From Mesorhizobium sp. M1D.F.Ca.ET.043.01.1.1 (GTDB lineage: Bacteria > Pseudomonadota > Alphaproteobacteria > Rhizobiales > Rhizobiaceae), in contig NZ_CP034444.1 in assembly GCF_003952385.1 (NCBI RefSeq), forward strand, positions 1,178,001 to 1,242,000: DNA of 64,000 nt, read 5' to 3'. Position numbers and translations under genes: made by a program. Shown here one piece after another: positions 1 through 64,000 of the stretch; positions within the stretch are counted from its first letter, which is position 1; each line of letters begins with the position of its first letter. The notes under the pieces were generated by a model. That model was not told the DNA's origin. It ran no database searches and was given only the letters and a program-made list of their open reading frames with translations.

Positions 1-518
1 TCGATCCAGAAACGCAGATGGGGCCCCTGGTCAACAGGGCGCAACAGGACAAGGTTGTCTCCTACGTCGCGGCCGGCAAACAGGACGGCGCGAGTCTCGC
101 CTGCGGCGGCAACGTGCCCTCGCTGCAAGGCTTCGAGGGCGGCTTCTTCGTCGAGCCTACGGTGTTCACCAATGTCACCGACGGCATGCGCATCGCGCGC
201 GAGGAGATCTTCGGGCCGGTGATGAGCGTGTTAAAGTTCGACAGCGAGGACGAGGTGATCGAGCGCGCCAACGACACCGAATTCGGCCTCGCCGCCGGCG
301 TGTTCACGCGCGACCTGCCGCGGGCGCACCGGGTGATCGCCGAATTGCAGGCCGGCACCTGCTGGATCAACGCCTACAATCTGACGCCGGTGGAAATGCC
401 CTTCGGCGGCGTCAAGCAGTCCGGCATCGGGCGCGAGAACTCGCTGGCGGCGTTGGCGCACTATTCGCAGCTGAAGGCGGTCTATGTCGAGACGGGGGAC
501 GTGGCGGCGCCTTATTGA
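1..518 (+). CDS. betB: Betaine-aldehyde dehydrogenase, C-terminal part (5' truncated by window)
   Basis: NAD(P)-dependent aldehyde dehydrogenase that would oxidise betaine aldehyde to glycine betaine in the cytosol. The frame is already open at base 3 and the true start lies outside the window, so about 172 C-terminal residues are visible. Seen: the ALDH cofactor-contact motif EEIFGPV, then [13 protein letters not shown], and the terminal block [15 protein letters not shown], which is strongly BetB-like (plants and bacteria share the PFGGVK.SG.GREN ending). The catalytic Cys and Glu would lie in the missing part. It converges on the GDP-mannose fusion gene, with 70 bases between the stops. 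BetB is the favoured name, but another ALDH subfamily cannot be excluded without the N-terminal half. Confidence 0.85.
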
Positions 519-567
519 GGGCTGAAAGCCAGGAGACGCCGGCGGGACAGAGGGGGCGCGAAGGAAC

Positions 568-586
568 GAGACGTATGGTCTCTTTC
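568..586 (+). terminator. Weak hairpin plus T-rich tail after betB
   Basis: GAGAC (568-572) and GTCTC (578-582) form a 5-bp stem with a 5-base loop, followed by TTTCT, in the 70-base convergent gap after betB. It is the only terminator-like structure there. The stem is short, so termination is only a possibility. Confidence 0.3.
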
Positions 587-588
587 TA

Positions 589-2826
589 TCACCCTTCCCC
601 CGCCGTCCCATCGAGATACTGCGTCAGCGCGCAGACGAGGTGATAAAAGATGCTGGCCGGCACATCCGCCGCCAGTGAGCGGCCGCGCTCGTTGATGCGG
701 TCGATCCAGAGGCCGAGTGGCGCCGGGTCGATGTGCCAGCGGAACAGCCTGCCGACGCGTGCCTCGATCTCGGGCTTGAGATCGGGGCCACCCGAGCCGT
801 CGAGCGCGATCGCCGCCTTGACCGCCTCTGCTTGCGGCCAGCCGCGCGACACGCGGTCGAGCGGCAGTCCCTGGCGCGAGACGGCGCCGTAGGCAAGGCC
901 GGTGGCGCGATTCAGGCCGTTGGCAACGGCGGAGGCATAGAGCTTGCGGGCGAAGCCGGTGAGCTCGGCCTGGCCGCTGCGGGCGGCAAAATCGACAAGC
1001 AGCGAGGCCCATTCGAAATGGTGGCCGGGCTCGGTCCAGGCGCCCTTCTCGCCCGCCACGGGCCTCCAGCCGTCGTCGAAATACTCGCCCAGCGTCCAGC
1101 TTTCGGCGTCGAAGAAATGACTGCGAAAGAGGTCGATGACGCGCGCGGCGCGGCGCAGATAGGCGCGCTCGCCGGTGGCCTTGTGCCAGGCAAGGAACGC
1201 CTCGAGCAGATGCATGTGGGGGTTGGAGCGACGCTCGCCCGCGCCGTCGGAGGTTTCGAGGAAGCCGGTCATGCGGCTGTCCTCGAGATGAGTATCGAGA
1301 AAGGCGAAGGTCTCTTCGCCGAGCCGCAAGGCATCGGGATGACCCGACATATGAGCGTGCGCCAGCGCGAGCAGCACGCAGGAATGGTCGTAGGCGTCCT
1401 CTACCGGATCGGCGACCGAGCCGTCGATGTTGAGCGTGCGCACCCAGCCGCCTTTGCCGGTGCGACCTCGGCCAGTCATGAAGTCGATACCATGCGCGAT
1501 CAGCCGATCCGCCGGACCATCCCAGCCGCGCTCCTTGGCGACCGCGAAGGCATAGACCTGGCGCGCCTGCGTGCGCATGCGCTTGGGCTTCATCAGCGGC
1601 GTGGCGTCGAAGCCCAGCGCCTCATGGAAGCCGCCATGGCGTTCGTCGACGCCGATCGTCGACCACAGCGGAAGCGTCTCCTCGAACAGCCAGTGGCGCA
1701 CGCGCCGTCGCCAGGCGCCGCTCTCGATCACGCGGTCATGCGCCGGCGTGAACCTCGTCTCCAGCCGGCCGGATTTCTCGAGCTGCTCGACGATCTTCTT
1801 GACGTGCTGGCTGTGGCTGACCGGCGCGACGAAAGTGGCGTCGGCCGTCGAGACAATGGCGACGTCCTTCATGCCAATCGCCGAAAGCAGGCGGCCGTCG
1901 CCGCGGATATAGGAGTTCTCGCAGTCGATGGCGACGACATCGCCGAGGATGACATTGCCTTGCCTGTCGGACGGCCCGACATCGAGCAGCGACTGCCAGG
2001 AGCCGAGGTCGTTCCAGCGGAAGCCGGCCGGCACCATGGCGATGTCCCTGGCCCGCTCCATGATGGCGTAGTCGATCGAGGTCGACGGGATCGCCGAATA
2101 GAGCTCCAGCGGCATGTAGAGGCCGGAAAGATCGCTGGTCGCCGCGTGATAGGCCGCTTCCGTCGCCAGCCAGATATCGGGCGCAAAAGCCGCGAAGGCG
2201 TCGCGCATGGCGCCGGCGCGAAACAGGAAGATGCCGGTGTTCCAGTAGAAACTGCCGGCGTCGAGATAGGTTTGCGCCGTGGCGAGGTCGGGCTTCTCGA
2301 CGAAGCGCGAGACGTCGGACACGCCGTCCCGGTCGGCGGCGACCTCGATATAGCCGTAGCCCGTCTCGGGTTGCGTCGGCTTGATGCCGAACACCACCAG
2401 GCGGCCGGCGCCCGCCGCCTCGGCACCGGCCTCGATGCTCTGCCAGAACTGGCGCGCGGTGGAGATCTCGTGGTCGGAAGGCACCACCAGCACCAGTTCG
2501 TCGCCGAACTCGGAAAGCGTGCGCAGGCTGGCCAGCGCCACGGCAGCCGCGGTGTTGCGGCCGGTCGGTTCGAAGAGTGGACCGCCGCCGGCGAGGTCGA
2601 GGCCGGCAAGGTCGGCATGGACGCGCTCGGCGTGGCGCTCCGAAGCGATCAGAAAGATCGGCGTCTCGCCCTCGGGTCGCGCCGCCAGCCGGCGCAAGGT
2701 CTTGGCCAGCATCGAGCCATCGCCGGAGAGGTCATGGAACTGCTTGGGATTGTCCTCGCGCGACAGTGGCCATAGCCGCGAGCCGACGCCGCCGCTCATG
2801 ACGAAACTGACGATGCGCTGGCTCAT
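589..2826 (-). CDS. Fused mannose-1-phosphate guanylyltransferase / AGE-family epimerase-isomerase
   Basis: A 745-residue two-domain protein. Residues 1 to about 345 are a mannose-1-phosphate guanylyltransferase (GTP + Man-1-P to GDP-Man): nucleotidyltransferase signature GGVGSRLWPLSRED..PKQF at residues 12-30, then FVEKPDLATAQ and YWNTGIFLFRAG. Residues about 360-745 are an alpha6/alpha6-barrel of the N-acylglucosamine 2-epimerase (AGE) family, with blocks MRTQARQVYAFAVAKE, NPHMHLLEAFLAW and WTEPGHHFEWASLL. AGE-like barrels include mannose-6-phosphate isomerases and mannose/glucose epimerases, so this half may supply mannose-6-P. Classical bifunctional ManC enzymes carry a cupin isomerase instead. 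The phosphomannomutase at 4776-6296 would complete the route. Start ATG at 2826 gives the complete N-terminal motif. Confidence 0.88.
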   Translation of the reverse strand: MSQRIVSFVMSGGVGSRLWPLSREDNPKQFHDLSGDGSMLAKTLRRLAARPEGETPIFLIASERHAERVHADLAGLDLAGGGPLFEPTGRNTAAAVALASLRTLSEFGDELVLVVPSDHEISTARQFWQSIEAGAEAAGAGRLVVFGIKPTQPETGYGYIEVAADRDGVSDVSRFVEKPDLATAQTYLDAGSFYWNTGIFLFRAGAMRDAFAAFAPDIWLATEAAYHAATSDLSGLYMPLELYSAIPSTSIDYAIMERARDIAMVPAGFRWNDLGSWQSLLDVGPSDRQGNVILGDVVAIDCENSYIRGDGRLLSAIGMKDVAIVSTADATFVAPVSHSQHVKKIVEQLEKSGRLETRFTPAHDRVIESGAWRRRVRHWLFEETLPLWSTIGVDERHGGFHEALGFDATPLMKPKRMRTQARQVYAFAVAKERGWDGPADRLIAHGIDFMTGRGRTGKGGWVRTLNIDGSVADPVEDAYDHSCVLLALAHAHMSGHPDALRLGEETFAFLDTHLEDSRMTGFLETSDGAGERRSNPHMHLLEAFLAWHKATGERAYLRRAARVIDLFRSHFFDAESWTLGEYFDDGWRPVAGEKGAWTEPGHHFEWASLLVDFAARSGQAELTGFARKLYASAVANGLNRATGLAYGAVSRQGLPLDRVSRGWPQAEAVKAAIALDGSGGPDLKPEIEARVGRLFRWHIDPAPLGLWIDRINERGRSLAADVPASIFYHLVCALTQYLDGTAGEG

Positions 2827-2874
2827 TCGGGTCTCACATTCGGAATCTGGGTCGACCGGGTAGCACGGATGGCC

Positions 2875-3774
2875 TTAAGCGGTGTTTACCCGTATGGAAA
2901 TCCGCTCCGTCGCCAGGTCGATAAAGGCTTTGACCAAGGGCGAAAGATGGCGGCTGCTCGGATAAAGGACATAGAGCCCGCCAGCCGGCGTGGTGTAGTC
3001 GTCAAGAACACGGGATAGCCTCCCCCCGCCTATCAGCGCCTCGGCCATTCCGTGCGGCATCTGGGCAATGCCGTAACCCGCTAGGGCGGCGGCGACGACG
3101 GCCTGCATCTCGTTCGCGGCGAAGCGCCCGGCCACCGTGACCGTTTCCCGGCCATCCGGCCCGTCCAGCACCCAGTGCGCGCCGACGGCCGACGGGCCGG
3201 CAATGAGGCAGTCATGGCGGGCGAGGTCCGTCGGGGAGTCCGGTGTTCCGCGACGCGCCAGATATTCGGGGCTGGCGCAAAGCAGTCTGTGCGTGGCGCC
3301 GAGCTTGCGGGCGATCAAAGTCGAGTCCTCCAGGACTCCGGTGCGGAAGGCGAGATCGATGCCGTCCTCGACCAGATTGAGCCTCTCGTCGGTGAGGCGA
3401 AGCTCGACATTTGCCTTCGGATATATCGCCAGGAATTCCATCACCGTGGATGTGAGAAAGTGCCCCGCAAAGCCGACGGGCGCGGAAATGCGGATGGTGC
3501 CTGTAGGCTCCGCCCTGGCTTCGGCAAGACGCAGGTTTGCTTCCTCGATCGTGCGCAGCGCCTGGCTGCTCTGCTCGTAGTAGAGGCGGCCTGCGTCCGT
3601 CATACTGAGGCTGCGGGTCGTGCGCTGCAGCAGCCTGACGCCGACCTCGCGCTCGAGCGCGGCGACACGGCGGCTGACAGTCGTCTTGGGCATGGCCAGC
3701 AATCGCGCAGCCGCAGTGAAGCTGCCCGCTTCCACGACACGAGCGAACACAACGACGTCGTTCAAATCGAGCAT
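2875..3774 (-). CDS. LysR-family transcriptional regulator
   Basis: A 299-residue LysR-type regulator. The N-terminal winged HTH (about residues 1-60) reads MLDLNDVVVFARVVEAGSFT and KTTVSRRVAALEREVGVRLL. The rest is a periplasmic-binding-protein-like effector domain (GTIRISAPVGFAGHF onward). ATG 3774 is preferred over an in-frame codon ten residues upstream because GGAAG sits 5-6 bases before it. It is divergent from the NmrA-like gene at 3873, separated by 98 bases, which is the usual LysR arrangement for controlling a neighbour. The effector is unknown. It resembles the AaeR/DsdC-like 'LysR plus NAD-binding enzyme' pairs often tied to redox or aromatic stress, but that is only an inference. 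Confidence 0.92.
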   Translation of the reverse strand: MLDLNDVVVFARVVEAGSFTAAARLLAMPKTTVSRRVAALEREVGVRLLQRTTRSLSMTDAGRLYYEQSSQALRTIEEANLRLAEARAEPTGTIRISAPVGFAGHFLTSTVMEFLAIYPKANVELRLTDERLNLVEDGIDLAFRTGVLEDSTLIARKLGATHRLLCASPEYLARRGTPDSPTDLARHDCLIAGPSAVGAHWVLDGPDGRETVTVAGRFAANEMQAVVAAALAGYGIAQMPHGMAEALIGGGRLSRVLDDYTTPAGGLYVLYPSSRHLSPLVKAFIDLATERISIRVNTA

Positions 3775-3872
3775 TGTATCTTCCGATGGGACAAAGTTTC
3801 TCAATTATAGGCAGTTATGCATCAAATTGACAGCGCCTAACTTTGCTCCATGGAAACCGAAGGAGCAGATAG
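3775..3872. promoter_or_regulatory. Divergent lysR / NmrA-like intergenic promoter region
   Basis: A 98-base AT-rich region between two divergent starts. A TATAAT box on the minus strand (plus 3804-3809) lies about 30 bases before the lysR ATG. A TTGACA box on the plus strand (3828-3833) lies about 40 bases before the NmrA-like ATG, which has GAAGGAG as ribosome-binding site. No clear T-N11-A operator could be settled by eye. Confidence 0.45.
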
Positions 3873-4760
3873 ATGACCAGCAAACGAAGCTTTCTCGTAA
3901 CCGGCGCCACGGGCCAGCAGGGCGGCGCCGTCGCGCGCACCCTTCTTTCGAGGGGCCACAGCGTGAAGGCGCTGACACGCAGGCCGGACAGCGATCCCGC
4001 CCGGCAGCTGGCATCGGGAGGCGCTACGGTCGTTGCCGGCGATCTCGCCGACGCGGCTTCGGTCGTCGACGCAGCAAGGGGCGTCGATACCATGTTCTTG
4101 ATGGGTAACAGCTACGAGGCCGGGCTCGAGGAAGAGACGCGCCAAGGCATTGTCGCCGCTGACGCGGCAAAGGCTGCCGGCATCGGGCATCTGATCTATT
4201 CGTCCGTCGCCGACGCCGACAAGAAGACCGGCATCCCGCATTTCGAAAGCAAATTTCTGGTCGAACGGCATATCGCGGGGCTCGGCATTCCCTACACGAT
4301 CAGCGCCCCGGTCGCCTTCATGGAAAATGCCGTCGCGCCGTGGTCGGCCGGCGCGTTGAGCCAGGGCATACAAGCCTTCGCGCTGCCTGCCAAACGGCCT
4401 CTGCAATTGGTTGCTGTCGCGGATATCGGCGCCTTCGTCGCAGCGCTTGCCGAACGGCGTGAGAGCGTGTTCGGCAAGCGCTTCGACTTCGCCGGCGATG
4501 AGCTGTCCGGAGAGGACCAGGCGAAAATCCTGTCAAAGGCCATCGGCCGCCCCATCAGCTATCAGGAAATCCCGATCGCCGTCGCCCGCCAGCAGAGTGC
4601 GGATGCGGCGGCGATGTTCGAATGGTTCGACCGTGTCGGCTACGACGTCGACATCGCCACCTTGCGCAAGGATTTCCCGGAGGTGCGGTGGCACAGTTTC
4701 GCCGACTGGGCGAAAGCATTCGACTGGAGCGTCCTCGAACAGGCTCCATCGGCCGGCTGA
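3873..4760 (+). CDS. NmrA/HSCARG-like NAD(P)-binding protein
   Basis: A 295-residue atypical short-chain dehydrogenase-fold protein. The Rossmann dinucleotide motif VTGATGQQGGAVARTLL sits at residues 9-25, and GHSVKALTRRPDS favours NADP(H) through its basic residues. The following blocks (GDLADAASVVDAARGVDTMFLM, GIGHLIYSSVADAD, HFESKFLVERHI) are typical of NmrA-like quinone/NADPH sensors or reductases. ATG 3873 has a good upstream GGAG. It is divergent from lysR and probably under its control. It could be a redox sensor or an oxidoreductase; the substrate cannot be read from the sequence. Confidence 0.88.
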   Translation: MTSKRSFLVTGATGQQGGAVARTLLSRGHSVKALTRRPDSDPARQLASGGATVVAGDLADAASVVDAARGVDTMFLMGNSYEAGLEEETRQGIVAADAAKAAGIGHLIYSSVADADKKTGIPHFESKFLVERHIAGLGIPYTISAPVAFMENAVAPWSAGALSQGIQAFALPAKRPLQLVAVADIGAFVAALAERRESVFGKRFDFAGDELSGEDQAKILSKAIGRPISYQEIPIAVARQQSADAAAMFEWFDRVGYDVDIATLRKDFPEVRWHSFADWAKAFDWSVLEQAPSAG

Positions 4761-4775
4761 CCGTCCGGTCGCTCC

Positions 4776-6296
4776 CTAGAAAGTCTGGTTGTAGGCGCCG
4801 ACTTCCGGATTGCGGCGCAGCACGGCGTCGACGGCCTCGAACATCTTCCGGCGCCGGTCGGACGATACCGGGCTCTCCACCACCACGACAAGCTCCGGCT
4901 TGTTCGAGGAGGCGCGCACCAGGCCCCAGGTGGCGTCCTCGGCGACGACGCGCACGCCGTTGACGGTGATCAGCGCCGCGATCTTCTGGCCGGCGAAATC
5001 AGCAGCCTCGCGCCGCATCGCCTGGAAATCGGCGACGACGCGCTCGACCACGCCGTATTTCACCTCGTCGGCGCAGTGCGCCGACATGGTCGGCGTGCCG
5101 TAGGTCAGCGGCAGCGCGCGGTAGAGATCGGCCATCGATCGTCGCGGATTGCGGTCGAGCATCTGGCAGACGGCTATCGCGGTGATCAGCCCGTCGTCAT
5201 AGCCGCGGCCGATCGGCGGATTGAAGAAGAAATGACCGGACTTCTCGAAGCCCGCGGCGGCGCCGAGCTCGGCAACGCGGCGCTTGATGTAGGAGTGGCC
5301 GGTCTTCCAATAGTCGGTGGCGGCGCCGTTGGCCTTGAGCACATGATCGCTGGCGAACAGCCCGGTCGACTTGACGTCGACGACGAAGGTCGAGCTCGGG
5401 TGCAAACTGGAAATGTCACGCGCCAGCATGACGCCGACCTTGTCGGCGAAGATCTCGTTGCCCTCATTGTCGACGACGCCGCAGCGATCGCCGTCGCCGT
5501 CGAAACCCAATCCGACATCCGCGCCGGTCTCCAGCACCTTTTCACCGATGGCATGCAGCATCTGCATGTCCTCGGGATTCGGGTTGTAGCGCGGAAAGCC
5601 ATGGTCGAGCTCGACATCGAGCGGGATCACGTCACAGCCGATGCGCGCAAGCGCTTCCGGCGCGAAGGCGCCGGCCGTGCCGTTGCCGCAGGCGCACACC
5701 ACCTTGAGCTTGCGGGCGATGCGCTTGTCCCTGGTCAGATCGTCGAGATAGGTTTCGCGAAAGCCGGAGACGAACTCGTAGGCACCGCCGCCAACGACGT
5801 CGAAGTCGGTTTCGAGCACAATCTTCTTCAATGCGCTCATTTCTTCCGGGCCGAAGGTGAGCGGCCGCGCCGCGCCCATCTTGACGCCGGTCCAGCCATT
5901 CTCGTTGTGCGAGGCGGTGACCATGGCAACGGATGGCGTGTCCAGCGCGAACTGGGCGAAGTAGGCCATGGGCGATAGGGCCAGGCCGATATCCCTCACG
6001 CGTGCGCCCGCCGTCATCAGACCGGAGACAAGCGCCAGCTTGATCGACAGCGAATAGGAGCGGAAATCATGGCCGGTGACGATGTCCGGCCCGGCACCCA
6101 GGCGGCGGATCAGCGTGCCCAGACCCAAGCCGAGCGCCTGGACGCCGATCAAATTGAGCTCCGGCGCCTCCGTCGAGCCGGGATGGCCGAACCACCAGCG
6201 CGCGTCATATTCGCGAAAACCCGATGCCTTGATCAGCGCCGAGGTCTCGAATTCGAAGCTGTTGGGCCGGGCTTCGCCAACAATCGTCAGAGGCAA
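4776..6296 (-). CDS. Phosphomannomutase / phosphoglucomutase
   Basis: A 506-residue alpha-D-phosphohexomutase interconverting hexose-6-P and hexose-1-P. The phosphoserine loop reads TASHNENGWTGVKMG (about residues 149-163), the metal loop GFDGDGDRCGVV (about 264-275), and the sugar/phosphate-binding C-terminal loop is present near VRASSNKPELVVV. The start codon is TTG at 6296, nine bases after a GGAG, with no better ATG before the conserved FREYDARW block. Together with the guanylyltransferase/AGE fusion 2 kb downstream it would supply mannose-1-P for GDP-mannose, although PMM/PGM enzymes also feed glucose-1-P pathways. It converges on the NmrA-like gene with 15 bases between the stops. Confidence 0.93.
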   Translation of the reverse strand: MPLTIVGEARPNSFEFETSALIKASGFREYDARWWFGHPGSTEAPELNLIGVQALGLGLGTLIRRLGAGPDIVTGHDFRSYSLSIKLALVSGLMTAGARVRDIGLALSPMAYFAQFALDTPSVAMVTASHNENGWTGVKMGAARPLTFGPEEMSALKKIVLETDFDVVGGGAYEFVSGFRETYLDDLTRDKRIARKLKVVCACGNGTAGAFAPEALARIGCDVIPLDVELDHGFPRYNPNPEDMQMLHAIGEKVLETGADVGLGFDGDGDRCGVVDNEGNEIFADKVGVMLARDISSLHPSSTFVVDVKSTGLFASDHVLKANGAATDYWKTGHSYIKRRVAELGAAAGFEKSGHFFFNPPIGRGYDDGLITAIAVCQMLDRNPRRSMADLYRALPLTYGTPTMSAHCADEVKYGVVERVVADFQAMRREAADFAGQKIAALITVNGVRVVAEDATWGLVRASSNKPELVVVVESPVSSDRRRKMFEAVDAVLRRNPEVGAYNQTF

Positions 6297-6497
6297 TGGT
6301 GGAAACTCCAGGGGCGGCCGGAATGCCGATTTATGAACCTGCGGCTTACCACAAAGCCTTTAAGCCGGTCTTTACCCGACGGCTAAATCACATGCCTTTC
6401 AGGCAACCTTGGAGAAAGCCGACGAAATGCGACACAAGTGCAGCCATTGGCGCTTGCAGGATCGGAAAGTGGCAGCTATAAGCCCGCCGTCTGGTCA

Positions 6498-6574
6498 CGG
6501 AGTGTAGCGCAGTCTGGTAGCGCACATCGTTCGGGACGATGGGGTCGCAGGTTCAAATCCTGCCACTCCGACCA
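6498..6574 (+). tRNA. tRNA-Pro (anticodon CGG)
   Basis: A 77-base cloverleaf with encoded CCA. The acceptor stem is CGGAGTG paired with CACTCCG, with the C1-G72 pair usual for tRNA-Pro, then discriminator A. The D arm is GCGC/GCGC. The anticodon stem CATCG/CGATG encloses loop TTCGGGA, anticodon CGG, reading CCG codons. The T arm contains GTTCAAATC. Confidence 0.97.
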
Positions 6575-6640
6575 GTCCGAGATTTCCCGAAAATTTTTAA
6601 GTTTCGCCGATAATTCAAAGGCTTGGTCAACGTCCGCAAA

Positions 6641-6737
6641 GGGAACAGCTGCGGAATGTGGGGCTTGTCTCACGCCCCATGCGGGCCTTGCTGTTCCCGG
6701 GGCGAAGCCCGCTCGGCCGCCCGGCGCAACCGGGCGG
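6641..6737. other. Nested inverted repeats in the tRNA-Pro / hydrolase intergenic region
   Basis: Perfect 9-bp arms GGGAACAGC (6641-6649) and GCTGTTCCC (6690-6698) enclose inner arms TGGGGC (6659-6664) and GCCCCA (6674-6679). A further hairpin follows, CCGCCCGG (6717-6724) with CCGGGCGG (6730-6737) around a 5-base loop. No T tract follows on either strand. It could be a structured RNA, the 3' end of the minus-strand operon that stops at 6803, or a palindromic repeat. Confidence 0.5.
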
Positions 6738-6802
6738 ACGCACAAAACGCTTTCGCGAGTTTTCAAACCGGACACGACCGCCATGCTGCCATGGCGACCG
6801 CG

Positions 6803-8593
6803 CTACGGCGCCAGGAAGGACGGGCTTGTCGTCGCGCGCACCGGCTCCGAACGAGCGTGGCCGTCGCGCCGGATGCCGCCATGATCGATCAGGCGGGCGA
6901 TCACGGCGCGCCGTGCGTGATACGGCGTCAGCGTGTGGTCGGCATTCGGCAGCGAGACCCTGGTCACGCCGCGAATGCTGTCGAGCCGTTCTTCCTCCGC
7001 GCCAAAATGGCGGGCGATCTCCTTCAGGCTCAGATCCCCTTCCGAGGTCACCATGAGGACCCGCACGCCCCGGCCGCAAAGGTCGCGCATCCAGCGTTCC
7101 ACCTGCCGCCGTCCCACCAGAGCGGCCGGATGCAGCATCGACACCGTGGACTTGATCGCCTCCAGCCCGCGCCGGACAATCAGCCGGGCGTGGCGCGAAG
7201 CGATCCCCCGCCATGTCTGGGCTGCCGGCTGGCGGCCCTCCTCTATGACGGCCGCGTTCTGCCCGAGCACGGCCTTGGACGTCTCGTAAGTCTTCCAGAC
7301 CGCCATCTCCAGCGCGTAGGAACTGTTCCAGGCAAAGCAGAGCGGGTTGATCATAGTCAGCGTCCGCACCCGCCGATCGGCCCGTGCGGTGTGAAAAGCC
7401 TGGAACGCGCCGGCGCAGGTGCCGACCAGGCCGACAGCAGGATAGCCGGCTCGTTCCATCCAATCGATCGCGCGGCTGACATCATGGCGGGTACGCCCGT
7501 CATAGAGGAACAGGCGCCCTTCCTCGGTCTGATCGCTGAGGCCAAGTCCGGGCAGGTCGACGCGCAGCGAAGCGACCCCTTCCGCCGCCAGGTCCCGCGC
7601 CGCATCCACCGTGCCGCGCGCCCAGCCGACATGCGGCACGCCACCAGCATTGAGGAAGATCACCGGCTCGGCCGCGGCCTGACGTCCGTGCGGCCGGCAA
7701 AGCACGCCGCAGATCATCGGTTCCGGTCCGATCAGGACCGGCTTTTCCGTGTAGTGCGGACCATCCAGGATGTCCGAGGCAAAACGCGGCATGGCCTTTC
7801 CCGCGACCGCTTCGCCCGCATGATCGGTCATCCAGACCGCGCAGCGATCGAGAGCAGCGGCCGGAATCCGGTTGGCGGTCGGGTCGCACATCAACAGCGG
7901 ATAGCCATCGAACTCGGCCGTGGTGATGCCGGCCGCGCATGCCCCATCGCCACGAATTTCGTCGGCGGCAAGCGGCTTGCCGTTCGTAAGCACCAGCATC
8001 GGCACGGGTGGAAGGCTTGCCACGGCATGCCGCCAATCGAGCGCCGAAAGATCGGCCAGCGTCTCATGCGAAATCCGGAAACCGGCGGCCTCGCGCCCCT
8101 CGGTGAAAAGCCCTTCGCCCGCCGAACGGCTGGCCAGCGGCGCGTCGATCATGCGCGACATGGCCGTGATCTCGCGGACATAGGCCTTGCCGGAGGACGG
8201 CGGCGCGAGCAACGCAAGACCGGCAACGTCGTCGCGTCCGGCCGCCGCCAGCGGCGCCAGCAGGCCGCCGAGCCGAAAGCCGACCAAAATGACATCCGCC
8301 ACGCCGCAATCCTGCTTCAGCCGATCGATCGCTGCGCCGATACTCGCCGTCCACGCACGCACCTGGCCGGGCGTTGAATGATCCCCGGCGGCATTGCCGC
8401 AGCCGGGATAGTCAAACTGCAATACCGGCAGGTGGTTTTCGGCCAACTTGTCCGCCAGCAGCCTCAGGAAACGCCGGCTGCACAGGTCCTCGTGGCCATG
8501 CGCCCCGACGATGACGACGCCCCGGCCGCGCCGCCCGGCGCCCTTGCCGTCATGAAGCCAGCCGATGGTGCCGGCGAAGACTATCCCCCTCAT
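6803..8593 (-). CDS. Tandem alpha/beta-hydrolase-fold protein with substituted nucleophile elbows
   Basis: A 596-residue cytosolic protein with two alpha/beta-hydrolase domains. Domain 1 (about residues 1-280) carries FDYPGCGNA and the elbow GFRLGG, with Arg where GxSxG expects Ser. Domain 2 (about 290-580) carries [13 protein letters not shown], the elbow GTCAGA, with Cys at the nucleophile position, and [11 protein letters not shown], which supplies a plausible catalytic His. The GxRLG and GxC elbows recall the two exosortase-A-associated hydrolases as I remember them; that is a family-level impression only. ATG 8593 overlaps the GH2 stop (ATGA), implying translational coupling. It is the last gene of the carrier-protein operon. 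A role in releasing or transferring a thioester-bound group is an inference. Confidence 0.82.
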
Positions 8594-11121
8594 GCCATGC
8601 TCCTCGCCGGCTGCAATGCCCGCATGATCTCCGCCCCGATTTCTGAACTGTAGGCCGCGTCGCGATCGCCATTCAGCGCCGTCACGACACCGGCCGGCGT
8701 GGCCGAGGCCGGCCCGTCCAGGCAAATTTCCTTCACCGCGCCCGGCATCAGGTGGAAGCCGTTCTCGCGCGGGAAGAACAGCCCATCCTTGACGGCCACA
8801 TGATAGGCGGCGCGTCTGCAGGCGAGCTGCAAGCGCCAGCCGTCTTCTCCGCGCACCAACCGCGCCGACAGGCCGATATCGCGTCGCGCGGCCATGGCGC
8901 CGGGAAGCACATGAAAGGCTTCAGCCAGGATATCGCCGTCGTGGCCTTCCAGCCGCGCCACGGTTACCTCGTGGCCCGCCGGGCCGAAGCGATAGGCATA
9001 GGACACGTCGAAGAAGGCGCCGAGCAGCGAGAACGCCGACAGGGACTGCGCCCCGCGCGCCTGCAGCGTGACCGGCCGGCGCGCCGCCACCACCGGGGTG
9101 GCGCCATCGCGCAGGCAGACAAGCGACAGCGTCGCCTCGACGGCCTTTGGCCCGTCGTTGACAAGATGGACGCCCAGCCCGTTGACGCCCTCGTCGCTCA
9201 GCGCCAGCCTGAGCGGCGCGAAGGCTCGTCTCAGCGCATGCCAGACCGATTTCGTCCGTCCGGTGGAATCGACGATGCCCCACCCTGCCCCCGGGCGCAG
9301 ATCCTTCCAGAAGAACAGCAGCGCACCCGCCGTCGACGAGGCCGGTCTGCGCCATTCGTCGATCGTGCGCTCGACGACCTCGGCGGTGACGGCGCGCGAG
9401 AGGTCAAGGTAGCGCGCCGGATCCTCCATGCGCAGGCGACGCGCATCGACGCCGAACAGCATTTCGAGATAATGCTCGCGCACGTCTTCGAAATCCCACG
9501 ACGCGCCCGCGTCGCGCGGCACGCCGGCTTTCCAGCGCGGATCGTGGCCTGGCGGAACAGGCAGATGCTCGTCCAGCGTCGCCTGTTCCGGCACGTTGGC
9601 GAAGGCGAGGCACTCGCTGGCGAAACGCACCCCCGCGCGGCGCGCGTCCTCCAGCGGCCGGCAATAGGCGCCGACGCCATAATAGTGTGTCGGACCGCCA
9701 TCCGCGGCGAAGGGCAGGCTGCCGCCGGAGGGCGACGAGGACACCAGCGCGAGATCAGGCAGGATCGCCTGCGCGGCCGGACGCACGACCGCATCGAACC
9801 AGGGCGTCGGATCCATCGCTGCCGGCATACCGAGCATCGCGGCCTGCTGCGCCACCTCGCTGCCGCCGCACAGCACCGCCAGCGACGGCGAATGCCGAAG
9901 CCGCTTCAGCAGGTTTTCCACCTCGCGCGACAGCGCCGCCCGCCAGGCCTCGTCTTTCGCCGGATAGTCGAAATTGGCGAGCATCAGGTCCTGCCAGACG
10001 AAAATGCCCATCTCGTCGCACAACTCGTGGAAGGCATCGCCCTCGTAGGCGAAGGTGCCGCCGACCCGCAGCATGTTGACGCCGGCCCGGCGCGCGAGGT
10101 CGAGATCGGGCTCGATTTCAGCCCGCCCGCATGGCAGCCGCACAGGATCGGAGGGCGTCCAGACCGCGCCGCGGCAGAACACCGGCACGCCGTTGACGAC
10201 CAGGCGGAAATCGCGTCCGTCGGCGCCGCGATCGATCTCGATGCGGCGGAACCCGACCCGGCCCAGCCGGCTGCGCACCGTGCCGAGTGTCGCGGTCACT
10301 TCGTGCAGCGCCGGCTCGCCATGACTGTTCGGCCACCATGGGGCGACATCGGCAATGGCCAATTCCGCCGTCAGCCGGGTAGGTGTCTCGACCTTGAGGC
10401 GCGCGCGCACTCCAGCGCAGCTGACATGCGCCGTTTCGGCACCGTCGAAGGGTTCAGCAAGGGTGATCGCAACGGCAAGATGCCCGGTGGCGCCGTCGAG
10501 CCCGGCGCGCATGTCGGCATCGAGGATGCGCTGCCCGCCATTCTCGCGGATCAACTTGACGGGACGCCACGGCCCGACGACATCGAAATTCGGACACCAG
10601 CCCGGCATATGGCCGATCAAGGTCGTGCGCACCAGCCGCAGGCGCTGATCGTCGATCATGCGCGGACGCCAGCGGGCGCGCGGACCGGTCGCCGTTTCCA
10701 GATGGCGGTCGAGACTGCGAAAGACGATGGCAAGCCGCTCGCCACCTGCAAGGGTCACTGCGGCCTCATGGCACTCGAACATCGAGGTCGAGGCGAGCAG
10801 CAGCCGGTCGTCAAGCCAGACCTCGGCGATGGTCGCCAGACCCTCGAACACCAGCCGCACCGGACCGATCGCCGCGAGCCTGAGGCAGTACCAGACATCG
10901 CGGTCGTGCAGCGGGGCGGGCTGCTTGCGGTCCCAGCGGCCATGCTTTTCCAGCGTGGCGGCCGCCGTGCCGGGACAGGCCGCGTCCAGCCATTCGGCGC
11001 TTGCGTCGATATCATGCGGGCAAGCCCAGGCGCCGGCCGCCGAGACGGCCATCCGCCAGCCCTGGTCCAGCAATCCGGCTGTGCCGACGATCGACACAGC
11101 GGCGTCCATTCGCACACCCAT
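8590..11121 (-). CDS. Glycoside hydrolase family 2, beta-mannosidase-like
   Basis: An 843-residue protein with the GH2 domain order: N-terminal sugar-binding jelly roll (RDVWYCLRL...[14 protein letters not shown]), immunoglobulin-like sandwich, TIM barrel ([32 protein letters not shown]), then C-terminal beta domains. The catalytic acid/base region reads [10 protein letters not shown]: the Glu is kept, but the usual Asn before it (GNNE in beta-mannosidases) is Ser. The likely nucleophile is the Glu in RFASECLAF. No signal peptide, so probably cytosolic. ATG 11121 is chosen; TTG 11127 and ATG 11109 are alternatives. Its place inside an aminoacyl-carrier-protein operon suggests a glycosylated product or substrate rather than simple mannan breakdown (inference). 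Confidence 0.85.
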
Positions 11122-11145
11122 GCCCAAATGCGCCTCGGCCCGTCC

Positions 11146-12144
11146 CTAGGCCGCCTTGGAGGCGACGCCCGCCATGCGTGCCTCCAGCACGTCCATCACC
11201 GTTTCGTAGGCCTGCGCCATCGGCGTGATTGCCTCGGCCAAGCCGCCGAAACGCTGCCGCGCCATCGCGCGGGCGAGCTTGAACTGCATGACCTTGGCGC
11301 CGTCGGCTATATCGCCGGCGGCTTGCGCCGCCTCCGCGAGGCAAGTTTCGCCATGCTGCCCCAGCCATTCGAGATGGCTGCCGAGGAGTTCGAAATTCGC
11401 GCCGACCTGTCGCAGCGTGTTGAAGGCATAGGTATGGAAATAGTCAGGCGAGCACGTTGCCAGCGTTTCGGCGTGTCGGCCGAACGCGGCCGCATAGGCG
11501 CCGAGCGGATTGCGCTTCGGCCGCCGCTCGAGGTGATGCGCGAGCAGCACCGCCGCGGTTCCGACCGCATCGCGGGCCGGGCGCGTGGCGTCGAGCTTCA
11601 CGAATTCCGCGTAAGGAAAGAGCGGCAGGCCGCCCGCCGGCACATCGTCCCATTGGCCGAAGATGCCGTCATAGTCCTCGCCCTCGAGCGCGAAATAGCC
11701 GTCATTGTGGAAGTAGCGCATCTGCCGTCCCTCGGGATCGAGCGCGTTGATGCCGACCGTGGTCTTGGAATGCCCGCTGCGATAGGTGATGCCTTTGGTG
11801 TCGGGCAGGTGGAAGGCGTCGACCTCGACCAGCGGCAGCCGGCCGAGTTCGACCTGCGCCAGCACATGCGTCTCCAGCCGGTCGAAGATCGCCAGTTCCT
11901 GGATATCCAGCCCGGCCAGCCGCTGCAGGTCGGCGGTCGGGAACTTGAAGAACGTGAACTGATCGCCCTCGAAATCCTGCGCCACGGTGAAGCCGAGCGC
12001 CGCGACCGGGTCGTGGCCGGTCGCGTGCAGGACCTCGATCAGGAGGTCGACATAGCAGTTGGTCTGCGGCCAGCGCCTTTGCGGATCGTGCAGCCAATGC
12101 GGCCGGTAGCAGGCCGGATCAAGGCCGGCGATAGCTGCGCGCAT
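11146..12144 (-). CDS. DUF1839 family protein
   Basis: A 332-residue protein I recognise as the uncharacterised DUF1839 family. Conserved-looking blocks are WPQTNCYVDLLIEVLHATG (about residues 25-43), DFEGDQFTFFKFP, YRSGHSKTTVGIN, YFHNDGYFALEGEDYDGIF and AYAFNTLRQVGANFELLGSHLEWL. No signal peptide or membrane segment. ATG 12144 starts one base after the ligase stop, so the two are co-translated. Known DUF1839 genes occur next to amino acid:[carrier protein] ligases, so a step acting on the aminoacyl-carrier product is the best guess; no catalytic motif is recognisable by eye. A Cys in TNCYVD and the His in RSGHSK are candidates for mutation. Confidence 0.85.
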   Translation of the reverse strand: MRAAIAGLDPACYRPHWLHDPQRRWPQTNCYVDLLIEVLHATGHDPVAALGFTVAQDFEGDQFTFFKFPTADLQRLAGLDIQELAIFDRLETHVLAQVELGRLPLVEVDAFHLPDTKGITYRSGHSKTTVGINALDPEGRQMRYFHNDGYFALEGEDYDGIFGQWDDVPAGGLPLFPYAEFVKLDATRPARDAVGTAAVLLAHHLERRPKRNPLGAYAAAFGRHAETLATCSPDYFHTYAFNTLRQVGANFELLGSHLEWLGQHGETCLAEAAQAAGDIADGAKVMQFKLARAMARQRFGGLAEAITPMAQAYETVMDVLEARMAGVASKAA

Positions 12145-12145
12145 G

Positions 12146-13069
12146 TCACACGCTCCACAGCACGTCGCGGACCGTCGCAGGCCAGGCCTCCGGGTCGGGA
12201 CCATGATGGCGGAACAGGGCCAGCGCCACACGCTCCAGCCCGAAGCCGATGCAGGCCGAATGACAGAACTCGCCGTCCGCGAACTTCAGGCCCCAGGTCC
12301 GGCCAAAATGGTCCTGGTGATAGTTGAAGCTCAAGCAGGCGGTCGGCTTCTCGATACTGGTCACCGGAATCAGCAGCTCGAATTTCAGGCCCTGATCTCT
12401 CTGGTTGTTGGCCATCATCTTGCCGCCGCGGCCGAAGAACGGATCGTTGGCGAGATCGACCTCGCAGGGCAGATCGAGCGACTCGATCATCGCCTTGCCG
12501 CGTTTCAGCCAGCTTTCGCGGAACGAGTGCACCTGCTCGGCTGTGCCGATCTTGACGAACTCGCGCATGCGGAAGAGCTGCATGCGCGCCGGGTCTTTCG
12601 ACGGCTCGTGGCGGAAGCAATAGGAGGAGAGCTCGAAAAGCAGGCCGTGCGCCGGCACCGGGCCGCGCGCAGCGATGGTGGGGTAGAGCGGATAGCACGC
12701 GGCCGGCGTCAGCGCGAGGTCCGTCGCCTTCTGCAGCTCCGTCCAGTCCCCGCCATCGGCCATCATGCCGAGCAGCTGCGCATGCTCCCGCTCGCCGCCC
12801 ATGAAGGAATGCACACAGCCGGCAAGCTGCGGAAAGCTCTTCATGTAGCCGCTCTTCTCCAGCGTCGCGCGGCTCATGCCTGGCGGAAAGTGGATGCGGG
12901 TGGCCTTGTCGGGCGCGCCGAGCCGCGTGACGAGACGCTCGAACCGCTCGATCACTTCCTCGAATGCGCCCGAACGGCCATAGAGGCCGTCGATGCCGGA
13001 TTCGAACAGGATGCCGTTCTCGAACAGGCTGTCGAGCAGCGACTTGGAGTCGAATGTCTTGGCGTCCAT
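12146..13069 (-). CDS. Amino acid:[carrier protein] ligase (SerRS-like class II synthetase homologue)
   Basis: A 307-residue catalytic-core homologue of atypical seryl-tRNA synthetase, without a tRNA-binding arm. Characterised family members from Bradyrhizobium and Agrobacterium activate glycine or alanine with ATP and load it on a partner carrier protein instead of tRNA. Seen: a candidate zinc Cys in [11 protein letters not shown], the motif-2 stretch [20 protein letters not shown], and motif 3 in [12 protein letters not shown] with its invariant Arg. A second candidate zinc Cys lies in [13 protein letters not shown] 13069 follows the dehydrogenase stop by one base. The ACP at 14281-14526 is the obvious acceptor. 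Gly versus Ala specificity cannot be assigned. Confidence 0.93.
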
Positions 13070-13070
13070 C

Positions 13071-14276
13071 TCAGCTCCCCAGGCCGGTGTCGAAGCGGCT
13101 CATCAGCATGAGCGTCGCGGTATTGGAAAGGATGCGGTCGTTCGAGATCATCACCGGTGCCGAGGTCACATCGCGCAAGTGCCGGCCGACGCTGAACGGC
13201 GTGCCGTTCTTGTAGCCAAGGATGCCGTTGACCAGCATGGCCAGACGCACCACGGCGCCGGCCTTCTCGCTGGCCGCAACCTTCAGCGCGTTGATCTCGG
13301 CGGCGAAGCCGATCGAAGACAACGCGTCATCGTCGCCCGCGGCCGCTTCGAAGCGGTGGATGGCGGCCGTCAGGTGCCCTTTCATCTCCTGCAAAAGCGC
13401 TGCCGCCTCGGCCAGCCTCAGCGCCCCGGGAGGCATGGCGTCGGGCTGCTTGCGTGCCGCCGCCTTGACGAAGGCCTGCGCCCGATTGAAGGCGTCGGCG
13501 GCGATGCCGAACCAGGTCGCCGCCCAGAAGATGTGTGAGCTGGCCAGCATCGACTGCGCCGCGATCTCGGAAAACGGCTTCGGGAATATCTGTCTCGCAT
13601 CACCCGTGGCGACGAGATGAAAGCCGTCGGAGCAGGTGCCGCGCATGCCGAGCGTGTCCCACACCGACGTGCGTTCCAGGGTGCGGTCGCCATCGGCCGG
13701 TATCACCACCATCACTTGATCGGAGCTTGCCGCGTCGGGCGCGCGCCGCGCCGTGGCGAGGATGGCGTCGGCATAGTTGCCGTAGGAGATGACGGTGGCT
13801 TCCTTGGTCAGCGTGAAGCGACCGCCGGCGACCTCGACCGCGCAGATCGAATTGCGCAGATTGCCGCCGATGCCGGCCTCGGTCGTCGCCGAAGCCATCA
13901 GCAACTGCTCGTCGGCGATGCGCCGCATATAGGCGCGGTGCCAGTCGCTGGCGCCGCCATGCGTGACGAAGCTCGACGTCTTGATCTGGTGCATGGCATA
14001 GATCATCGCGCTCGAGCCGCAGGCCTGACCGAGCTGGACGATGAGGTCGGCGATCCGCATCGTGCCGAGCCCCTCGCCGCCATGCTCGACCGGGATCGCC
14101 ACGCCGAGCAGGCGCTCGCGCTTCAGCGCCTCGATCGTCTCTGTCGGGAAACGGCCTTCCTTGTCGACGGCATCGGCATGGCTGGCGGCGATCTCGGCGA
14201 CCCGCCGCATGCGTTCGGTTGCTGCTTCCGGCGCCTCCGCGACCGAAGCGGCCTCGATTTTTCTCAACACGTTCAT
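13071..14276 (-). CDS. Acyl-CoA dehydrogenase-family flavoprotein
   Basis: A 401-residue protein with the acyl-CoA dehydrogenase fold: N-terminal helical domain ([16 protein letters not shown], about residues 57-72), the middle beta domain with the flavin/substrate stretch [13 protein letters not shown] (about 125-137) and [14 protein letters not shown], and the C-terminal four-helix bundle. In this fold FAD oxidises a thioester-bound substrate or, in variants, oxygenates it. Lying directly between an ACP gene (4 bases) and an aminoacyl-ACP ligase gene (1 base), it may act on the aminoacyl-S-ACP, as prolyl-S-carrier-protein dehydrogenases do in pyrrole pathways. That substrate is an inference. 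The C-terminal region reads [18 protein letters not shown], as in dibenzothiophene-desulfurisation-type relatives. Confidence 0.9.
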
Positions 14277-14280
14277 GGCG

Positions 14281-14526
14281 CTACGCCGCCCTGCGCGTCA
14301 GCTGCGAAACGGCGTCCGCGATGTTGATGAGCGAAGAAAAGGTGCGCCGCGTCAGCATCGTCTCGGGGAATTCGATGTCGAACTCCTCTTCGAGAGCCAG
14401 CATCATCTGCACCGAGGCGAAAGAGGTCAGCCCCGCGTCGTAGAGATTGGCATCGTCGGCGAGCGCGCCGAAATTCAGCGGAATCATCGGATGCTGCTCG
14501 AGCAGCGAGCGAATCTGGTCGATCAT
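14281..14526 (-). CDS. Acyl carrier protein (aminoacyl carrier)
   Basis: An 81-residue four-helix carrier protein. The phosphopantetheine site lies in LYDAGLTSFASVQMM, with Ser in GLTSFAS replacing the classical DSL; the acidic helix that follows (ALEEEFDIEFPE) is typical of ACPs. ATG 14526 (MIDQIRSLLEQHP) is preferred to an upstream in-frame start because the added 14 residues look non-coding. It is the first gene of the six-gene operon and the likely acceptor for the ligase two genes on. The missing Asp before Ser resembles carriers that partner the SerRS-like ligases. No phosphopantetheinyl transferase lies in the window, so the housekeeping enzyme would be needed. Confidence 0.92.
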   Translation of the reverse strand: MIDQIRSLLEQHPMIPLNFGALADDANLYDAGLTSFASVQMMLALEEEFDIEFPETMLTRRTFSSLINIADAVSQLTRRAA

Positions 14527-14811
14527 GGAGGCCCCACCCCTTGCGTTTGCATATTGTGCGGGCGGCACTATCGCAGAAGCAGCGCAACCGTGGCGTTAAC
14601 GCCATCGGCCAGTTTCAACCATGCCTAAGGATCGGTAACGGACCGCCGTATAATTTTCACGGCTTCGGAAACGGATTGACCTGCGACCGGCGTTCGGTCT
14701 CTCAGATCAAGTCACCCGGATGGTCGACAACAGGCCCTCACTTTGGCCTAATGAATACCCTACCGTATTTCGGGGTGCTGGACCGTTGAAACGGCAAGAA
14801 CGGGTAAGAAT
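14527..14811. promoter_or_regulatory. Divergent region upstream of the ACP operon, with a perfect 14-bp palindrome
   Basis: 285 bases without a convincing gene between the ACP operon (minus) and the lipoprotein gene (plus). A perfect palindrome TGGCGTTAACGCCA lies at 14591-14604, 65 bases before the ACP ATG, where an operator would be expected. No confident -35/-10 pair was seen for either direction. Confidence 0.5.
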
Positions 14812-15153
14812 ATGAAATTCACGCCGAGGGCCCTCTTGCCGTTGACTTTGATCGGTGTCTCCCTTGCAGGCGCAGGCTGCTCGTCGACCGTCGCATCGAT
14901 CGATCCGGGGAAATACGACAAGATGAGCTGCGCCGAGCTCAACAGCGCGCTCGGCGACACGGCCACCGACATCTCGCGGACGGCGATCAGCCGCGGCAAG
15001 GTCGCCAGCACCAGCGTACCGAGCTGGCTGCTCGGCGGCGAGCGCGTCAAGACAGTGGTGGCCAACCGCGACACGGCGAAGATCGAGCGGCTGCAGCACC
15101 AGCAGCAGGCGATTGTCGCCGCGAGGAAGCAAAGGTGCCCGTCCTCGCAATGA
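14812..15153 (+). CDS. Small predicted lipoprotein
   Basis: A 113-residue protein with a lipoprotein signal peptide: basic start MKFTPR, hydrophobic core LLPLTLIGVSLAG, and lipobox AGAGC with lipidated Cys at residue 23. The mature part begins SSTVASIDPGKYDKMSCAEL and has only two further Cys (in MSCAEL and RCPSSQ), which could form a disulfide. The C-terminal half is basic and helical. I do not recognise a functional domain; small lipoproteins of this layout are common in Rhizobiales. It is monocistronic, converging on the opp operon with 23 bases between stops. Confidence 0.75.
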   Translation: MKFTPRALLPLTLIGVSLAGAGCSSTVASIDPGKYDKMSCAELNSALGDTATDISRTAISRGKVASTSVPSWLLGGERVKTVVANRDTAKIERLQHQQQAIVAARKQRCPSSQ

Positions 15154-15176
15154 GCCAGCGGCCGCCGGCGGCGGTC

Positions 15177-16793
15177 TTATGCGCTGATCCGGAACCTGGT
15201 CGAATCGATTGCCGCGTTCATCAGCGTCTGCGTGTAGGCCTCGCGCGGATTGCCGAAGATCTCCTCGGTCGGGCCCTCCTCGACGATCTTTCCCTGCTTC
15301 ATGACGATGATGTAGTCGGCCATGGCGCGCACGACCGCGAGGTCATGGCTGATGAAGAGGTAGGATAGCTGGTGGTCGGCCTGCAGCTTGCGCAGCAATT
15401 CGACGATCTGCTTCTGCACCGAGCGGTCGAGCGCCGAGGTCGGCTCGTCCAGCACCACCACTTTCGGCTTCAGGATCATGGCGCGGGCAATGGCGATGCG
15501 CTGGCGCTGGCCGCCGGAAAACTCATGCGGGTAGCGGTTGCGGGCGTTGGGATCGAGGCCGACCTCGCGCAGCGCCTCGACGGCGCGCTGGTCGCGCTGC
15601 CTGCCGGTCAGCGAGGGTTCGTGCACCAGAAGCCCCTCGGTGATGACCTGGCCAACCGTCATGCGCGGGGACAGCGAGCCGAACGGATCCTGGAAGACGA
15701 GCTGCAATTCGCGCCTGAGCGGCCGCATCGCCTGGCGGTCGGCCTCGGAGATGTCGCGGTCGCCGAAGCGGATCACGCCGTCGCTGGGCAACAATCTGAG
15801 CAGCGCGCGGCCGAGCGTCGATTTGCCTGAACCGGACTCGCCGACGATGCCGATGGTCTGATTGCGCTTCAGCCGGATCGAGATCTTGTCCACCGCGCGC
15901 AGCATCAGCGGCTCGCCGCCGAGGAAACCGCCGCCGATCTTGAAGACGACCTCGACGTTGCGGCCTTCGAGCAGCACCGGCGCATTGGCGGGCGGCGCCG
16001 CCTTGGTGCCGGTCGGCTCGGCCGCGAGCAGCATCTTGGTGTAGGCATGCTGCGGGTTGGCGAACAGCGTTTCCGCCTGGCCCTCCTCGACCACCTCGCC
16101 CTGGCGCATGACATAGACGCGGTCGGCGAAGCGGCGCACGATGCCGAGATCATGGGTGATGAAGACGATCGCCATGCCGAGCTTGCGCTGCAATTCGGCA
16201 AGCAGCGTCAGGATCTGCGCCTGGATGGTGACGTCGAGCGCCGTCGTCGGCTCGTCGGCGATCAGGATGTCGGGATCGTTGGCCAGCGCCATGGCGATCA
16301 TGACGCGCTGGCGCTGGCCGCCCGACATTTCGTGCGGATAGGATTTCATCCGGCGCTCCGGATCGGGGATGTGCACCAGCTTGAGCAGCTTCAGCGCCTC
16401 CTCGCGCGCGGCCGGCGCGGAGAGCCCGCGATGCCGGCGGATCGGCTCGATGAGCTGATTGCCGATGGTGTAGAGCGGATCGAGCGAGGTCATCGGCTCC
16501 TGGAAGATCATGCTGATCTTGCGGCCGCGGACCTTGTTGAGCTCACCCTTGGTCATCTCCAGCAGATTGCGGCCGCGATAGTCGACCTGGCCGGTGGCCT
16601 CGCCATTGGAGGAGAGCAGGCTCATCGCCGCCATCATCGTCTGGCTCTTGCCGGAGCCGGATTCGCCGACGACGGCGACGGTCTCGCCGGCATTGACCTT
16701 GATGCTGATGCCCTTCACCGCCTCGACCGTGCCGTCGAGGGTCTGGAAGCGGACCCGCAGGTCCTTGACGCTGAGGATCGTTTCGGAAGCCAT
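15177..16793 (-). CDS. Peptide/oligopeptide ABC transporter, fused double ATP-binding protein (OppDF/YejF-like)
   Basis: A 538-residue cytoplasmic ATPase with two complete ABC cassettes. Cassette 1 (about residues 1-265): Walker [11 protein letters not shown], signature MSGGQRQRV, Walker [13 protein letters not shown]. Cassette 2 (about 275-538): Walker [11 protein letters not shown], signature FSGGQRQRI, Walker [13 protein letters not shown]. Both have the oligopeptide-ATPase C-terminal extension ([16 protein letters not shown]). Opp systems usually have separate D and F proteins; a fused form as here is known in YejF. ATG 16793 (MASETILSV) is chosen; ATG 16808 is an alternative. An open frame continues far upstream of both, but it overlaps oppC out of frame and is not coding. 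Confidence 0.93.
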
Positions 16794-16810
16794 GTCAGCG
16801 ATCCCCATCT

Positions 16811-17935
16811 CTATCGATCTTTCGGGTCGAGCGCGTCGCGCAGGCCGTCGCCGACGAAATTCAGCGCAAACAGCGTCGAGACGAGGAAGAAGGCCGGAAA
16901 CAACAGCAGCCAGTTGGCATAGCCGATGTTCTTGGCGCCAACGGAAATCAGCACACCCCAGCTGGTCATCGGCTCCTGCACGCCAAGACCGAGGAAGGAG
17001 AGAAAGCTTTCCAGGATGATTACCTGCGGCACCAGCAGCGTCATGTAGATCACCACCGGCCCGAGCAGATTGGGGATCACGTGGCGCACCAGGATGCCGC
17101 GATGGCCGACGCCCATCGCTTCTGCCGCCTGGACATATTCCTGCCTGCGGATCGACAGCGCCTGGCCGCGCACGATGCGCGCCATGTCCAGCCACAGCAC
17201 CGCGCCGACCGCCAGAAACATCAGCACGAAGTTGCGGCCGAAGAACACCACCAGCATAATGACGAAGAAGATGAACGGTAGCGAATAGAGCACGTCGACA
17301 ATGCGCATCATAACCTCGTCGACCCTGCCGCCGGCAAAGCCGGCCGTCGCGCCGTAGATCACGCCGATGACGCCGGCGACGACGCCGGCAAGCAGGCCGA
17401 TGGCCAGCGAAATGCGCCCGGCCATCAGCGTACGCGAAAGCAGGTCGCGCCCTGTGTTGTCGGTGCCGAAGATGAAATATTGCTGCTTGATGGCGGAACT
17501 CATCGTGACTTCGAGCCCGTCCGGCGACTTGCTCTCGATCCTGGTGTCGTCGAAGGCGTCGGAACGATCGAGATAACGGGTGTAGCGGTCGTCTATCGGC
17601 TTCTTGGACGTGACCGTCACGATCACCCGGCTGCCGTCCTGGTGCCACTCCTTAATGTCGACGCGCATGCGCTTGATGGCGTCGGTCAGCGCGGTCTGGA
17701 TCATGTCGGGCTTGGGGTAGGCCGAGAGGCTCGGCGGTGTGCGCACGTAGTCGCCGTAGATGGTGGTGTATTCATGCGGCGCGACCATCGGGCCGAACAC
17801 GCTGATGACGGCAATGAACGCCAGATAGTAAAGGCTGAACATGGCGGCGCGGTTGCGCTTCAGTCGCGCCCAGGCATTGCCCCAGAGCGAGCGGCCGACG
17901 ATCGGCTCCGGAACGGCTACGGCAAGGTCAGTCAT
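16811..17935 (-). CDS. Peptide/oligopeptide ABC transporter permease (OppC-like) with a large periplasmic insert
   Basis: A 374-residue inner-membrane permease. One TM helix near residues 30-50 (AAMFSLYYLAFIAVISVFGP) is followed by the transporter fold from about residue 150, with the EAA-type loop EAMGVGHRGILVRHVIPN (about 273-290) that contacts the ATPase. Between them lies an unusual hydrophilic insert of roughly 90 residues (about 60-150) containing KRMRVDIKEWHQDGSR and KKPIDDRYTRYLDR, longer than in ordinary OppC/DppC. Its GTG-independent ATG 17935 overlaps the oppB stop by eight bases (ATGACTGA), so the two permeases are coupled. It is co-transcribed with the fused ATPase two bases downstream. 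Confidence 0.93.
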   Translation of the reverse strand: MTDLAVAVPEPIVGRSLWGNAWARLKRNRAAMFSLYYLAFIAVISVFGPMVAPHEYTTIYGDYVRTPPSLSAYPKPDMIQTALTDAIKRMRVDIKEWHQDGSRVIVTVTSKKPIDDRYTRYLDRSDAFDDTRIESKSPDGLEVTMSSAIKQQYFIFGTDNTGRDLLSRTLMAGRISLAIGLLAGVVAGVIGVIYGATAGFAGGRVDEVMMRIVDVLYSLPFIFFVIMLVVFFGRNFVLMFLAVGAVLWLDMARIVRGQALSIRRQEYVQAAEAMGVGHRGILVRHVIPNLLGPVVIYMTLLVPQVIILESFLSFLGLGVQEPMTSWGVLISVGAKNIGYANWLLLFPAFFLVSTLFALNFVGDGLRDALDPKDR

Positions 17936-18851
17936 AGCGCACCCTCGGGTCGACGACCGCGTAGAGAAGATCGACGATCAGGTTGAAGACGATGGTGAAG
18001 ACCGCGATCACCACCACGGTACCCATGACCAGCGTGTAGTCGCGGTTGAGCGCGGCATCGACGAAATAGCGGCCGACGCCCGGAATGGAGAAGATGGTTT
18101 CGACAATGATCGAGCCGGTGAGCAGCGCCGCAGCCGCCGGACCGGTAAAGGAGACGATCGGCAGGACGGCGCCGCGCAGCGCATGCTTGACCACCACCGA
18201 CCAGTCCGAGAGACCGAGCGCGCGGGCCGTGCGGATATGGTGCGAGCGCAAGCTCTCGATCATCGAGCCGCGCATCAGGCGGGCGACGATGGCGATCTGC
18301 GGCAGGGCAAGCGTCAGCACCGGCCCGACCTTGTTGATCAAGGCGCCGTCACCCCAGCCGCCGATCGGCAACAGCTTCCAGGACAGCCCGAAGACGAGCT
18401 GGATCACCGGGGCGATGACGAAGGTCGGGATAGTGCTGCCGGCGGTGGCCAAGGCAATCACGGAATAGTCGGCTATTTTGTTCTGGTTGAGCGCCGCGAT
18501 GGTGCCGAGGATGCTCCCCAGCAGCAGCGCCAGCACGAGCGCCGAAGTGCCGATCTGCACCGAGATCGGCAGGCCCTTGGCGAAGAGCTCCGTGACGGTG
18601 AAGTCAGGCAGATTGTAGCTCGGGCCGAAATTGCCGCGCAAAAGATTGCCGAGATAGTGGACATATTGCAGCCAGAGCGGATCGTCGAGGCCGAACTGGG
18701 CTTCGAGATTGGCCCTGATCTCGGGGCTCAAGCCCCGCTCCTGGTTGAACGGGCCGCCTGGCGCGACACGGATCAGGAAGAACGCCACCGTCACGATGAC
18801 GAATAGCGTCGGGATGGCGGTCAACAGCCGCCGGAAGACATAACGCAGCAT
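17928..18851 (-). CDS. Peptide/oligopeptide ABC transporter permease (OppB-like)
   Basis: A 307-residue inner-membrane permease of normal OppB/DppB length with about six TM helices. Seen: N-terminal MLRYVFRRLLTAIPTLFVIV, the FGLDDPLWLQYVHYLGNLLRGNFG-type periplasmic block, the ATPase-contact loop ARALGLSDWSVVVKHALRGA (about residues 210-229) and the closing IVDLLYAVVDPRVRYD, all family-typical. It pairs with OppC to form the channel. It lies 173 bases below oppA, with a strong hairpin between them, and overlaps oppC by eight bases. Confidence 0.94.
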   Translation of the reverse strand: MLRYVFRRLLTAIPTLFVIVTVAFFLIRVAPGGPFNQERGLSPEIRANLEAQFGLDDPLWLQYVHYLGNLLRGNFGPSYNLPDFTVTELFAKGLPISVQIGTSALVLALLLGSILGTIAALNQNKIADYSVIALATAGSTIPTFVIAPVIQLVFGLSWKLLPIGGWGDGALINKVGPVLTLALPQIAIVARLMRGSMIESLRSHHIRTARALGLSDWSVVVKHALRGAVLPIVSFTGPAAAALLTGSIIVETIFSIPGVGRYFVDAALNRDYTLVMGTVVVIAVFTIVFNLIVDLLYAVVDPRVRYD

Positions 18852-18979
18852 CGGCGCCCCGCTTCAGCCAGGGCGACAGCTCTCCAGACGAGACCGTGGC
18901 GCGCTGGCATCTCTGATCTTCGCACCGGGCAGCCTGAAAATCCAATCCGACTTTCGGCCCGGCACGACGACAGACCGCG

Positions 18980-19007
18980 GCCGCCGCTCCCAAAATAGAG
19001 CGGCGGC
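18980..19007 (-). other. Strong hairpin between oppA and oppB (likely mRNA stabiliser/attenuator)
   Basis: A perfect 10-bp stem GCCGCCGCTC (18980-18989) with GAGCGGCGGC (18998-19007), 8-base AT-rich loop, starting 18 bases after the oppA stop. No U tract follows, so it is more likely to protect the oppA 3' end than to terminate fully, giving more binding protein than permease. Confidence 0.65.
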
Positions 19008-19024
19008 ACGGCCAAGGTTGCTTA

Positions 19025-20617
19025 TCAGTCCTTGGAGATGAAGCGGGACGGATGGATGTCCATCACATTGTCATCGAAGCCATGCAGCTTCGAGGAAACG
19101 ATGTCGTGGTAGCTGTAGTAGAGCAGCGGGATCTGGCCGACATCGTCGACGAGGATGCGCTCGGCCTCGGCGAGGTCCTTCATGCGTTCCTCAGGCTTGC
19201 CGCCGGCGGCGGCCGCCTTGTCCATCGCGGCCTCGTAGGCCGGGCTGTTGTAGTTCGAGTAGTTGTTGCCGCTTGCCTTGCGCGAGATGCCGAGGAAGGT
19301 CTCCGGATCCTTATAGTCGGCGATCCAGGCGGCGCGGGCAACGTCGTAATTGCCCTTCTGCTCGAGGAAGCTGTAGTGGGTCTTGGTGTCGGTGTTGAGC
19401 AGCGTCACCTCGACGCCGAGCGGCTTCAGCTGTTCCTGGATGGCGACCGCCGTGTTCTTATGGTTCTCCGAGGTGTTGTAGCGGATCTCCATCTTCAACG
19501 GATGCTCGGGTGTATAGCCGAGCTTCTCCAGGATCTTCTTGGCCGCGTCCTCGCGGTCGATCTGCGGCATGTCGGCGTATTTGGCCAGTGCCGGCGTGTA
19601 GCCCTCGACGCCCGGAGGCACCATCGAATAGCCGGGCAGCATCGAGTTCTGCCAGACCTTCTCGGCGAGGAAGTCGCGATCGATCGCCATCGAGATGGCG
19701 TTACGCAGCTCGACATTGTCCCAAGGCGCCTTGTCGGTCTTGACCGCATAATAGTAGGTACCGAGATATGGCCCCACACGGACCTGGTCACCGAATTTGG
19801 TTTTGAGATCGGCGAGTTGTTCGGTCGGCAGGTCACCATAGCTGTCGAGTTCGCCGGCCTCGAAGCGCTTCATCGCAGACGAGCGATCCTCGGTCGGGAT
19901 GTAGTTGACCACGTCGAGCTTGACGCTCGCGACGTCCCAGAACTTCGGATTCTTGACCAATTTCATATGGTCGTTGGGAACCCACTCCGTCAGCATATAG
20001 GCGCCGTTGGAGACCAGCTTGCCCGGCTTGATCCAGTCGGCGCCTAGCTTGTCCATGGAAGCCTTGTTGACCGGATAGGTCGCCTGATGGGTCAGCATTT
20101 CCAGGAAATAGGGCGTCGGACCCTTCAGCGTCACTTGCAGCGTGTTGGCGTCGACCGCCTTCACGCCCATATCCTCGGCTTTGCCCTTCTTGGTGTTGAA
20201 GTCCTCGGCGCCCTTCACCGGATAGAGCATGGAAGCGTATTCGGCAGCGGTGGCCGGATCTTCCAGTCGATGGAACGAGTAGACGAAGTCGTCCGCCGTC
20301 ACCGGGCTGCCATCCGACCAGAGGCCGTCCTTGCGCAGCTTGAAGGTATAGACAGTGCCGTCGTCGGACACCGTCCAGCTTTCGGCAGCGCCCGGAATGA
20401 GGTTCGTCTTCTGGTCATGCATGACGAGACCCTGGAACAGGTCACGTATGATGTCGGCTTCGTAGACCGTCGACGTCTTGTGAGGATCGACCGTCTCCGC
20501 CTCGGCGGCGGCTCCGCGGTTGTACACGGTCTCGGCGAAGGCGGGCGTGTAGAAGGCCCCGGTCGCCAAGGCCATGGTGGTGGCGAACACGGTCGCCTTC
20601 AGCAGGTTTTTCAGCAT
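19025..20617 (-). CDS. oppA: Peptide/oligopeptide ABC transporter periplasmic binding protein (OppA-like)
   Basis: A 530-residue SBP_bac_5-family protein of standard length. The signal peptide spans residues 1-28 (MLKNLLK, hydrophobic core, cleavage after AFA). Family blocks seen are GAAAEAETVDPHKTSTVYEADIIRDLFQGL, AESWTVSDDGTVYTFKLR, GLWSDGSPVTADDFVYSF and NYSNYNSPAYEAAMDKA. It delivers peptides to OppBC in the periplasm. A GGGAGAG ribosome-binding site precedes ATG 20617. It is the first gene of the operon, followed by a stabilising-type hairpin. The exact ligand (oligo- or dipeptide, or a peptide-like sugar) cannot be read from the sequence. Confidence 0.94.
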   Translation of the reverse strand: MLKNLLKATVFATTMALATGAFYTPAFAETVYNRGAAAEAETVDPHKTSTVYEADIIRDLFQGLVMHDQKTNLIPGAAESWTVSDDGTVYTFKLRKDGLWSDGSPVTADDFVYSFHRLEDPATAAEYASMLYPVKGAEDFNTKKGKAEDMGVKAVDANTLQVTLKGPTPYFLEMLTHQATYPVNKASMDKLGADWIKPGKLVSNGAYMLTEWVPNDHMKLVKNPKFWDVASVKLDVVNYIPTEDRSSAMKRFEAGELDSYGDLPTEQLADLKTKFGDQVRVGPYLGTYYYAVKTDKAPWDNVELRNAISMAIDRDFLAEKVWQNSMLPGYSMVPPGVEGYTPALAKYADMPQIDREDAAKKILEKLGYTPEHPLKMEIRYNTSENHKNTAVAIQEQLKPLGVEVTLLNTDTKTHYSFLEQKGNYDVARAAWIADYKDPETFLGISRKASGNNYSNYNSPAYEAAMDKAAAAGGKPEERMKDLAEAERILVDDVGQIPLLYYSYHDIVSSKLHGFDDNVMDIHPSRFISKD

Positions 20618-20907
20618 GAAGTCTCTCCCTTTTGGCGCGGCCCCTCAACCACGCCTTGAGTGTTGCCGCCCTGGAACCGTCAACGGGTTCCTTTTGAGCG
20701 TGCCGCCGGTCCCTTCCGGCAGCTTGGTGGCGGGAGACTAGACAGAGCGAAATCTTATTTCAACTGCCCACTGCTTGACGTTGAGTGAGCAGGGCCTCGC
20801 TAAAACAGCGAAATCTAAAGCTTAAACCCGCCGTTCAACTTGGTGCATCTTTCGGTTGTTCCAGCCGTTTTCGGTTTTTGCAGGCAGGTTTTGGCATTCT
20901 CCGCAGC

Positions 20908-21354
20908 ATGCTGAAGAACCGAAAATTCCTCGCTCCTTGGTCTTGTTTCCGGGCTGACGCCGCCGGCACGTCGGCGGTCGAATTCGCCATGCTGGCGCCG
21001 ATCTTCATCCTGCTTTTGCTCGGAATGGTTGCATACGGAATCTATTTCGGCGCCAGTCATTCGGTCCAGCAGATCGCCGCCGACGCGGCACGGACGGCGA
21101 TTGCCGGCCTCAACCAGACGGAGCGGCAGGCGCTGGTCACCGATTTCATCACCCACGACGTTGCAGGTTATCCCTTTGTCGACCCCAACAAGCTGACGGT
21201 CGACGCCAAGGACAGCGCCGTCGACGGCAGCCAGTTCGTCGTGTCCGTCAGCTATGATGCGCGCAACCTGCCGATCTGGAATCTGTTCCGGACGCTGCCG
21301 CTGCCGGGCACCACGATCCAGCGTCAGTCGACGATCCGGGTCGGAGGCATATGA
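20908..21354 (+). CDS. TadE-family pilus assembly / pseudopilin-like protein
   Basis: A 148-residue TadE-like protein. After a basic start (MLKNRK) comes the prepilin-like segment GTSAVEFAMLAPIFILLLLG (about residues 20-39), with Glu at the position typical of TadE pseudopilins, then a single TM helix and an extracytoplasmic C-terminal domain. ATG 20908 is preferred; the frame is open 41 codons further upstream but that part is low-complexity and non-family. It overlaps the next gene (tadG-like) by four bases. The rest of a tad/cpa locus (ATPase, prepilin, secretin) is absent from the window, so this is an orphan pair. Confidence 0.85.
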   Translation: MLKNRKFLAPWSCFRADAAGTSAVEFAMLAPIFILLLLGMVAYGIYFGASHSVQQIAADAARTAIAGLNQTERQALVTDFITHDVAGYPFVDPNKLTVDAKDSAVDGSQFVVSVSYDARNLPIWNLFRTLPLPGTTIQRQSTIRVGGI

Positions 21355-23222
21355 TGCGCAGCTCCAAGGGGGGACTGGAGCGGGTCATCGTTTCCTGGAA
21401 ACGCAGAACCGCTCTAGCTCTTTTTTCTGACGCAGTTCCGGACGGAAAACCGTTTCACACTTTTCCTGGAATTGCTCTGGTGGACGCAGCGCGACGGCTG
21501 ATCGCCGACAGGCGTGGCAATTTCGCGGTCATGACCGCGCTCTGCACGCCGGTGGCGCTGGCGCTGACCGCTTTCGCCGTCGACGAGGGCTCGCTCTACA
21601 ACGAACGCCGCGCCGCGCAGTCGATCGTCGACCTCGCCGCCATCACCGCCGCCGCCAACATCAACAATGCCCAGCAGGCGGTGCTGACGACGCTGAAGGA
21701 CAACGGAATCACGTCCGTCGCCGTGCAGCAACAGGGAACCAACATCGCGCCGACCGGCAGCAAGGCGGTCGTGCAGGTCGTGCCCGGGCGCTATTCGGGG
21801 GTCAGTTCCATAGCGGCCGGCAGCCGATTCGAGGCAGGCAAGCTACCCTACAACGCCGTCCAGGTGTCGCTGAAGAAGCTGGGCACGCTCTATTTCGCCG
21901 CCTCGATGATGGCGCCGCCGGTGATCGGCACGACAGCCACAGCCAGCGCCCAGCCCGAAGCGGCATTCTCGGTCGGGTCGCGGCTGGCCAGCGTCAATGG
22001 CGGCATCCTCAACGCATTGCTCGGCGGGCTTCTCGGCGGCAACATCTCGCTCAGCGTGATGGACTACAATTCGCTGATCTCGGCTGATGTCGACGTGCTC
22101 TCCTTCACCGATGCGCTGGCGACGCAGCTGCACCTGACCGGCGTGACCTATTCGGACGTCCTCGCCTCGAAGGCAACGGTCGGCCAGATCGCCACCGCGA
22201 TGGCCAACGTGCCCGGACTCGACCGGACGGCCAAGCTCGCGTTGCAGACCATGGCCTCGAGCGCCACCAATACAGTCAAGATCCCACTCAGCCAGTTCAT
22301 CGATCTCGGCTCGGTGGGGAACCTCGGCCTCGGGCAGAAGCCCGCCGGACTTTCGGTCGACGCCAGCGCGATGAGCATGGTGACCGCGGCCGCGGCACTA
22401 GCAAACGGCACCAACCAGGTTGCCGTCAATCTCGGGGCGACCGTACCCGGGCTGACGTCGACGACTCTCCAGGTCGCCATCGGCGAGCCCATGCGGTCCT
22501 CGCCCTGGCTGGCGGTCGGCGAACTGGGAACCGTGTTGCGCACCGCGCAGACCCGCATCAAGCTCAACGCCAGCGTCACGGTCGGCACACCGAACCTTGG
22601 CGGCGGCATCAAGCTGCTCGCCGTAAACCTGCCTCTCAATGTCGAGGTCGCCTATGCCGAAGCCAAGCTGACCGACATAAGCTGCCCGACCGGCCTCTCC
22701 AGCATCAAGGTTTCCATCGCCGCGCAACCCGGGGTCGTCTCGGCGCATCTCGCCGACAACAACGCCAGCGGCTTTGCCGACTTCACCAACCCGCAATCCT
22801 TCAGCGACGCCGACATCGCCGATGTGAAGGCCAAGCTGCCCCTGGTCAATCTCAACCTGCTGCAGATCAAGGGATCGTCGGCCTTCTCGATGACCAACAT
22901 GACGCCGACGACCCTGACCTTCAACGCCACCGATATCGCCAGCAAGACGATCAAGACGGTGTCGACCAAGAACCTGACGCAGTCGCTCACCACCTCGCTG
23001 GTCAACAATCTGTCGCTGTCGGCCAACGCGCCCGGCCTCGGTGTCGACGTGACCGCCCTGCTCGGCACGGTGAAGCCGGCGGTGACGACGCTGCTCAACG
23101 GCGTGACCGCACCGGTCGACGACCTCGTCTACAACGTGCTCGCGGCGCTTGGCGTGCATGTCGGCGAGGCCGATGTGCGCGTCACGGGCGCGATCTGCGG
23201 ACGCTCGGTGCTCGTCCAATAG
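21351..23222 (+). CDS. TadG-family protein with a repeat element translated near its N-terminus
   Basis: A 623-residue protein. The family TadE/TadG-like N-terminal segment begins RRGNFAVMTALCTPVALALTAFAVDEGSLYNERRAAQS (about residues 54-91), with one TM helix. The long remainder is a beta-rich, Ala/Thr/Val-rich extracytoplasmic region. Residues about 9-43 come from a palindromic repeat inserted in frame (21378-21473), placing an extra basic stretch before the TM helix. ATG 21351 overlaps the tadE stop; GTG 21480, just after the repeat, is an alternative start that would remove the inserted residues. The C-terminus ends at a Cys-containing AICGRSVLVQ. Confidence 0.82.
   Translation: MMRSSKGGLERVIVSWKRRTALALFSDAVPDGKPFHTFPGIALVDAARRLIADRRGNFAVMTALCTPVALALTAFAVDEGSLYNERRAAQSIVDLAAITAAANINNAQQAVLTTLKDNGITSVAVQQQGTNIAPTGSKAVVQVVPGRYSGVSSIAAGSRFEAGKLPYNAVQVSLKKLGTLYFAASMMAPPVIGTTATASAQPEAAFSVGSRLASVNGGILNALLGGLLGGNISLSVMDYNSLISADVDVLSFTDALATQLHLTGVTYSDVLASKATVGQIATAMANVPGLDRTAKLALQTMASSATNTVKIPLSQFIDLGSVGNLGLGQKPAGLSVDASAMSMVTAAAALANGTNQVAVNLGATVPGLTSTTLQVAIGEPMRSSPWLAVGELGTVLRTAQTRIKLNASVTVGTPNLGGGIKLLAVNLPLNVEVAYAEAKLTDISCPTGLSSIKVSIAAQPGVVSAHLADNNASGFADFTNPQSFSDADIADVKAKLPLVNLNLLQIKGSSAFSMTNMTPTTLTFNATDIASKTIKTVSTKNLTQSLTTSLVNNLSLSANAPGLGVDVTALLGTVKPAVTTLLNGVTAPVDDLVYNVLAALGVHVGEADVRVTGAICGRSVLVQ
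21378..21473. repeat. Palindromic repeat, copy A, inside tadG-like gene
   Basis: Two palindromes in tandem. The first has GAGCGG (21378-21383) paired with CCGCTC (21409-21414) around GTTTCC/GGAAAC. The second spans 21434-21473 around GGAAAACCGTTTCACACTTTTCC. The second shares its core with copies at 24944, 33909 and 51737. The insertion keeps the reading frame. Confidence 0.75.
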
Positions 23223-23230
23223 GCTGGCTG

Positions 23231-24886
23231 TCAGCCAATTCTGCCGACGAAGCAACCTATGGGCGGCAGCGCCAGCGCTACCTCTTCGAGAACGCCGCCA
23301 AGAACGCCGGCGACGTCAACGGCAAGCGCCGTTATCTCGACATCCCTGATCTCTGCCGGCAGCGTCCAGTTCGCCGGCTCGCCGGCGAAGTTGAAGACGC
23401 ATAACAATGTCTCGTCTTCGTGCTGGCGTATGAAGGCCAGCACATCGCCCTCCGCGTCGAGAAAACGGATCGAGCCGCCGATCAGAGCCGGACGGCGCTT
23501 GCGCAAGGCAATGATCGAGCGATAGGCAGCAAGTACGGAACCGCCCTCGCCGCTCTGCACATCGACCGCGCGACCGCGATGCGCCTGCGGCACCGGCAGC
23601 CAGGGCTTGCCTGTCGAGAAGCCGCCATTTTCGGCGCCGGCTTCCCAGACCATCGGCGTGCGGCAGCCGTCCCTGCCCTTCACGCCCGGCCAGAAGCGGA
23701 TGCCCAGCGGATCGCGCAGATCCTCATACGCAAGCTCGGCCTCCTCCAGACCAAGCTCCTCGCCCTGGTAGAGGCAGATCGAGCCGCGCAGGCAACAGAG
23801 CAGCGCGATCGAGAATTTCGCCACTATGTCCGGATTGTCGTCGGGCCGCGTCCAGCGGCTGACATGGCGCACCACGTCGTGATTGGAGAAAGCCCAGCAA
23901 ACCCAGCCGTCGGCAACCGCATTCTCGAAGGCCTCGACACAGCCGCGCACATGGGCAGCCGAGAATTGCGGGCCGAGCAGGTCGAAGGTGTAGCACATCT
24001 GCAATTTGTCGCCGCCGGACGTGTAGGCGGCGAGCGTCTGCAACGAACGGTCCTCGTCGCCCACCTCGCCGACCGCGGCGCGGTCGGGATATTCGTCGAG
24101 CAGCGCGCGGAAACGCTTCAGGAAGTCGAGGTTCTCGGGGCGCGTCTTGTCGAAGAGATGCTCCTGAAAGGCATAGGTGGTGGTCGCGCCATTGGTGCCG
24201 GCGACGCTTGAGGCCAAGGGCGGGTTGTCGCGCAGCCAGCGGTCATGGACATAGTAGTTGACCGTGTCCAGCCGGAAGCCGTCGACGCCGCGCTCAAGCC
24301 AGAAGCGCACCGTGTCGAGCAGCGCGTCCTCAACATCCGGAGTGTGGAAATTGAGGTCCGGCTGCGCAGCCAGGAAATTGTGCATGTAGTACTGCCGGCG
24401 GGTGGCGTCCCACTCCCAGGCGGGACCGCCGAACAGCGATTGCCAGTTGTTGGGCGCGCTGCCGTCGGGCTTGGCGTCGGCCCAGACATACCAGTCGGCC
24501 TTGGCATTGTCGCGGCTGGCGCGGCTCTCGACGAACCATTCATGCCTGTCCGAAGAATGCGAAATCACCTGGTCGATGATGAGTTTCAGGCCGAGCCGGT
24601 GCGCCTCGGCGACCAGCGCGTCGAAATCCTCCAACGTGCCGAAGATCGGGTCGACGTCGCGATAGTCCGAAACGTCGTAGCCCATGTCGGCCATGGGCGA
24701 CTTGAAGATGGGCGAGAGCCAGACCGCATCGACGCCGAGCGAAGCGACATGGGCGAGCCGCGCGGTGATGCCCTTGAGATCGCCGCTGCCGTCGCCGGTC
24801 GAGTCCTGGAAGGAGCGCGGATAGATCTGATAGATCACGCAACCGCGCCACCATTCGGCCCCTTGCTGGGCGCTGCCATCGGCCAT
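23231..24886 (-). CDS. aglA: GH13 alpha-glucosidase
   Basis: A 551-residue alpha-amylase-superfamily enzyme of the oligo-1,6-glucosidase/alpha-glucosidase type: YQIYPRSFQDSTGDGSGDL (residues 19-37), MGYDVSDYRDVDPIFGT, catalytic nucleophile Asp in GVDGFRLDTVNYY, acid/base Glu in AAVGEVGDEDR, and the transition-state His-Asp pair in FSNHDVVRHVS. No signal peptide, so cytosolic. Its ATG overlaps the glgX stop (TAATG), so it is the last gene of the glycogen operon and probably trims maltooligosaccharides released by GlgX/GlgP. The symbol follows rhizobial aglA usage; substrate (maltose, sucrose or trehalose) is not certain. Confidence 0.9.
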   Translation of the reverse strand: MADGSAQQGAEWWRGCVIYQIYPRSFQDSTGDGSGDLKGITARLAHVASLGVDAVWLSPIFKSPMADMGYDVSDYRDVDPIFGTLEDFDALVAEAHRLGLKLIIDQVISHSSDRHEWFVESRASRDNAKADWYVWADAKPDGSAPNNWQSLFGGPAWEWDATRRQYYMHNFLAAQPDLNFHTPDVEDALLDTVRFWLERGVDGFRLDTVNYYVHDRWLRDNPPLASSVAGTNGATTTYAFQEHLFDKTRPENLDFLKRFRALLDEYPDRAAVGEVGDEDRSLQTLAAYTSGGDKLQMCYTFDLLGPQFSAAHVRGCVEAFENAVADGWVCWAFSNHDVVRHVSRWTRPDDNPDIVAKFSIALLCCLRGSICLYQGEELGLEEAELAYEDLRDPLGIRFWPGVKGRDGCRTPMVWEAGAENGGFSTGKPWLPVPQAHRGRAVDVQSGEGGSVLAAYRSIIALRKRRPALIGGSIRFLDAEGDVLAFIRQHEDETLLCVFNFAGEPANWTLPAEIRDVEITALAVDVAGVLGGVLEEVALALPPIGCFVGRIG

Positions 24887-26949
24887 TACGAACCCTTTCC
24901 GGCGCGGGCCTTCGAAGCCCTGCGCGAATGATCGTTTGATTTAGCATCGGATTGTCCGAAAACCGGCTCCCACTTTTCGGTCCGATGCTCGGTCATGAAA
25001 TTCACGCTGCGGCCAGGAACCGGCCGCGCCAGGTCGACTGCCTGCGTCTCGATCGCCGGATGCCAGTGAAAGCCTTCCCGCGCGGGCAAGGTGAAGACGC
25101 ATTGGCGGCGGTCGCCATTGACCATGACGGCAAGGCGGCCGCTCCCGCTATCGCCAAGCATCATGACGAGGCGATGTCGCGCGGGATCGTTCCACTCCGC
25201 CTCGCCGAGCGGCGCGCCCGTCTCCGTCAGCCACTCCACGTCCGGAATGGCTGAAGCATCGGACGGCTTCCCAGTCAGGAAATGCGTGTCCGACAGCGCC
25301 GGAAAGGCACGGCGCATCGCGGAGAGAGCCGAAGCGTATCGTTCTAGCGCCTCGTCGCGGCGAGCCCAGTCGAGCCAGGTGATGGCGTTGTCCTGCGCAT
25401 AGGCGTTGTTGTTGCCCTGCTGCGTTCTGCCGAACTCGTCGCCGGCGGTCAGCATGATGGTGCCGCGCGAGGCAAAGAGCGTGGCAAGCAACGCCCACCG
25501 GTCGCCGAAGCGGGCGTCGGTGATCGCCGCATCATCTGTCTCGCCTTCTGCGCCATTGTTCCAGGAGATATTGTCGTTATGGCCGTCGCGATTCTGCTCG
25601 CCATTGGCCGCGTTGTGCTTCTTCTCATAGGCGACGAGATCAGCCAGCGTCATGCCGTCATGCGCAGCGATGAAATTGACGCTGCGGCTCACCGGCTCCC
25701 CTGTCCTGCCGAACACGTCGGAGGAACCGGCAAGCCGGGTCGCCAAAGCACCAATCACACCGGCGTCGCCGCGCCAGAAGCGCCTAACGTCGTCGCGGTA
25801 GCGGTCGTTCCATTCGAGATACGGCAGCCGGAAATTGCCGAGCTGGTAGCCGTTCGGACCGATGTCCCAGGGCTCGGCGATCAACACGCGGTTGGCCAGC
25901 ACGGGATCGCCGGCGATGGCCTGGAGCAACGGCGCATCGGGATCGAACGTGCCGCCGACGCGGCCGAGCACCGGTGCCAGGTCGAAGCGGAAGCCGTCGA
26001 CGCCGGCGAAACGGACGAAATGGCGCAGCGTGTCGAGCACCATCTCGCGCACGACCGGATGGTCGCAGGCGACCGTGTTGCCGGTGCCGGTGTCGTTGGC
26101 CAGCCGGCCGTCCGGCAGATGCCGGTAATAGGCTTGAGCATCGAGGCCGCGCAGCGACAAAGTCGGGCCGAGCCGGTCGCTCTCGCCGGTGTGGTTGAAG
26201 ACGAGGTCGAGGATGGTGCCGACGCCGGCGTTGCGCAGAGCCGCGACGGTGTCGCGCAGTTCCTGTAGGCCGCCGGGCGCCAGGCGCGGATCGAGCGCCA
26301 TGAAGGTGACCGGGTTGTAGCCCCAGGCGTTGTGGAGCCCGAGCGGCGGCAGATGCCGCTCGTCGATCGAGGCGGTGATCGGCATCAGTTCGACAGCGGA
26401 GACGCCGAGCTTTTGCAGATGCTCGATCACAGCCGGATGGGCGAGCGCAGCGATGGTGCCGCGCTGCGCCTCCGGGACGTCGGGATGCAGCCTGGTGAAG
26501 GAGCGGACATTGAGCTCGTAGATCAGGCCGCCGGGCCGGAACAGCGGCGGCTGGGGTGAAAGCGGATGCGGCAAAGCGCGCGCCACTGTTTTCGGCATCA
26601 GCGAGGCCGTATCGGCACCCTCGTTGCGTTTAGCAGCGAGTCGCCAGTGGTATTGATATGGGCGATCTATCTCGACGGCATAGGGGTCAGTGAGAAGCTT
26701 GTTCGGGTCAAACCACAGACCACGTTCCGGTGCATAGTCGCCGTCGGCGCGAAAACCGTAGCGCGTGCCCTCAGCGAGGTCGGAGACAAGGAGCGCATGC
26801 ACGCCCCCGCCTTCCGGTTTCAGCTCCAGCCGGTCGGTTTCGCGGGCGCCGGCATCGTCGAAGATCGATACCCACAGGCGCCTCGCCGACGACGACCACA
26901 CGGCGAAGCGGATGCCTTCGGAGGTGACGGTTGCGCCGAGCTGGGTCAT
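24886..26949 (-). CDS. glgX: Glycogen debranching enzyme GlgX, with a repeat-encoded tail
   Basis: A 687-residue isoamylase-type enzyme hydrolysing alpha-1,6 branches. An N-terminal CBM48 domain (GIRFAVWSSSARRLWVSIFDD) precedes the GH13 barrel, with nucleophile Asp in GFRFDLAPVLGR, acid/base Glu in VLIAEPWDIG, and AAHDGMTLADLVAYEKKHN. ATG 26949 (MTQLGATVTSEG) follows GGAAGG and is favoured; the frame is open upstream only through a palindromic repeat. The last 34 residues are not family sequence: about 16 of them (EHRTEKWEPVFGQSDA) are encoded by repeat copy B at 24944-24988, followed by 18 more. Fifth protein-coding step of the glycogen operon after pgm. Confidence 0.93.
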   Translation of the reverse strand: MTQLGATVTSEGIRFAVWSSSARRLWVSIFDDAGARETDRLELKPEGGGVHALLVSDLAEGTRYGFRADGDYAPERGLWFDPNKLLTDPYAVEIDRPYQYHWRLAAKRNEGADTASLMPKTVARALPHPLSPQPPLFRPGGLIYELNVRSFTRLHPDVPEAQRGTIAALAHPAVIEHLQKLGVSAVELMPITASIDERHLPPLGLHNAWGYNPVTFMALDPRLAPGGLQELRDTVAALRNAGVGTILDLVFNHTGESDRLGPTLSLRGLDAQAYYRHLPDGRLANDTGTGNTVACDHPVVREMVLDTLRHFVRFAGVDGFRFDLAPVLGRVGGTFDPDAPLLQAIAGDPVLANRVLIAEPWDIGPNGYQLGNFRLPYLEWNDRYRDDVRRFWRGDAGVIGALATRLAGSSDVFGRTGEPVSRSVNFIAAHDGMTLADLVAYEKKHNAANGEQNRDGHNDNISWNNGAEGETDDAAITDARFGDRWALLATLFASRGTIMLTAGDEFGRTQQGNNNAYAQDNAITWLDWARRDEALERYASALSAMRRAFPALSDTHFLTGKPSDASAIPDVEWLTETGAPLGEAEWNDPARHRLVMMLGDSGSGRLAVMVNGDRRQCVFTLPAREGFHWHPAIETQAVDLARPVPGRSVNFMTEHRTEKWEPVFGQSDAKSNDHSRRASKARAGKGS
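24944..24988. repeat. Palindromic repeat, copy B, inside glgX 3' end
   Basis: Imperfect palindrome with outer arms GCATCGGA and TCCGATGC and inner arms CCGAAAA/TTTTCGG around CCGGCTCCCAC. Same core as copies A, C and D. It is translated as part of the GlgX tail. Confidence 0.8.
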
Positions 26950-26960
26950 GGGCGCGCCTT

Positions 26961-27129
26961 CCCTTCTCCCCTTGTGGGAGAAGGTGGATCGGCGCGCAGC
27001 GCCGAGACGGATGAGGGGTGTTGGAGGGAATGAGGCAGTACCGATTTGAACGCAGGTTTGCGCCAAGCTGGAGCACCCCTCATCCGACCGAGCTTCGCTC
27101 GGCCCCCTTCTCCCACAAGGGGAGAAGGG
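26961..27129. repeat. Long inverted-repeat mosaic between glgX and pgm
   Basis: Perfect 24-bp outer arms at 26961-26984 and 27106-27129 (CTCCCCTTGTGGGAG type), inner arms GGATGAGGGGTG (27009-27020) and CACCCCTCATCC (27074-27085), and small hairpins between them. It fills almost the whole 199-base pgm-glgX gap and resembles rhizobial intergenic mosaic elements. Confidence 0.85.
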
Positions 27130-27148
27130 GGAGCCTCAGTTACCGCCC

Positions 27149-28777
<1,629 letters not shown>

Positions 28778-30223
28778 TCAGGCAACCCTTTTCGAAAGCA
28801 GCAGGCGATAGAGTTCGACGTATCTTTCGGCGCTCTTGTCCCAGGAGACATCGGCCTTCATGCCCTGGCGCTGGATCGATGCCCAGCTCTTGGGATTGGC
28901 ATGCGCCTCGACCAGGCGGCGGATCGCATGCAACAGCGCGCCGCCATTGTTCGGCGCGAACTGGAAACCGGTGGCGACCCCTGCCGAAAGCGCCGCCTCA
29001 TTGGCATCGATGATGGTGTCGGCAAGACCGCCGGTGCGGGCGACGATGGGCACGCAGCCATAGCGCAGGCCATAAAGCTGGGTCAGCCCGCAGGGCTCGA
29101 AGCGCGACGGGATGACGATGGCGTCGCAGCCGCCCTGCATGACGTGCGAGAGGCCTTCATCATAGCCGATGACGACGCCGACACGGCCGCGGTGCCGGGC
29201 GGCGGCGGCGAGCAGCGAGCCTTCGAGGCCGGCATCGCCTGAGCCCAGGATCGCCAGCCGGGCCCCGCGCTGAACGATGCCGTCGACGACCGCGGCCAGA
29301 ATATCCATGCCCTTCTGCCAGGTCAGCCGGCTGACCACGCAGACGATCGGGCTGTCGTCATTTTCGAGATTGAAGCGGTCCTCCACGGCCTTGCGGTTCC
29401 TGGCGCGCGCCGCAAGCGTCTCGTCCGAATAATTGGCGACCAGATGACTGTCGGTCGCCGGGTTCCAGATATCGACATCGATGCCGTTGACGATGCCGTA
29501 GAGATCGGTGGCGCGCATGTTGATCAGGCCGTCGAGGCCCATGCCGAATTCCGGCGAGCGGATCTCCTGCGCATAGGTCGGGCTCACCGTGGTGATCGCC
29601 CAGGCCGCCTGCAGGCCGGCCTTGAGGAAGCCGACGCCGCCATAATATTCGACGCCGTCGAGCTGCATCGCCACGCCCGGCAGGCCGAGCTCGCCGAAGA
29701 TGCCGGCGCCGAACTGGCCCTGGAAAGCCAGGTTATGCACGGTGATAAGCGACGGCACGCCGACCGCCTTGCCGTAGCGCATATAGGCGAGCGTCATCGC
29801 CGACTGCCAATCATGGGCGTGCACGATGTCGGGCTGGTAGCCGGAGATGGCGCCGCCGGCGATGTCGCCGCCGACCTGGCTCAGCGCCGCGAAACGCCGC
29901 CAGTTGTCAGGCCAGTCGGAGCCGGAGGCGGTGCCATATGGCCCACCCTGACGATCGAACAGATGCGGCGCGTCGAGCACGAAGAGGTCGAGCTCGCCGA
30001 TCTTGACGGCATGGACCGAAGCCTTGCCGCCCTGCAGCAGCGGGTATTGGTAGACGGCCTTCTTTTTCTTGAAAGCCTCCATCACCACCGGATAGCCGGG
30101 AACCAGCGTGCGCATCGCCACGCCCTTGCCGGCGAGCGCGATCGGCAGCGCGCCGGCCACGTCGGCAAGCCCGCCGGTCTTGATCAGCGGGAAGATTTCG
30201 GGCGTGACCGACAGAACCTGCAT
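28778..30223 (-). CDS. glgA: Glycogen synthase (ADP-glucose dependent)
   Basis: A 481-residue GT5 glycogen synthase that transfers glucose from ADP-glucose onto alpha-1,4 chains. N-terminal substrate loop [25 protein letters not shown] (the KTGGL motif, about residues 18-22) and the C-terminal GT-B nucleotide-binding block [23 protein letters not shown] 30223 (MQVLSV) follows GGAG; GTG 30232 is an alternative. It sits between glgC and pgm. Confidence 0.95.
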
Positions 30224-30272
30224 GCGCTCCACATTCCGATCTCAAAGTGGCAGGTCAAAGTGACAATCTGTT

Positions 30273-30352
30273 GATCAGGTCGACAGCTTGCCGATCAACC
30301 CTGGCGGGTTGACGGCTTGATCAACCTTATCAGGTTGACAGCTTGTTGATCA
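30273..30352. repeat. Three degenerate copies of the glgC 3' end in the glgC-glgA gap
   Basis: Three related units of about 26 bases, each with a GGTTGACAGCTTG-like core flanked by GATCA: about 30273-30299, 30300-30326 and 30327-30352. The last overlaps the end of glgC (codons Ile-Asn-Lys-Leu-Ser-Thr and stop). It looks like a slippage-type tandem duplication of the gene end, now diverged. Confidence 0.7.
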
Positions 30353-31595
30353 TGTCCTGGGTGATCAGGCAGATGCCCTTTTCCGAGACGCGGAAGCGCT
30401 TGGCGTCGAGCACCGGATCCTCGCCCACCACCAGCCCCTCCGGGATCTGCACGCCATGGTCGATGACGACGCGCTTGAGCCGCGCTTTGCGGCCGACATT
30501 GACGTCGGGCAGCATCACCACCTCCTCGAGCTTCGAATAGGAATTGATGCGCGCGCCGGTGAAGATCAGGCTGCGGCGCAGCGATGCGCCGGAGACGATG
30601 CAGTCGCCGGATACCAGCGAGGAGATCGCCTCGCCGCGGCGGCCCTCCTCGTCATGCACGAACTTGGCCGGCGGCTTCAGTTCGGCATAGGTCCAGATCG
30701 GCCAGTCGCGGTCGTAGAGGTCGAGCTCGGGCGTGATGTCGGTCAAATCGATATTGGCTTCCCAATAGGCGTCCACCGTCCCGACGTCGCGCCAGTACGG
30801 TTCGGCCTCGTGCGAGGAGCGCACGCAGGACTTGGCGAAACGGTGTGCGATCGCCTTACCATGCTCAACGATGTAGGGGATGATGTCCTTGCCGAAGTCG
30901 CGGCTGGAACCGGGCTCGGCCGCGTCGCGGCGCAGCTGCTCCATGAGGAACTTCGTCTTGAAGACATAGATGCCCATCGAGGCGAGCGCAAACTCCGGCT
31001 TGTCGGGGATGCCGGGCGGATCGGCGGGCTTTTCGACGAAGGCGATGATGTTGTCCTTGCCATCGACATGCATGACGCCGAAGCCGGTCGCCTCCATGCG
31101 CGGCACTTCGAGGCAGCCGACGGTCACGTCGGCATTGGCGTCGACGTGCTGGCGCAGCATCAGCTCGTAGTCCATCTTGTAGATGTGGTCGCCAGCGAGG
31201 ATGACCATGTATTCGGGACCGTAGGCCTCGATGATGTCGATGTTCTGGTAGACGGCGTCCGCGGTACCCTCGTACCACTGCGTTTCGGAAACGCGCTGCG
31301 AGGCGGGCAGGATGTCGAAGCTCTCGTTTCGCTCCGGCCGCAGGAAGTTCCAGCCGCGCTGCAGGTGGCGGATCAGCGAATGCGCCTTGTACTGGGTGGC
31401 GACGCCGAGACGTCGGATGCCGGAGTTCAACGCATTGGAGAGCGCGAAATCGATGATGCGGGTCTTGCCGCCGAAATAGACCGCTGGCTTGGCGCGCCGG
31501 TCTGTCAGCTCCTTGAGGCGGCTGCCGCGGCCGCCGGCAAGCACATAGGCCATGGCATCACGTGCCAGCGGCTGGGTTCTCTTGATCTCTGCCAT
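30330..31595 (-). CDS. glgC: Glucose-1-phosphate adenylyltransferase
   Basis: A 421-residue ADP-glucose pyrophosphorylase, the committed step of glycogen synthesis. Nucleotide-binding signature [19 protein letters not shown] (about residues 18-36), allosteric/substrate blocks [19 protein letters not shown], [14 protein letters not shown], and the left-handed beta-helix at the C-terminus. It has the usual length for proteobacterial GlgC. ATG 31595. Allosteric control by fructose-6-P/pyruvate is the known rhizobial pattern. The stop is followed by the repeat array before glgA. Confidence 0.96.
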
Positions 31596-31656
31596 TGTTA
31601 CCCTCCCAAGTAATCTGCCCGGAACTTTGCTTCAGCAAGATGAGATATCATCTGCT

Positions 31657-33870
31657 TCAGTCCGCGACGAATTCCAGCATGATCGTCGACAGCGGCGGCA
31701 ACAGCATCGTCGCCGACGTGCTGCCCCCTTCCCCGCTCGCCACGACCATGCCGCCATTGCCCATGCCGGAGCCGCCATATTCGACGGCGTCAGTGTTGAT
31801 GATCTCGCGCCATTCTCCCGCCTTCGGCAGCGGCACGCGATAGTTCTCGCGCGGCACCGGCGTGAAATTGGAAATGACGGCGATCGGGTTGCCGTCGGGC
31901 GCGCTGCGCAGCCAGGCAAAGACCGAGTTGTCGCGATCGTCGACGATCAGCCACGAGAAGCCGTCCGGCTCGCAGTCGCGCGCATGCAGCGCCGGGCGCG
32001 AGCGGTAGAGGTAGTTCAAGTCCCGCACCGTCTGCCAGACGCCGCGATGCGGAGCGAAGTCCAAGAGATTCCAGTCGAGCGCGCGTTCCTCGCTCCACTC
32101 GCGGCGCTGCGCGAATTCCTGGCCCATGAACAGGAGCTTCTTGCCGGGATAGCCCCACATGAAGGCGTAATAGGCACGCAGCGTGGCGAACTTCTGCCAG
32201 TCGTCGCCGGCCATCTTGTGGAGCAGCGTGCCCTTGCCGTGCACCACCTCGTCATGGGAGAGCGGCAGCACGAAATTCTCGGAGAAGGCGTAGACCAGCC
32301 CGAAGGTGATGTCGTTGTGGTGGTGCTTGCGGTAGATCGGCTCCTTGGAGAAATACTCCAGCGTGTCGTGCATGAAGCCCATGTTCCACTTGAAGCCGAA
32401 GCCGAGCCCGCCCTCGTGCACCGGACGCGACACCTTCGGCCATGAGGTCGATTCCTCGGCGATCGTCATCACGCCGGGATGGTGGCCGTAAAGCTCCTTG
32501 TTCATCTTCTGCAGGAAGCTGACGGCCTGCAGGTTCTCGCGCCCGCCCTTCTCGTTGGGGATCCACTCGCCCGCCTTGCGCGAATAGTCGAGGTAGAGCA
32601 TCGAGGCGACCGCGTCGACGCGCAGGCCGTCGACATGATATTTTTCGGCCCAGAACAGCGCGTTGTTGACGAGGAAGGACACCACCTCGCGGCGGCCGAA
32701 ATTGTAGATCGCGGTGTTCCAGTCGGGATGGAAGCCCTGGCGCGGATCGGCATGCTCGTAGAGCGCGGTGCCGTCGAATTGCACCAGCCCATGCTCGTCG
32801 ACCGGGAAATGCGCCGGCACCCAGTCGAGGATGACGCCGACGCCGGCGCGATGCGCGCCGTCGACGAAGCGGGCGAAGCCGTCGGGATCGCCGAAGCGGG
32901 CTGTCGGCGCATAGAGCCCGGTCGTCTGGTAGCCCCAGGACGGGTCGTAAGGATGCTCGGAGATCGGCAGGAACTCGATATGGGTGAAGCCGGTGTCGAC
33001 CGCGTAAGGGATAAGCCGCGCGCCAAGCTCGTCCCAGGTGAGGAACGTGCCGTCGTCGCGGCGCTGCCACGAGCCGGCATGGACCTCGTAGATGGAGATC
33101 GCCTCGCGTCTGGGGTCGGCTTTCTGCCAGAAGCTGCGGTGCGCCTCGTCGCCCCATTGATGCGCCAGCGGCGGCGCCGTCACCGAAGCGGTCGCCGGAC
33201 GCAGCTCGGATTCGAAGGCGAAGGGATCGGCCTTGAGCGGCAACCTGACGCCGTCGGGGCCGATGATCTCGAACTTGTAGGGCTGGCCGGCGCCGAGATC
33301 CGGAATGAACAGTTCCCAGATACCGGTGTCCTTGCGGTCGCGCATGGTGTGCCGGCGGCCGTCCCAGTCGTTGAAGGCGCCGACCACCGAGACGCGCTTC
33401 GCGTTCGGCGACCACACGGCGAAATGGACCCCAGTGGCGCCCTCATGCTCGATGATGTGGGCGCCGAGCTTGTCGAAGAGCCTCAGATGCGAGCCCTCGG
33501 CCATGTAGTAATCGTCCATCGGCCCCAGCACCGGGCCGAAGGAGTAAGGGTCGGTCAGCCACCAGTCGCCGCCGGCATTTCTCGCGTGATAGCGCAGCGG
33601 CTGGTGCTTGCGGATCGAGAGCTTGCCCTCGAAGAAGCCGGCATCGTCGCTGCGGTCGAGTTCCCCCACCTCCTTGCCGGTCAGCGCGTAGGCGGTGACG
33701 AATTCGGCATTGGGCACGAAGCAGCGGGCGACGAAGCCTTTGCCGGCCTCATGGACGCCCAGAACCGCAAAGGGATTGCCATGCGTTCCGGCGACGATCG
33801 CCGCGACATCGCCGGCTGGCGCCAGTCCGTCCGGCCCGCTTGTCGCAGCGGTCGCGCGCGGCTTCCTCAT
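31657..33870 (-). CDS. glgB: 1,4-alpha-glucan branching enzyme
   Basis: A 737-residue GH13 branching enzyme with N-terminal CBM48 modules (PFAVLGVHEAGKGFVARCF; GVHFAVWSPNAKRVSVVGAFNDWDG), catalytic barrel with nucleophile Asp in GLRVDAVASMLYLDYSR, acid/base Glu in VMTIAEESTSWP, and LPLSHDEVVHGKG near residue 530. ATG 33870 follows GGGAGG at some distance; GTG 33894 is a weaker alternative. It follows glgP by 121 bases, which hold repeat copy C, and precedes glgC by 61 bases. Confidence 0.95.
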   Translation of the reverse strand: MRKPRATAATSGPDGLAPAGDVAAIVAGTHGNPFAVLGVHEAGKGFVARCFVPNAEFVTAYALTGKEVGELDRSDDAGFFEGKLSIRKHQPLRYHARNAGGDWWLTDPYSFGPVLGPMDDYYMAEGSHLRLFDKLGAHIIEHEGATGVHFAVWSPNAKRVSVVGAFNDWDGRRHTMRDRKDTGIWELFIPDLGAGQPYKFEIIGPDGVRLPLKADPFAFESELRPATASVTAPPLAHQWGDEAHRSFWQKADPRREAISIYEVHAGSWQRRDDGTFLTWDELGARLIPYAVDTGFTHIEFLPISEHPYDPSWGYQTTGLYAPTARFGDPDGFARFVDGAHRAGVGVILDWVPAHFPVDEHGLVQFDGTALYEHADPRQGFHPDWNTAIYNFGRREVVSFLVNNALFWAEKYHVDGLRVDAVASMLYLDYSRKAGEWIPNEKGGRENLQAVSFLQKMNKELYGHHPGVMTIAEESTSWPKVSRPVHEGGLGFGFKWNMGFMHDTLEYFSKEPIYRKHHHNDITFGLVYAFSENFVLPLSHDEVVHGKGTLLHKMAGDDWQKFATLRAYYAFMWGYPGKKLLFMGQEFAQRREWSEERALDWNLLDFAPHRGVWQTVRDLNYLYRSRPALHARDCEPDGFSWLIVDDRDNSVFAWLRSAPDGNPIAVISNFTPVPRENYRVPLPKAGEWREIINTDAVEYGGSGMGNGGMVVASGEGGSTSATMLLPPLSTIMLEFVAD

Positions 33871-33908
33871 CAGGCGGTCGCCCTCCCTGGGCACCAGTCA
33901 CTTTCTTG

Positions 33909-33957
33909 GTGCATGTCGTGATCCCAAAACCGCTTCGCACTTTTGGGCGACCTGCAC
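33909..33957. repeat. Palindromic repeat, copy C, between glgP and glgB
   Basis: Arms GTGCA/TGCAC and CCCAAAA/TTTTGGG around CCGCTTCGCAC. Same core as copies A, B and D. It lies in the 121-base glgP-glgB gap and would form a stem-loop in the operon transcript. Confidence 0.8.
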
Positions 33958-33991
33958 TGGACCACATTGTTCGTGGTCTCATGCAATCATA

Positions 33992-36454
<2,463 letters not shown>

Positions 36455-36598
36455 ATCGCCTCTCGTTCGGTTGGCCTGATCATACCGGCTTTCACCGTTC
36501 CTCCCAGCCCTTCCTACCGCATTGCAGCATACGTTCAATCGATTTAGGCGGGAATGTCATCCGGTTTCCCTGCGGCAATTTACCGTGATGGACGGAAA

Positions 36599-37381
<783 letters not shown>

Positions 37382-37383
37382 GG

Positions 37384-38448
37384 TTACACCGAAACCTTTC
37401 TGATCCACTGGTCGATCGCCACGGCGCCGATGATGAGCACCCCGGTGAGCAGCACTTTCCATTGCGGGTCGGCGCCCAGCATGTTGAGGCCCATCGAGAC
37501 GACGCCGACGATCATGGCGCCGAACAGCGTGCCGAGGATCGAGCCGCGGCCGCCAAAGAGCGAGATGCCGCCGATCACCGTCGCGGTGATGGCCTGCAGA
37601 TTGTAGTCGGTGACGGCGGCGGACGGCGAAATCGAACCGTTGCGGCCGATCGAGACCCAGGCCGCGAAAGCGGCGATCAGGCCGGCAAGCGTGTAGACAG
37701 CCATCAGCACCGTCTTGGTCTGGATGCCCGAAAGTTTCGCCGCTTCCGGATCGTCGCCGACGGCATAGACATGGCGGCCCCAGGCGGTGTGGTTGAGCAC
37801 GTACCAGAGCAGCATCACCAGCAGGACCATGGCGATCACGCCGGCGGTCAGCACCGCGGAACCGATCCTGAAGCTCAGAGCGAACAAGTGCAGCAATGGG
37901 GCCTGGGCGTCGACGTCGGCATCGCGGATCGTCTCATTGGCCGAATAGATGAAATTGGTGGCCATGACGATGTTCCAGGTGCCGAGCGTGACGATGAACG
38001 GCGGCAGCTTCATGTAGGCGACCAGCAGACCGTTGAGCAGGCCGCAGGCGCCGCCGGCGGCAAGCCCTATCACCACCGCGAGAATGGTCGGCATGCCGTA
38101 GGTGATGGCGCAATTGCCCATGATCACGGCCGAAATCACCATGATCACGCCGATCGAGAGATCGATGCCGGCGGTCAGGATGACCAGTGTCTGGGCAGCG
38201 CCGAGAATACCGACGATGGCAATCTGCTGCAGAATCAGCGTCAGCGTGTAGGACGAAAAGAAACGGCCGCCGATGGCGATACCGAAAATGATGATCGACA
38301 GCACCAGCACGATAAGCGGCACCGCCGCCGGTGTGGAATGCAGAAAATGCTGGGCGCGCTTGACGAACGACTTGCCGTGCTCCTCGAAGGCGGCGACGCT
38401 GGTGTCGCTGCTCGTGAGCACCTTCTCGAATTCCTGCATCTGAGACAT
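37384..38448 (-). CDS. frcC: Fructose-type sugar ABC transporter permease
   Basis: A 354-residue CUT2-family permease with about ten TM helices. Typical blocks: QQIAIVGILGAAQTLVILTAGIDLSIG (about residues 75-101), YMKLPPFIVTLGTWNI and GRHVYAVGDDPEAAKLSGI, the cytoplasmic loop that contacts the ATPase. The length and sequence fit FrcC. It is 162 bases below frcB, with two hairpins in that gap, and directly precedes frcA. Confidence 0.94.
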   Translation of the reverse strand: MSQMQEFEKVLTSSDTSVAAFEEHGKSFVKRAQHFLHSTPAAVPLIVLVLSIIIFGIAIGGRFFSSYTLTLILQQIAIVGILGAAQTLVILTAGIDLSIGVIMVISAVIMGNCAITYGMPTILAVVIGLAAGGACGLLNGLLVAYMKLPPFIVTLGTWNIVMATNFIYSANETIRDADVDAQAPLLHLFALSFRIGSAVLTAGVIAMVLLVMLLWYVLNHTAWGRHVYAVGDDPEAAKLSGIQTKTVLMAVYTLAGLIAAFAAWVSIGRNGSISPSAAVTDYNLQAITATVIGGISLFGGRGSILGTLFGAMIVGVVSMGLNMLGADPQWKVLLTGVLIIGAVAIDQWIRKVSV

Positions 38449-38527
38449 GTATCCTCCCGTCTGCGCGGAGCTTGCTCATTGCCCCACACGCCGTTCACGC
38501 ATTCCGGTCTGTTGCCGGGATTTATCA

Positions 38528-38583
38528 GCGCTTACGAAAGCGCATCGTCCACCCGATGCGGCCGGGGATCAAGCCCCGGCCGC
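38528..38583 (-). other. Two hairpins between frcB and frcC
   Basis: A 10-bp perfect stem GCGGCCGGGG (38558-38567) with CCCCGGCCGC (38574-38583), 6-base loop, and a smaller GCGCTT/AAGCGC stem at 38528-38543. They lie 27 bases after the frcB stop with no clear U tract, matching the hairpin after oppA and suggesting higher binding-protein output. Confidence 0.65.
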
Positions 38584-38610
38584 AAGGTTTGTGCGCTCGT
38601 CAGGCCGGCA

Positions 38611-39645
38611 TCAGCCCCAGCACTTGGCGAGGCCTTCCTTGGTGTCGATGGACTTCACGCCGTTCGCGGGCTTGTCGGTGACGAGGTTGACGCCGGTGTC
38701 GAAGAAGTTCTTGCCTTCGGTCGGCTTCGGCTTGGTGCCGTCCTTGGCGTACTTGGCGATTGCCTCGATGCCGAGCGCCGCCATCTGCAGCGGGTATTGC
38801 TGCGAGGTGGCGCCGATCACGCCTTCGGTAACCGACTTCACACCTGGGCAGCCGCCGTCGACCGAGACGATCAGCACCTGCTTTTCGAGGCCGACGGCCT
38901 TGAGGGCCTGGTAGGCGCCGACGGCGGCGGGCTCGTTGATTGTGTGGATGACGTTGATGGTGTTGTCCTTCTGCAGAAGGTTCTCCATCGCCTTGCGGCC
39001 GCCTTCCTCATTGCCGTTGGTGACGTCATGGCCAACGATGCGCGGATCGTCCTCGTCGCCGATCTTGTTCGGATCCTTCACGTCGATGCCGTAGCCCATC
39101 ATGAAGCCCTGGTCGCGCAGAACGTCGACGGTCGGCTGCGAGGGGGTCAGATCAAGGAAGCCGATCTTGGCGTCCTTGGCCTTGTCGCCGAGGGTGGCGG
39201 CCGCCCAGGCGCCGATCAGCTTGCCGGCTTCCAGATTGTCGGTGGCGAAGGTCGCATCGGCGGCGTCGATCGGATCGAGCGGGGTGTCGAGCGCGATCAC
39301 CAGCAGGCCGGCGTCGCGCGCCTTCTTCACGGACGGCACGATGCCCTTGGTGTCCGAGGCGGTGATCAGGATACCCTTGGCGCCGTCGGCGATGCAGCTT
39401 TCGATCGCCGCGACCTGGCTTTCGCTGTCGCCATCGATCTTGCCGGCATAGGTCTTGAGGTCGACGCCAAGTTCCTTGGCCTTGGCGGTCGCGCCCTCCT
39501 TCATCTTGACGAAGAAGGGATTGGTGTCGGTCTTGGTGATCAGGCAGGCGCCGACGCCGGCGGCCGACGCGGACGAGGCGAATGCGAGCAGGCCCAGCCC
39601 GGCCGCCGCAAATACGGTGGACTTCAGCAGCGATTTCTTGGTCAC
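38611..39645 (-). CDS. frcB: Fructose-type sugar ABC transporter periplasmic binding protein
   Basis: A 344-residue ribose/fructose-type binding protein. The signal peptide spans residues 1-28 ([12 protein letters not shown], cleavage after SAA/ASA). Family blocks include [42 protein letters not shown] and [22 protein letters not shown]. The GTG start at 39645 has a perfect GGGAGG ribosome-binding site. It captures the sugar in the periplasm for FrcCA. The divergent regulator frcR is 212 bases away. Confidence 0.94.
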
Positions 39646-39757
39646 GATTTCCTCCCAGTGGAACCATTGCGGACGCCGGCCAACCCGGCGCCCTCAAGCG
39701 CATCCAACCATTTCTCCCAGCGTGGACGCCACCTCAAAAGACACCAGTCCGAGACAT

Positions 39758-39795
39758 CTGTCAATAATTAAATCACTCTTATTTATTATTGACAG
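39758..39795. promoter_or_regulatory. Inverted-repeat operator overlapping divergent -35 boxes of frcB and frcR
   Basis: Perfect 11-bp arms CTGTCAATAAT (39758-39768) and ATTATTGACAG (39785-39795) with a 16-base AT-rich spacer. Each arm contains an outward-facing TTGACA: plus strand 39789-39794 toward frcR, minus strand at 39759-39764 toward frcB. A dimeric repressor, probably FrcR, bound here would block both promoters. Confidence 0.75.
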
Positions 39796-39857
39796 ACTTG
39801 CGCCGTTCACTCATTCTGAACGAAAAGCAGTGCGGGGAAACTGACGGGAGGAACAGG

Positions 39858-41084
39858 GTGGAGACCGGCATTGCGAGGCACGGTTCGCCCGAGGCTCGGG
39901 AGAGCCGGCTGCATCGCGGCACAAACCAGAGCGGCATGCGCGACCACAATGAGCGGCTCGTGCTGTCCCTGGTGCGCCAGCACGGCAGCCTGGCCAAATC
40001 CGACATTGCGCGCATGACAGGGCTGTCGGCGCAGACGGTATCCGTCATCATGCGCGAGCTGGAGGAAGACAAGCTGCTGGTCCGCCAGGCGCCGCTGCGG
40101 GGCAAGATCGGCCAGCCCTCGATCCCGATGGCGCTCAACCCGGAAGGCGCCTTCTTCATCGGCCTCAAGATCGGCCGCCGCAGCGCCGAACTGGTGCTGA
40201 TCGACTTCCTCGGCACGGTGCGCGCGATGCTGCACAATTCCTATCGCTATCCGGCGCCGCGCGAGACGGTGGAATTCGTCAGCGCCGGCATCAAGAAAAT
40301 GCGCGGCGAACTGACGCCGGCGCAGGACAAGCGCATAGCCGGGCTCGGCATCGCCATGCCGTTCGAACTCTGGAGCTGGGCCGATACGGCCGGCGCGCCG
40401 CGCGAGATCATGGACGAATGGCGCCATCGCGACATCCGCTCCGACATCCAGGCGCAGTGCGATTTTCCGGTCTATCTGCAGAACGACGCGACCTCGGCCT
40501 GCGGCGCCGAGCTCGTCTTCGGCCAGGCGGGAGCGGCGCGCGACTTCGTCTATTTCTACATCGGCGCCTTTGCTGGCGGCGGCATCGTGCTCAACGGCCG
40601 GCTGTTCGGCGGGCCGACCGGCAACGCCGGCGCGCTGGGTTCGATGCCCGTGCCCGGGGCGGACGGCAAGCCGACGCAGCTCATCGACGTCGCCTCGATC
40701 GCCATCCTGGAAAAGGCGCTGAGCGCCAAGGGCATCGACGGCTCGTATCTTTGGACGTCGCCGCAGGATTGGGGCGAGATCGGCGCCGAACTCGACGACT
40801 GGATCGCCAGCGCCTCGCAGGCGCTGGCCTATGCCATCGTCGCGGCCTCCTCGGTCATCGATTTCGAAGCGGCGGTTATCGACGGCTGGATGCCTCTCGC
40901 CGTAAGGCGGCGACTTGTCGATGCGGTCACCGATGCCATCGCCGGCATCGACGCCGAAGGATTGAAACTGCCCATCGTGCGCGAAGGAACCGTAGGCATC
41001 CATGCGCGCGCGCTGGGCGGCGCCAGCCTGCCGCTGTCGGAGCGCTTCCTGATCGGACCGACCACGATTTCCAGGAGCGCCTGA
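39858..41084 (+). CDS. frcR: ROK-family transcriptional regulator (FrcR-like)
   Basis: A 408-residue ROK repressor. An N-terminal HTH (NERLVLSLVRQHGSLAKSDIARMTGLSAQTVSVIM) precedes the ROK sugar-sensing ASKHA fold, with the sugar/phosphate-binding region around YIGAFAGGGIVLNGRLFGGPTGNAGALG. GTG 39858 is chosen because GGGAGG lies about six bases upstream; a TTG 69 bases earlier is open but lies inside the operator. It faces frcB across the operator and heads the frcR-fucU-frcK transcript. Confidence 0.9.
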   Translation: METGIARHGSPEARESRLHRGTNQSGMRDHNERLVLSLVRQHGSLAKSDIARMTGLSAQTVSVIMRELEEDKLLVRQAPLRGKIGQPSIPMALNPEGAFFIGLKIGRRSAELVLIDFLGTVRAMLHNSYRYPAPRETVEFVSAGIKKMRGELTPAQDKRIAGLGIAMPFELWSWADTAGAPREIMDEWRHRDIRSDIQAQCDFPVYLQNDATSACGAELVFGQAGAARDFVYFYIGAFAGGGIVLNGRLFGGPTGNAGALGSMPVPGADGKPTQLIDVASIAILEKALSAKGIDGSYLWTSPQDWGEIGAELDDWIASASQALAYAIVAASSVIDFEAAVIDGWMPLAVRRRLVDAVTDAIAGIDAEGLKLPIVREGTVGIHARALGGASLPLSERFLIGPTTISRSA

Positions 41085-41086
41085 CC

Positions 41087-41533
41087 ATGCTGATCGGTAT
41101 CCCGCCGCTCCTCGGACCGCAGCTTCTGGCGACGCTCAGGGCCATGGGCCATGGTGACGAGATCGCCATCGTCGACGGCAACTATCCTGCCGAGGAACAG
41201 GCGCGCAGGCTGATCCGCGCCGACGGCCATCTTATCATTCCGGTGATCGATGCGATCTTGAAGGTGCTGCCTGTCGACGAAGCCGTGCCGGAGGCGCTGT
41301 TCCGCGCCTCCGTCAAGGGCGATCCGGCGCTCGCCGATCCCGTGCATCACGAGATGGAAGCGGTCTGCGCGAAACGCGCGCCGGGCCACAAGGTAATTGC
41401 GCTGGCCGGGGCCGACTTCTATGCACGCGTCAAGGCCGCGCACGCGATCGTGGCGACCAGCGAGCCCAGGCTTTATGCCAACATCATCATCCGCAAGGGC
41501 GTGATTTATCCGCCGGAGACCAAGACACAATGA
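41087..41533 (+). CDS. RbsD/FucU-family sugar mutarotase
   Basis: A 148-residue RbsD/FucU-type protein that would speed interconversion of sugar anomers or ring forms after uptake. N-terminal MLIGIPPLLGPQLLATLRAMGHGDEIAIVDGNYPAE contains the family His in MGHGDEI. The C-terminal block YANIIIRKGVIYPPE is typical of FucU. ATG 41087 lies two bases after the frcR stop; its own stop overlaps the frcK start (ATGA). Fructose uptake operons need no mutarotase in the textbook scheme, so its presence hints at a broader or different sugar. Confidence 0.87.
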   Translation: MLIGIPPLLGPQLLATLRAMGHGDEIAIVDGNYPAEEQARRLIRADGHLIIPVIDAILKVLPVDEAVPEALFRASVKGDPALADPVHHEMEAVCAKRAPGHKVIALAGADFYARVKAAHAIVATSEPRLYANIIIRKGVIYPPETKTQ

Positions 41534-42453
41534 TCCTCTGCTGTGGCGAAGCCCTGATCGACATGCTGCCGCGCACGACGACCGAAGGCGAAGCGGCCTT
41601 CGCGCCTTATGTCGGCGGCGCGGTGTTCAACAGTGCGGTCGCGCTCGGCCGGCTGGGCGCCCCGGCGGGCTTCTTCTCCGGCCTTTCCTCAGACCTGTTC
41701 GGCGGCCAGCTCCGCGAGGCGCTGGGGGCTAGCAAGGTGAGCTCGACCTATGCGCACACTTCGCCAAAGCCCACGACGCTCGCCTTCGTACGGCTCAACA
41801 ACGGCCAGGCGACCTACACCTTCTATGACGAGAACACCGCCGGGCGCATGCTCACCGTCGAGGACCTGCCGAAGCTCGGCGCCGAGATCGAGGCCATGCT
41901 GTTCGGCGCCATCAGCCTGATCTCGGAGCCCGCGGGATCCGCCTATGAGGAATTCATGCGGCGCGAGCACAACAGCCGCGTGATGATGCTCGACCCCAAC
42001 ATCCGGCCGAACTTCATCCCGGACAAGGCCAAGCATCTGAGGCGCATCCGCGAGATGATGGCGATGGCCGACATCGTCAAACTGTCGGACGAAGACCTCA
42101 ACTGGTTCGACGAGGCGGGCTCGCATGAGGATGTCGTGCGCAACTGGCTGGACCGCGGGCCGAAGCTGATCGTCGTCACCCATGGCAGCGAAGGCGCCGT
42201 CGGCTTCAGCAAAGAGCACAAGGTCACGGTCGTGCCGCAGAAGGTGAAGGTGGTCGACACGGTCGGCGCGGGCGACACTTTCAATGCCGGCATCCTCGCT
42301 GCGCTGCACGAGCAGGGCCTGCTCACCAAGGCGGCGGTCGGGGGCCTGCCGGAAGACGCCATCCGCAAGGCGCTGGAGCTTGGCGCCAAGGCGGCCGCGG
42401 TGACCGTGTCGCGAGCCGGCGCCAACCCGCCGTGGCGGCACGAAATCGCCTGA
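41530..42453 (+). CDS. frcK: PfkB-family fructokinase
   Basis: A 307-residue ribokinase/PfkB-family sugar kinase: MILCCGEALIDMLPR at the N-terminus, GGAVFNSAVALGRLGAPAGFFSGLS (about residues 30-54), and the catalytic signature VDTVGAGDTFNAGIL (about 246-260) with the base Asp in GAGDTF. It would phosphorylate imported fructose to fructose-6-P. Its ATG overlaps the mutarotase stop. It completes the frc uptake and utilisation set of this locus. Confidence 0.92.
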   Translation: MILCCGEALIDMLPRTTTEGEAAFAPYVGGAVFNSAVALGRLGAPAGFFSGLSSDLFGGQLREALGASKVSSTYAHTSPKPTTLAFVRLNNGQATYTFYDENTAGRMLTVEDLPKLGAEIEAMLFGAISLISEPAGSAYEEFMRREHNSRVMMLDPNIRPNFIPDKAKHLRRIREMMAMADIVKLSDEDLNWFDEAGSHEDVVRNWLDRGPKLIVVTHGSEGAVGFSKEHKVTVVPQKVKVVDTVGAGDTFNAGILAALHEQGLLTKAAVGGLPEDAIRKALELGAKAAAVTVSRAGANPPWRHEIA

Positions 42454-42703
42454 GCTCGATCTGCGAGGGGCGCGAGGCCTCGCCGGCCGATCACTTTATG
42501 TTTCCAAGGACCGGAACAGCGCGATAAAAGGCGCCGAGAATGCGCCTGGAAGCCCGGATTTCCGCCTTCCTCGGGCAATACGCCGGCAAAAGACGGTAAC
42601 AGGCTGCGACACTTGCGCAATTTGCCCTGCCCCCGGTCGGCTTTCTCAGCCGTGCCAAGTCTGGTACCAGCGGGCCGGTTTACTGGCAGTATTTGAGGCC
42701 GAC

Positions 42704-43846
42704 ATGCAGTTCATCGATCTTGGCGCGCAGCGCGAACGAATCCGCGACCGGCTGAAGGCCGCGATCGACAAGGTGGTCGAGGACGGCCGTTACATCCTCG
42801 GGCCCCAGGTCACCGAATTCGAGAACAAGCTCGCGGCTTACGTCGGCGTCAAGCATGTGGTGGCCTGCGCCAACGGCACCGATGCGCTGCTTCTGCCGCT
42901 GTTTGCCGCCGGCATCGGCCCGGGCGACGCCGTGTTCGTGCCGAGCTTCACCTTCGCCGCGACGGCCGAAGTGGTGGCGCTCGCCAAGGCCGAGCCGGTC
43001 TTCGTCGACGTCGATCCCGACACCTACAATATCGACATCGCCAGCCTTGAGGCGGCGATCGCCATGATCAAGAAGGAAGGCCGGCTGAAGCCGAAGGCGA
43101 TCATCCCGGTCGACCTGTTCGGGCTCTCCGCCGACTACGAGGCGATCATGGCGATCGCCAAGCGCGAGAACCTGCTGGTGATCGAGGATGCCGCCCAGTC
43201 GATGGGCGGCTCGGCCGATGGCACGATGTGCGGCGCCTTCGGCCATGTCGGCTCGACCAGCTTCTATCCGGCGAAGCCGCTCGGCTGCTACGGCGACGGC
43301 GGCGCGATGTTCACCAATGACGCAGCGCTGGCCGACAAGCTGCGCTCCTTCGCCTTCCACGGCAAGGGCGAGACCCAGTACGACAACATCCGCGTCGGCA
43401 TCAATTCGCGCCTCGACACGCTGCAGGCGGCGATCCTGATCGAGAAGCTTGCCATCCTCGAAGAGGAGATGATGGCGCGGCAAGCGGTCGCCGACCGCTA
43501 TGCCAAAGGACTTGGCGACATCGTCAAGGCATCGCGCAATCTGGGCCACGGCCGCTCGGCCTGGGCGCAGTACGCCATCGAGACGCCGAAGCGCGACGGG
43601 CTGAAGGCCCATCTCGGCGAAAAAGGTATCCCGTCGGTCATCTATTATGTGAAGCCGCTGCACGAGCAGATCGCCTATCGCGACTACCCGCGCGCGCCGA
43701 CCGGTCTTGCCGTTTCGGAAAAGCTGCCGAAGCAGATCCTCTGCCTTCCCATGCACGCCTATCTCAGCGAAGCCGACCAAGACAAGATCATCGAGACGAT
43801 CCGCAATTATATTGGCTCGAACTCGGCGCATGTCGCGGCGGCCTGA
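42704..43846 (+). CDS. DegT/DnrJ/EryC1/StrS-family sugar aminotransferase
   Basis: A 380-residue PLP-dependent aminotransferase of nucleotide-sugar pathways. N-terminal MQFIDLGAQRERIRDRLKAA, VVACANGTDALLLPLFAAGIGPGD, the cofactor-binding VIEDAAQSMGGSADG (about residues 161-175), and the Schiff-base Lys in SFYPAKPLGCYGDGGAMFT (about 186-204). It would convert a keto-sugar nucleotide to an amino sugar, probably for the surface polysaccharide made by the genes from 47.9 kb on. The 250-base gap before it holds no recognisable feature; its ribosome-binding site is weak. Which keto-sugar it uses cannot be told. Confidence 0.92.
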   Translation: MQFIDLGAQRERIRDRLKAAIDKVVEDGRYILGPQVTEFENKLAAYVGVKHVVACANGTDALLLPLFAAGIGPGDAVFVPSFTFAATAEVVALAKAEPVFVDVDPDTYNIDIASLEAAIAMIKKEGRLKPKAIIPVDLFGLSADYEAIMAIAKRENLLVIEDAAQSMGGSADGTMCGAFGHVGSTSFYPAKPLGCYGDGGAMFTNDAALADKLRSFAFHGKGETQYDNIRVGINSRLDTLQAAILIEKLAILEEEMMARQAVADRYAKGLGDIVKASRNLGHGRSAWAQYAIETPKRDGLKAHLGEKGIPSVIYYVKPLHEQIAYRDYPRAPTGLAVSEKLPKQILCLPMHAYLSEADQDKIIETIRNYIGSNSAHVAAA

Positions 43847-43857
43847 GCATCTCAGGC
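43841..43857. terminator. Hairpin spanning the convergent stops of the aminotransferase and cysQ
   Basis: A perfect 7-bp stem GCCTGAG (43841-43847) with CTCAGGC (43851-43857), loop CAT, covering both stop codons, which are five bases apart. It could act on both transcripts. There is no T tract. Confidence 0.4.
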
Positions 43858-44670
43858 AGGCGCGCTCTTCCCACTCGCAATGAAATGCGGATTGGCGAAA
43901 TCGCTGTCGTTCGCCTGGTTGCGCTTGCCGTAGACGAGCGGCTCGCCGTCCAGCGTGCGCGTCATTCCGCCGGCGGCGCGCAGCACGGCGTCGCCGGCCG
44001 CCGTGTCCCATTCCATGGTGCGGCCGAAGCGCGGGTAGACGTCGGCCTCGGCGGCGGCGAGCAGGCAGAATTTCAGCGAAGAGCCGATCGAGACGATCTC
44101 GGCGGCGCCGAGGTCGCGGATGAAGGCCTCGGTCTCCGGCGTGTTGTGCGAGCGGCTGGCGACGACGGCGAGCGGCGAGCCCCCTGCACGCACCGTGATG
44201 GGCCGACGTTCGGTGATGCGAAACTCAGCGTCGACCTCGATCGCTTCCGCCTTGCCCGGCCGGCCGGAGAAGAAACGTCCGGTGCAGGGCGCAAAGACGA
44301 CGCCGACTTCCGGCACGCCGTGGCGCACCAGCGCGATGTTGACGGTGAAATCGGTGCGGCGATTGACGAATTCCTTGGTGCCGTCGAGCGGATCGATGAG
44401 GAAGAAGGCGGCGTCGAGGTCGGGCGCGGCGATGCCCGCCGCAACCTCCTCCTCGGCCACGCACGGGATGTCCGGATAAGCGGCGCGCAGGCCGGCCAGG
44501 ATGATCTTCTCGCTTTCGCGGTCAGCCTCCGTCACCGGCGAAGAGTCGGACTTCTCATCGACGGCGCAGCCTTCGTGGAAGACGCGCATCACCTCGCGGC
44601 CGGCCTCGAGCGCCAGACGCTCGAAGACGGCGAGCATCGTTTCGTCGTCAGATACCGCCGCCATTGTCAT
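43852..44670 (-). CDS. cysQ: 3'(2'),5'-bisphosphate nucleotidase
   Basis: A 272-residue inositol-monophosphatase-fold enzyme that hydrolyses 3'-phosphoadenosine 5'-phosphate (PAP), the by-product of PAPS-dependent sulfation. Metal-binding motifs are present: EEEVAAG (about residues 74-80 region), [23 protein letters not shown] and [15 protein letters not shown] near the C-terminus. ATG 44670 lies within the last codons of cysNC, so it is co-translated with it. Together with cysD/cysNC it forms a PAPS supply and PAP clean-up unit. Confidence 0.92.
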
Positions 44671-46585
44671 ACTGCTCTTCGGCAATGTCGCGCTCGGTCA
44701 GCCAGTGTTCCAGGGCTTCCGCCATCTCCTGCGGGCTCCTGCCGAGAGTCTTGAGGTGGATTTCGGGATTCTCCGGCGCCTCATAGGGAGAATCGACGCC
44801 GGTGAAGTTCTTGATCTCGCCGCTCAGGGCGCGCGCGTAAAGGCCCTTCGGGTCGCGGCGGGCGCATTCCTCGAAGGGCGTGTCGACGAACACCTCGACG
44901 AATTCGCCCTCGCCCATCAACTCGCGCGCCATGCGCCGCTCGGCGCTGAAGGGCGAGATGAAGGAGACGATGACGATCAGGCCGGCATCGGCCATCAGCT
45001 TGGCCACTTCGGCGACGCGGCGGATGTTCTCGACGCGATCCGCGTCGGTGAAGCCGAGATCGCGATTGAGGCCGTGGCGGACATTGTCGCCGTCGAGGAT
45101 GTAGGTGTGGCGCCCGGACGCGAACAGCTTCCTTTCGAAGAGATTCGCGATGGTCGACTTGCCCGAGCCGGACAGGCCGGTGAACCAGAACACCGCCGGG
45201 CGCTGGTTCTTCAGGTCGGAGCGGCCGCGCTTGCCGACATCGAGCGATTGCCAGTGGATGTTTTCGGCTCGGCGCAGCGAATGCAGGATCATGCCGGCGC
45301 CGACGGTGGCGTTGCTGATGCGATCTATCAGGATGAAGGCGCCGGTCGTGCGGTTCTCGGCGAAGGGATCGAAGGCGATCGGCGCCCGGGTCGACAGGTT
45401 GCAGACGCCGACCTCGTTGAGGTCGAGCGACTTCGCCGCCTCATGCGCGAAATCGTTGACGTTGACGCGGTATTTGAGCTCGGTGACGGTGGCGCTGACC
45501 TGATCGGTCTCGGTGCGCAGGATATAGGAGCGGCCGGGCAGCAGCGCCTGCTCGTCGAACCAGACGATGTTGGCGGCGAACTGGTCGGCGACCTGCGGAC
45601 GTGCGGCCGGCGACACCAGCATGTTGCCGCGCGACACCTCGACCTCGTCCTCGAGGACGAGTGTGATGGCTTGGCCGGCGACGGCCTGCTCGAGATCGCC
45701 GCCATGCGCGACAATGCGCCTGACGCGCGAGGCCCTGCCCGACTTGGCGACCACGACCTCGTCGCCCTGCGAAACCGTGCCCGAAGCGATGGTGCCGGCA
45801 AAACCGCGGAAGTCGAGGTTCGGCCGGTTCACATATTGGACCGGAAAGCGGAACGGCAGCTCGACGGCCGCCTCATCGACGGACACGATTTCCAGATGCT
45901 CGATCAGCGACGGTCCGGAATACCAGGGCGAGCGCTCGGAACGGCTGGTGACGTTGTCGCCGAAGCGCGCCGACATCGGGATCGGAACGATGCTCGCGAA
46001 GCCCAGCCCCTTCGCGAAGTCGCCGTAGTCCGCCACGATCTTGTCGAACACGGTCTTGTCGAAGCCGACGAGGTCGATCTTGTTGACGGCAAGCACGATG
46101 TGGCGGATGCCGAGCAGCGAGGCGATGATGGAATGGCGCCGGGTCTGGCGCAGCACGCCCTGGCGCGCATCGATCAGCACGATGGCGAGATCGGCGGTCG
46201 AGGCGCCCGTCGCCATGTTGCGCGTGTACTGCTCGTGGCCGGGCGTGTCGGCGACGATGAACTTGCGCTTCGGCGTGGCGAAGAAGCGGTAGGCGACGTC
46301 GATGGTGATGCCCTGCTCGCGCTCGGCCTCCAGCCCGTCGACCAGCAGCGCGAAGTCGATGTCGTCGCCGGTGGTGCCATGCTTGCGAGAGTCATTCTCC
46401 AGCGCGGCGAGCTGATCCTCGAAAATCTGCTTGGTGTCGGAAAGCAGCCGGCCGATCAGCGTCGACTTGCCGTCGTCGACCGAACCGCAGGTGAGGAAGC
46501 GCAGCAGCGACTTCTTCTCCTGCGAGGCCATGTAGTCGCGGATCGAGTCTGTAGGGGCGAGGCTCTTGGCCATGATGTGGCGCAT
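44648..46585 (-). CDS. cysNC: Bifunctional sulfate adenylyltransferase subunit 1 / adenylylsulfate kinase
   Basis: A 645-residue NodQ-like fusion. The CysN GTPase (about residues 1-450) has [18 protein letters not shown] (G1), [12 protein letters not shown] (G3) and NKIDLVGF (G4). The CysC APS kinase (about 460-645) has the P-loop [15 protein letters not shown] and [15 protein letters not shown]. It makes APS with CysD, then PAPS. ATG 46585 is two bases after the cysD stop; ATG 46573 is an alternative. A nod context is absent here, so the name cysNC is used rather than nodQ. Confidence 0.95.
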
Positions 46586-46587
46586 CG

Positions 46588-47493
46588 TCAGAAATACCCC
46601 TCGCGCTTCTTCTTTTCCATGGACCCTGCCTCGTCGCGGTCGATGAGGCGGCCGTGGCGTTCGGAGGTGCGGGCGGTCAGCATCTCGCCGACGATGGCCT
46701 CAAGCGTGTCGGCGTCCGATTCGATGGCGCCCGTCAGCGGATAGCAGCCCAGCGTGCGGAAGCGTACGAGACGGTTCTCGACCGTCTCGCCGGGGCGAAG
46801 CTGCATGCGGTCATCGTCCTTCATGATCAGCATGCCGTCGCGTTCGACAACCGGGCGCTCCTTGGCGAAATAGAGCGGCACGATCGGGATGTTCTCCTGC
46901 AGGATATACTGCCAGATGTCGAGCTCGGTCCAGTTGGACAGCGGAAAGACGCGGATCGATTCACCCGGCGCGATGCGGGTATTGAAGATCTTCCACATTT
47001 CCGGCCGCTGGTTCTTCGGGTCCCAGGCGTGCTGCGCATTGCGGAAGGAAAAGATGCGCTCCTTGGCGCGCGACTTCTCCTCGTCGCGGCGGGCGCCGCC
47101 GAAGGCGGCGTCGAAGCCGTATTTGTCGAGCGCCTGGCGCAGCGCAACCGTCTTCATCACATGGGTATGGGTATTCGAGCCGTGATCGAACGGGTTGATG
47201 CCGTCGCGTACGCCGTCTTCGTTGACATGGACGAGCAGGTCGAAGCCGAGCTTCTGCGCCATCTGATCGCGAAAGGCGATCATTTCGCGAAACTTCCAGG
47301 TCGTGTCGACATGCAGGAAGGGAAACGGCGGCTTGGCCGGATAAAAGGCCTTCATCGCCAGATGCATCAGCACGGAGGAATCCTTGCCGACCGAGTAGAG
47401 CATCACAGGCTTGGAGAAAGAGGCCGCGACCTCACGGAAGATGTGGATGGATTCGGCCTCGAGCCGCTGCAGGTGGGTGAGCGCGATATTCAT
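46588..47493 (-). CDS. cysD: Sulfate adenylyltransferase subunit 2
   Basis: A 301-residue ATP-pyrophosphatase-fold subunit that forms APS from ATP and sulfate, driven by the CysN GTPase. N-terminal [20 protein letters not shown]-loop [17 protein letters not shown] (about residues 36-52), [19 protein letters not shown] and the C-terminal [25 protein letters not shown] are all diagnostic. First gene of cysD-cysNC-cysQ. No PAPS or APS reductase gene lies in the window. Confidence 0.96.
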
Positions 47494-47889
47494 GGACTAT
47501 TGAGCGTTCTTTCGTGCCGGCCAGGCCTTGCAGCAGCGGTTGGCGCGGTTTCCTAAAACAGCCCGTCAAGCCCTGGACACTTCTCGCGGGCGTTCTAGCA
47601 GATCGCCATCGCCCATAACAATGCAAGACCCGCGCCGGGCATAGCGGTTTGGGAATGAATTTTCCAAGTGAGCCTGATAAGTCGGAAAATTCTCCCAGAC
47701 AAGCTGAGCAATTGAAAGGGGCCGAACAACCTGTTTGCTTCGATCGGCTAGATTGACTTCCAGGAGCTTTCGTCCAGACCGCCGATTTTTGGCAGACATC
47801 CGTCGGTCGCCCTATCGGAGACCGGAGCCAGCCGCTATACCGGCGCGGGAACGGGGCGAGGCGCGGTAGAACGGGATCGGTCGGGGCAG
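47494..47889. other. 396-base gap between cysD and the O-antigen ligase-like gene, with a perfect inverted repeat
   Basis: A region of lower GC content between divergent genes, holding the promoters of both. GAATTTTCC (47657-47665) and GGAAAATTC (47684-47692) are perfect 9-bp arms 18 bases apart, extended by GGGA/TCCC. This is a candidate operator. A 77-codon minus-strand frame at 47566-47799 has no recognisable protein and was not called. Confidence 0.5.
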
Positions 47890-49236
47890 TTGTTCGAAGC
47901 CCGGCGGGTCTGCGCACAACCTGGAAGATTGCGAAGCAAAGCATTGAACCCGTTTACATCGTTCCGGCGCCACTTCACGCCGACACAGATCAACATCTAT
48001 TTCTCGATCGTCTGCTTCTTTTCGCCGCCTGTACTGGGGTCGGTGGTGAGCTTCGTCTTCAATGGCGGCGCACTCTGGTCGGTGTTTCTGCTCGCCTTCG
48101 GGCGGCGGCAGCTCAACATCGACCGGGCCATGCTCGCCGTGACGGCGGCGATCTGTGCCTATTGCGCGGCCCTGGTGCTTGCTTCGGCCGTCAACGGTGC
48201 GCTCGGGGCGGATCTGAAATATTTCCTGCCGCTGATCACCTTGCTGTTCTTCCCGATCTCCTATTCGACCTGGAGCATCACGGACAAGGTCAGCCTTGCG
48301 CGCGTCGCCGTGCTCGCAAGCGCCGCGGCCTGCTGCGGCGCGCTGGCGCTCGCCATCGTCCAGTACAGCTGGATCGGCACCAGGGCCGAGGGCGGCGCCG
48401 GAAATGCGATCGTGTTCGCGACCGTCACGTGCCTTGGCGTCATGACGTGCCTTGCGGGCGCGCTCTCGGGAATCGTGAAGGGCTGGAAGCTGCCGGCCAC
48501 CGCGGTGCTCGCGGGAACGATCGCCATCCTTCTTTCGGGCTCGCGCATCATCTGGCTTGCCCTGCCGATCGCCGCCATCGCCGTCGTCGTGATCAATCGC
48601 CGCAGGTTCGCCAGCGCCAATCTGATGCGCGTGGCGCTGATCGCGGGCGCGGCCTGCCTGGTGATCGCGGCCATCGGCTTCCCCGTCATCATGGATCGCA
48701 TCGATTTCCTGTTCAGCGACTGGAACGCGCTCACCAGCAAGGGCGACCACTCGACGGCGCTCGGCCTGCGCGTGGCGATGTGGGAGATCGGAGTCGGCGC
48801 GTTTCGCGAGATGCCGATTTTCGGCCATGGCATCTCGGGCGGCCGGGCGCTGATGAAACAGGGTTTTCACGATCAATTCGGCATGGACGCAGGTTACAAC
48901 CATTATCACAACGGCTTTCTGACCGCGGCGGTGCAGGCCGGTTTGCTGGGGGCGCTGGCGCTGGCGGCGATCTTCATCGTCGCGGCCCGGGACGCGGCAA
49001 GGGTGCTGCGCCTCAGCGCCGATCCGGTGGAGCGGTTTGGTGCGACAATGATCATTGTCACCGTCATCACCTATCTCGTCGGCGGGCTGACCGGCATCGT
49101 GGTCGGCCAGGACCTTCTCGATTCGACACTGATGGTGTTCCTGGTTTCCGGAACCTATCTGGCCTGCGGACGAACGGTGCCGGCGACCGGCAAGGGCGCG
49201 GTTGCCATCCCGTCAACCGCCGGCCGGGAATCATGA
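47890..49236 (+). CDS. O-antigen ligase / polysaccharide polymerase-like membrane protein
   Basis: A roughly 448-residue inner-membrane protein with about 10-12 TM helices and a large periplasmic loop late in the chain (FGHGISGGRALMKQGF..YNHYHNGFLTAAVQAG). The H-x2-H-N-GFL context near residue 336-345 is characteristic of WaaL/Wzy/ExoQ-type O-antigen ligases, and SGSRIIWLALPIA is the usual cytosolic-loop block. There is no ATG near the N-terminus, so a TTG start is needed: TTG 47890 is listed, with TTG 47929 and 47944 as alternatives. It overlaps the next epimerase gene (ATGA). Confidence 0.85.
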   Translation: MFEARRVCAQPGRLRSKALNPFTSFRRHFTPTQINIYFSIVCFFSPPVLGSVVSFVFNGGALWSVFLLAFGRRQLNIDRAMLAVTAAICAYCAALVLASAVNGALGADLKYFLPLITLLFFPISYSTWSITDKVSLARVAVLASAAACCGALALAIVQYSWIGTRAEGGAGNAIVFATVTCLGVMTCLAGALSGIVKGWKLPATAVLAGTIAILLSGSRIIWLALPIAAIAVVVINRRRFASANLMRVALIAGAACLVIAAIGFPVIMDRIDFLFSDWNALTSKGDHSTALGLRVAMWEIGVGAFREMPIFGHGISGGRALMKQGFHDQFGMDAGYNHYHNGFLTAAVQAGLLGALALAAIFIVAARDAARVLRLSADPVERFGATMIIVTVITYLVGGLTGIVVGQDLLDSTLMVFLVSGTYLACGRTVPATGKGAVAIPSTAGRES

Positions 49237-50174
49237 AGGTTCTGGTTACCGGCGCGACTGGTTTCATCGGGCGGCGGGTCGTCGGCAGGCTGCAGGAGGG
49301 CGGATTTGACGTGCGGGTCGCCTCGCGCCAGCCGGAAAGGCTGCCGGCCGCGGACGATGCCGTCCGGCTGCCCGGCGTCGATGCCGCCGACGAAGCCTTC
49401 CTGGCGCTGATGCGCGATGTGACGCATGTCGTTCACTGCGGGGCGCTCAACAACGACCGTCGTGCCAGCGACGCCGACTACCAGGCCGTCAACGTAACGC
49501 TGACCGGGCGGCTGGCCAAGGCGGCAGCAGCCTGTGCCGGCGGGCGTTTTGTCTACCTCTCCTCGATCCGCGCCGTCGCCGGTCCCCGCTTCAGCGGCAC
49601 GATCAGCGAAACAACGCCCCCTGACCCGCAATGCGCTTATGGCCGCTCCAAGGGGGAAGGCGAGGTCAGGATGCTCGAAGCCTATGCCTCGGCGGGTCGG
49701 GCTGGAGCGACGGCGCTGCGCCTGCCGCCGGTTTATGGGGAAGGCATGAAGGGAAACCTGCGCGAGCTGATGCGGGTCGCCGCCACCGCCTTGCCGCTGC
49801 CGGCAGGCCTTCTCACGGGAGTTCGCTCGCTGCTGTCGCAGGACGCGGTGGCCGGCGCCGTGGCGCATCTTTTGACCCGCCCCACGCCGCCGCGCCCGAC
49901 CTATGTCTTGGCCGATGCTTCCCCAGTTGCGATGTCCGAGGTCATCACGGCGTTCCGGCGCGGATACGGCCTTCCAGCCCGGTTTCTTGCCGTGCCGGCC
50001 TGGCCGTTCCGGCGGGTGGCCATGCTGCTTGGCAGACAAGCATCGTACGAAGCCTGGATGGCGACACAGATTTGTGACCCGTCACCGCTGATTTCAGAGG
50101 GCTGGATGCCCGAGGCCGATACGCTCGGCCGGCTCGAGGAACTGGCGCGACAGAAGGCCGGTCAGGCCCGGTAG
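49233..50174 (+). CDS. NAD-dependent sugar epimerase/dehydratase
   Basis: A 313-residue extended SDR. N-terminal MKVLVTGATGFIGRRVVGRL is the dinucleotide motif; FVYLSSIRAVAG holds the active-site Ser region and YGRSKGEGEVRM the YxxxK catalytic pair (about residues 135-146). Such enzymes act on nucleotide-activated sugars; the substrate is not evident. ATG 49233 overlaps the upstream stop, so it is coupled to the ligase-like gene. Its 3' end overlaps the convergent sugar transferase gene by 13 bases. Confidence 0.88.
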   Translation: MKVLVTGATGFIGRRVVGRLQEGGFDVRVASRQPERLPAADDAVRLPGVDAADEAFLALMRDVTHVVHCGALNNDRRASDADYQAVNVTLTGRLAKAAAACAGGRFVYLSSIRAVAGPRFSGTISETTPPDPQCAYGRSKGEGEVRMLEAYASAGRAGATALRLPPVYGEGMKGNLRELMRVAATALPLPAGLLTGVRSLLSQDAVAGAVAHLLTRPTPPRPTYVLADASPVAMSEVITAFRRGYGLPARFLAVPAWPFRRVAMLLGRQASYEAWMATQICDPSPLISEGWMPEADTLGRLEELARQKAGQAR

Positions 50175-50698
50175 AGTGTCCCCAGCAATATCTTGAGGTC
50201 GAAGCCGATCGAAGCGGCCTTCAGATAGGCGGCATCGGTCTCGGCGCAGAGTTTGGGGTCGGACATGTCGATACCCTTGATTTGCGCCAGCCCGGTCATG
50301 CCCGGAAGCGCCGCCAGCACGCCCAGCCGCTGCCGGTATCCGATCAGCTCCGTCTGTGTCGGCAGGCATGGACGGGGGCCGACAAGGCTCATCTCGCCCT
50401 CGAGCACGTTCCAGAGTTGCGGCAGTTCGTCGATCTTGGTCGCGCGCAGTACCTTGCCGACCGCGGTGACCGAGCCGGCAGGCGCCTCGTGGGTGGGCAG
50501 GGCGGGGGTGTCCCGATGCATCGTGCGCAGCTTGCGGCAGGCAAAGACAGCGCCATCCCGCCCGACGCGCGGCTGCGAAAAAACGGCCGGTCCGGGCGAT
50601 GTCGCCCTGATCGCCAGCATGGCGACCAGCACGATCGGCGACGTCAGCGCCAGCATCACGGCCGCGATAATCAGGTCGAAAGCGCGTTTTGCCGTCAC
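50162..50698 (-). CDS. Sugar-phosphate transferase initiating polysaccharide synthesis (PglC/WcaJ-type)
   Basis: A 178-residue monotopic phosphoglycosyl transferase that moves a sugar-1-phosphate onto undecaprenyl phosphate. One N-terminal membrane segment (AFDLIIAAVMLALTSPIVLVAML) is followed by the catalytic stretch VGRDGAVFACRKLRTMHRDT (about residues 45-64) with KLRTM, then KIDELPQLWNVLEGEMSLVGPRP with catalytic Asp-Glu. It lacks the multi-TM N-terminus of WcaJ/WbaP, like PglC. GTG 50698 start. It overlaps the plus-strand epimerase at its 3' end, and is the last gene of the large minus-strand cluster. Confidence 0.92.
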   Translation of the reverse strand: MTAKRAFDLIIAAVMLALTSPIVLVAMLAIRATSPGPAVFSQPRVGRDGAVFACRKLRTMHRDTPALPTHEAPAGSVTAVGKVLRATKIDELPQLWNVLEGEMSLVGPRPCLPTQTELIGYRQRLGVLAALPGMTGLAQIKGIDMSDPKLCAETDAAYLKAASIGFDLKILLGTLYRA

Positions 50699-50701
50699 GG
50701 C

Positions 50702-51634
50702 TCAGATTCGCTGCCAGAGAAAGGCGAGATAGAGCCCGAGCGTCCCCATCAGGGTCTGCCGGTAGACACCGCTTTTGCCGAGCAGGCTGAAGCGCCTGAA
50801 AGCGCTGCCCTTGCGCGCCATGATGAACAGGCGAAGGCAAAGTGCCGCATCGCGTGTGACGAGGTCGCGGTTGACCGCTAAGCCCCTGAGATTGATGTCC
50901 GTCCAAGTGGCGAACTGGCCCTGGAACAGACGCCCGAGCCTTGAAAGCCTCGCGCTCCACGAGACGTTGGCGCCGACAAGGTTTGCCGCATGCTGCCGGT
51001 ACCTGACCAGCGGCCGCGGCTCGTAGCGGACCTTGCCGCCGGCGGCGGTGACGATGAGATAGGCCCACCAGTCATGGCTGACGAATTCGGTTCTCGCCGA
51101 AGCCTTCGCCAGAAGGTCGCGCGCCGCGCGGTTGAAGAGCATGGTGTTGCCGCCGGCGATGCTCTGCACCAGCGCGTTGCGGAAGGACGGCGGGCGGCGG
51201 AACAGCGGCGAATGGCCGGCCGGGACGCCGGTCTCGGAAATGGTCGCCGTGCGCGAGCAGAACAGGAGCGGCGTTGCCATATCCTCTCCCTCCATCCAGC
51301 GAATGGCGCTCTCCAGCCGGTCCGGCTCCCAGACATCGTCCTGGTCGCAAAAGGCATAGTAATCGGCATCGATGCGCGGATCGATGACCATCGAGCGGAA
51401 GTTGGCGGCGAAGCCCTTTTGCGGGCCCTGCACCAGCGTAAGGGAACCCTTGCTCCAGCGGGACCGCCACGCCTCGACGATTGCGGGCGTGGCGTCCGTC
51501 GAGCCGTCGTCAGAGACCCAGAGATCAACATGAGGCCAGGATTGCGCGAGCAAGGATCCCAATTGCTCGTCGATGAATGCCGCGCCGTTCCTCGTGCCCA
51601 TGAGAACGGCCACGCGCTGATCTCTTCCTGTCAC
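50702..51634 (-). CDS. Glycosyltransferase family 2
   Basis: A 310-residue GT-A enzyme. N-terminal VAVLMGTRNGAAFIDEQLGSLLAQSW, then VSDDGSTDATP (about residues 39-49) and the DxD-type FCDQDDVWEPD (about 94-104). This resembles rhamnosyltransferase-type GT2 proteins that end in a C-terminal membrane-associated helix (GTLGLYLAFLWQRI). GTG 51634 is the start; the sugar-transferase gene follows after three bases. Donor and acceptor unknown. Confidence 0.9.
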   Translation of the reverse strand: MTGRDQRVAVLMGTRNGAAFIDEQLGSLLAQSWPHVDLWVSDDGSTDATPAIVEAWRSRWSKGSLTLVQGPQKGFAANFRSMVIDPRIDADYYAFCDQDDVWEPDRLESAIRWMEGEDMATPLLFCSRTATISETGVPAGHSPLFRRPPSFRNALVQSIAGGNTMLFNRAARDLLAKASARTEFVSHDWWAYLIVTAAGGKVRYEPRPLVRYRQHAANLVGANVSWSARLSRLGRLFQGQFATWTDINLRGLAVNRDLVTRDAALCLRLFIMARKGSAFRRFSLLGKSGVYRQTLMGTLGLYLAFLWQRI

Positions 51635-51736
51635 GGCCTCAAAACTCGCTGGGCATTCGAACTAGCTTCAATAGCCAATTGCTGGCGGGCGGCACAGGCC
51701 TAAAGCGCATAGTGGGCTTCAAGTTTTTGATTTTAC

Positions 51737-51781
51737 GCATGTCTTTGTCCCGAAACCGGTTTCCACTTTCGGGAGACATGC
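51737..51781. repeat. Palindromic repeat, copy D, at the capD-like 3' end
   Basis: Arms GCATGTCT/AGACATGC and CCCGAAA/TTTCGGG around CCGGTTTCCAC. The element touches the stop codon of the dehydratase gene and lies in the 147-base gap before the GT2 gene. Same core as copies A-C. Confidence 0.8.
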
Positions 51782-53803
51782 TTAGCCGACCTGTCCGGCC
51801 GTTTTCGGCACCGCCCGCTCGGGCGCGCCGCCAATGTCGTCCTCCGCCCGGTAGAGCCCGGCCAGGATCGCAAGCGCCGCGGCCTTGTCCTGGTCATGCA
51901 TGGCGGCCACCAGCGCCGGCAGCGCGGCTTCGATCCTCGGCCATTGCGCGACGTCGGTCCTGAGGCCGAAGATCTTGGCGATGTCGAGCTTGACGACCTC
52001 TTCGCCCTCGCCATGCAGTGTCTCGTGCAGCTTCTCGCCGGGCCTGATGCCGGTGAAGCGGATCGGAATGTCGGTATAGGGGCTCTTGCCGGCCATGCGG
52101 ATCATGGTCTCGGCGACTTCGAGGATCGGCACCGGCTTGCCCATGTCGAGCATATAGATGGCGTAGTCGTCCCTGCCCTGGCGCTGCTCGGCATCGGCGG
52201 CCGACATGATGACGAGATCGACGGCCTCGGCCACCGTCATGAAATAGCGCGTCATGCGCCGGTCGGTGATGGTGACCGGCCCGCCGGCCTCGATCTGCGC
52301 CTGGAAGATGGTCGCCACCGAGCCGTTGGAGCCGAAGACATTGCCGAAGCGCACGGCGATGAATTTGGTGCCTGGGACGCCGCCATGGTGGCCGTTCAGC
52401 CCGCCGGCATGGGAGGGCGGCGGCGCGGCATGGGTTTCATGCAGCGAGGATACGATCTGCTCGGCCGCCCGCTTTGTGACGCCGAGAACCGAGGTGGGAT
52501 CGACGGCCTTGTCGCTGGAAATCAAAAGGAACTGCGGCACCCCGCATTCGGCCGCGACCTCTGCGCAGGCGAGCGTGCCGAAGACATTCGTCTCGATCGC
52601 CGCTTCCCAGTTCTCTTCCAGCAGCGGCACGTGCTTCAGCGCCGCGGCGTGAAAGATGATCGAGGGTTTGAACTCGCTGACGAGGCGCATCATGTGAGGC
52701 CGGTCAGTGACGTCGACGATGCGGCTGGCAAGCCGGTCGCGGTGTCTTTCCTCGATCAGCTGATCGAGCTGGAAAATGCCGAATTCGGAATTATCGGCCA
52801 CCAGCACCGCCTCGGCGCCGAGCTCCAACGAGCGCTTCACCAGGACACGGCCGATGGAGCCGGCGCCGCCGGTGACCAGCACGCGCTTGCCGCCGACGAA
52901 GGCGCCGATGCGCGCCGTGTCGGTGGCGACCGCCGAACGGCGCATGATGGTTTCCATCTCGACCGCATCGAGAACCAGCTTGCCGCCCTGCCCCAGTTCC
53001 GAAAGGCCGGAAAACTGGACGACGGCGATGCCGCTGTGGCGGGCAACGCGCACCAGTTCGGCATAATCCTCGATCTCGCGCTCGACCCCCTTGCCGAAGA
53101 TCAGCAGGTCGAGGTTTTCCGTGCCGTTGACATACTCTTCCAGCACCTCGACCAGGCGCGGCATGAGCGCCACGACCGGAACGCCCTGGATCTGGGTGCC
53201 GAGCGGCGCGTCGCTCTCGGTCGCCATGATGCCGGCGATGGCGTATTCGGCCGGCACGGCCGTGCGGGTGAAGCGGACGATCACGTCGGCCTCGCTCAGC
53301 CGGCCGATGAACAGCGCCTGCTTGATCGGCGCGTCGCCGGGAGCGCGGCGCAGGATGCGCCAGGACGCGCCGTCGCGGAGGAAGCGATAGTAAAGCCTGG
53401 GCGCCGAAATGATGGTGAAGGAAACCAGGAAGAAGACGATGAACTGGCGCTCGTTGAGCCCGGCTACCGGTTGGAAAAAGGAGCGGAAGGCAATCGAGGC
53501 CAAATAAAGGACGACGGTCAGGCTGCCGCAGCCCTTCAGGATATTGAAGAAATCGGGCGTGGAAGCAAAGCGCCACACAGTGTTGTAGAGGCCGCAATAG
53601 CGAAACAGCAGATGGGCAGTGAGCACGATGAGCACCCAGCAGGCCAATCCGCCGTAAGAGAACGCGTCGAAGGAAAGCCGCGACTGCGACAGGACGAGGC
53701 TAAGCGCCACCGAAGCCAGGACCATGACAAGGTCCTGCATCATGATGATGGCGCGCCGCATCTTCGGTCGGATTCCCGATACGGCTTCTACGTATGCGGT
53801 CAT
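51782..53803 (-). CDS. Membrane-anchored nucleotide-sugar 4,6-dehydratase (CapD/WbpM/PglF-like)
   Basis: A 673-residue protein with four TM helices in the first 130 residues, a first Rossmann-like domain, and a C-terminal extended-SDR domain with GGAGSIGRVLVKRSLELGAE (about residues 310-329). The active-site stretch reads ISSDKAVDPTSVLGVTKRAAE; in characterised relatives the position after TSV is Met, here Leu. The family removes water at C4/C6 of UDP-GlcNAc. ATG 53803 is used; the frame is open upstream over unrelated residues. The product may feed the DegT aminotransferase at 42.7 kb (inference). Confidence 0.92.
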   Translation of the reverse strand: MTAYVEAVSGIRPKMRRAIIMMQDLVMVLASVALSLVLSQSRLSFDAFSYGGLACWVLIVLTAHLLFRYCGLYNTVWRFASTPDFFNILKGCGSLTVVLYLASIAFRSFFQPVAGLNERQFIVFFLVSFTIISAPRLYYRFLRDGASWRILRRAPGDAPIKQALFIGRLSEADVIVRFTRTAVPAEYAIAGIMATESDAPLGTQIQGVPVVALMPRLVEVLEEYVNGTENLDLLIFGKGVEREIEDYAELVRVARHSGIAVVQFSGLSELGQGGKLVLDAVEMETIMRRSAVATDTARIGAFVGGKRVLVTGGAGSIGRVLVKRSLELGAEAVLVADNSEFGIFQLDQLIEERHRDRLASRIVDVTDRPHMMRLVSEFKPSIIFHAAALKHVPLLEENWEAAIETNVFGTLACAEVAAECGVPQFLLISSDKAVDPTSVLGVTKRAAEQIVSSLHETHAAPPPSHAGGLNGHHGGVPGTKFIAVRFGNVFGSNGSVATIFQAQIEAGGPVTITDRRMTRYFMTVAEAVDLVIMSAADAEQRQGRDDYAIYMLDMGKPVPILEVAETMIRMAGKSPYTDIPIRFTGIRPGEKLHETLHGEGEEVVKLDIAKIFGLRTDVAQWPRIEAALPALVAAMHDQDKAAALAILAGLYRAEDDIGGAPERAVPKTAGQVG

Positions 53804-53970
53804 TGGGTGGTACTGAACTCCAGGCGCGGGAACATGACTACCAGAATAGCGCCGGATCGACCATCGTCGTCCGCCACGACTCCAGATTGCAATCCCCAAC
53901 CCCGTCACCCGGTTACCGCATTAGCGCGGAGTTCGGGGGACCGCCAGAGGTTTTTTGGCGCGGGAGGTTG

Positions 53971-54861
53971 TTAAGGACCGGAGTGCGGCGCCGCCGCGCC
54001 ACCTGGCGGCCGTCCGACCGTGGAAATGATCGCCGAAAGCTTGTCGGCCTTTCCCCAGAAGGCCAGCGGCTCGTAGTCCGGATAGGGATAATGACCAAGG
54101 TTGAGTTCTATCTTCCAGCCATTTTCACGAATCCAGGTCTCGACCAGCCTGCGCACCGAAACAGGTTTTCCCGAGCAGATGTTGATAGCGCCAATATCCT
54201 GCCCCAGCGTGGCAAGTGTAGTAAGAAATTCCGCGACGGCCGTTACCGGCAGATAGTCGCGCAACTGCTCCCCGCCCGACATGTCGAAGACTTCTCTTCC
54301 TTCCATGACCGCTTGGCGCAATTGAGAAAGAAGCGAGTTGGAAGACTGCCCCTCTCCATACAGGTAAAACAGCCTTGCCCAGACGAGATTGAAACCATGC
54401 GTCCTGGAGAGAAATTGCAGTTGGTTGTGCAAGGCGTTTTTGGAAAACCCGTAGCAATTGCCAGGCAAGCATATGTGATCCTCGCCAAGAGCTCCGGATT
54501 GCATGCCATACTCAAAGCACGTGCCTGCAACAGCCAGCGTAGGCAACCCGGTTTTTACAAGTCGAGCGAGGAATGAATATTGCGCGGGGAGCTCTTTCTC
54601 GAAATGGTGCAGCGAATGATAGTTCGGCAATCCGCCCCATGCGAGGTGGATCAGCACATCCGGCGAACCCAGGTCCGGCCAGTCCGGCTCATCGCCGGCG
54701 CCTATGGCGATCTCCCGGACTTCCGTCCCCGTATGCAGGAGTTGACCCGGCAGATGTGACGCATCGCGCACGCAGACGATCGTTTCATGACCCCGCCGGC
54801 GCAGTTCGGCCAGGACATGGCGTCCAATGAAACCGGTCGCGCCCGTCACCGCGACCCGCAT
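53971..54861 (-). CDS. NAD-dependent epimerase/reductase of the CDP-sugar cassette
   Basis: A 296-residue extended SDR. MRVAVTGATGFIGRHVLAEL is the cofactor motif, VAGTCFEYGMQSG the active-site block, and YGFSKNALHN the YxxxK pair (about residues 137-146). In this cassette it would reduce C4 of the methylated 4-keto sugar. ATG 54861 overlaps the methyltransferase stop (TGATG), so it is coupled to the four genes upstream. It is the last gene of the cassette; 167 bases then separate it from the CapD-like gene. Confidence 0.88.
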   Translation of the reverse strand: MRVAVTGATGFIGRHVLAELRRRGHETIVCVRDASHLPGQLLHTGTEVREIAIGAGDEPDWPDLGSPDVLIHLAWGGLPNYHSLHHFEKELPAQYSFLARLVKTGLPTLAVAGTCFEYGMQSGALGEDHICLPGNCYGFSKNALHNQLQFLSRTHGFNLVWARLFYLYGEGQSSNSLLSQLRQAVMEGREVFDMSGGEQLRDYLPVTAVAEFLTTLATLGQDIGAINICSGKPVSVRRLVETWIRENGWKIELNLGHYPYPDYEPLAFWGKADKLSAIISTVGRPPGGAAAPHSGP

Positions 54862-56087
54862 CAGAACACCTTGAGTTCGGGTATGGACGTCACAAAGGAG
54901 GCACCCCATTCGCGCGCGTATGCGAGTTGGGTGGCAATCTCTTCAGACAGGTTCCATGGAAGGATAACAATATAATCCGGCTTCTCGTCGCGGATCTTTT
55001 CCTCGCCCGCTATCGGAATTCGGCTTCCGGGCATGAACTTCCCCTGTTTGGCAGGATTGAGGTCCACCACAACGCTTATCAGATCCGGACGGACGCCGGC
55101 ATAGTTGAGGAACGTGTTGCCCTTCGCGGCGGCGCCGTAGGCAACCACCTTTTTACCGTCGTTGCGCGCCGCCAGCAAAAACGAAACGAGCGCATTCTTC
55201 GCCTCATCGGTTCTTCGCTGGAAGCCAGCGTAGCCTTCACGGGAAGACAGGCCTGCCGATGCCTCACGTTGCAGCATCGCTGCAACGGAGGGATTTTTCG
55301 CGCGCGATCCGGTGTCCTTCCTCTGCGCGAACACACGCAGGCTGCCGCCGTGGGTCGGCAATTCTTCGACGTCGAAGACAGACAGACCGTTGACATCGAA
55401 GATCCGGTTCACGGCGGTCAAGGACAGATAAGAGAAATGCTCATGGTAGATCGTGTCGAACTGGACCAGATCACGCAGATTGAGCAGGGATGGAAATTCG
55501 AAGGTGGAAACGCCGTCCGGCTTCAGAATGCTTGCAAACCCCTTCACGAAATCATTGATGTCCGGCACATGGGCGAGCACGTTGTTCGCAGCGGTGAGGT
55601 CGGCGCCCCGGCCCTCGGCCATCAGTTTCTTGCCGAGCGCCTCGCCGAAAAACGACTGGACGATCTCGATCCCCTTTTCGCGGGCTGCCCTGGCGGTGCT
55701 TTCGGTCGGCTCGATGCCCAGGCACGGAATTCCGGCGGCTTTGAAATATTGCAGCAGATAGCCGTCATTGGCCGCCACTTCCACCACGTGGCTCGCGGCA
55801 TCGAGCCCGAACCGCTCGGTCATCGACTCGCAATAGCGTTTGGAATGCCTGAGCCATGAGGCCGAAAAGCTGGAAAAATACGCGTACTCATGGTCAAACA
55901 ATTCGTCAAACCTGGCAAAATCCTCCGTCTGCACCAGCCAGCACTGGGTGCAGACGAGAACGCGAAGCGGGAACCATTTTTCAGGACCGCGCATCGCCTC
56001 TGCCGTCAGATATGCATTCGAAGGGGGCGCGCTGCCCAGGTCAACGAAGCTCTGCGTTACGGGCGCTCGGCAGTGTCTACAAATCAT
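54861..56087 (-). CDS. Sugar C-methyltransferase (SAM-dependent, zinc-binding N-terminus)
   Basis: A 408-residue three-domain C-methyltransferase of the TylC3/TcaB9 kind. The N-terminal zinc-binding domain has MICRHCRAPV and LVCTQCWLVQ (CxxC pairs, residues about 3-6 and 44-47). The middle SAM domain has VVEVAANDGYLLQYFKAAG, and the catalytic block reads FDTIYHEHFSYLS (about residues 215-227). The C-terminal domain has VVAYGAAAKGNTFLNYAG. It would methylate C3 of a 4-keto-6-deoxy sugar nucleotide. ATG 56087 overlaps the 3,5-epimerase stop (ATGA). Confidence 0.92.
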   Translation of the reverse strand: MICRHCRAPVTQSFVDLGSAPPSNAYLTAEAMRGPEKWFPLRVLVCTQCWLVQTEDFARFDELFDHEYAYFSSFSASWLRHSKRYCESMTERFGLDAASHVVEVAANDGYLLQYFKAAGIPCLGIEPTESTARAAREKGIEIVQSFFGEALGKKLMAEGRGADLTAANNVLAHVPDINDFVKGFASILKPDGVSTFEFPSLLNLRDLVQFDTIYHEHFSYLSLTAVNRIFDVNGLSVFDVEELPTHGGSLRVFAQRKDTGSRAKNPSVAAMLQREASAGLSSREGYAGFQRRTDEAKNALVSFLLAARNDGKKVVAYGAAAKGNTFLNYAGVRPDLISVVVDLNPAKQGKFMPGSRIPIAGEEKIRDEKPDYIVILPWNLSEEIATQLAYAREWGASFVTSIPELKVF

Positions 56088-56647
56088 ATTTCCAGGCCTT
56101 CGAATGCGCTTGTGATGAAAGGATGGGATGCGTCTCGGGTGGAACGCTCGGTGATGGCCATCGGCCATTCGATTCCGAACGCGGGATCGAGCATGTTGAC
56201 GGCGCCCTCCGCCTCCGCGGAATAGGAAGCCGTGTGAAAATAGAGCATCTCGCAATCACTGCAGAGCGTCTGAAAGCCATGAGCGAAGCCTTCGGGGATG
56301 TAAAGGCTGCTGTGATTGTCGGCGCTTAAGACAGTGCCATACCATTTGCCAAACGTGGCGGAGCCCTTTCGAAGATCAACGGCGACGTCGAAGACCTCTC
56401 CGCGCAGGCAAGACACGATCTTCGTCTCTTGAAAAGGCTGGCGCTGAAAGTGCATGCCGCGGGCTGCGCCGGCGTTCCTTGTCAGCGTGTGATTGACCTG
56501 GGCGACCTTGCGCCCATCGAGGAACGGGGCGAGTTCCGTGGTGCAAAACAAGCGTTCCAGGTAGCCGCGGTGGTCGCTTAGCACACTGCGCCTGATCACC
56601 AGAAGCCCGGCAAGGGGCGTTTGCTCAACCGACAGGCGCGCGCTCAT
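56084..56647 (-). CDS. RfbC/RmlC-like nucleotide-sugar 3,5-epimerase
   Basis: A 187-residue cupin of the dTDP-4-dehydrorhamnose 3,5-epimerase family. VNHTLTRNAGAARGMHFQRQP places the catalytic His in RGMHFQ, and ADNHSSLYIPEGFAHGFQTL is the conserved second block. It would epimerise C3 and/or C5 of a 4-keto-6-deoxyhexose nucleotide. In this cassette a CDP-linked sugar is more likely than dTDP. ATG 56647 overlaps the rfbG stop (ATGA). Confidence 0.9.
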   Translation of the reverse strand: MSARLSVEQTPLAGLLVIRRSVLSDHRGYLERLFCTTELAPFLDGRKVAQVNHTLTRNAGAARGMHFQRQPFQETKIVSCLRGEVFDVAVDLRKGSATFGKWYGTVLSADNHSSLYIPEGFAHGFQTLCSDCEMLYFHTASYSAEAEGAVNMLDPAFGIEWPMAITERSTRDASHPFITSAFEGLEI

Positions 56648-57723
56648 GAGACAGGGGTATCCAGATAACCGCGGATCTGCTCGCGGCACAAATCAGCCAT
56701 GTCCTCGCCGCGCGCCCAGGACTCATGCCATCGAACCGTCTCTTCCAGCGCGCGGCGCAGCCTCCAGCGCGGCCGCCAGTTCAGTCTGGCGCGTGCCTTT
56801 GAACTCGACAAAGCCAGCATTTTCGCCTCATGCGGACGCTCGCCGTCGAAAATCTCCCAGCGTATCCGCGGGAGCAGAGCCTGCAGCGTCTCGACGATCC
56901 AACGCACCGGCTTGGCATCATCCTCGTCAGGCCCGAAATTCCAGCCTTCCGCGAAGCCGACGCCGTCGCGCCACAACGCTTCGGCGATCAACAGATAGCC
57001 CGACAGCGGTTCGAGCACGTGCTGCCATGGCCGCGTCGCTTCCGGCGAACGGATGACGAGCTTTTCGTTTCGGTCGATGGCCCGCAGGAAGTCCGGCACC
57101 AGTCTGTCGGCCGACCAGTCGCCGCCGCCTATGACGTTGCCGGCGCGCGCAGACGCCACGCCCACGCCCGCGGCCGCGAGGAACGAGCGGCGATATGCTG
57201 CGGTCACGAGTTCGGAACAGCCCTTGCTGCTCGAATACGGGTCATGGCCCCCCATCGCTTCGTCCTCGCGATAGGCCCAAACCCATTCACGGTTCTCGTA
57301 GCATTTGTCCGTCGTGACATTGACGACTGCCTTGACCGACGATGCGTGTCGCACGGCCTCCAGGAGATGCGCCGTGCCCATCACGTTCGTTGCATAGGTT
57401 GCCAGCGGATCGGCATAGGAGAGGCGCACGAGCGGTTGAGCCGCCAGATGCAGCACGATCTCGGGCGCCGCGGACAAAACAGCCTCGCGCAGCTTGGCGG
57501 CGTCGCGGATGTCGCAGCGCAAATCTGCTTCAAGAAGCCTGTTCACACCAGCGACGCCGTAGAGCGACGGATCGCCGGATGGGTCCAACGAAAGGCCTGT
57601 GACCTTCGCCCCCATTCCCGAAAGCCACATGCAAAGCCAACCACCCTTGAAACCGGTATGGCCCGTCACAAGGACACGCTTGCCGAACCAGAAGTCGGCG
57701 CTGGGTTTTGCGCTTGCGGTCAT
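56644..57723 (-). CDS. rfbG: CDP-glucose 4,6-dehydratase
   Basis: A 359-residue extended SDR converting CDP-glucose to CDP-4-keto-6-deoxyglucose. [27 protein letters not shown] (the HTGFKG signature is diagnostic of RfbG), [15 protein letters not shown], and [11 protein letters not shown] with the YxxxK-type pair. ATG 57723 overlaps the rfbF stop (ATGA); ATG 57729 is an alternative. It follows the enzyme that makes its substrate. Confidence 0.95.
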
Positions 57724-58490
57724 TGCCATACCCGCCACGGCGCTTTCCCGCTCGCCCACAAGGCTTCGAGCTGATTGCGATCACGCAAGGTGTCCATGGG
57801 TTGCCAGAAGCCTTCGTGGCGCCAGGCAGCCAGCTGGCCGTCCGAAGCAAGGGTCTCGAGCGGTTCCCGTTCCCAAACCGTGGCGTCGCCGGAGATACGG
57901 TCGATGACCTGCGGCTCCAACACAAAGAAACCGGCGTTGATCACCCCACCGTCCGCCTTCGGCTTTTCCTGAAATGACCGCACGTCGTGACCGTCCAGAT
58001 TGAGCGCCCCAAACCGGCCAGGCGGCGTCGCGGCGGTAAGCGTCGCCAGCTTGCCGTGACGACGATGGAACTCGACAGTTGCGGTGATGTCGACGTCGCC
58101 GACGCCGTCGCCATAGGTGAAACAGAACGTCTCCTCCCCTATGAATTGCCGCACGCGGCGAAGGCGGCCTCCGGTCATGGTTTCATCACCGGTGTCGATG
58201 AGCGTGACCTTCCAATCCTCCGCACGGCTCTGATGCGTGGTCATTTGATTGTTGGCAATGTCAAATGTCACGTCGCACATATGAAGGAAGTAATTGGCGA
58301 AATACTCCTTGATCATATACCCCTTGTAGCCACAGCAGACTACGAACTCATTTATTCCATGCGCCGAATAGCACTTCATGATGTGCCAAAGGATCGGCCT
58401 GCCGCCGATTTCAACAAGCGGCTTCGGGCGAATGGACGTCTCTTCCGCCAATCGGGTACCAAGTCCGCCGGCGAGTATCACCGCTTTCAT
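57720..58490 (-). CDS. rfbF: Glucose-1-phosphate cytidylyltransferase
   Basis: A 256-residue nucleotidyltransferase making CDP-glucose from CTP and glucose-1-[25 protein letters not shown] at the N-terminus, [24 protein letters not shown] and [12 protein letters not shown] are RfbF signatures. ATG 58490 follows GGAG. It lies 40 bases after the giant glycosyltransferase gene and begins a run of five overlapping genes. Its glucose-1-P could come from the pgm/PMM enzymes elsewhere in the window. Confidence 0.95.
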
Positions 58491-58530
58491 CACAAGCTCC
58501 ATGCATCGGTAAGATATCGGTCGAAGGTGC

Positions 58531-61500
58531 CTAGTTTGCTGGTCCCAGTTCCCAGGCTGCTGTTGGTGACATCCTCAATGGATAATATGCGTTGCCATCG
58601 GGGAACGGATATTGCACCACGGGGCGATAGGGAGGTTCACGGACGGAACCCCGGACAGTCGCTTTCATAAACGGCGAAACGACGGTTCGATATCCTTTCT
58701 CGGCGGCGTCCACCGCAAGGGCCCCGGCCAACTCGGCAAATGATAATCCATCCGGCAGGTCTTTGCAGAGATTTTCCAGCCGCTTGGCGGGCGCCAGCCA
58801 GAACATCGGCGTGAACGTATCCACACTGCGCTGCAAAAAAGCCTCCCCATGATAACCCGAATGGTAGGAGGGGCGACCATGGTACGGGCACGTCTCGCCG
58901 TTGCGGTAGGCACGATAGCCGCCGGTCCAAAGCATGGTCGCATCGTCGGAATGCAACGTGCCGCCGACAAACGCGATATCGTCCTGGACCTCGCACAGCC
59001 CGATCGCCTCGGAAATCCACTCGGCGTCTTCGATCATGAGCGCGGAATCCACGATCGCGATGTATTCATGGTCGCCCGACTTTGCGCGAACGATGTCGAT
59101 CAGTTCGGATACGGTGCCCACAGAGCTGTCGACCTTGCCGTCGGCTCCGCTCTGGTGCGTTGCCACCACGAACGTCGCAGGCAATTCGCCGGTCTTGCGC
59201 CGGAGCCGCCACATGCCGGCGTGCCCGAACAGATCGTTCTCGACGATTTCGATGCGGTCCGCGAGTTGTTGCAGTTGCAGGTGCTGTGTCAGCACATGGC
59301 TTTGTGAAACCAGCGTAAACGGTTTCACGAATGGATCGGCCGATGCCGTCGATTGCGGGTGCGTGCGCCACGAATAGACGACTTCGTTCATGTGAACCGG
59401 AGTGGCCCCATCACGGATGAACCTCAGGAAAGTATCCCAATCATGACAGCCGTTCGCCTTGTCATCCGTGTATGCGTTCAGTTTCAGCGCCGTATCGCGG
59501 CGGATCGCACACAAGTGCGCCACGTAGCAGCAGCCATAGAACATGACGGGATCCCAGTCCCTCTTCATGAAGGGACTGTGGCGTGAGGAATACACGCCGC
59601 ATTTGTCTTCGTCCGAATAGACCAGTTCCGGAAGACCGCGCTCGATCAGAAAGGCTGAGATCAGCGCCGCGGCATCGGAGGTGACGAGGTCGTCGGAATC
59701 CATCGGAAGGATATAGTCGCCCGTCGCGTTTTCGAGACCGACCCGCATGCCGCCCAAAATACCCTTGTTCTTTTCCACCTGGACAAGGGTCGCACGATCG
59801 CTCGTCGAAGCGATTTCTCGAAGCGTCGCGGCCGTGTCGGGATCGGTCGATCCGTTGTCGACCAAGATCCATTCCAACCTTTGATGGCTCTGGTTGTTGA
59901 TGCATTGCGCGAGCTCAAGCAGGAACCGGCGTTCGGTGTTGTAGACCGAGGTGACCACCGACAGCTTCAGTCCCTCTGTCCGATCCGGGCTGAATGTGCC
60001 CGGCATGCGCGCGGCCACCCTCCGGTCGAGCCAAGCCTGATAATCCTCCGACCGAAGATCGCGCCAATTCCAGCCCGGCCTCGGAGTAAACCATGGGTTC
60101 GAGCGATCGAAATTGACGTTGTAGTAGGGATCGTCGATTTCGCCCCAGCGGGCGACAAGCCGATCCAGTTCCGTCGAGAAGACCCCTTCCTTGGACAGGG
60201 ACTCGAAATGGTAGAGCTCGGCCGAAGGTTCCTGCACAACGCCGTGTCCCAGGTCGCGCAGGCGCAAACAGAAATCCACGTCGTTGTAGTTCAGCGGGAA
60301 CTCTTCATCGAAGCCGTCCAAGTTCCAAAACAGGCCGGACCGAACCATCATGCACGCTCCGGTCACGGCGATCACTTCGCGTGTCAGACAGGCTTCCATG
60401 TTGGGACCGGGCTCATCGGCGCGCCGACCGATCATCACATGCGACGGGCCGGAGTCCTGGAGCACCACGCCGGCGTGCTGAAGCGTATTGTTCTCGAAGA
60501 GAAGCTTCGCGCCTACGCATCCGACGCCGTCGAGCGCACAGATACGCATCATGTTTTCCAGCCAGTCCGGCGTCTTGACCTCGATGTCGTCGTTCAACAG
60601 AACAAGGTATTCTCCTTGCGCCGCCCGTGCAGCCTTGTTGATCTTGTCGGCGAGATTGAAAACAGGACTTTCATAGCGAACGAGCGTGTGTCGCGGAAAC
60701 GCTCGCAGAGCCTCCTCCGCCGCGGCCGAAAGCGGCCCGTTGCATGAGACCACCACCTCGAGGTTCGGATATGTGGAGCGTGCGATGCTGCGCAGGCAGT
60801 TTTGGAGGATGTCCGTATTTCGGCCCCGAATGATGCCTTCCCGGCCGGCCGTTGGGATCACGATGGAGACCAATGGAGCAGGACTGGGCAAGTCCGGAAC
60901 GGGTCTCCAATTGCCGGGGTAGTCGGTGGACTGAACGCTCCCTTCGATACCCCTTCGCCGAAGGCAATCCTCAAGCGCCTTTTTCTGCTTCTCCAATATT
61001 CCGGTCTTGGCTTCTATATTGCCGGCGGTGCTCCCGGCTCCGACGCGCCAATGGTACAATACCTTCGGTATATGAACGATCCGCCTGGTCTTTTCAGCAA
61101 TCCGCAACGCGAGATCATAATCTTGCGTGCCATCGAATTCCGGTCGAAAGCCGCCCACCTCATCCACCAGAGTCTTGCGATAGACGGAGAGATGTCCCGT
61201 AAACATCCTGGTCAGCAGGTGCACGGGAGACCAGTCCGGCTTGAAGTACGGCGAGTAGAACTCCCCGCCCGAGTTGGTCTTGTCCTCGTCGCTGTAGATC
61301 AGATCGACCTCGGGGTACGCGCAGATGACACGCGCATTCTCGAGCAAAGCGTCGGGGTGCAGCGTATCGTCGTGATCCAGCAGAACGACATATCTGCCGC
61401 GCGCACGCCGCAGGGCCTCGTTCGTCGCTTCCGAAATTCCGCGATTTCTGTCGCATTCCACCACGGCGAACCGCGAATCCGCGGCGGCATATTCCCGCAA

Positions 61501-63168
61501 TGTTCGCACCACACGGGAATCCGTGGATGCGTCATCAACCAGAATCTGTTCCCAAGTCCCCAAGGATTGGCCTGCCACGGAATCGAGCATCGCCCGCAAT
61601 GCAGCGTCGTCGGTGTTGAAGACTGGCGTCAGAATCGAGAAGAGCAGCTCTCCGGGCTCGAGGCGGCCATCGGCGAGATCAGGTACTTCCCGGAAATCCG
61701 GGATGACATGCTTGCCGAGAAAGGATGAGGCGTTGCCATTCATCTGGCGCCAGATGCTGCGCCGGAAAAAAAGCCTTGCCTCGCCGCCGGCAAGAGCGTT
61801 GGTCCCAGCCAATTGCATGGCGGCACGGCTCAATCGGGACGACAGGCCTGCCACGCCCTCACGCCGCAGCACCGTCCAGCCCACCCGCAGCAGGGGCCGC
61901 AATCCACCCACGCGGCGGCGCATGGTCTTGGCAAGCCGGACCGTCTCGCGAGGCGCCAACAGGAGCGACATCGCTTGCGGTGGTTTGAGTGCCAGGCGGC
62001 GAACTGAGGCGAATGGACGACCAATCTTGCGCGCAATCGCCCGGATGGCCCGTAGCGGCCTGGTTATTCGCCAACTGGTCGAGGCCCTCAGCGACGCGAT
62101 CTCCCCCCGATACGAGTGCAGTTCAGCTTGCAGCGCAGCGACCTCTTCGCGATGCGCATCAAGCTCGCTCTCAAATGCCTTGATTGTTTCCCCGGCATTT
62201 GCCAGCGCCTCCTGCAGCTCCGCGCTTGCTTCGAGCGACCTCGACAACTCGTTCTCCACCGACGAAAGCCGCTCACCCAGTCTGCGCGCGTCCTCCCTGG
62301 ACCCCTGCGCCTGCTCGTCGAGGCGGGCGACCTCCGCCTCCAAATTCGCGATTGCATCCTCGGGATGGATCGCCCTTGGCGTAAGGGGAGGCAGAGTGGT
62401 GAAGCGCGCCCGCTCATACATCCGACCTTCATATTGCAGCCGGCCCGGCACAACCGATTCGAGCTCGCCGCGAACCCGCTGCCTGCCCAGCCGGGCGTCT
62501 TCCGGCAAACGCTTGCGCAGGACGACGCAGGAGTTTGTGAACTCTATTGAATCGATCGTATCGAGCCAGTCGAGATCACGCGCGCCGATAGCGTGACGAT
62601 CGAGAATTGGAATGAGGAGTTCCCGTGAACGCTGGTCCACATCCCAATGTTCATGATTGATGACATCGGCGAGGCGTTTGAAGAAGGACATCGCCGAGCC
62701 GGGTGCGAAGAGCCCCCCTTGGTACTCGGGATAGTAGCTGCATTGCATGTCCTCCACGACGTAGATTCCGTCCGGCGCCAGCTTTGGAAACAGCAGCAGG
62801 AAGGACTTGATCATGTCGCTGGACTGGTGCGAGCCGTCGTCGATCACCACGTCGAGCGGCGGCGCAAGCGTATCGCACCACGCGGGGTCCGTAGCGTCGG
62901 CGACAATCGCCTTGACGCGCGCATCATCGAAGGTCAGCTGGCCGACCGCTCGATCGATATCGACGCCCGTTATCGTCCGGGCATGCTCGAAATATTTTGC
63001 CCAAATTTCAAGCGAACCGCCGTTCTGTATGCCGATTTCGAGAAGATGCAGCGGCTTGCGGCGTAGTGGCTGGAAGAGCCTCTCGTACATATTGAGGCAA
63101 TGTTCCCACTTGTCGGAAACTTTGCCTCGATGCGCGTCAAATAGCTCATTGAGTGATCTTTGCTTCAT
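58531..63168 (-). CDS. Giant methyltransferase plus multi-domain GT2 glycosyltransferase
   Basis: A 1545-residue polysaccharide enzyme. Residues 1 to about 235: class I SAM methyltransferase ([31 protein letters not shown]). About 268-350: a coiled coil rich in Glu, Ala and Arg, then [17 protein letters not shown]. Next come three GT2 units: first about 505-720 ([21 protein letters not shown] near 594), second about 762-1000 ([23 protein letters not shown] near 855), third about 1066-1290 ([22 protein letters not shown] near 1152). The last 250 residues look like a further degenerate GT-A region ([15 protein letters not shown]). It may add several sugars of a repeat unit and methyl-cap them. 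No signal peptide. Confidence 0.9.
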
Positions 63169-63573
63169 TCAGCATCTTCGCGGTTCACCGCTCTGTTGAG
63201 ATTTCCCAGCCAACGTCGGCAGCCTCGACCGCCACGCCCCCAACAGTCCACGCACTCCCGCGCGTGTCATGATCCTTGCATTTGAATTCGAGGCCGTGAT
63301 AGAGGACCGACCAGCCAGAAGCAATAGCTGGCTTCGAGGGTAGCGGCGGCGCTCAAAGTCGTCGAACGCGGGTGGGTCGACCGGAAATCAAGCTGGGTCT
63401 GACGCTGCTCCGTGCTGTGCATCGCCCCAATCAAATTGATGGCTCTCTATTCCAGCGAGAGGCACGTTGTTGGTGACATCATTTGGAACGCAAACATGAG
63501 TTCCATCACGGACCGTACCAGCTCCGGATTTGTCTCTTGAGCTTCACCGAGTTTCTCCGAATTGACCAATGAA
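63169..63573. other. 405-base divergent gap before the ABC-2 exporter gene
   Basis: Intergenic region between the giant glycosyltransferase (minus) and the exporter permease (plus), so it should hold both promoters. No strong palindrome or terminator was seen. A short minus-strand frame near 63407-63540 translates to protein-like sequence (GTHVCVPNDVTNNVPLAG), possibly a decayed gene end, but it has no start or family match I can name. Confidence 0.45.
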
Positions 63574-64000
63574 ATGACAGTTATGACTTTTTCCGACGCT
63601 TTCGCCGACATCGGCGAAGCGGTCCGGAAGCGCCACCTGGCAACGACGTTTGGGTGGCAGGATGTAGCCCAGCGCTACCGCCGCTCACGGATCGGAGCAT
63701 TCTGGCTCACCATCAATATGGGCGTGATGATCGGTGCGCTCGGACTCATTTTCGGCAACCTTTTTCGGGCGCCGATGCAGGAGTTCCTTCCGTTTGTCGG
63801 CTGCGGCCTGATCGTCTGGAGTTTTATCTCAACCTGCCTGAGCGATGGCTGCGCCAGCTTCATAAGCGCCGAAGGCATCATTCTTCAGGTCCGAATGCCT
63901 CTGTTCACGCATGTGATGAGATCACTCTGGCGAAACATCATAGTTTTCGCGCACAATCTGGTTATCGTTCCCATAGCTCTGATCGCTGTGTCGGCCCCCA
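63574..64000 (+). CDS. ABC-2 type polysaccharide exporter permease, N-terminal part (cut by window end)
   Basis: The frame is open from ATG 63574 (or ATG 63583) to the end of the window, about 142 residues. GWQDVAQRYRRSRIGAFWLT is the signature N-terminal cytosolic segment of Wzm/KpsM/RfbA-type ABC-2 permeases. TM helices follow (MGVMIGALGLIFGNLF; FVGCGLIVWSFISTCLS), with the conserved block SAEGIILQVRMPLFTHVMRS. It would export O-antigen or capsule across the inner membrane; the partner ATPase gene should follow outside the window. Confidence 0.9.
   Translation, partial: MTVMTFSDAFADIGEAVRKRHLATTFGWQDVAQRYRRSRIGAFWLTINMGVMIGALGLIFGNLFRAPMQEFLPFVGCGLIVWSFISTCLSDGCASFISAEGIILQVRMPLFTHVMRSLWRNIIVFAHNLVIVPIALIAVSAP

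Follow-up and report, generated by a model that had tools for sequence, protein, structure and literature searches.

A carrier-protein operon of Mesorhizobium with a predicted role in placing an oxidised amino acid on a cell-surface polysaccharide

SerRS-like ligases have been known since 2010 to aminoacylate carrier proteins, among them Bll0957 of Bradyrhizobium (PDB 3mey, 4h2w). A passage of a 2022 review leaves open how the amino acid activated by such a ligase is used (PMC9437257). A 2010 note in proof predicted that one gene neighbourhood (Atu2574) attaches an amino acid to an amino group on a sugar of the cell surface, and assigned the ligase role to the DUF1839 protein (PMC2922099). CcbD and LmbD, the condensing enzymes of lincosamide biosynthesis, join an amino acid to an aminosugar through an amide bond in a carrier-protein-dependent reaction (PMC12945683), and their fold was called seemingly unique to lincosamides in 2015 (PMC4351081). 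In AlmEFG of Vibrio and in Dlt, a carrier protein is loaded with an amino acid that is then placed on the cell surface (PMC4790380).

We analyzed a window of 64,000 nucleotides from Mesorhizobium sp. M1D.F.Ca.ET.043.01.1.1, and all coordinates are positions within it. The original prediction described six minus-strand genes at 6803-14526; these were confirmed to the base, and its family assignments (ACP, flavoprotein, ligase, DUF1839, GH2 and tandem alpha/beta-hydrolase) were upheld by profile and PDB searches. The operon and its downstream flank contain the following features.

14281..14526, minus strand: ACP, acyl/aminoacyl carrier protein, 81 aa, attachment Ser S35 in ...GLTSFAS (PF00550, NF005480)
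13071..14276, minus strand: ACAD-fold flavoprotein of 401 aa that lacks the canonical catalytic Glu (PF02771/PF00441; I377 at the Glu column)
12146..13069, minus strand: SerRS-like amino acid:[carrier protein] ligase, 307 aa (NF005479; PDB 4h2w)
11146..12144, minus strand: DUF1839 protein, 332 aa, predicted papain-like CcbD-type fold, C30, T128/T129 and H146 (PF08893; AlphaFold2/Foldseek)
8590..11121, minus strand: GH2 glycosidase, beta-mannosidase-like, E419 and E500 (family profiles, PDB relatives, conservation)
6803..8593, minus strand: tandem alpha/beta-hydrolase, N-half GFRLGG, C-half GTCAGA (abhydrolase profiles; TIGR03101/TIGR03100 below cut-off)
6498..6574, plus strand: tRNA-Pro(CGG), downstream boundary of the operon
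4779..6296, minus strand: phosphoglucomutase/phosphomannomutase, outside the operon (profile matches; also beside the cassette in locus L046)
592..2826, minus strand: fusion of a ManC-type guanylyltransferase and a GlcNAc 2-epimerase-family domain, for sugar-nucleotide supply, outside the operon (PF00483, PF22640, PF07221)

Because the gene coordinates were confirmed, the intergenic gaps are also those reported originally (4, 1, 1, 24 and -4), and this spacing suggests a single common transcript. Start codons were picked from spacing and alignment. All six proteins appeared cytoplasmic by eye, and none matched a transporter in the Pfam and NCBI family profiles.

The ACP scored 1.9e-8 against PF00550 and 93.8 bits against NF005480 (cut-off 72), and S35 was conserved in at least 40 of 41 sequences. 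The ligase scored 489.9 bits on NF005479 ('amino acid--[acyl-carrier-protein] ligase'; cut-off 357) and matched PDB 4h2w at 3.5e-103. It shares this family, a stand-alone catalytic core and the C/E/C residues with the Bradyrhizobium enzymes; these residues (C125, E170 and C273), which presumably bind zinc in the atypical SerRS-type core, were conserved in 64/64 ligases. The DUF1839-linked ligases form a clade of their own (98/100, midpoint root), and genomes with a Bll0957-like ligase (f35, L161-L165; near-identical N-terminal stretch) have the ligase and flavoprotein but no DUF1839.

The flavoprotein had been called acyl-CoA dehydrogenase-like, which holds for its family and fold but probably not for its activity. 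The catalytic Glu of acyl-CoA dehydrogenases presumably lies in the YEGT region or in helix G. In the alignments, the catalytic Glu column was occupied by I377 in 60/60 sequences, and position 247 was S, A, C or T. The invariant Ile in this column makes dehydrogenation of the acyl-CoA type improbable for this protein, and with the catalytic base absent in all 60 we rejected acyl-CoA dehydrogenase as a description of its activity. H96, S164, H248, W251 and W255 were present in the same 60 sequences. The flavoprotein profile matched the monooxygenases DnmZ (2.2e-18), nitrososynthase 3mxl (1.4e-16) and DszC (2.5e-12), with dehydrogenases scoring better (best 4.7e-24). From its sequence, the protein is probably an oxygenase or oxidase. 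No flavin reductase partner was found within the operon.

The DUF1839 protein matched PF08893 with 404 bits (4.4e-121). A sequence search against the PDB gave nothing significant (best E values 0.42 and 1.1). Its AlphaFold2 model had a pLDDT of 92.6, and a Foldseek search of the PDB with this model returned 18 chains at E <= 1e-3: three of AziU3/U2, seven of CcbD, eight of CtaG and no others, with TM of 0.53-0.66 and 11-17% identity. We group CtaG, AziU3 and BtrH with CcbD/LmbD as the nearest known systems. The literature naming DUF1839, as covered by a text search, makes no mention of CcbD, LmbD, CtaG or AziU3; the likeness of the modeled fold to AziU3/U2, CcbD and CtaG is new here. C30 and H146 were invariant in 36/36 sequences, and a published passage gives the DUF1839 triad as C-(T/S)-H, with the His and Thr/Ser switched (PMC10318531). 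The protein thus shares a predicted fold and a Cys nucleophile with CcbD, which uses a carrier-protein donor and an aminosugar acceptor, but it does not match CcbD's Cys-His-Glu triad, it has the low identity given above, and CcbD and LmbD belong to an antibiotic rather than a polysaccharide context. Because the triads differ, we describe DUF1839 as working like CcbD and not as a member of its family. The modeled structure predicts an aminoacyl-carrier-protein:amine amide synthase.

The best PDB relatives of the GH2 protein were beta-mannosidases. E419 and E500, the catalytic-type acid/base and nucleophile, aligned with those of beta-mannosidases and were present in at least 40 of 41 sequences; judged by sequence, this is a beta-mannosidase-like glycosidase with both catalytic-type Glu residues. 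No signal peptide was seen by eye. The hydrolase consists of two abhydrolase stretches, an N-half without a nucleophile (GFRLGG) and a C-half with a Cys nucleophile (GTCAGA), and the Cys, Asp and His of the C-half were conserved in 27/27 sequences. The C-half matches exosortase A-associated hydrolase 1 (TIGR03100) and the N-half hydrolase 2 (TIGR03101). Because it scores below both cut-offs (73 against 168.45 and 72.7 against 202.75), the protein is not a member of either family. Hydrolase 1 has the same Cys nucleophile (GxCD in the four TIGR03100 matches read), and a fused relative, L192, has Arg in its N-half as the operon protein does. Our literature search found no paper linking exosortase A hydrolases to carriers.

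The order and strand of ACP, flavoprotein, ligase, DUF1839 and GH2 were kept in 40/40 other loci of the order, and the exact five-gene arrangement was found in 72 of 80 named loci. Because the five-gene order recurs in all 40, the gene set is not accidental. The original prediction had proposed a gene-neighborhood search, and would have been undermined by inconsistent association; the six families were consistently associated. DUF1839 was the constant neighbor of ligase and ACP, the hydrolase less so. A ligase above the cut-off was present in 49/49 genomes with DUF1839, and one cassette (L111) is without the ligase. Cassette genomes that had no adjoining hydrolase had the full-length hydrolase elsewhere, together with GH2, in 14/14 cases; this pair was found in 0/31 genomes without DUF1839. 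There were three loci without GH2 on contigs that continue, and in these GH2 sits elsewhere in the genome and the hydrolase follows directly (3/3). Ligase and flavoprotein occurred without DUF1839 and without this GH2 subfamily in 15 of 64 ligase genomes, and their steps therefore serve another end there. The six-enzyme set occurs in soil and plant-associated bacteria.

Polysaccharide genes were frequent neighbors. At least one recurrent polysaccharide family was near 29 of 40 cassettes, with none of the nine such families within the examined stretch in 11/40, and polysaccharide genes were beside 8 of 10 unlinked hydrolase genes. There were no polysaccharide families among the 25 commonest of the control regions. 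The operon in the window is not within a polysaccharide cluster; the surface-polysaccharide genes there (42704..57759) are 28 kb or more away.

42704-43843: sugar aminotransferase
50165-50698: initiating sugar transferase
51785-53908: Polysacc_synt_2 dehydratase
54864-56255: C-methyltransferase
56647-57759: GDP_Man_Dehyd-type dehydratase

At least 5 of 126 DUF1839 loci (L031-L150, L180-L185) contained ManC-like genes (E <= 1e-15) and at least one contained PGM, both being absent from 20 control regions (0/20); the locus counts are lower bounds because many DUF1839 stretches extend no more than 10 kb from DUF1839. The original prediction suggested a mannose-containing glycoconjugate. A glycoconjugate target is now better supported, and the ManC gene of the window and those five loci give no more than a hint of mannose. 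We rejected a mannose-specific acceptor as a general rule, given ManC-like genes in 5/126 loci.

We propose, with a probability of roughly 0.55, that the operon is a carrier-protein device, resembling a lincosamide synthetase, that puts an oxidised amino acid either on an (exo)polysaccharide of the cell surface or on the lipid-linked form that precedes it. The computations cover the gene set, its conservation, the likeness of folds and the genomic context; from these we infer each catalytic step and the placing of oxidation before transfer. The SerRS-like ligase would activate a small amino acid and load it on the phosphopantetheine of the ACP. The flavoprotein would oxidise the tethered amino acid, oxygenation, perhaps at the amine, being likelier than alpha,beta-dehydrogenation. 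Cys30 of DUF1839 would accept the aminoacyl group and hand it on to the amine of a sugar, following the ping-pong scheme described for CcbD. The cytoplasmic GH2 may trim or recycle glycan precursors, and the Cys-type hydrolase may re-transfer or release acyl groups within the polysaccharide pathway. The route originally predicted, in which an amino acid is activated, tethered, oxidised and transferred to a glycoconjugate, is still the best reading and gains support from the six-family association, the CcbD-type fold and the polysaccharide neighborhoods, the oxidation being a predicted step. Several observations count against the proposal: the window operon and 11/40 loci lack polysaccharide company, 15 of 64 ligase genomes have ligase and flavoprotein without DUF1839, L111 has no ligase, the DUF1839 triad differs from that of CcbD at 11-17% identity, dehydrogenases outscore monooxygenases against the flavoprotein profile, and the operon contains no flavin reductase.

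The six enzymes could instead make a diffusible, lincosamide-like aminoacyl-sugar or N-oxygenated amino-acid metabolite, which we consider unlikely but worth serious attention. CcbD is an enzyme of a small-molecule pathway, as we take CtaG and AziU3 to be, and the cytoplasmic appearance of all six proteins, the position of the window locus outside a polysaccharide cluster and the 11/40 loci without polysaccharide families fit such a product; polysaccharide genes would then adjoin the cassette because both draw on the same sugar nucleotides. Against this, the hydrolase adjoins polysaccharide genes in 8/10 loci even when apart from the cassette, and the six proteins include no transporter.

An esterification in the manner of AlmEFG or Dlt, with the Cys-type hydrolase rather than DUF1839 passing the aminoacyl group to a lipid A or polysaccharide hydroxyl, seems improbable to us. 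It would suit the conserved Cys, Asp and His of the C-half, the presence of this Cys in all four exosortase A hydrolase 1 sequences read, and the known carrier-protein glycine transfer to lipid A by AlmEFG (PMC4790380). However, DUF1839 and not the hydrolase is the constant neighbor of ligase and ACP, and there was no lipid A family among 20 annotated neighbor families or the 25 commonest neighbor families. Compared with AlmEFG and Dlt, the six proteins show no AlmG- or DltB-type Pfam match, and the operon ligase is presumably of the class II aaRS type in place of an adenylation domain. Least probable is a catabolic role, in which GH2 and hydrolase degrade an imported glycoconjugate while the amino acid set free is stored or detoxified by the carrier branch. 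Both Glu residues are kept in GH2, and genes resembling a peptide-type ABC transporter (by eye) lie upstream in the window; the cluster that contains its ATPase recurs in 5/41 loci, perhaps just because such ATPases are common. ATP-dependent loading would be odd for catabolism, and cassettes and hydrolases more often have biosynthetic glycosyltransferases and Wzx-type genes as neighbors.

The core of the polysaccharide proposal has been in print since 2010 as an independent prediction. The neighborhood in that note in proof agrees with ours in its ACP, its redox enzyme, a conserved protein of unknown function, a glycosidase and saccharide genes, and in the aminoacyl-sugar amide predicted; the redox enzyme is called Rossmann-fold and monooxygenation is suggested for it, and the note in proof itself assigns the unknown protein no fold and mentions neither a hydrolase nor a co-occurrence test (PMC2922099). 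The statement in the original prediction that the product was not known still holds, with the qualification that this note in proof had already proposed an aminoacyl-sugar. More speculatively, and doubtful in our view, rhizobial and related bacteria might run a lincosamide-synthetase-like machine on exopolysaccharide in which an aaRS-type ligase, an N-oxygenating monooxygenase and a CcbD-fold enzyme forming an amide with the amino sugar of the repeat unit would yield an N-oxygenated aminoacyl polysaccharide. We know of no description of a polysaccharide bearing N-oxygenated aminoacyl groups.

If the proposal is correct, the carrier-protein aminoacylation known since 2010 would gain a destination. 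The six genes, with their CcbD-type enzyme, point to a specific donor, a transferase and a class of acceptor, all open to assay with purified proteins. The CcbD/LmbD fold would then belong to a glycan setting in many genomes of the Rhizobiales type, and there would be an added route to carbohydrate-amino acid amides.

The original prediction had placed a six-gene operon in the window, and its coordinates proved correct when genes and gaps were re-derived: six minus-strand genes run from 14526 to 6803, separated by 4, 1, 1, 24 and -4 bases, and encode an ACP, a flavoprotein, a SerRS-like ligase (NF005479), DUF1839, a GH2 protein and a tandem alpha/beta-hydrolase. The 7.13-Mb, single-contig genome has one DUF1839 gene, and its nearest named relatives are Mesorhizobium (DUF1839 identity 92-95%).

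DUF1839 was found in 49 of 297 Rhizobiales genomes, the window's own counted. The ligase family was found in 70 and exceeded the cut-off in 64, which include all 49 DUF1839 genomes. We fetched 40 of the 48 other DUF1839 loci in the order. The expectation that homologous operons keep these families together was borne out for five of them: ACP, flavoprotein, ligase, DUF1839 and GH2 genes had the same order and strand in all 40 loci, with an extra gene-sized gap ahead of GH2 in one (L048). Among 80 named loci, the best of 562 confirmed matches, 72 had exactly these five genes and one more had them with split matches. The exceptions were two loci without the ACP, where the stretch begins within the flavoprotein, four without GH2, and one without the ligase. 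One of the four (L090) stops shortly past DUF1839; in the other three (L120, L134 and L141) GH2 is at another genomic site, directly followed by the hydrolase. The cassette lacking a ligase (L111, Roseibium denhamense) departs from the pattern, with no ligase match anywhere in the assembly. Outside the order, the phylum sample comprised 349 genomes, and DUF1839 was detected in 15, four of them from one family beyond the class sample (f104); two of these four have a second DUF1839 gene.

The hydrolase belongs to the set despite its changing position. It lies inside the fetched stretch at 26 of the 40 loci (and at 55 of the 80 named loci), and all 14 remaining cassette genomes have a full-length match elsewhere (E < 1e-140). 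Two of these 14 distant copies contain one in-frame stop, and that in genome G246 adjoins a GH2 half severed by a contig end. There was no full-length match in 31 genomes chosen among the DUF1839 negatives, 15 with the ligase and 16 without. A weak abhydrolase match of some kind occurred in all 45 genomes searched; the best among the 31 were two partial matches in G253 (3.9e-40 and 1.3e-30), followed by one at 2.5e-10. In the same 45 genomes, the GH2 subfamily was present in 14 of 14 cassette genomes (in G246 as two halves) versus 0 of 31 without DUF1839, two of which had weaker GH2 matches (3.9e-55 and 1.1e-48).

At the nucleophile place, the N-terminal half of the hydrolase has Gly or Arg (27/27) and the C-terminal half has Cys (27/27), together with Asp and His. 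Both GH2 glutamates are conserved, and inspection by eye of the 41 cassette sequences, with script-chosen starts, revealed no signal peptide at the GH2 N-terminus. Seven loci with the best matches to TIGR03100 (exosortase A-associated hydrolase 1) were taken, six over the cut-off and one just under. Cys occupied the nucleophile place (GxCD) in all four motifs read (L186, L187, L188 and L192; L189-L191 were left out). The L192 open frame, 620 aa long, reads GCRFGA in its N-terminal half and GLCDGA in its C-terminal half; exosortase-type hydrolases 2 and 1 apparently share one chain there, as the two halves do in the window's hydrolase.

Recurrent neighbors of the cassette, with families assigned from one representative per cluster, include GT4 and GT2 glycosyltransferases, a Wzx-like protein, an initiating sugar transferase, a GNVR (Wzz-type) protein and GH5. 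At least one of nine recurrent polysaccharide clusters was present in 29 of the 40 loci, and none in the fetched stretches of the other 11. For 20 loci, one per genus, we compared the five nearest flanking genes with five elsewhere on the same contig. The 100 flanking genes included GT group 1 (7), Polysacc_synt (3), GT2 (2), GNVR (2) and GH5 (2); these were absent among the 25 commonest families of the 100 control genes, single-member families falling mostly outside those 25. We also analyzed the surroundings of ten hydrolase genes that lie at a distance from the cassette, in eight genomes, using 76 of 77 chosen neighbors (one long one was omitted). These included WecG (7), GT group 1 (4), GH5, GINT1_N, Acyl_transf_3, Polysacc_synt and Wzz (3 each), and Wzy_C and GT2 (2 each). 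By BLAST label, one of the nine clusters was present at eight of the ten loci (L261-L265, L267, L268 and L270) and none at L266 and L269.

In the window, a PMM/PGM gene and a ManC-type fusion gene lie downstream of the operon, and surface-polysaccharide genes lie ~28-43 kb from it; another site in the genome has a WecG-type gene together with a GINT1_N gene. In one f104 locus (L182) a sugar transferase gene precedes the cassette, itself ordered ACP, flavoprotein, ligase, DUF1839, GH2; next come a gene resembling a regulator (by eye), another DUF1839 in the opposite orientation, ManC, Wzc and then the hydrolase. Its two DUF1839 genes (6901-7878 and 11735-12952) differ, and the stretch has one ligase. 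In family f41 (L036-L041 and L043-L045), alcohol-dehydrogenase-like (weak match), PTPS, GT4 and methyltransferase-like (weak match) genes lie by the cassette in constant order, PTPS being missing from the gene calls of L040; these are possibly a pterin glycoside cluster. At L031, L032, L034 and L035 the cassette adjoins class II tRNA-synthetase-like and lysine-2,3-aminomutase-like genes, and three of these loci also have an EF-P gene.

In profile searches with the flavoprotein, dehydrogenases ranked first (4.7e-24). Lower matches were DnmZ (2.2e-18), the nitrososynthase 3mxl (1.4e-16) and two FAD-dependent oxidoreductases at 3e-17, 3m9v and 4kcf, which we take to be KijD3. Where 8i4p has its catalytic Glu (YEGT), all 60 aligned flavoproteins, 45 from genomes with DUF1839 and 15 from genomes lacking it, have Ile, and none of the 60 has an acid at the helix-G position. 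H96, S164, H248, W251 and W255 are invariant (60/60). We infer that the enzyme would be an oxygenase or oxidase; which substrate atom it might oxidize is a guess.

DUF1839 retains C30, D33, H125, K127, T128, T129 and H146 in a 36-sequence alignment. One classification study groups it with the papain-like enzymes, giving its triad as C-(T/S)-H, and suggests that it may process glycans located at the cell wall, acyl-CoA-dependently (PMC10318531). A Foldseek search with its AlphaFold2 model (pLDDT 92.6) gave 18 chains at E ≤ 1e-3, namely three of AziU3/U2, seven of CcbD and eight of CtaG, all sharing 11-17% identity; beyond these, the best match had E 0.047. CcbD is described, in part of PMC12945683, as forming an amide between carrier-protein-bound proline and an aminosugar via a Cys-linked intermediate.

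Amino acid:carrier protein ligases charging Ala, Gly or Ser are listed in a 2022 review (PMC9437257). The 41 cassette ligases and four from f104 form one clade (98/100, midpoint root, bootstrap unsettled), separate from those of genomes that have the ligase but no DUF1839. Within the clade, ten sequences group together (100/99, bootstrap likewise unsettled), and these comprise the window's ligase and members of f16, f27 and f50; the window's ligase does not group with its own genus or family, which suggests gene transfer. Fifteen genomes of the order (L161-L175) have the ligase and flavoprotein, with the ACP placed divergently in 13, and no DUF1839, GH2 or hydrolase within the stretch. This is a second, DUF1839-free use of the ligase-flavoprotein activation pair. 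L166 and L170 also have genes for an AMP-ligase, an SDR-like protein and a Wzx- or Wzz-type protein nearby. Four further genomes (L176-L179) have a distant ligase relative (~30% identity, under the cut-off).

The core hypothesis, that the cassette is a carrier-protein device joining an amino acid to a cell-surface sugar, is already in print in a 2010 note in proof, part of PMC2922099, and is therefore not new. New here are the structural match for DUF1839, the finding that the flavoprotein has lost the dehydrogenase base, the inclusion of a sixth member, the Cys-type hydrolase, the tests of co-occurrence, and the DUF1839-free second use of the ligase-flavoprotein pair.
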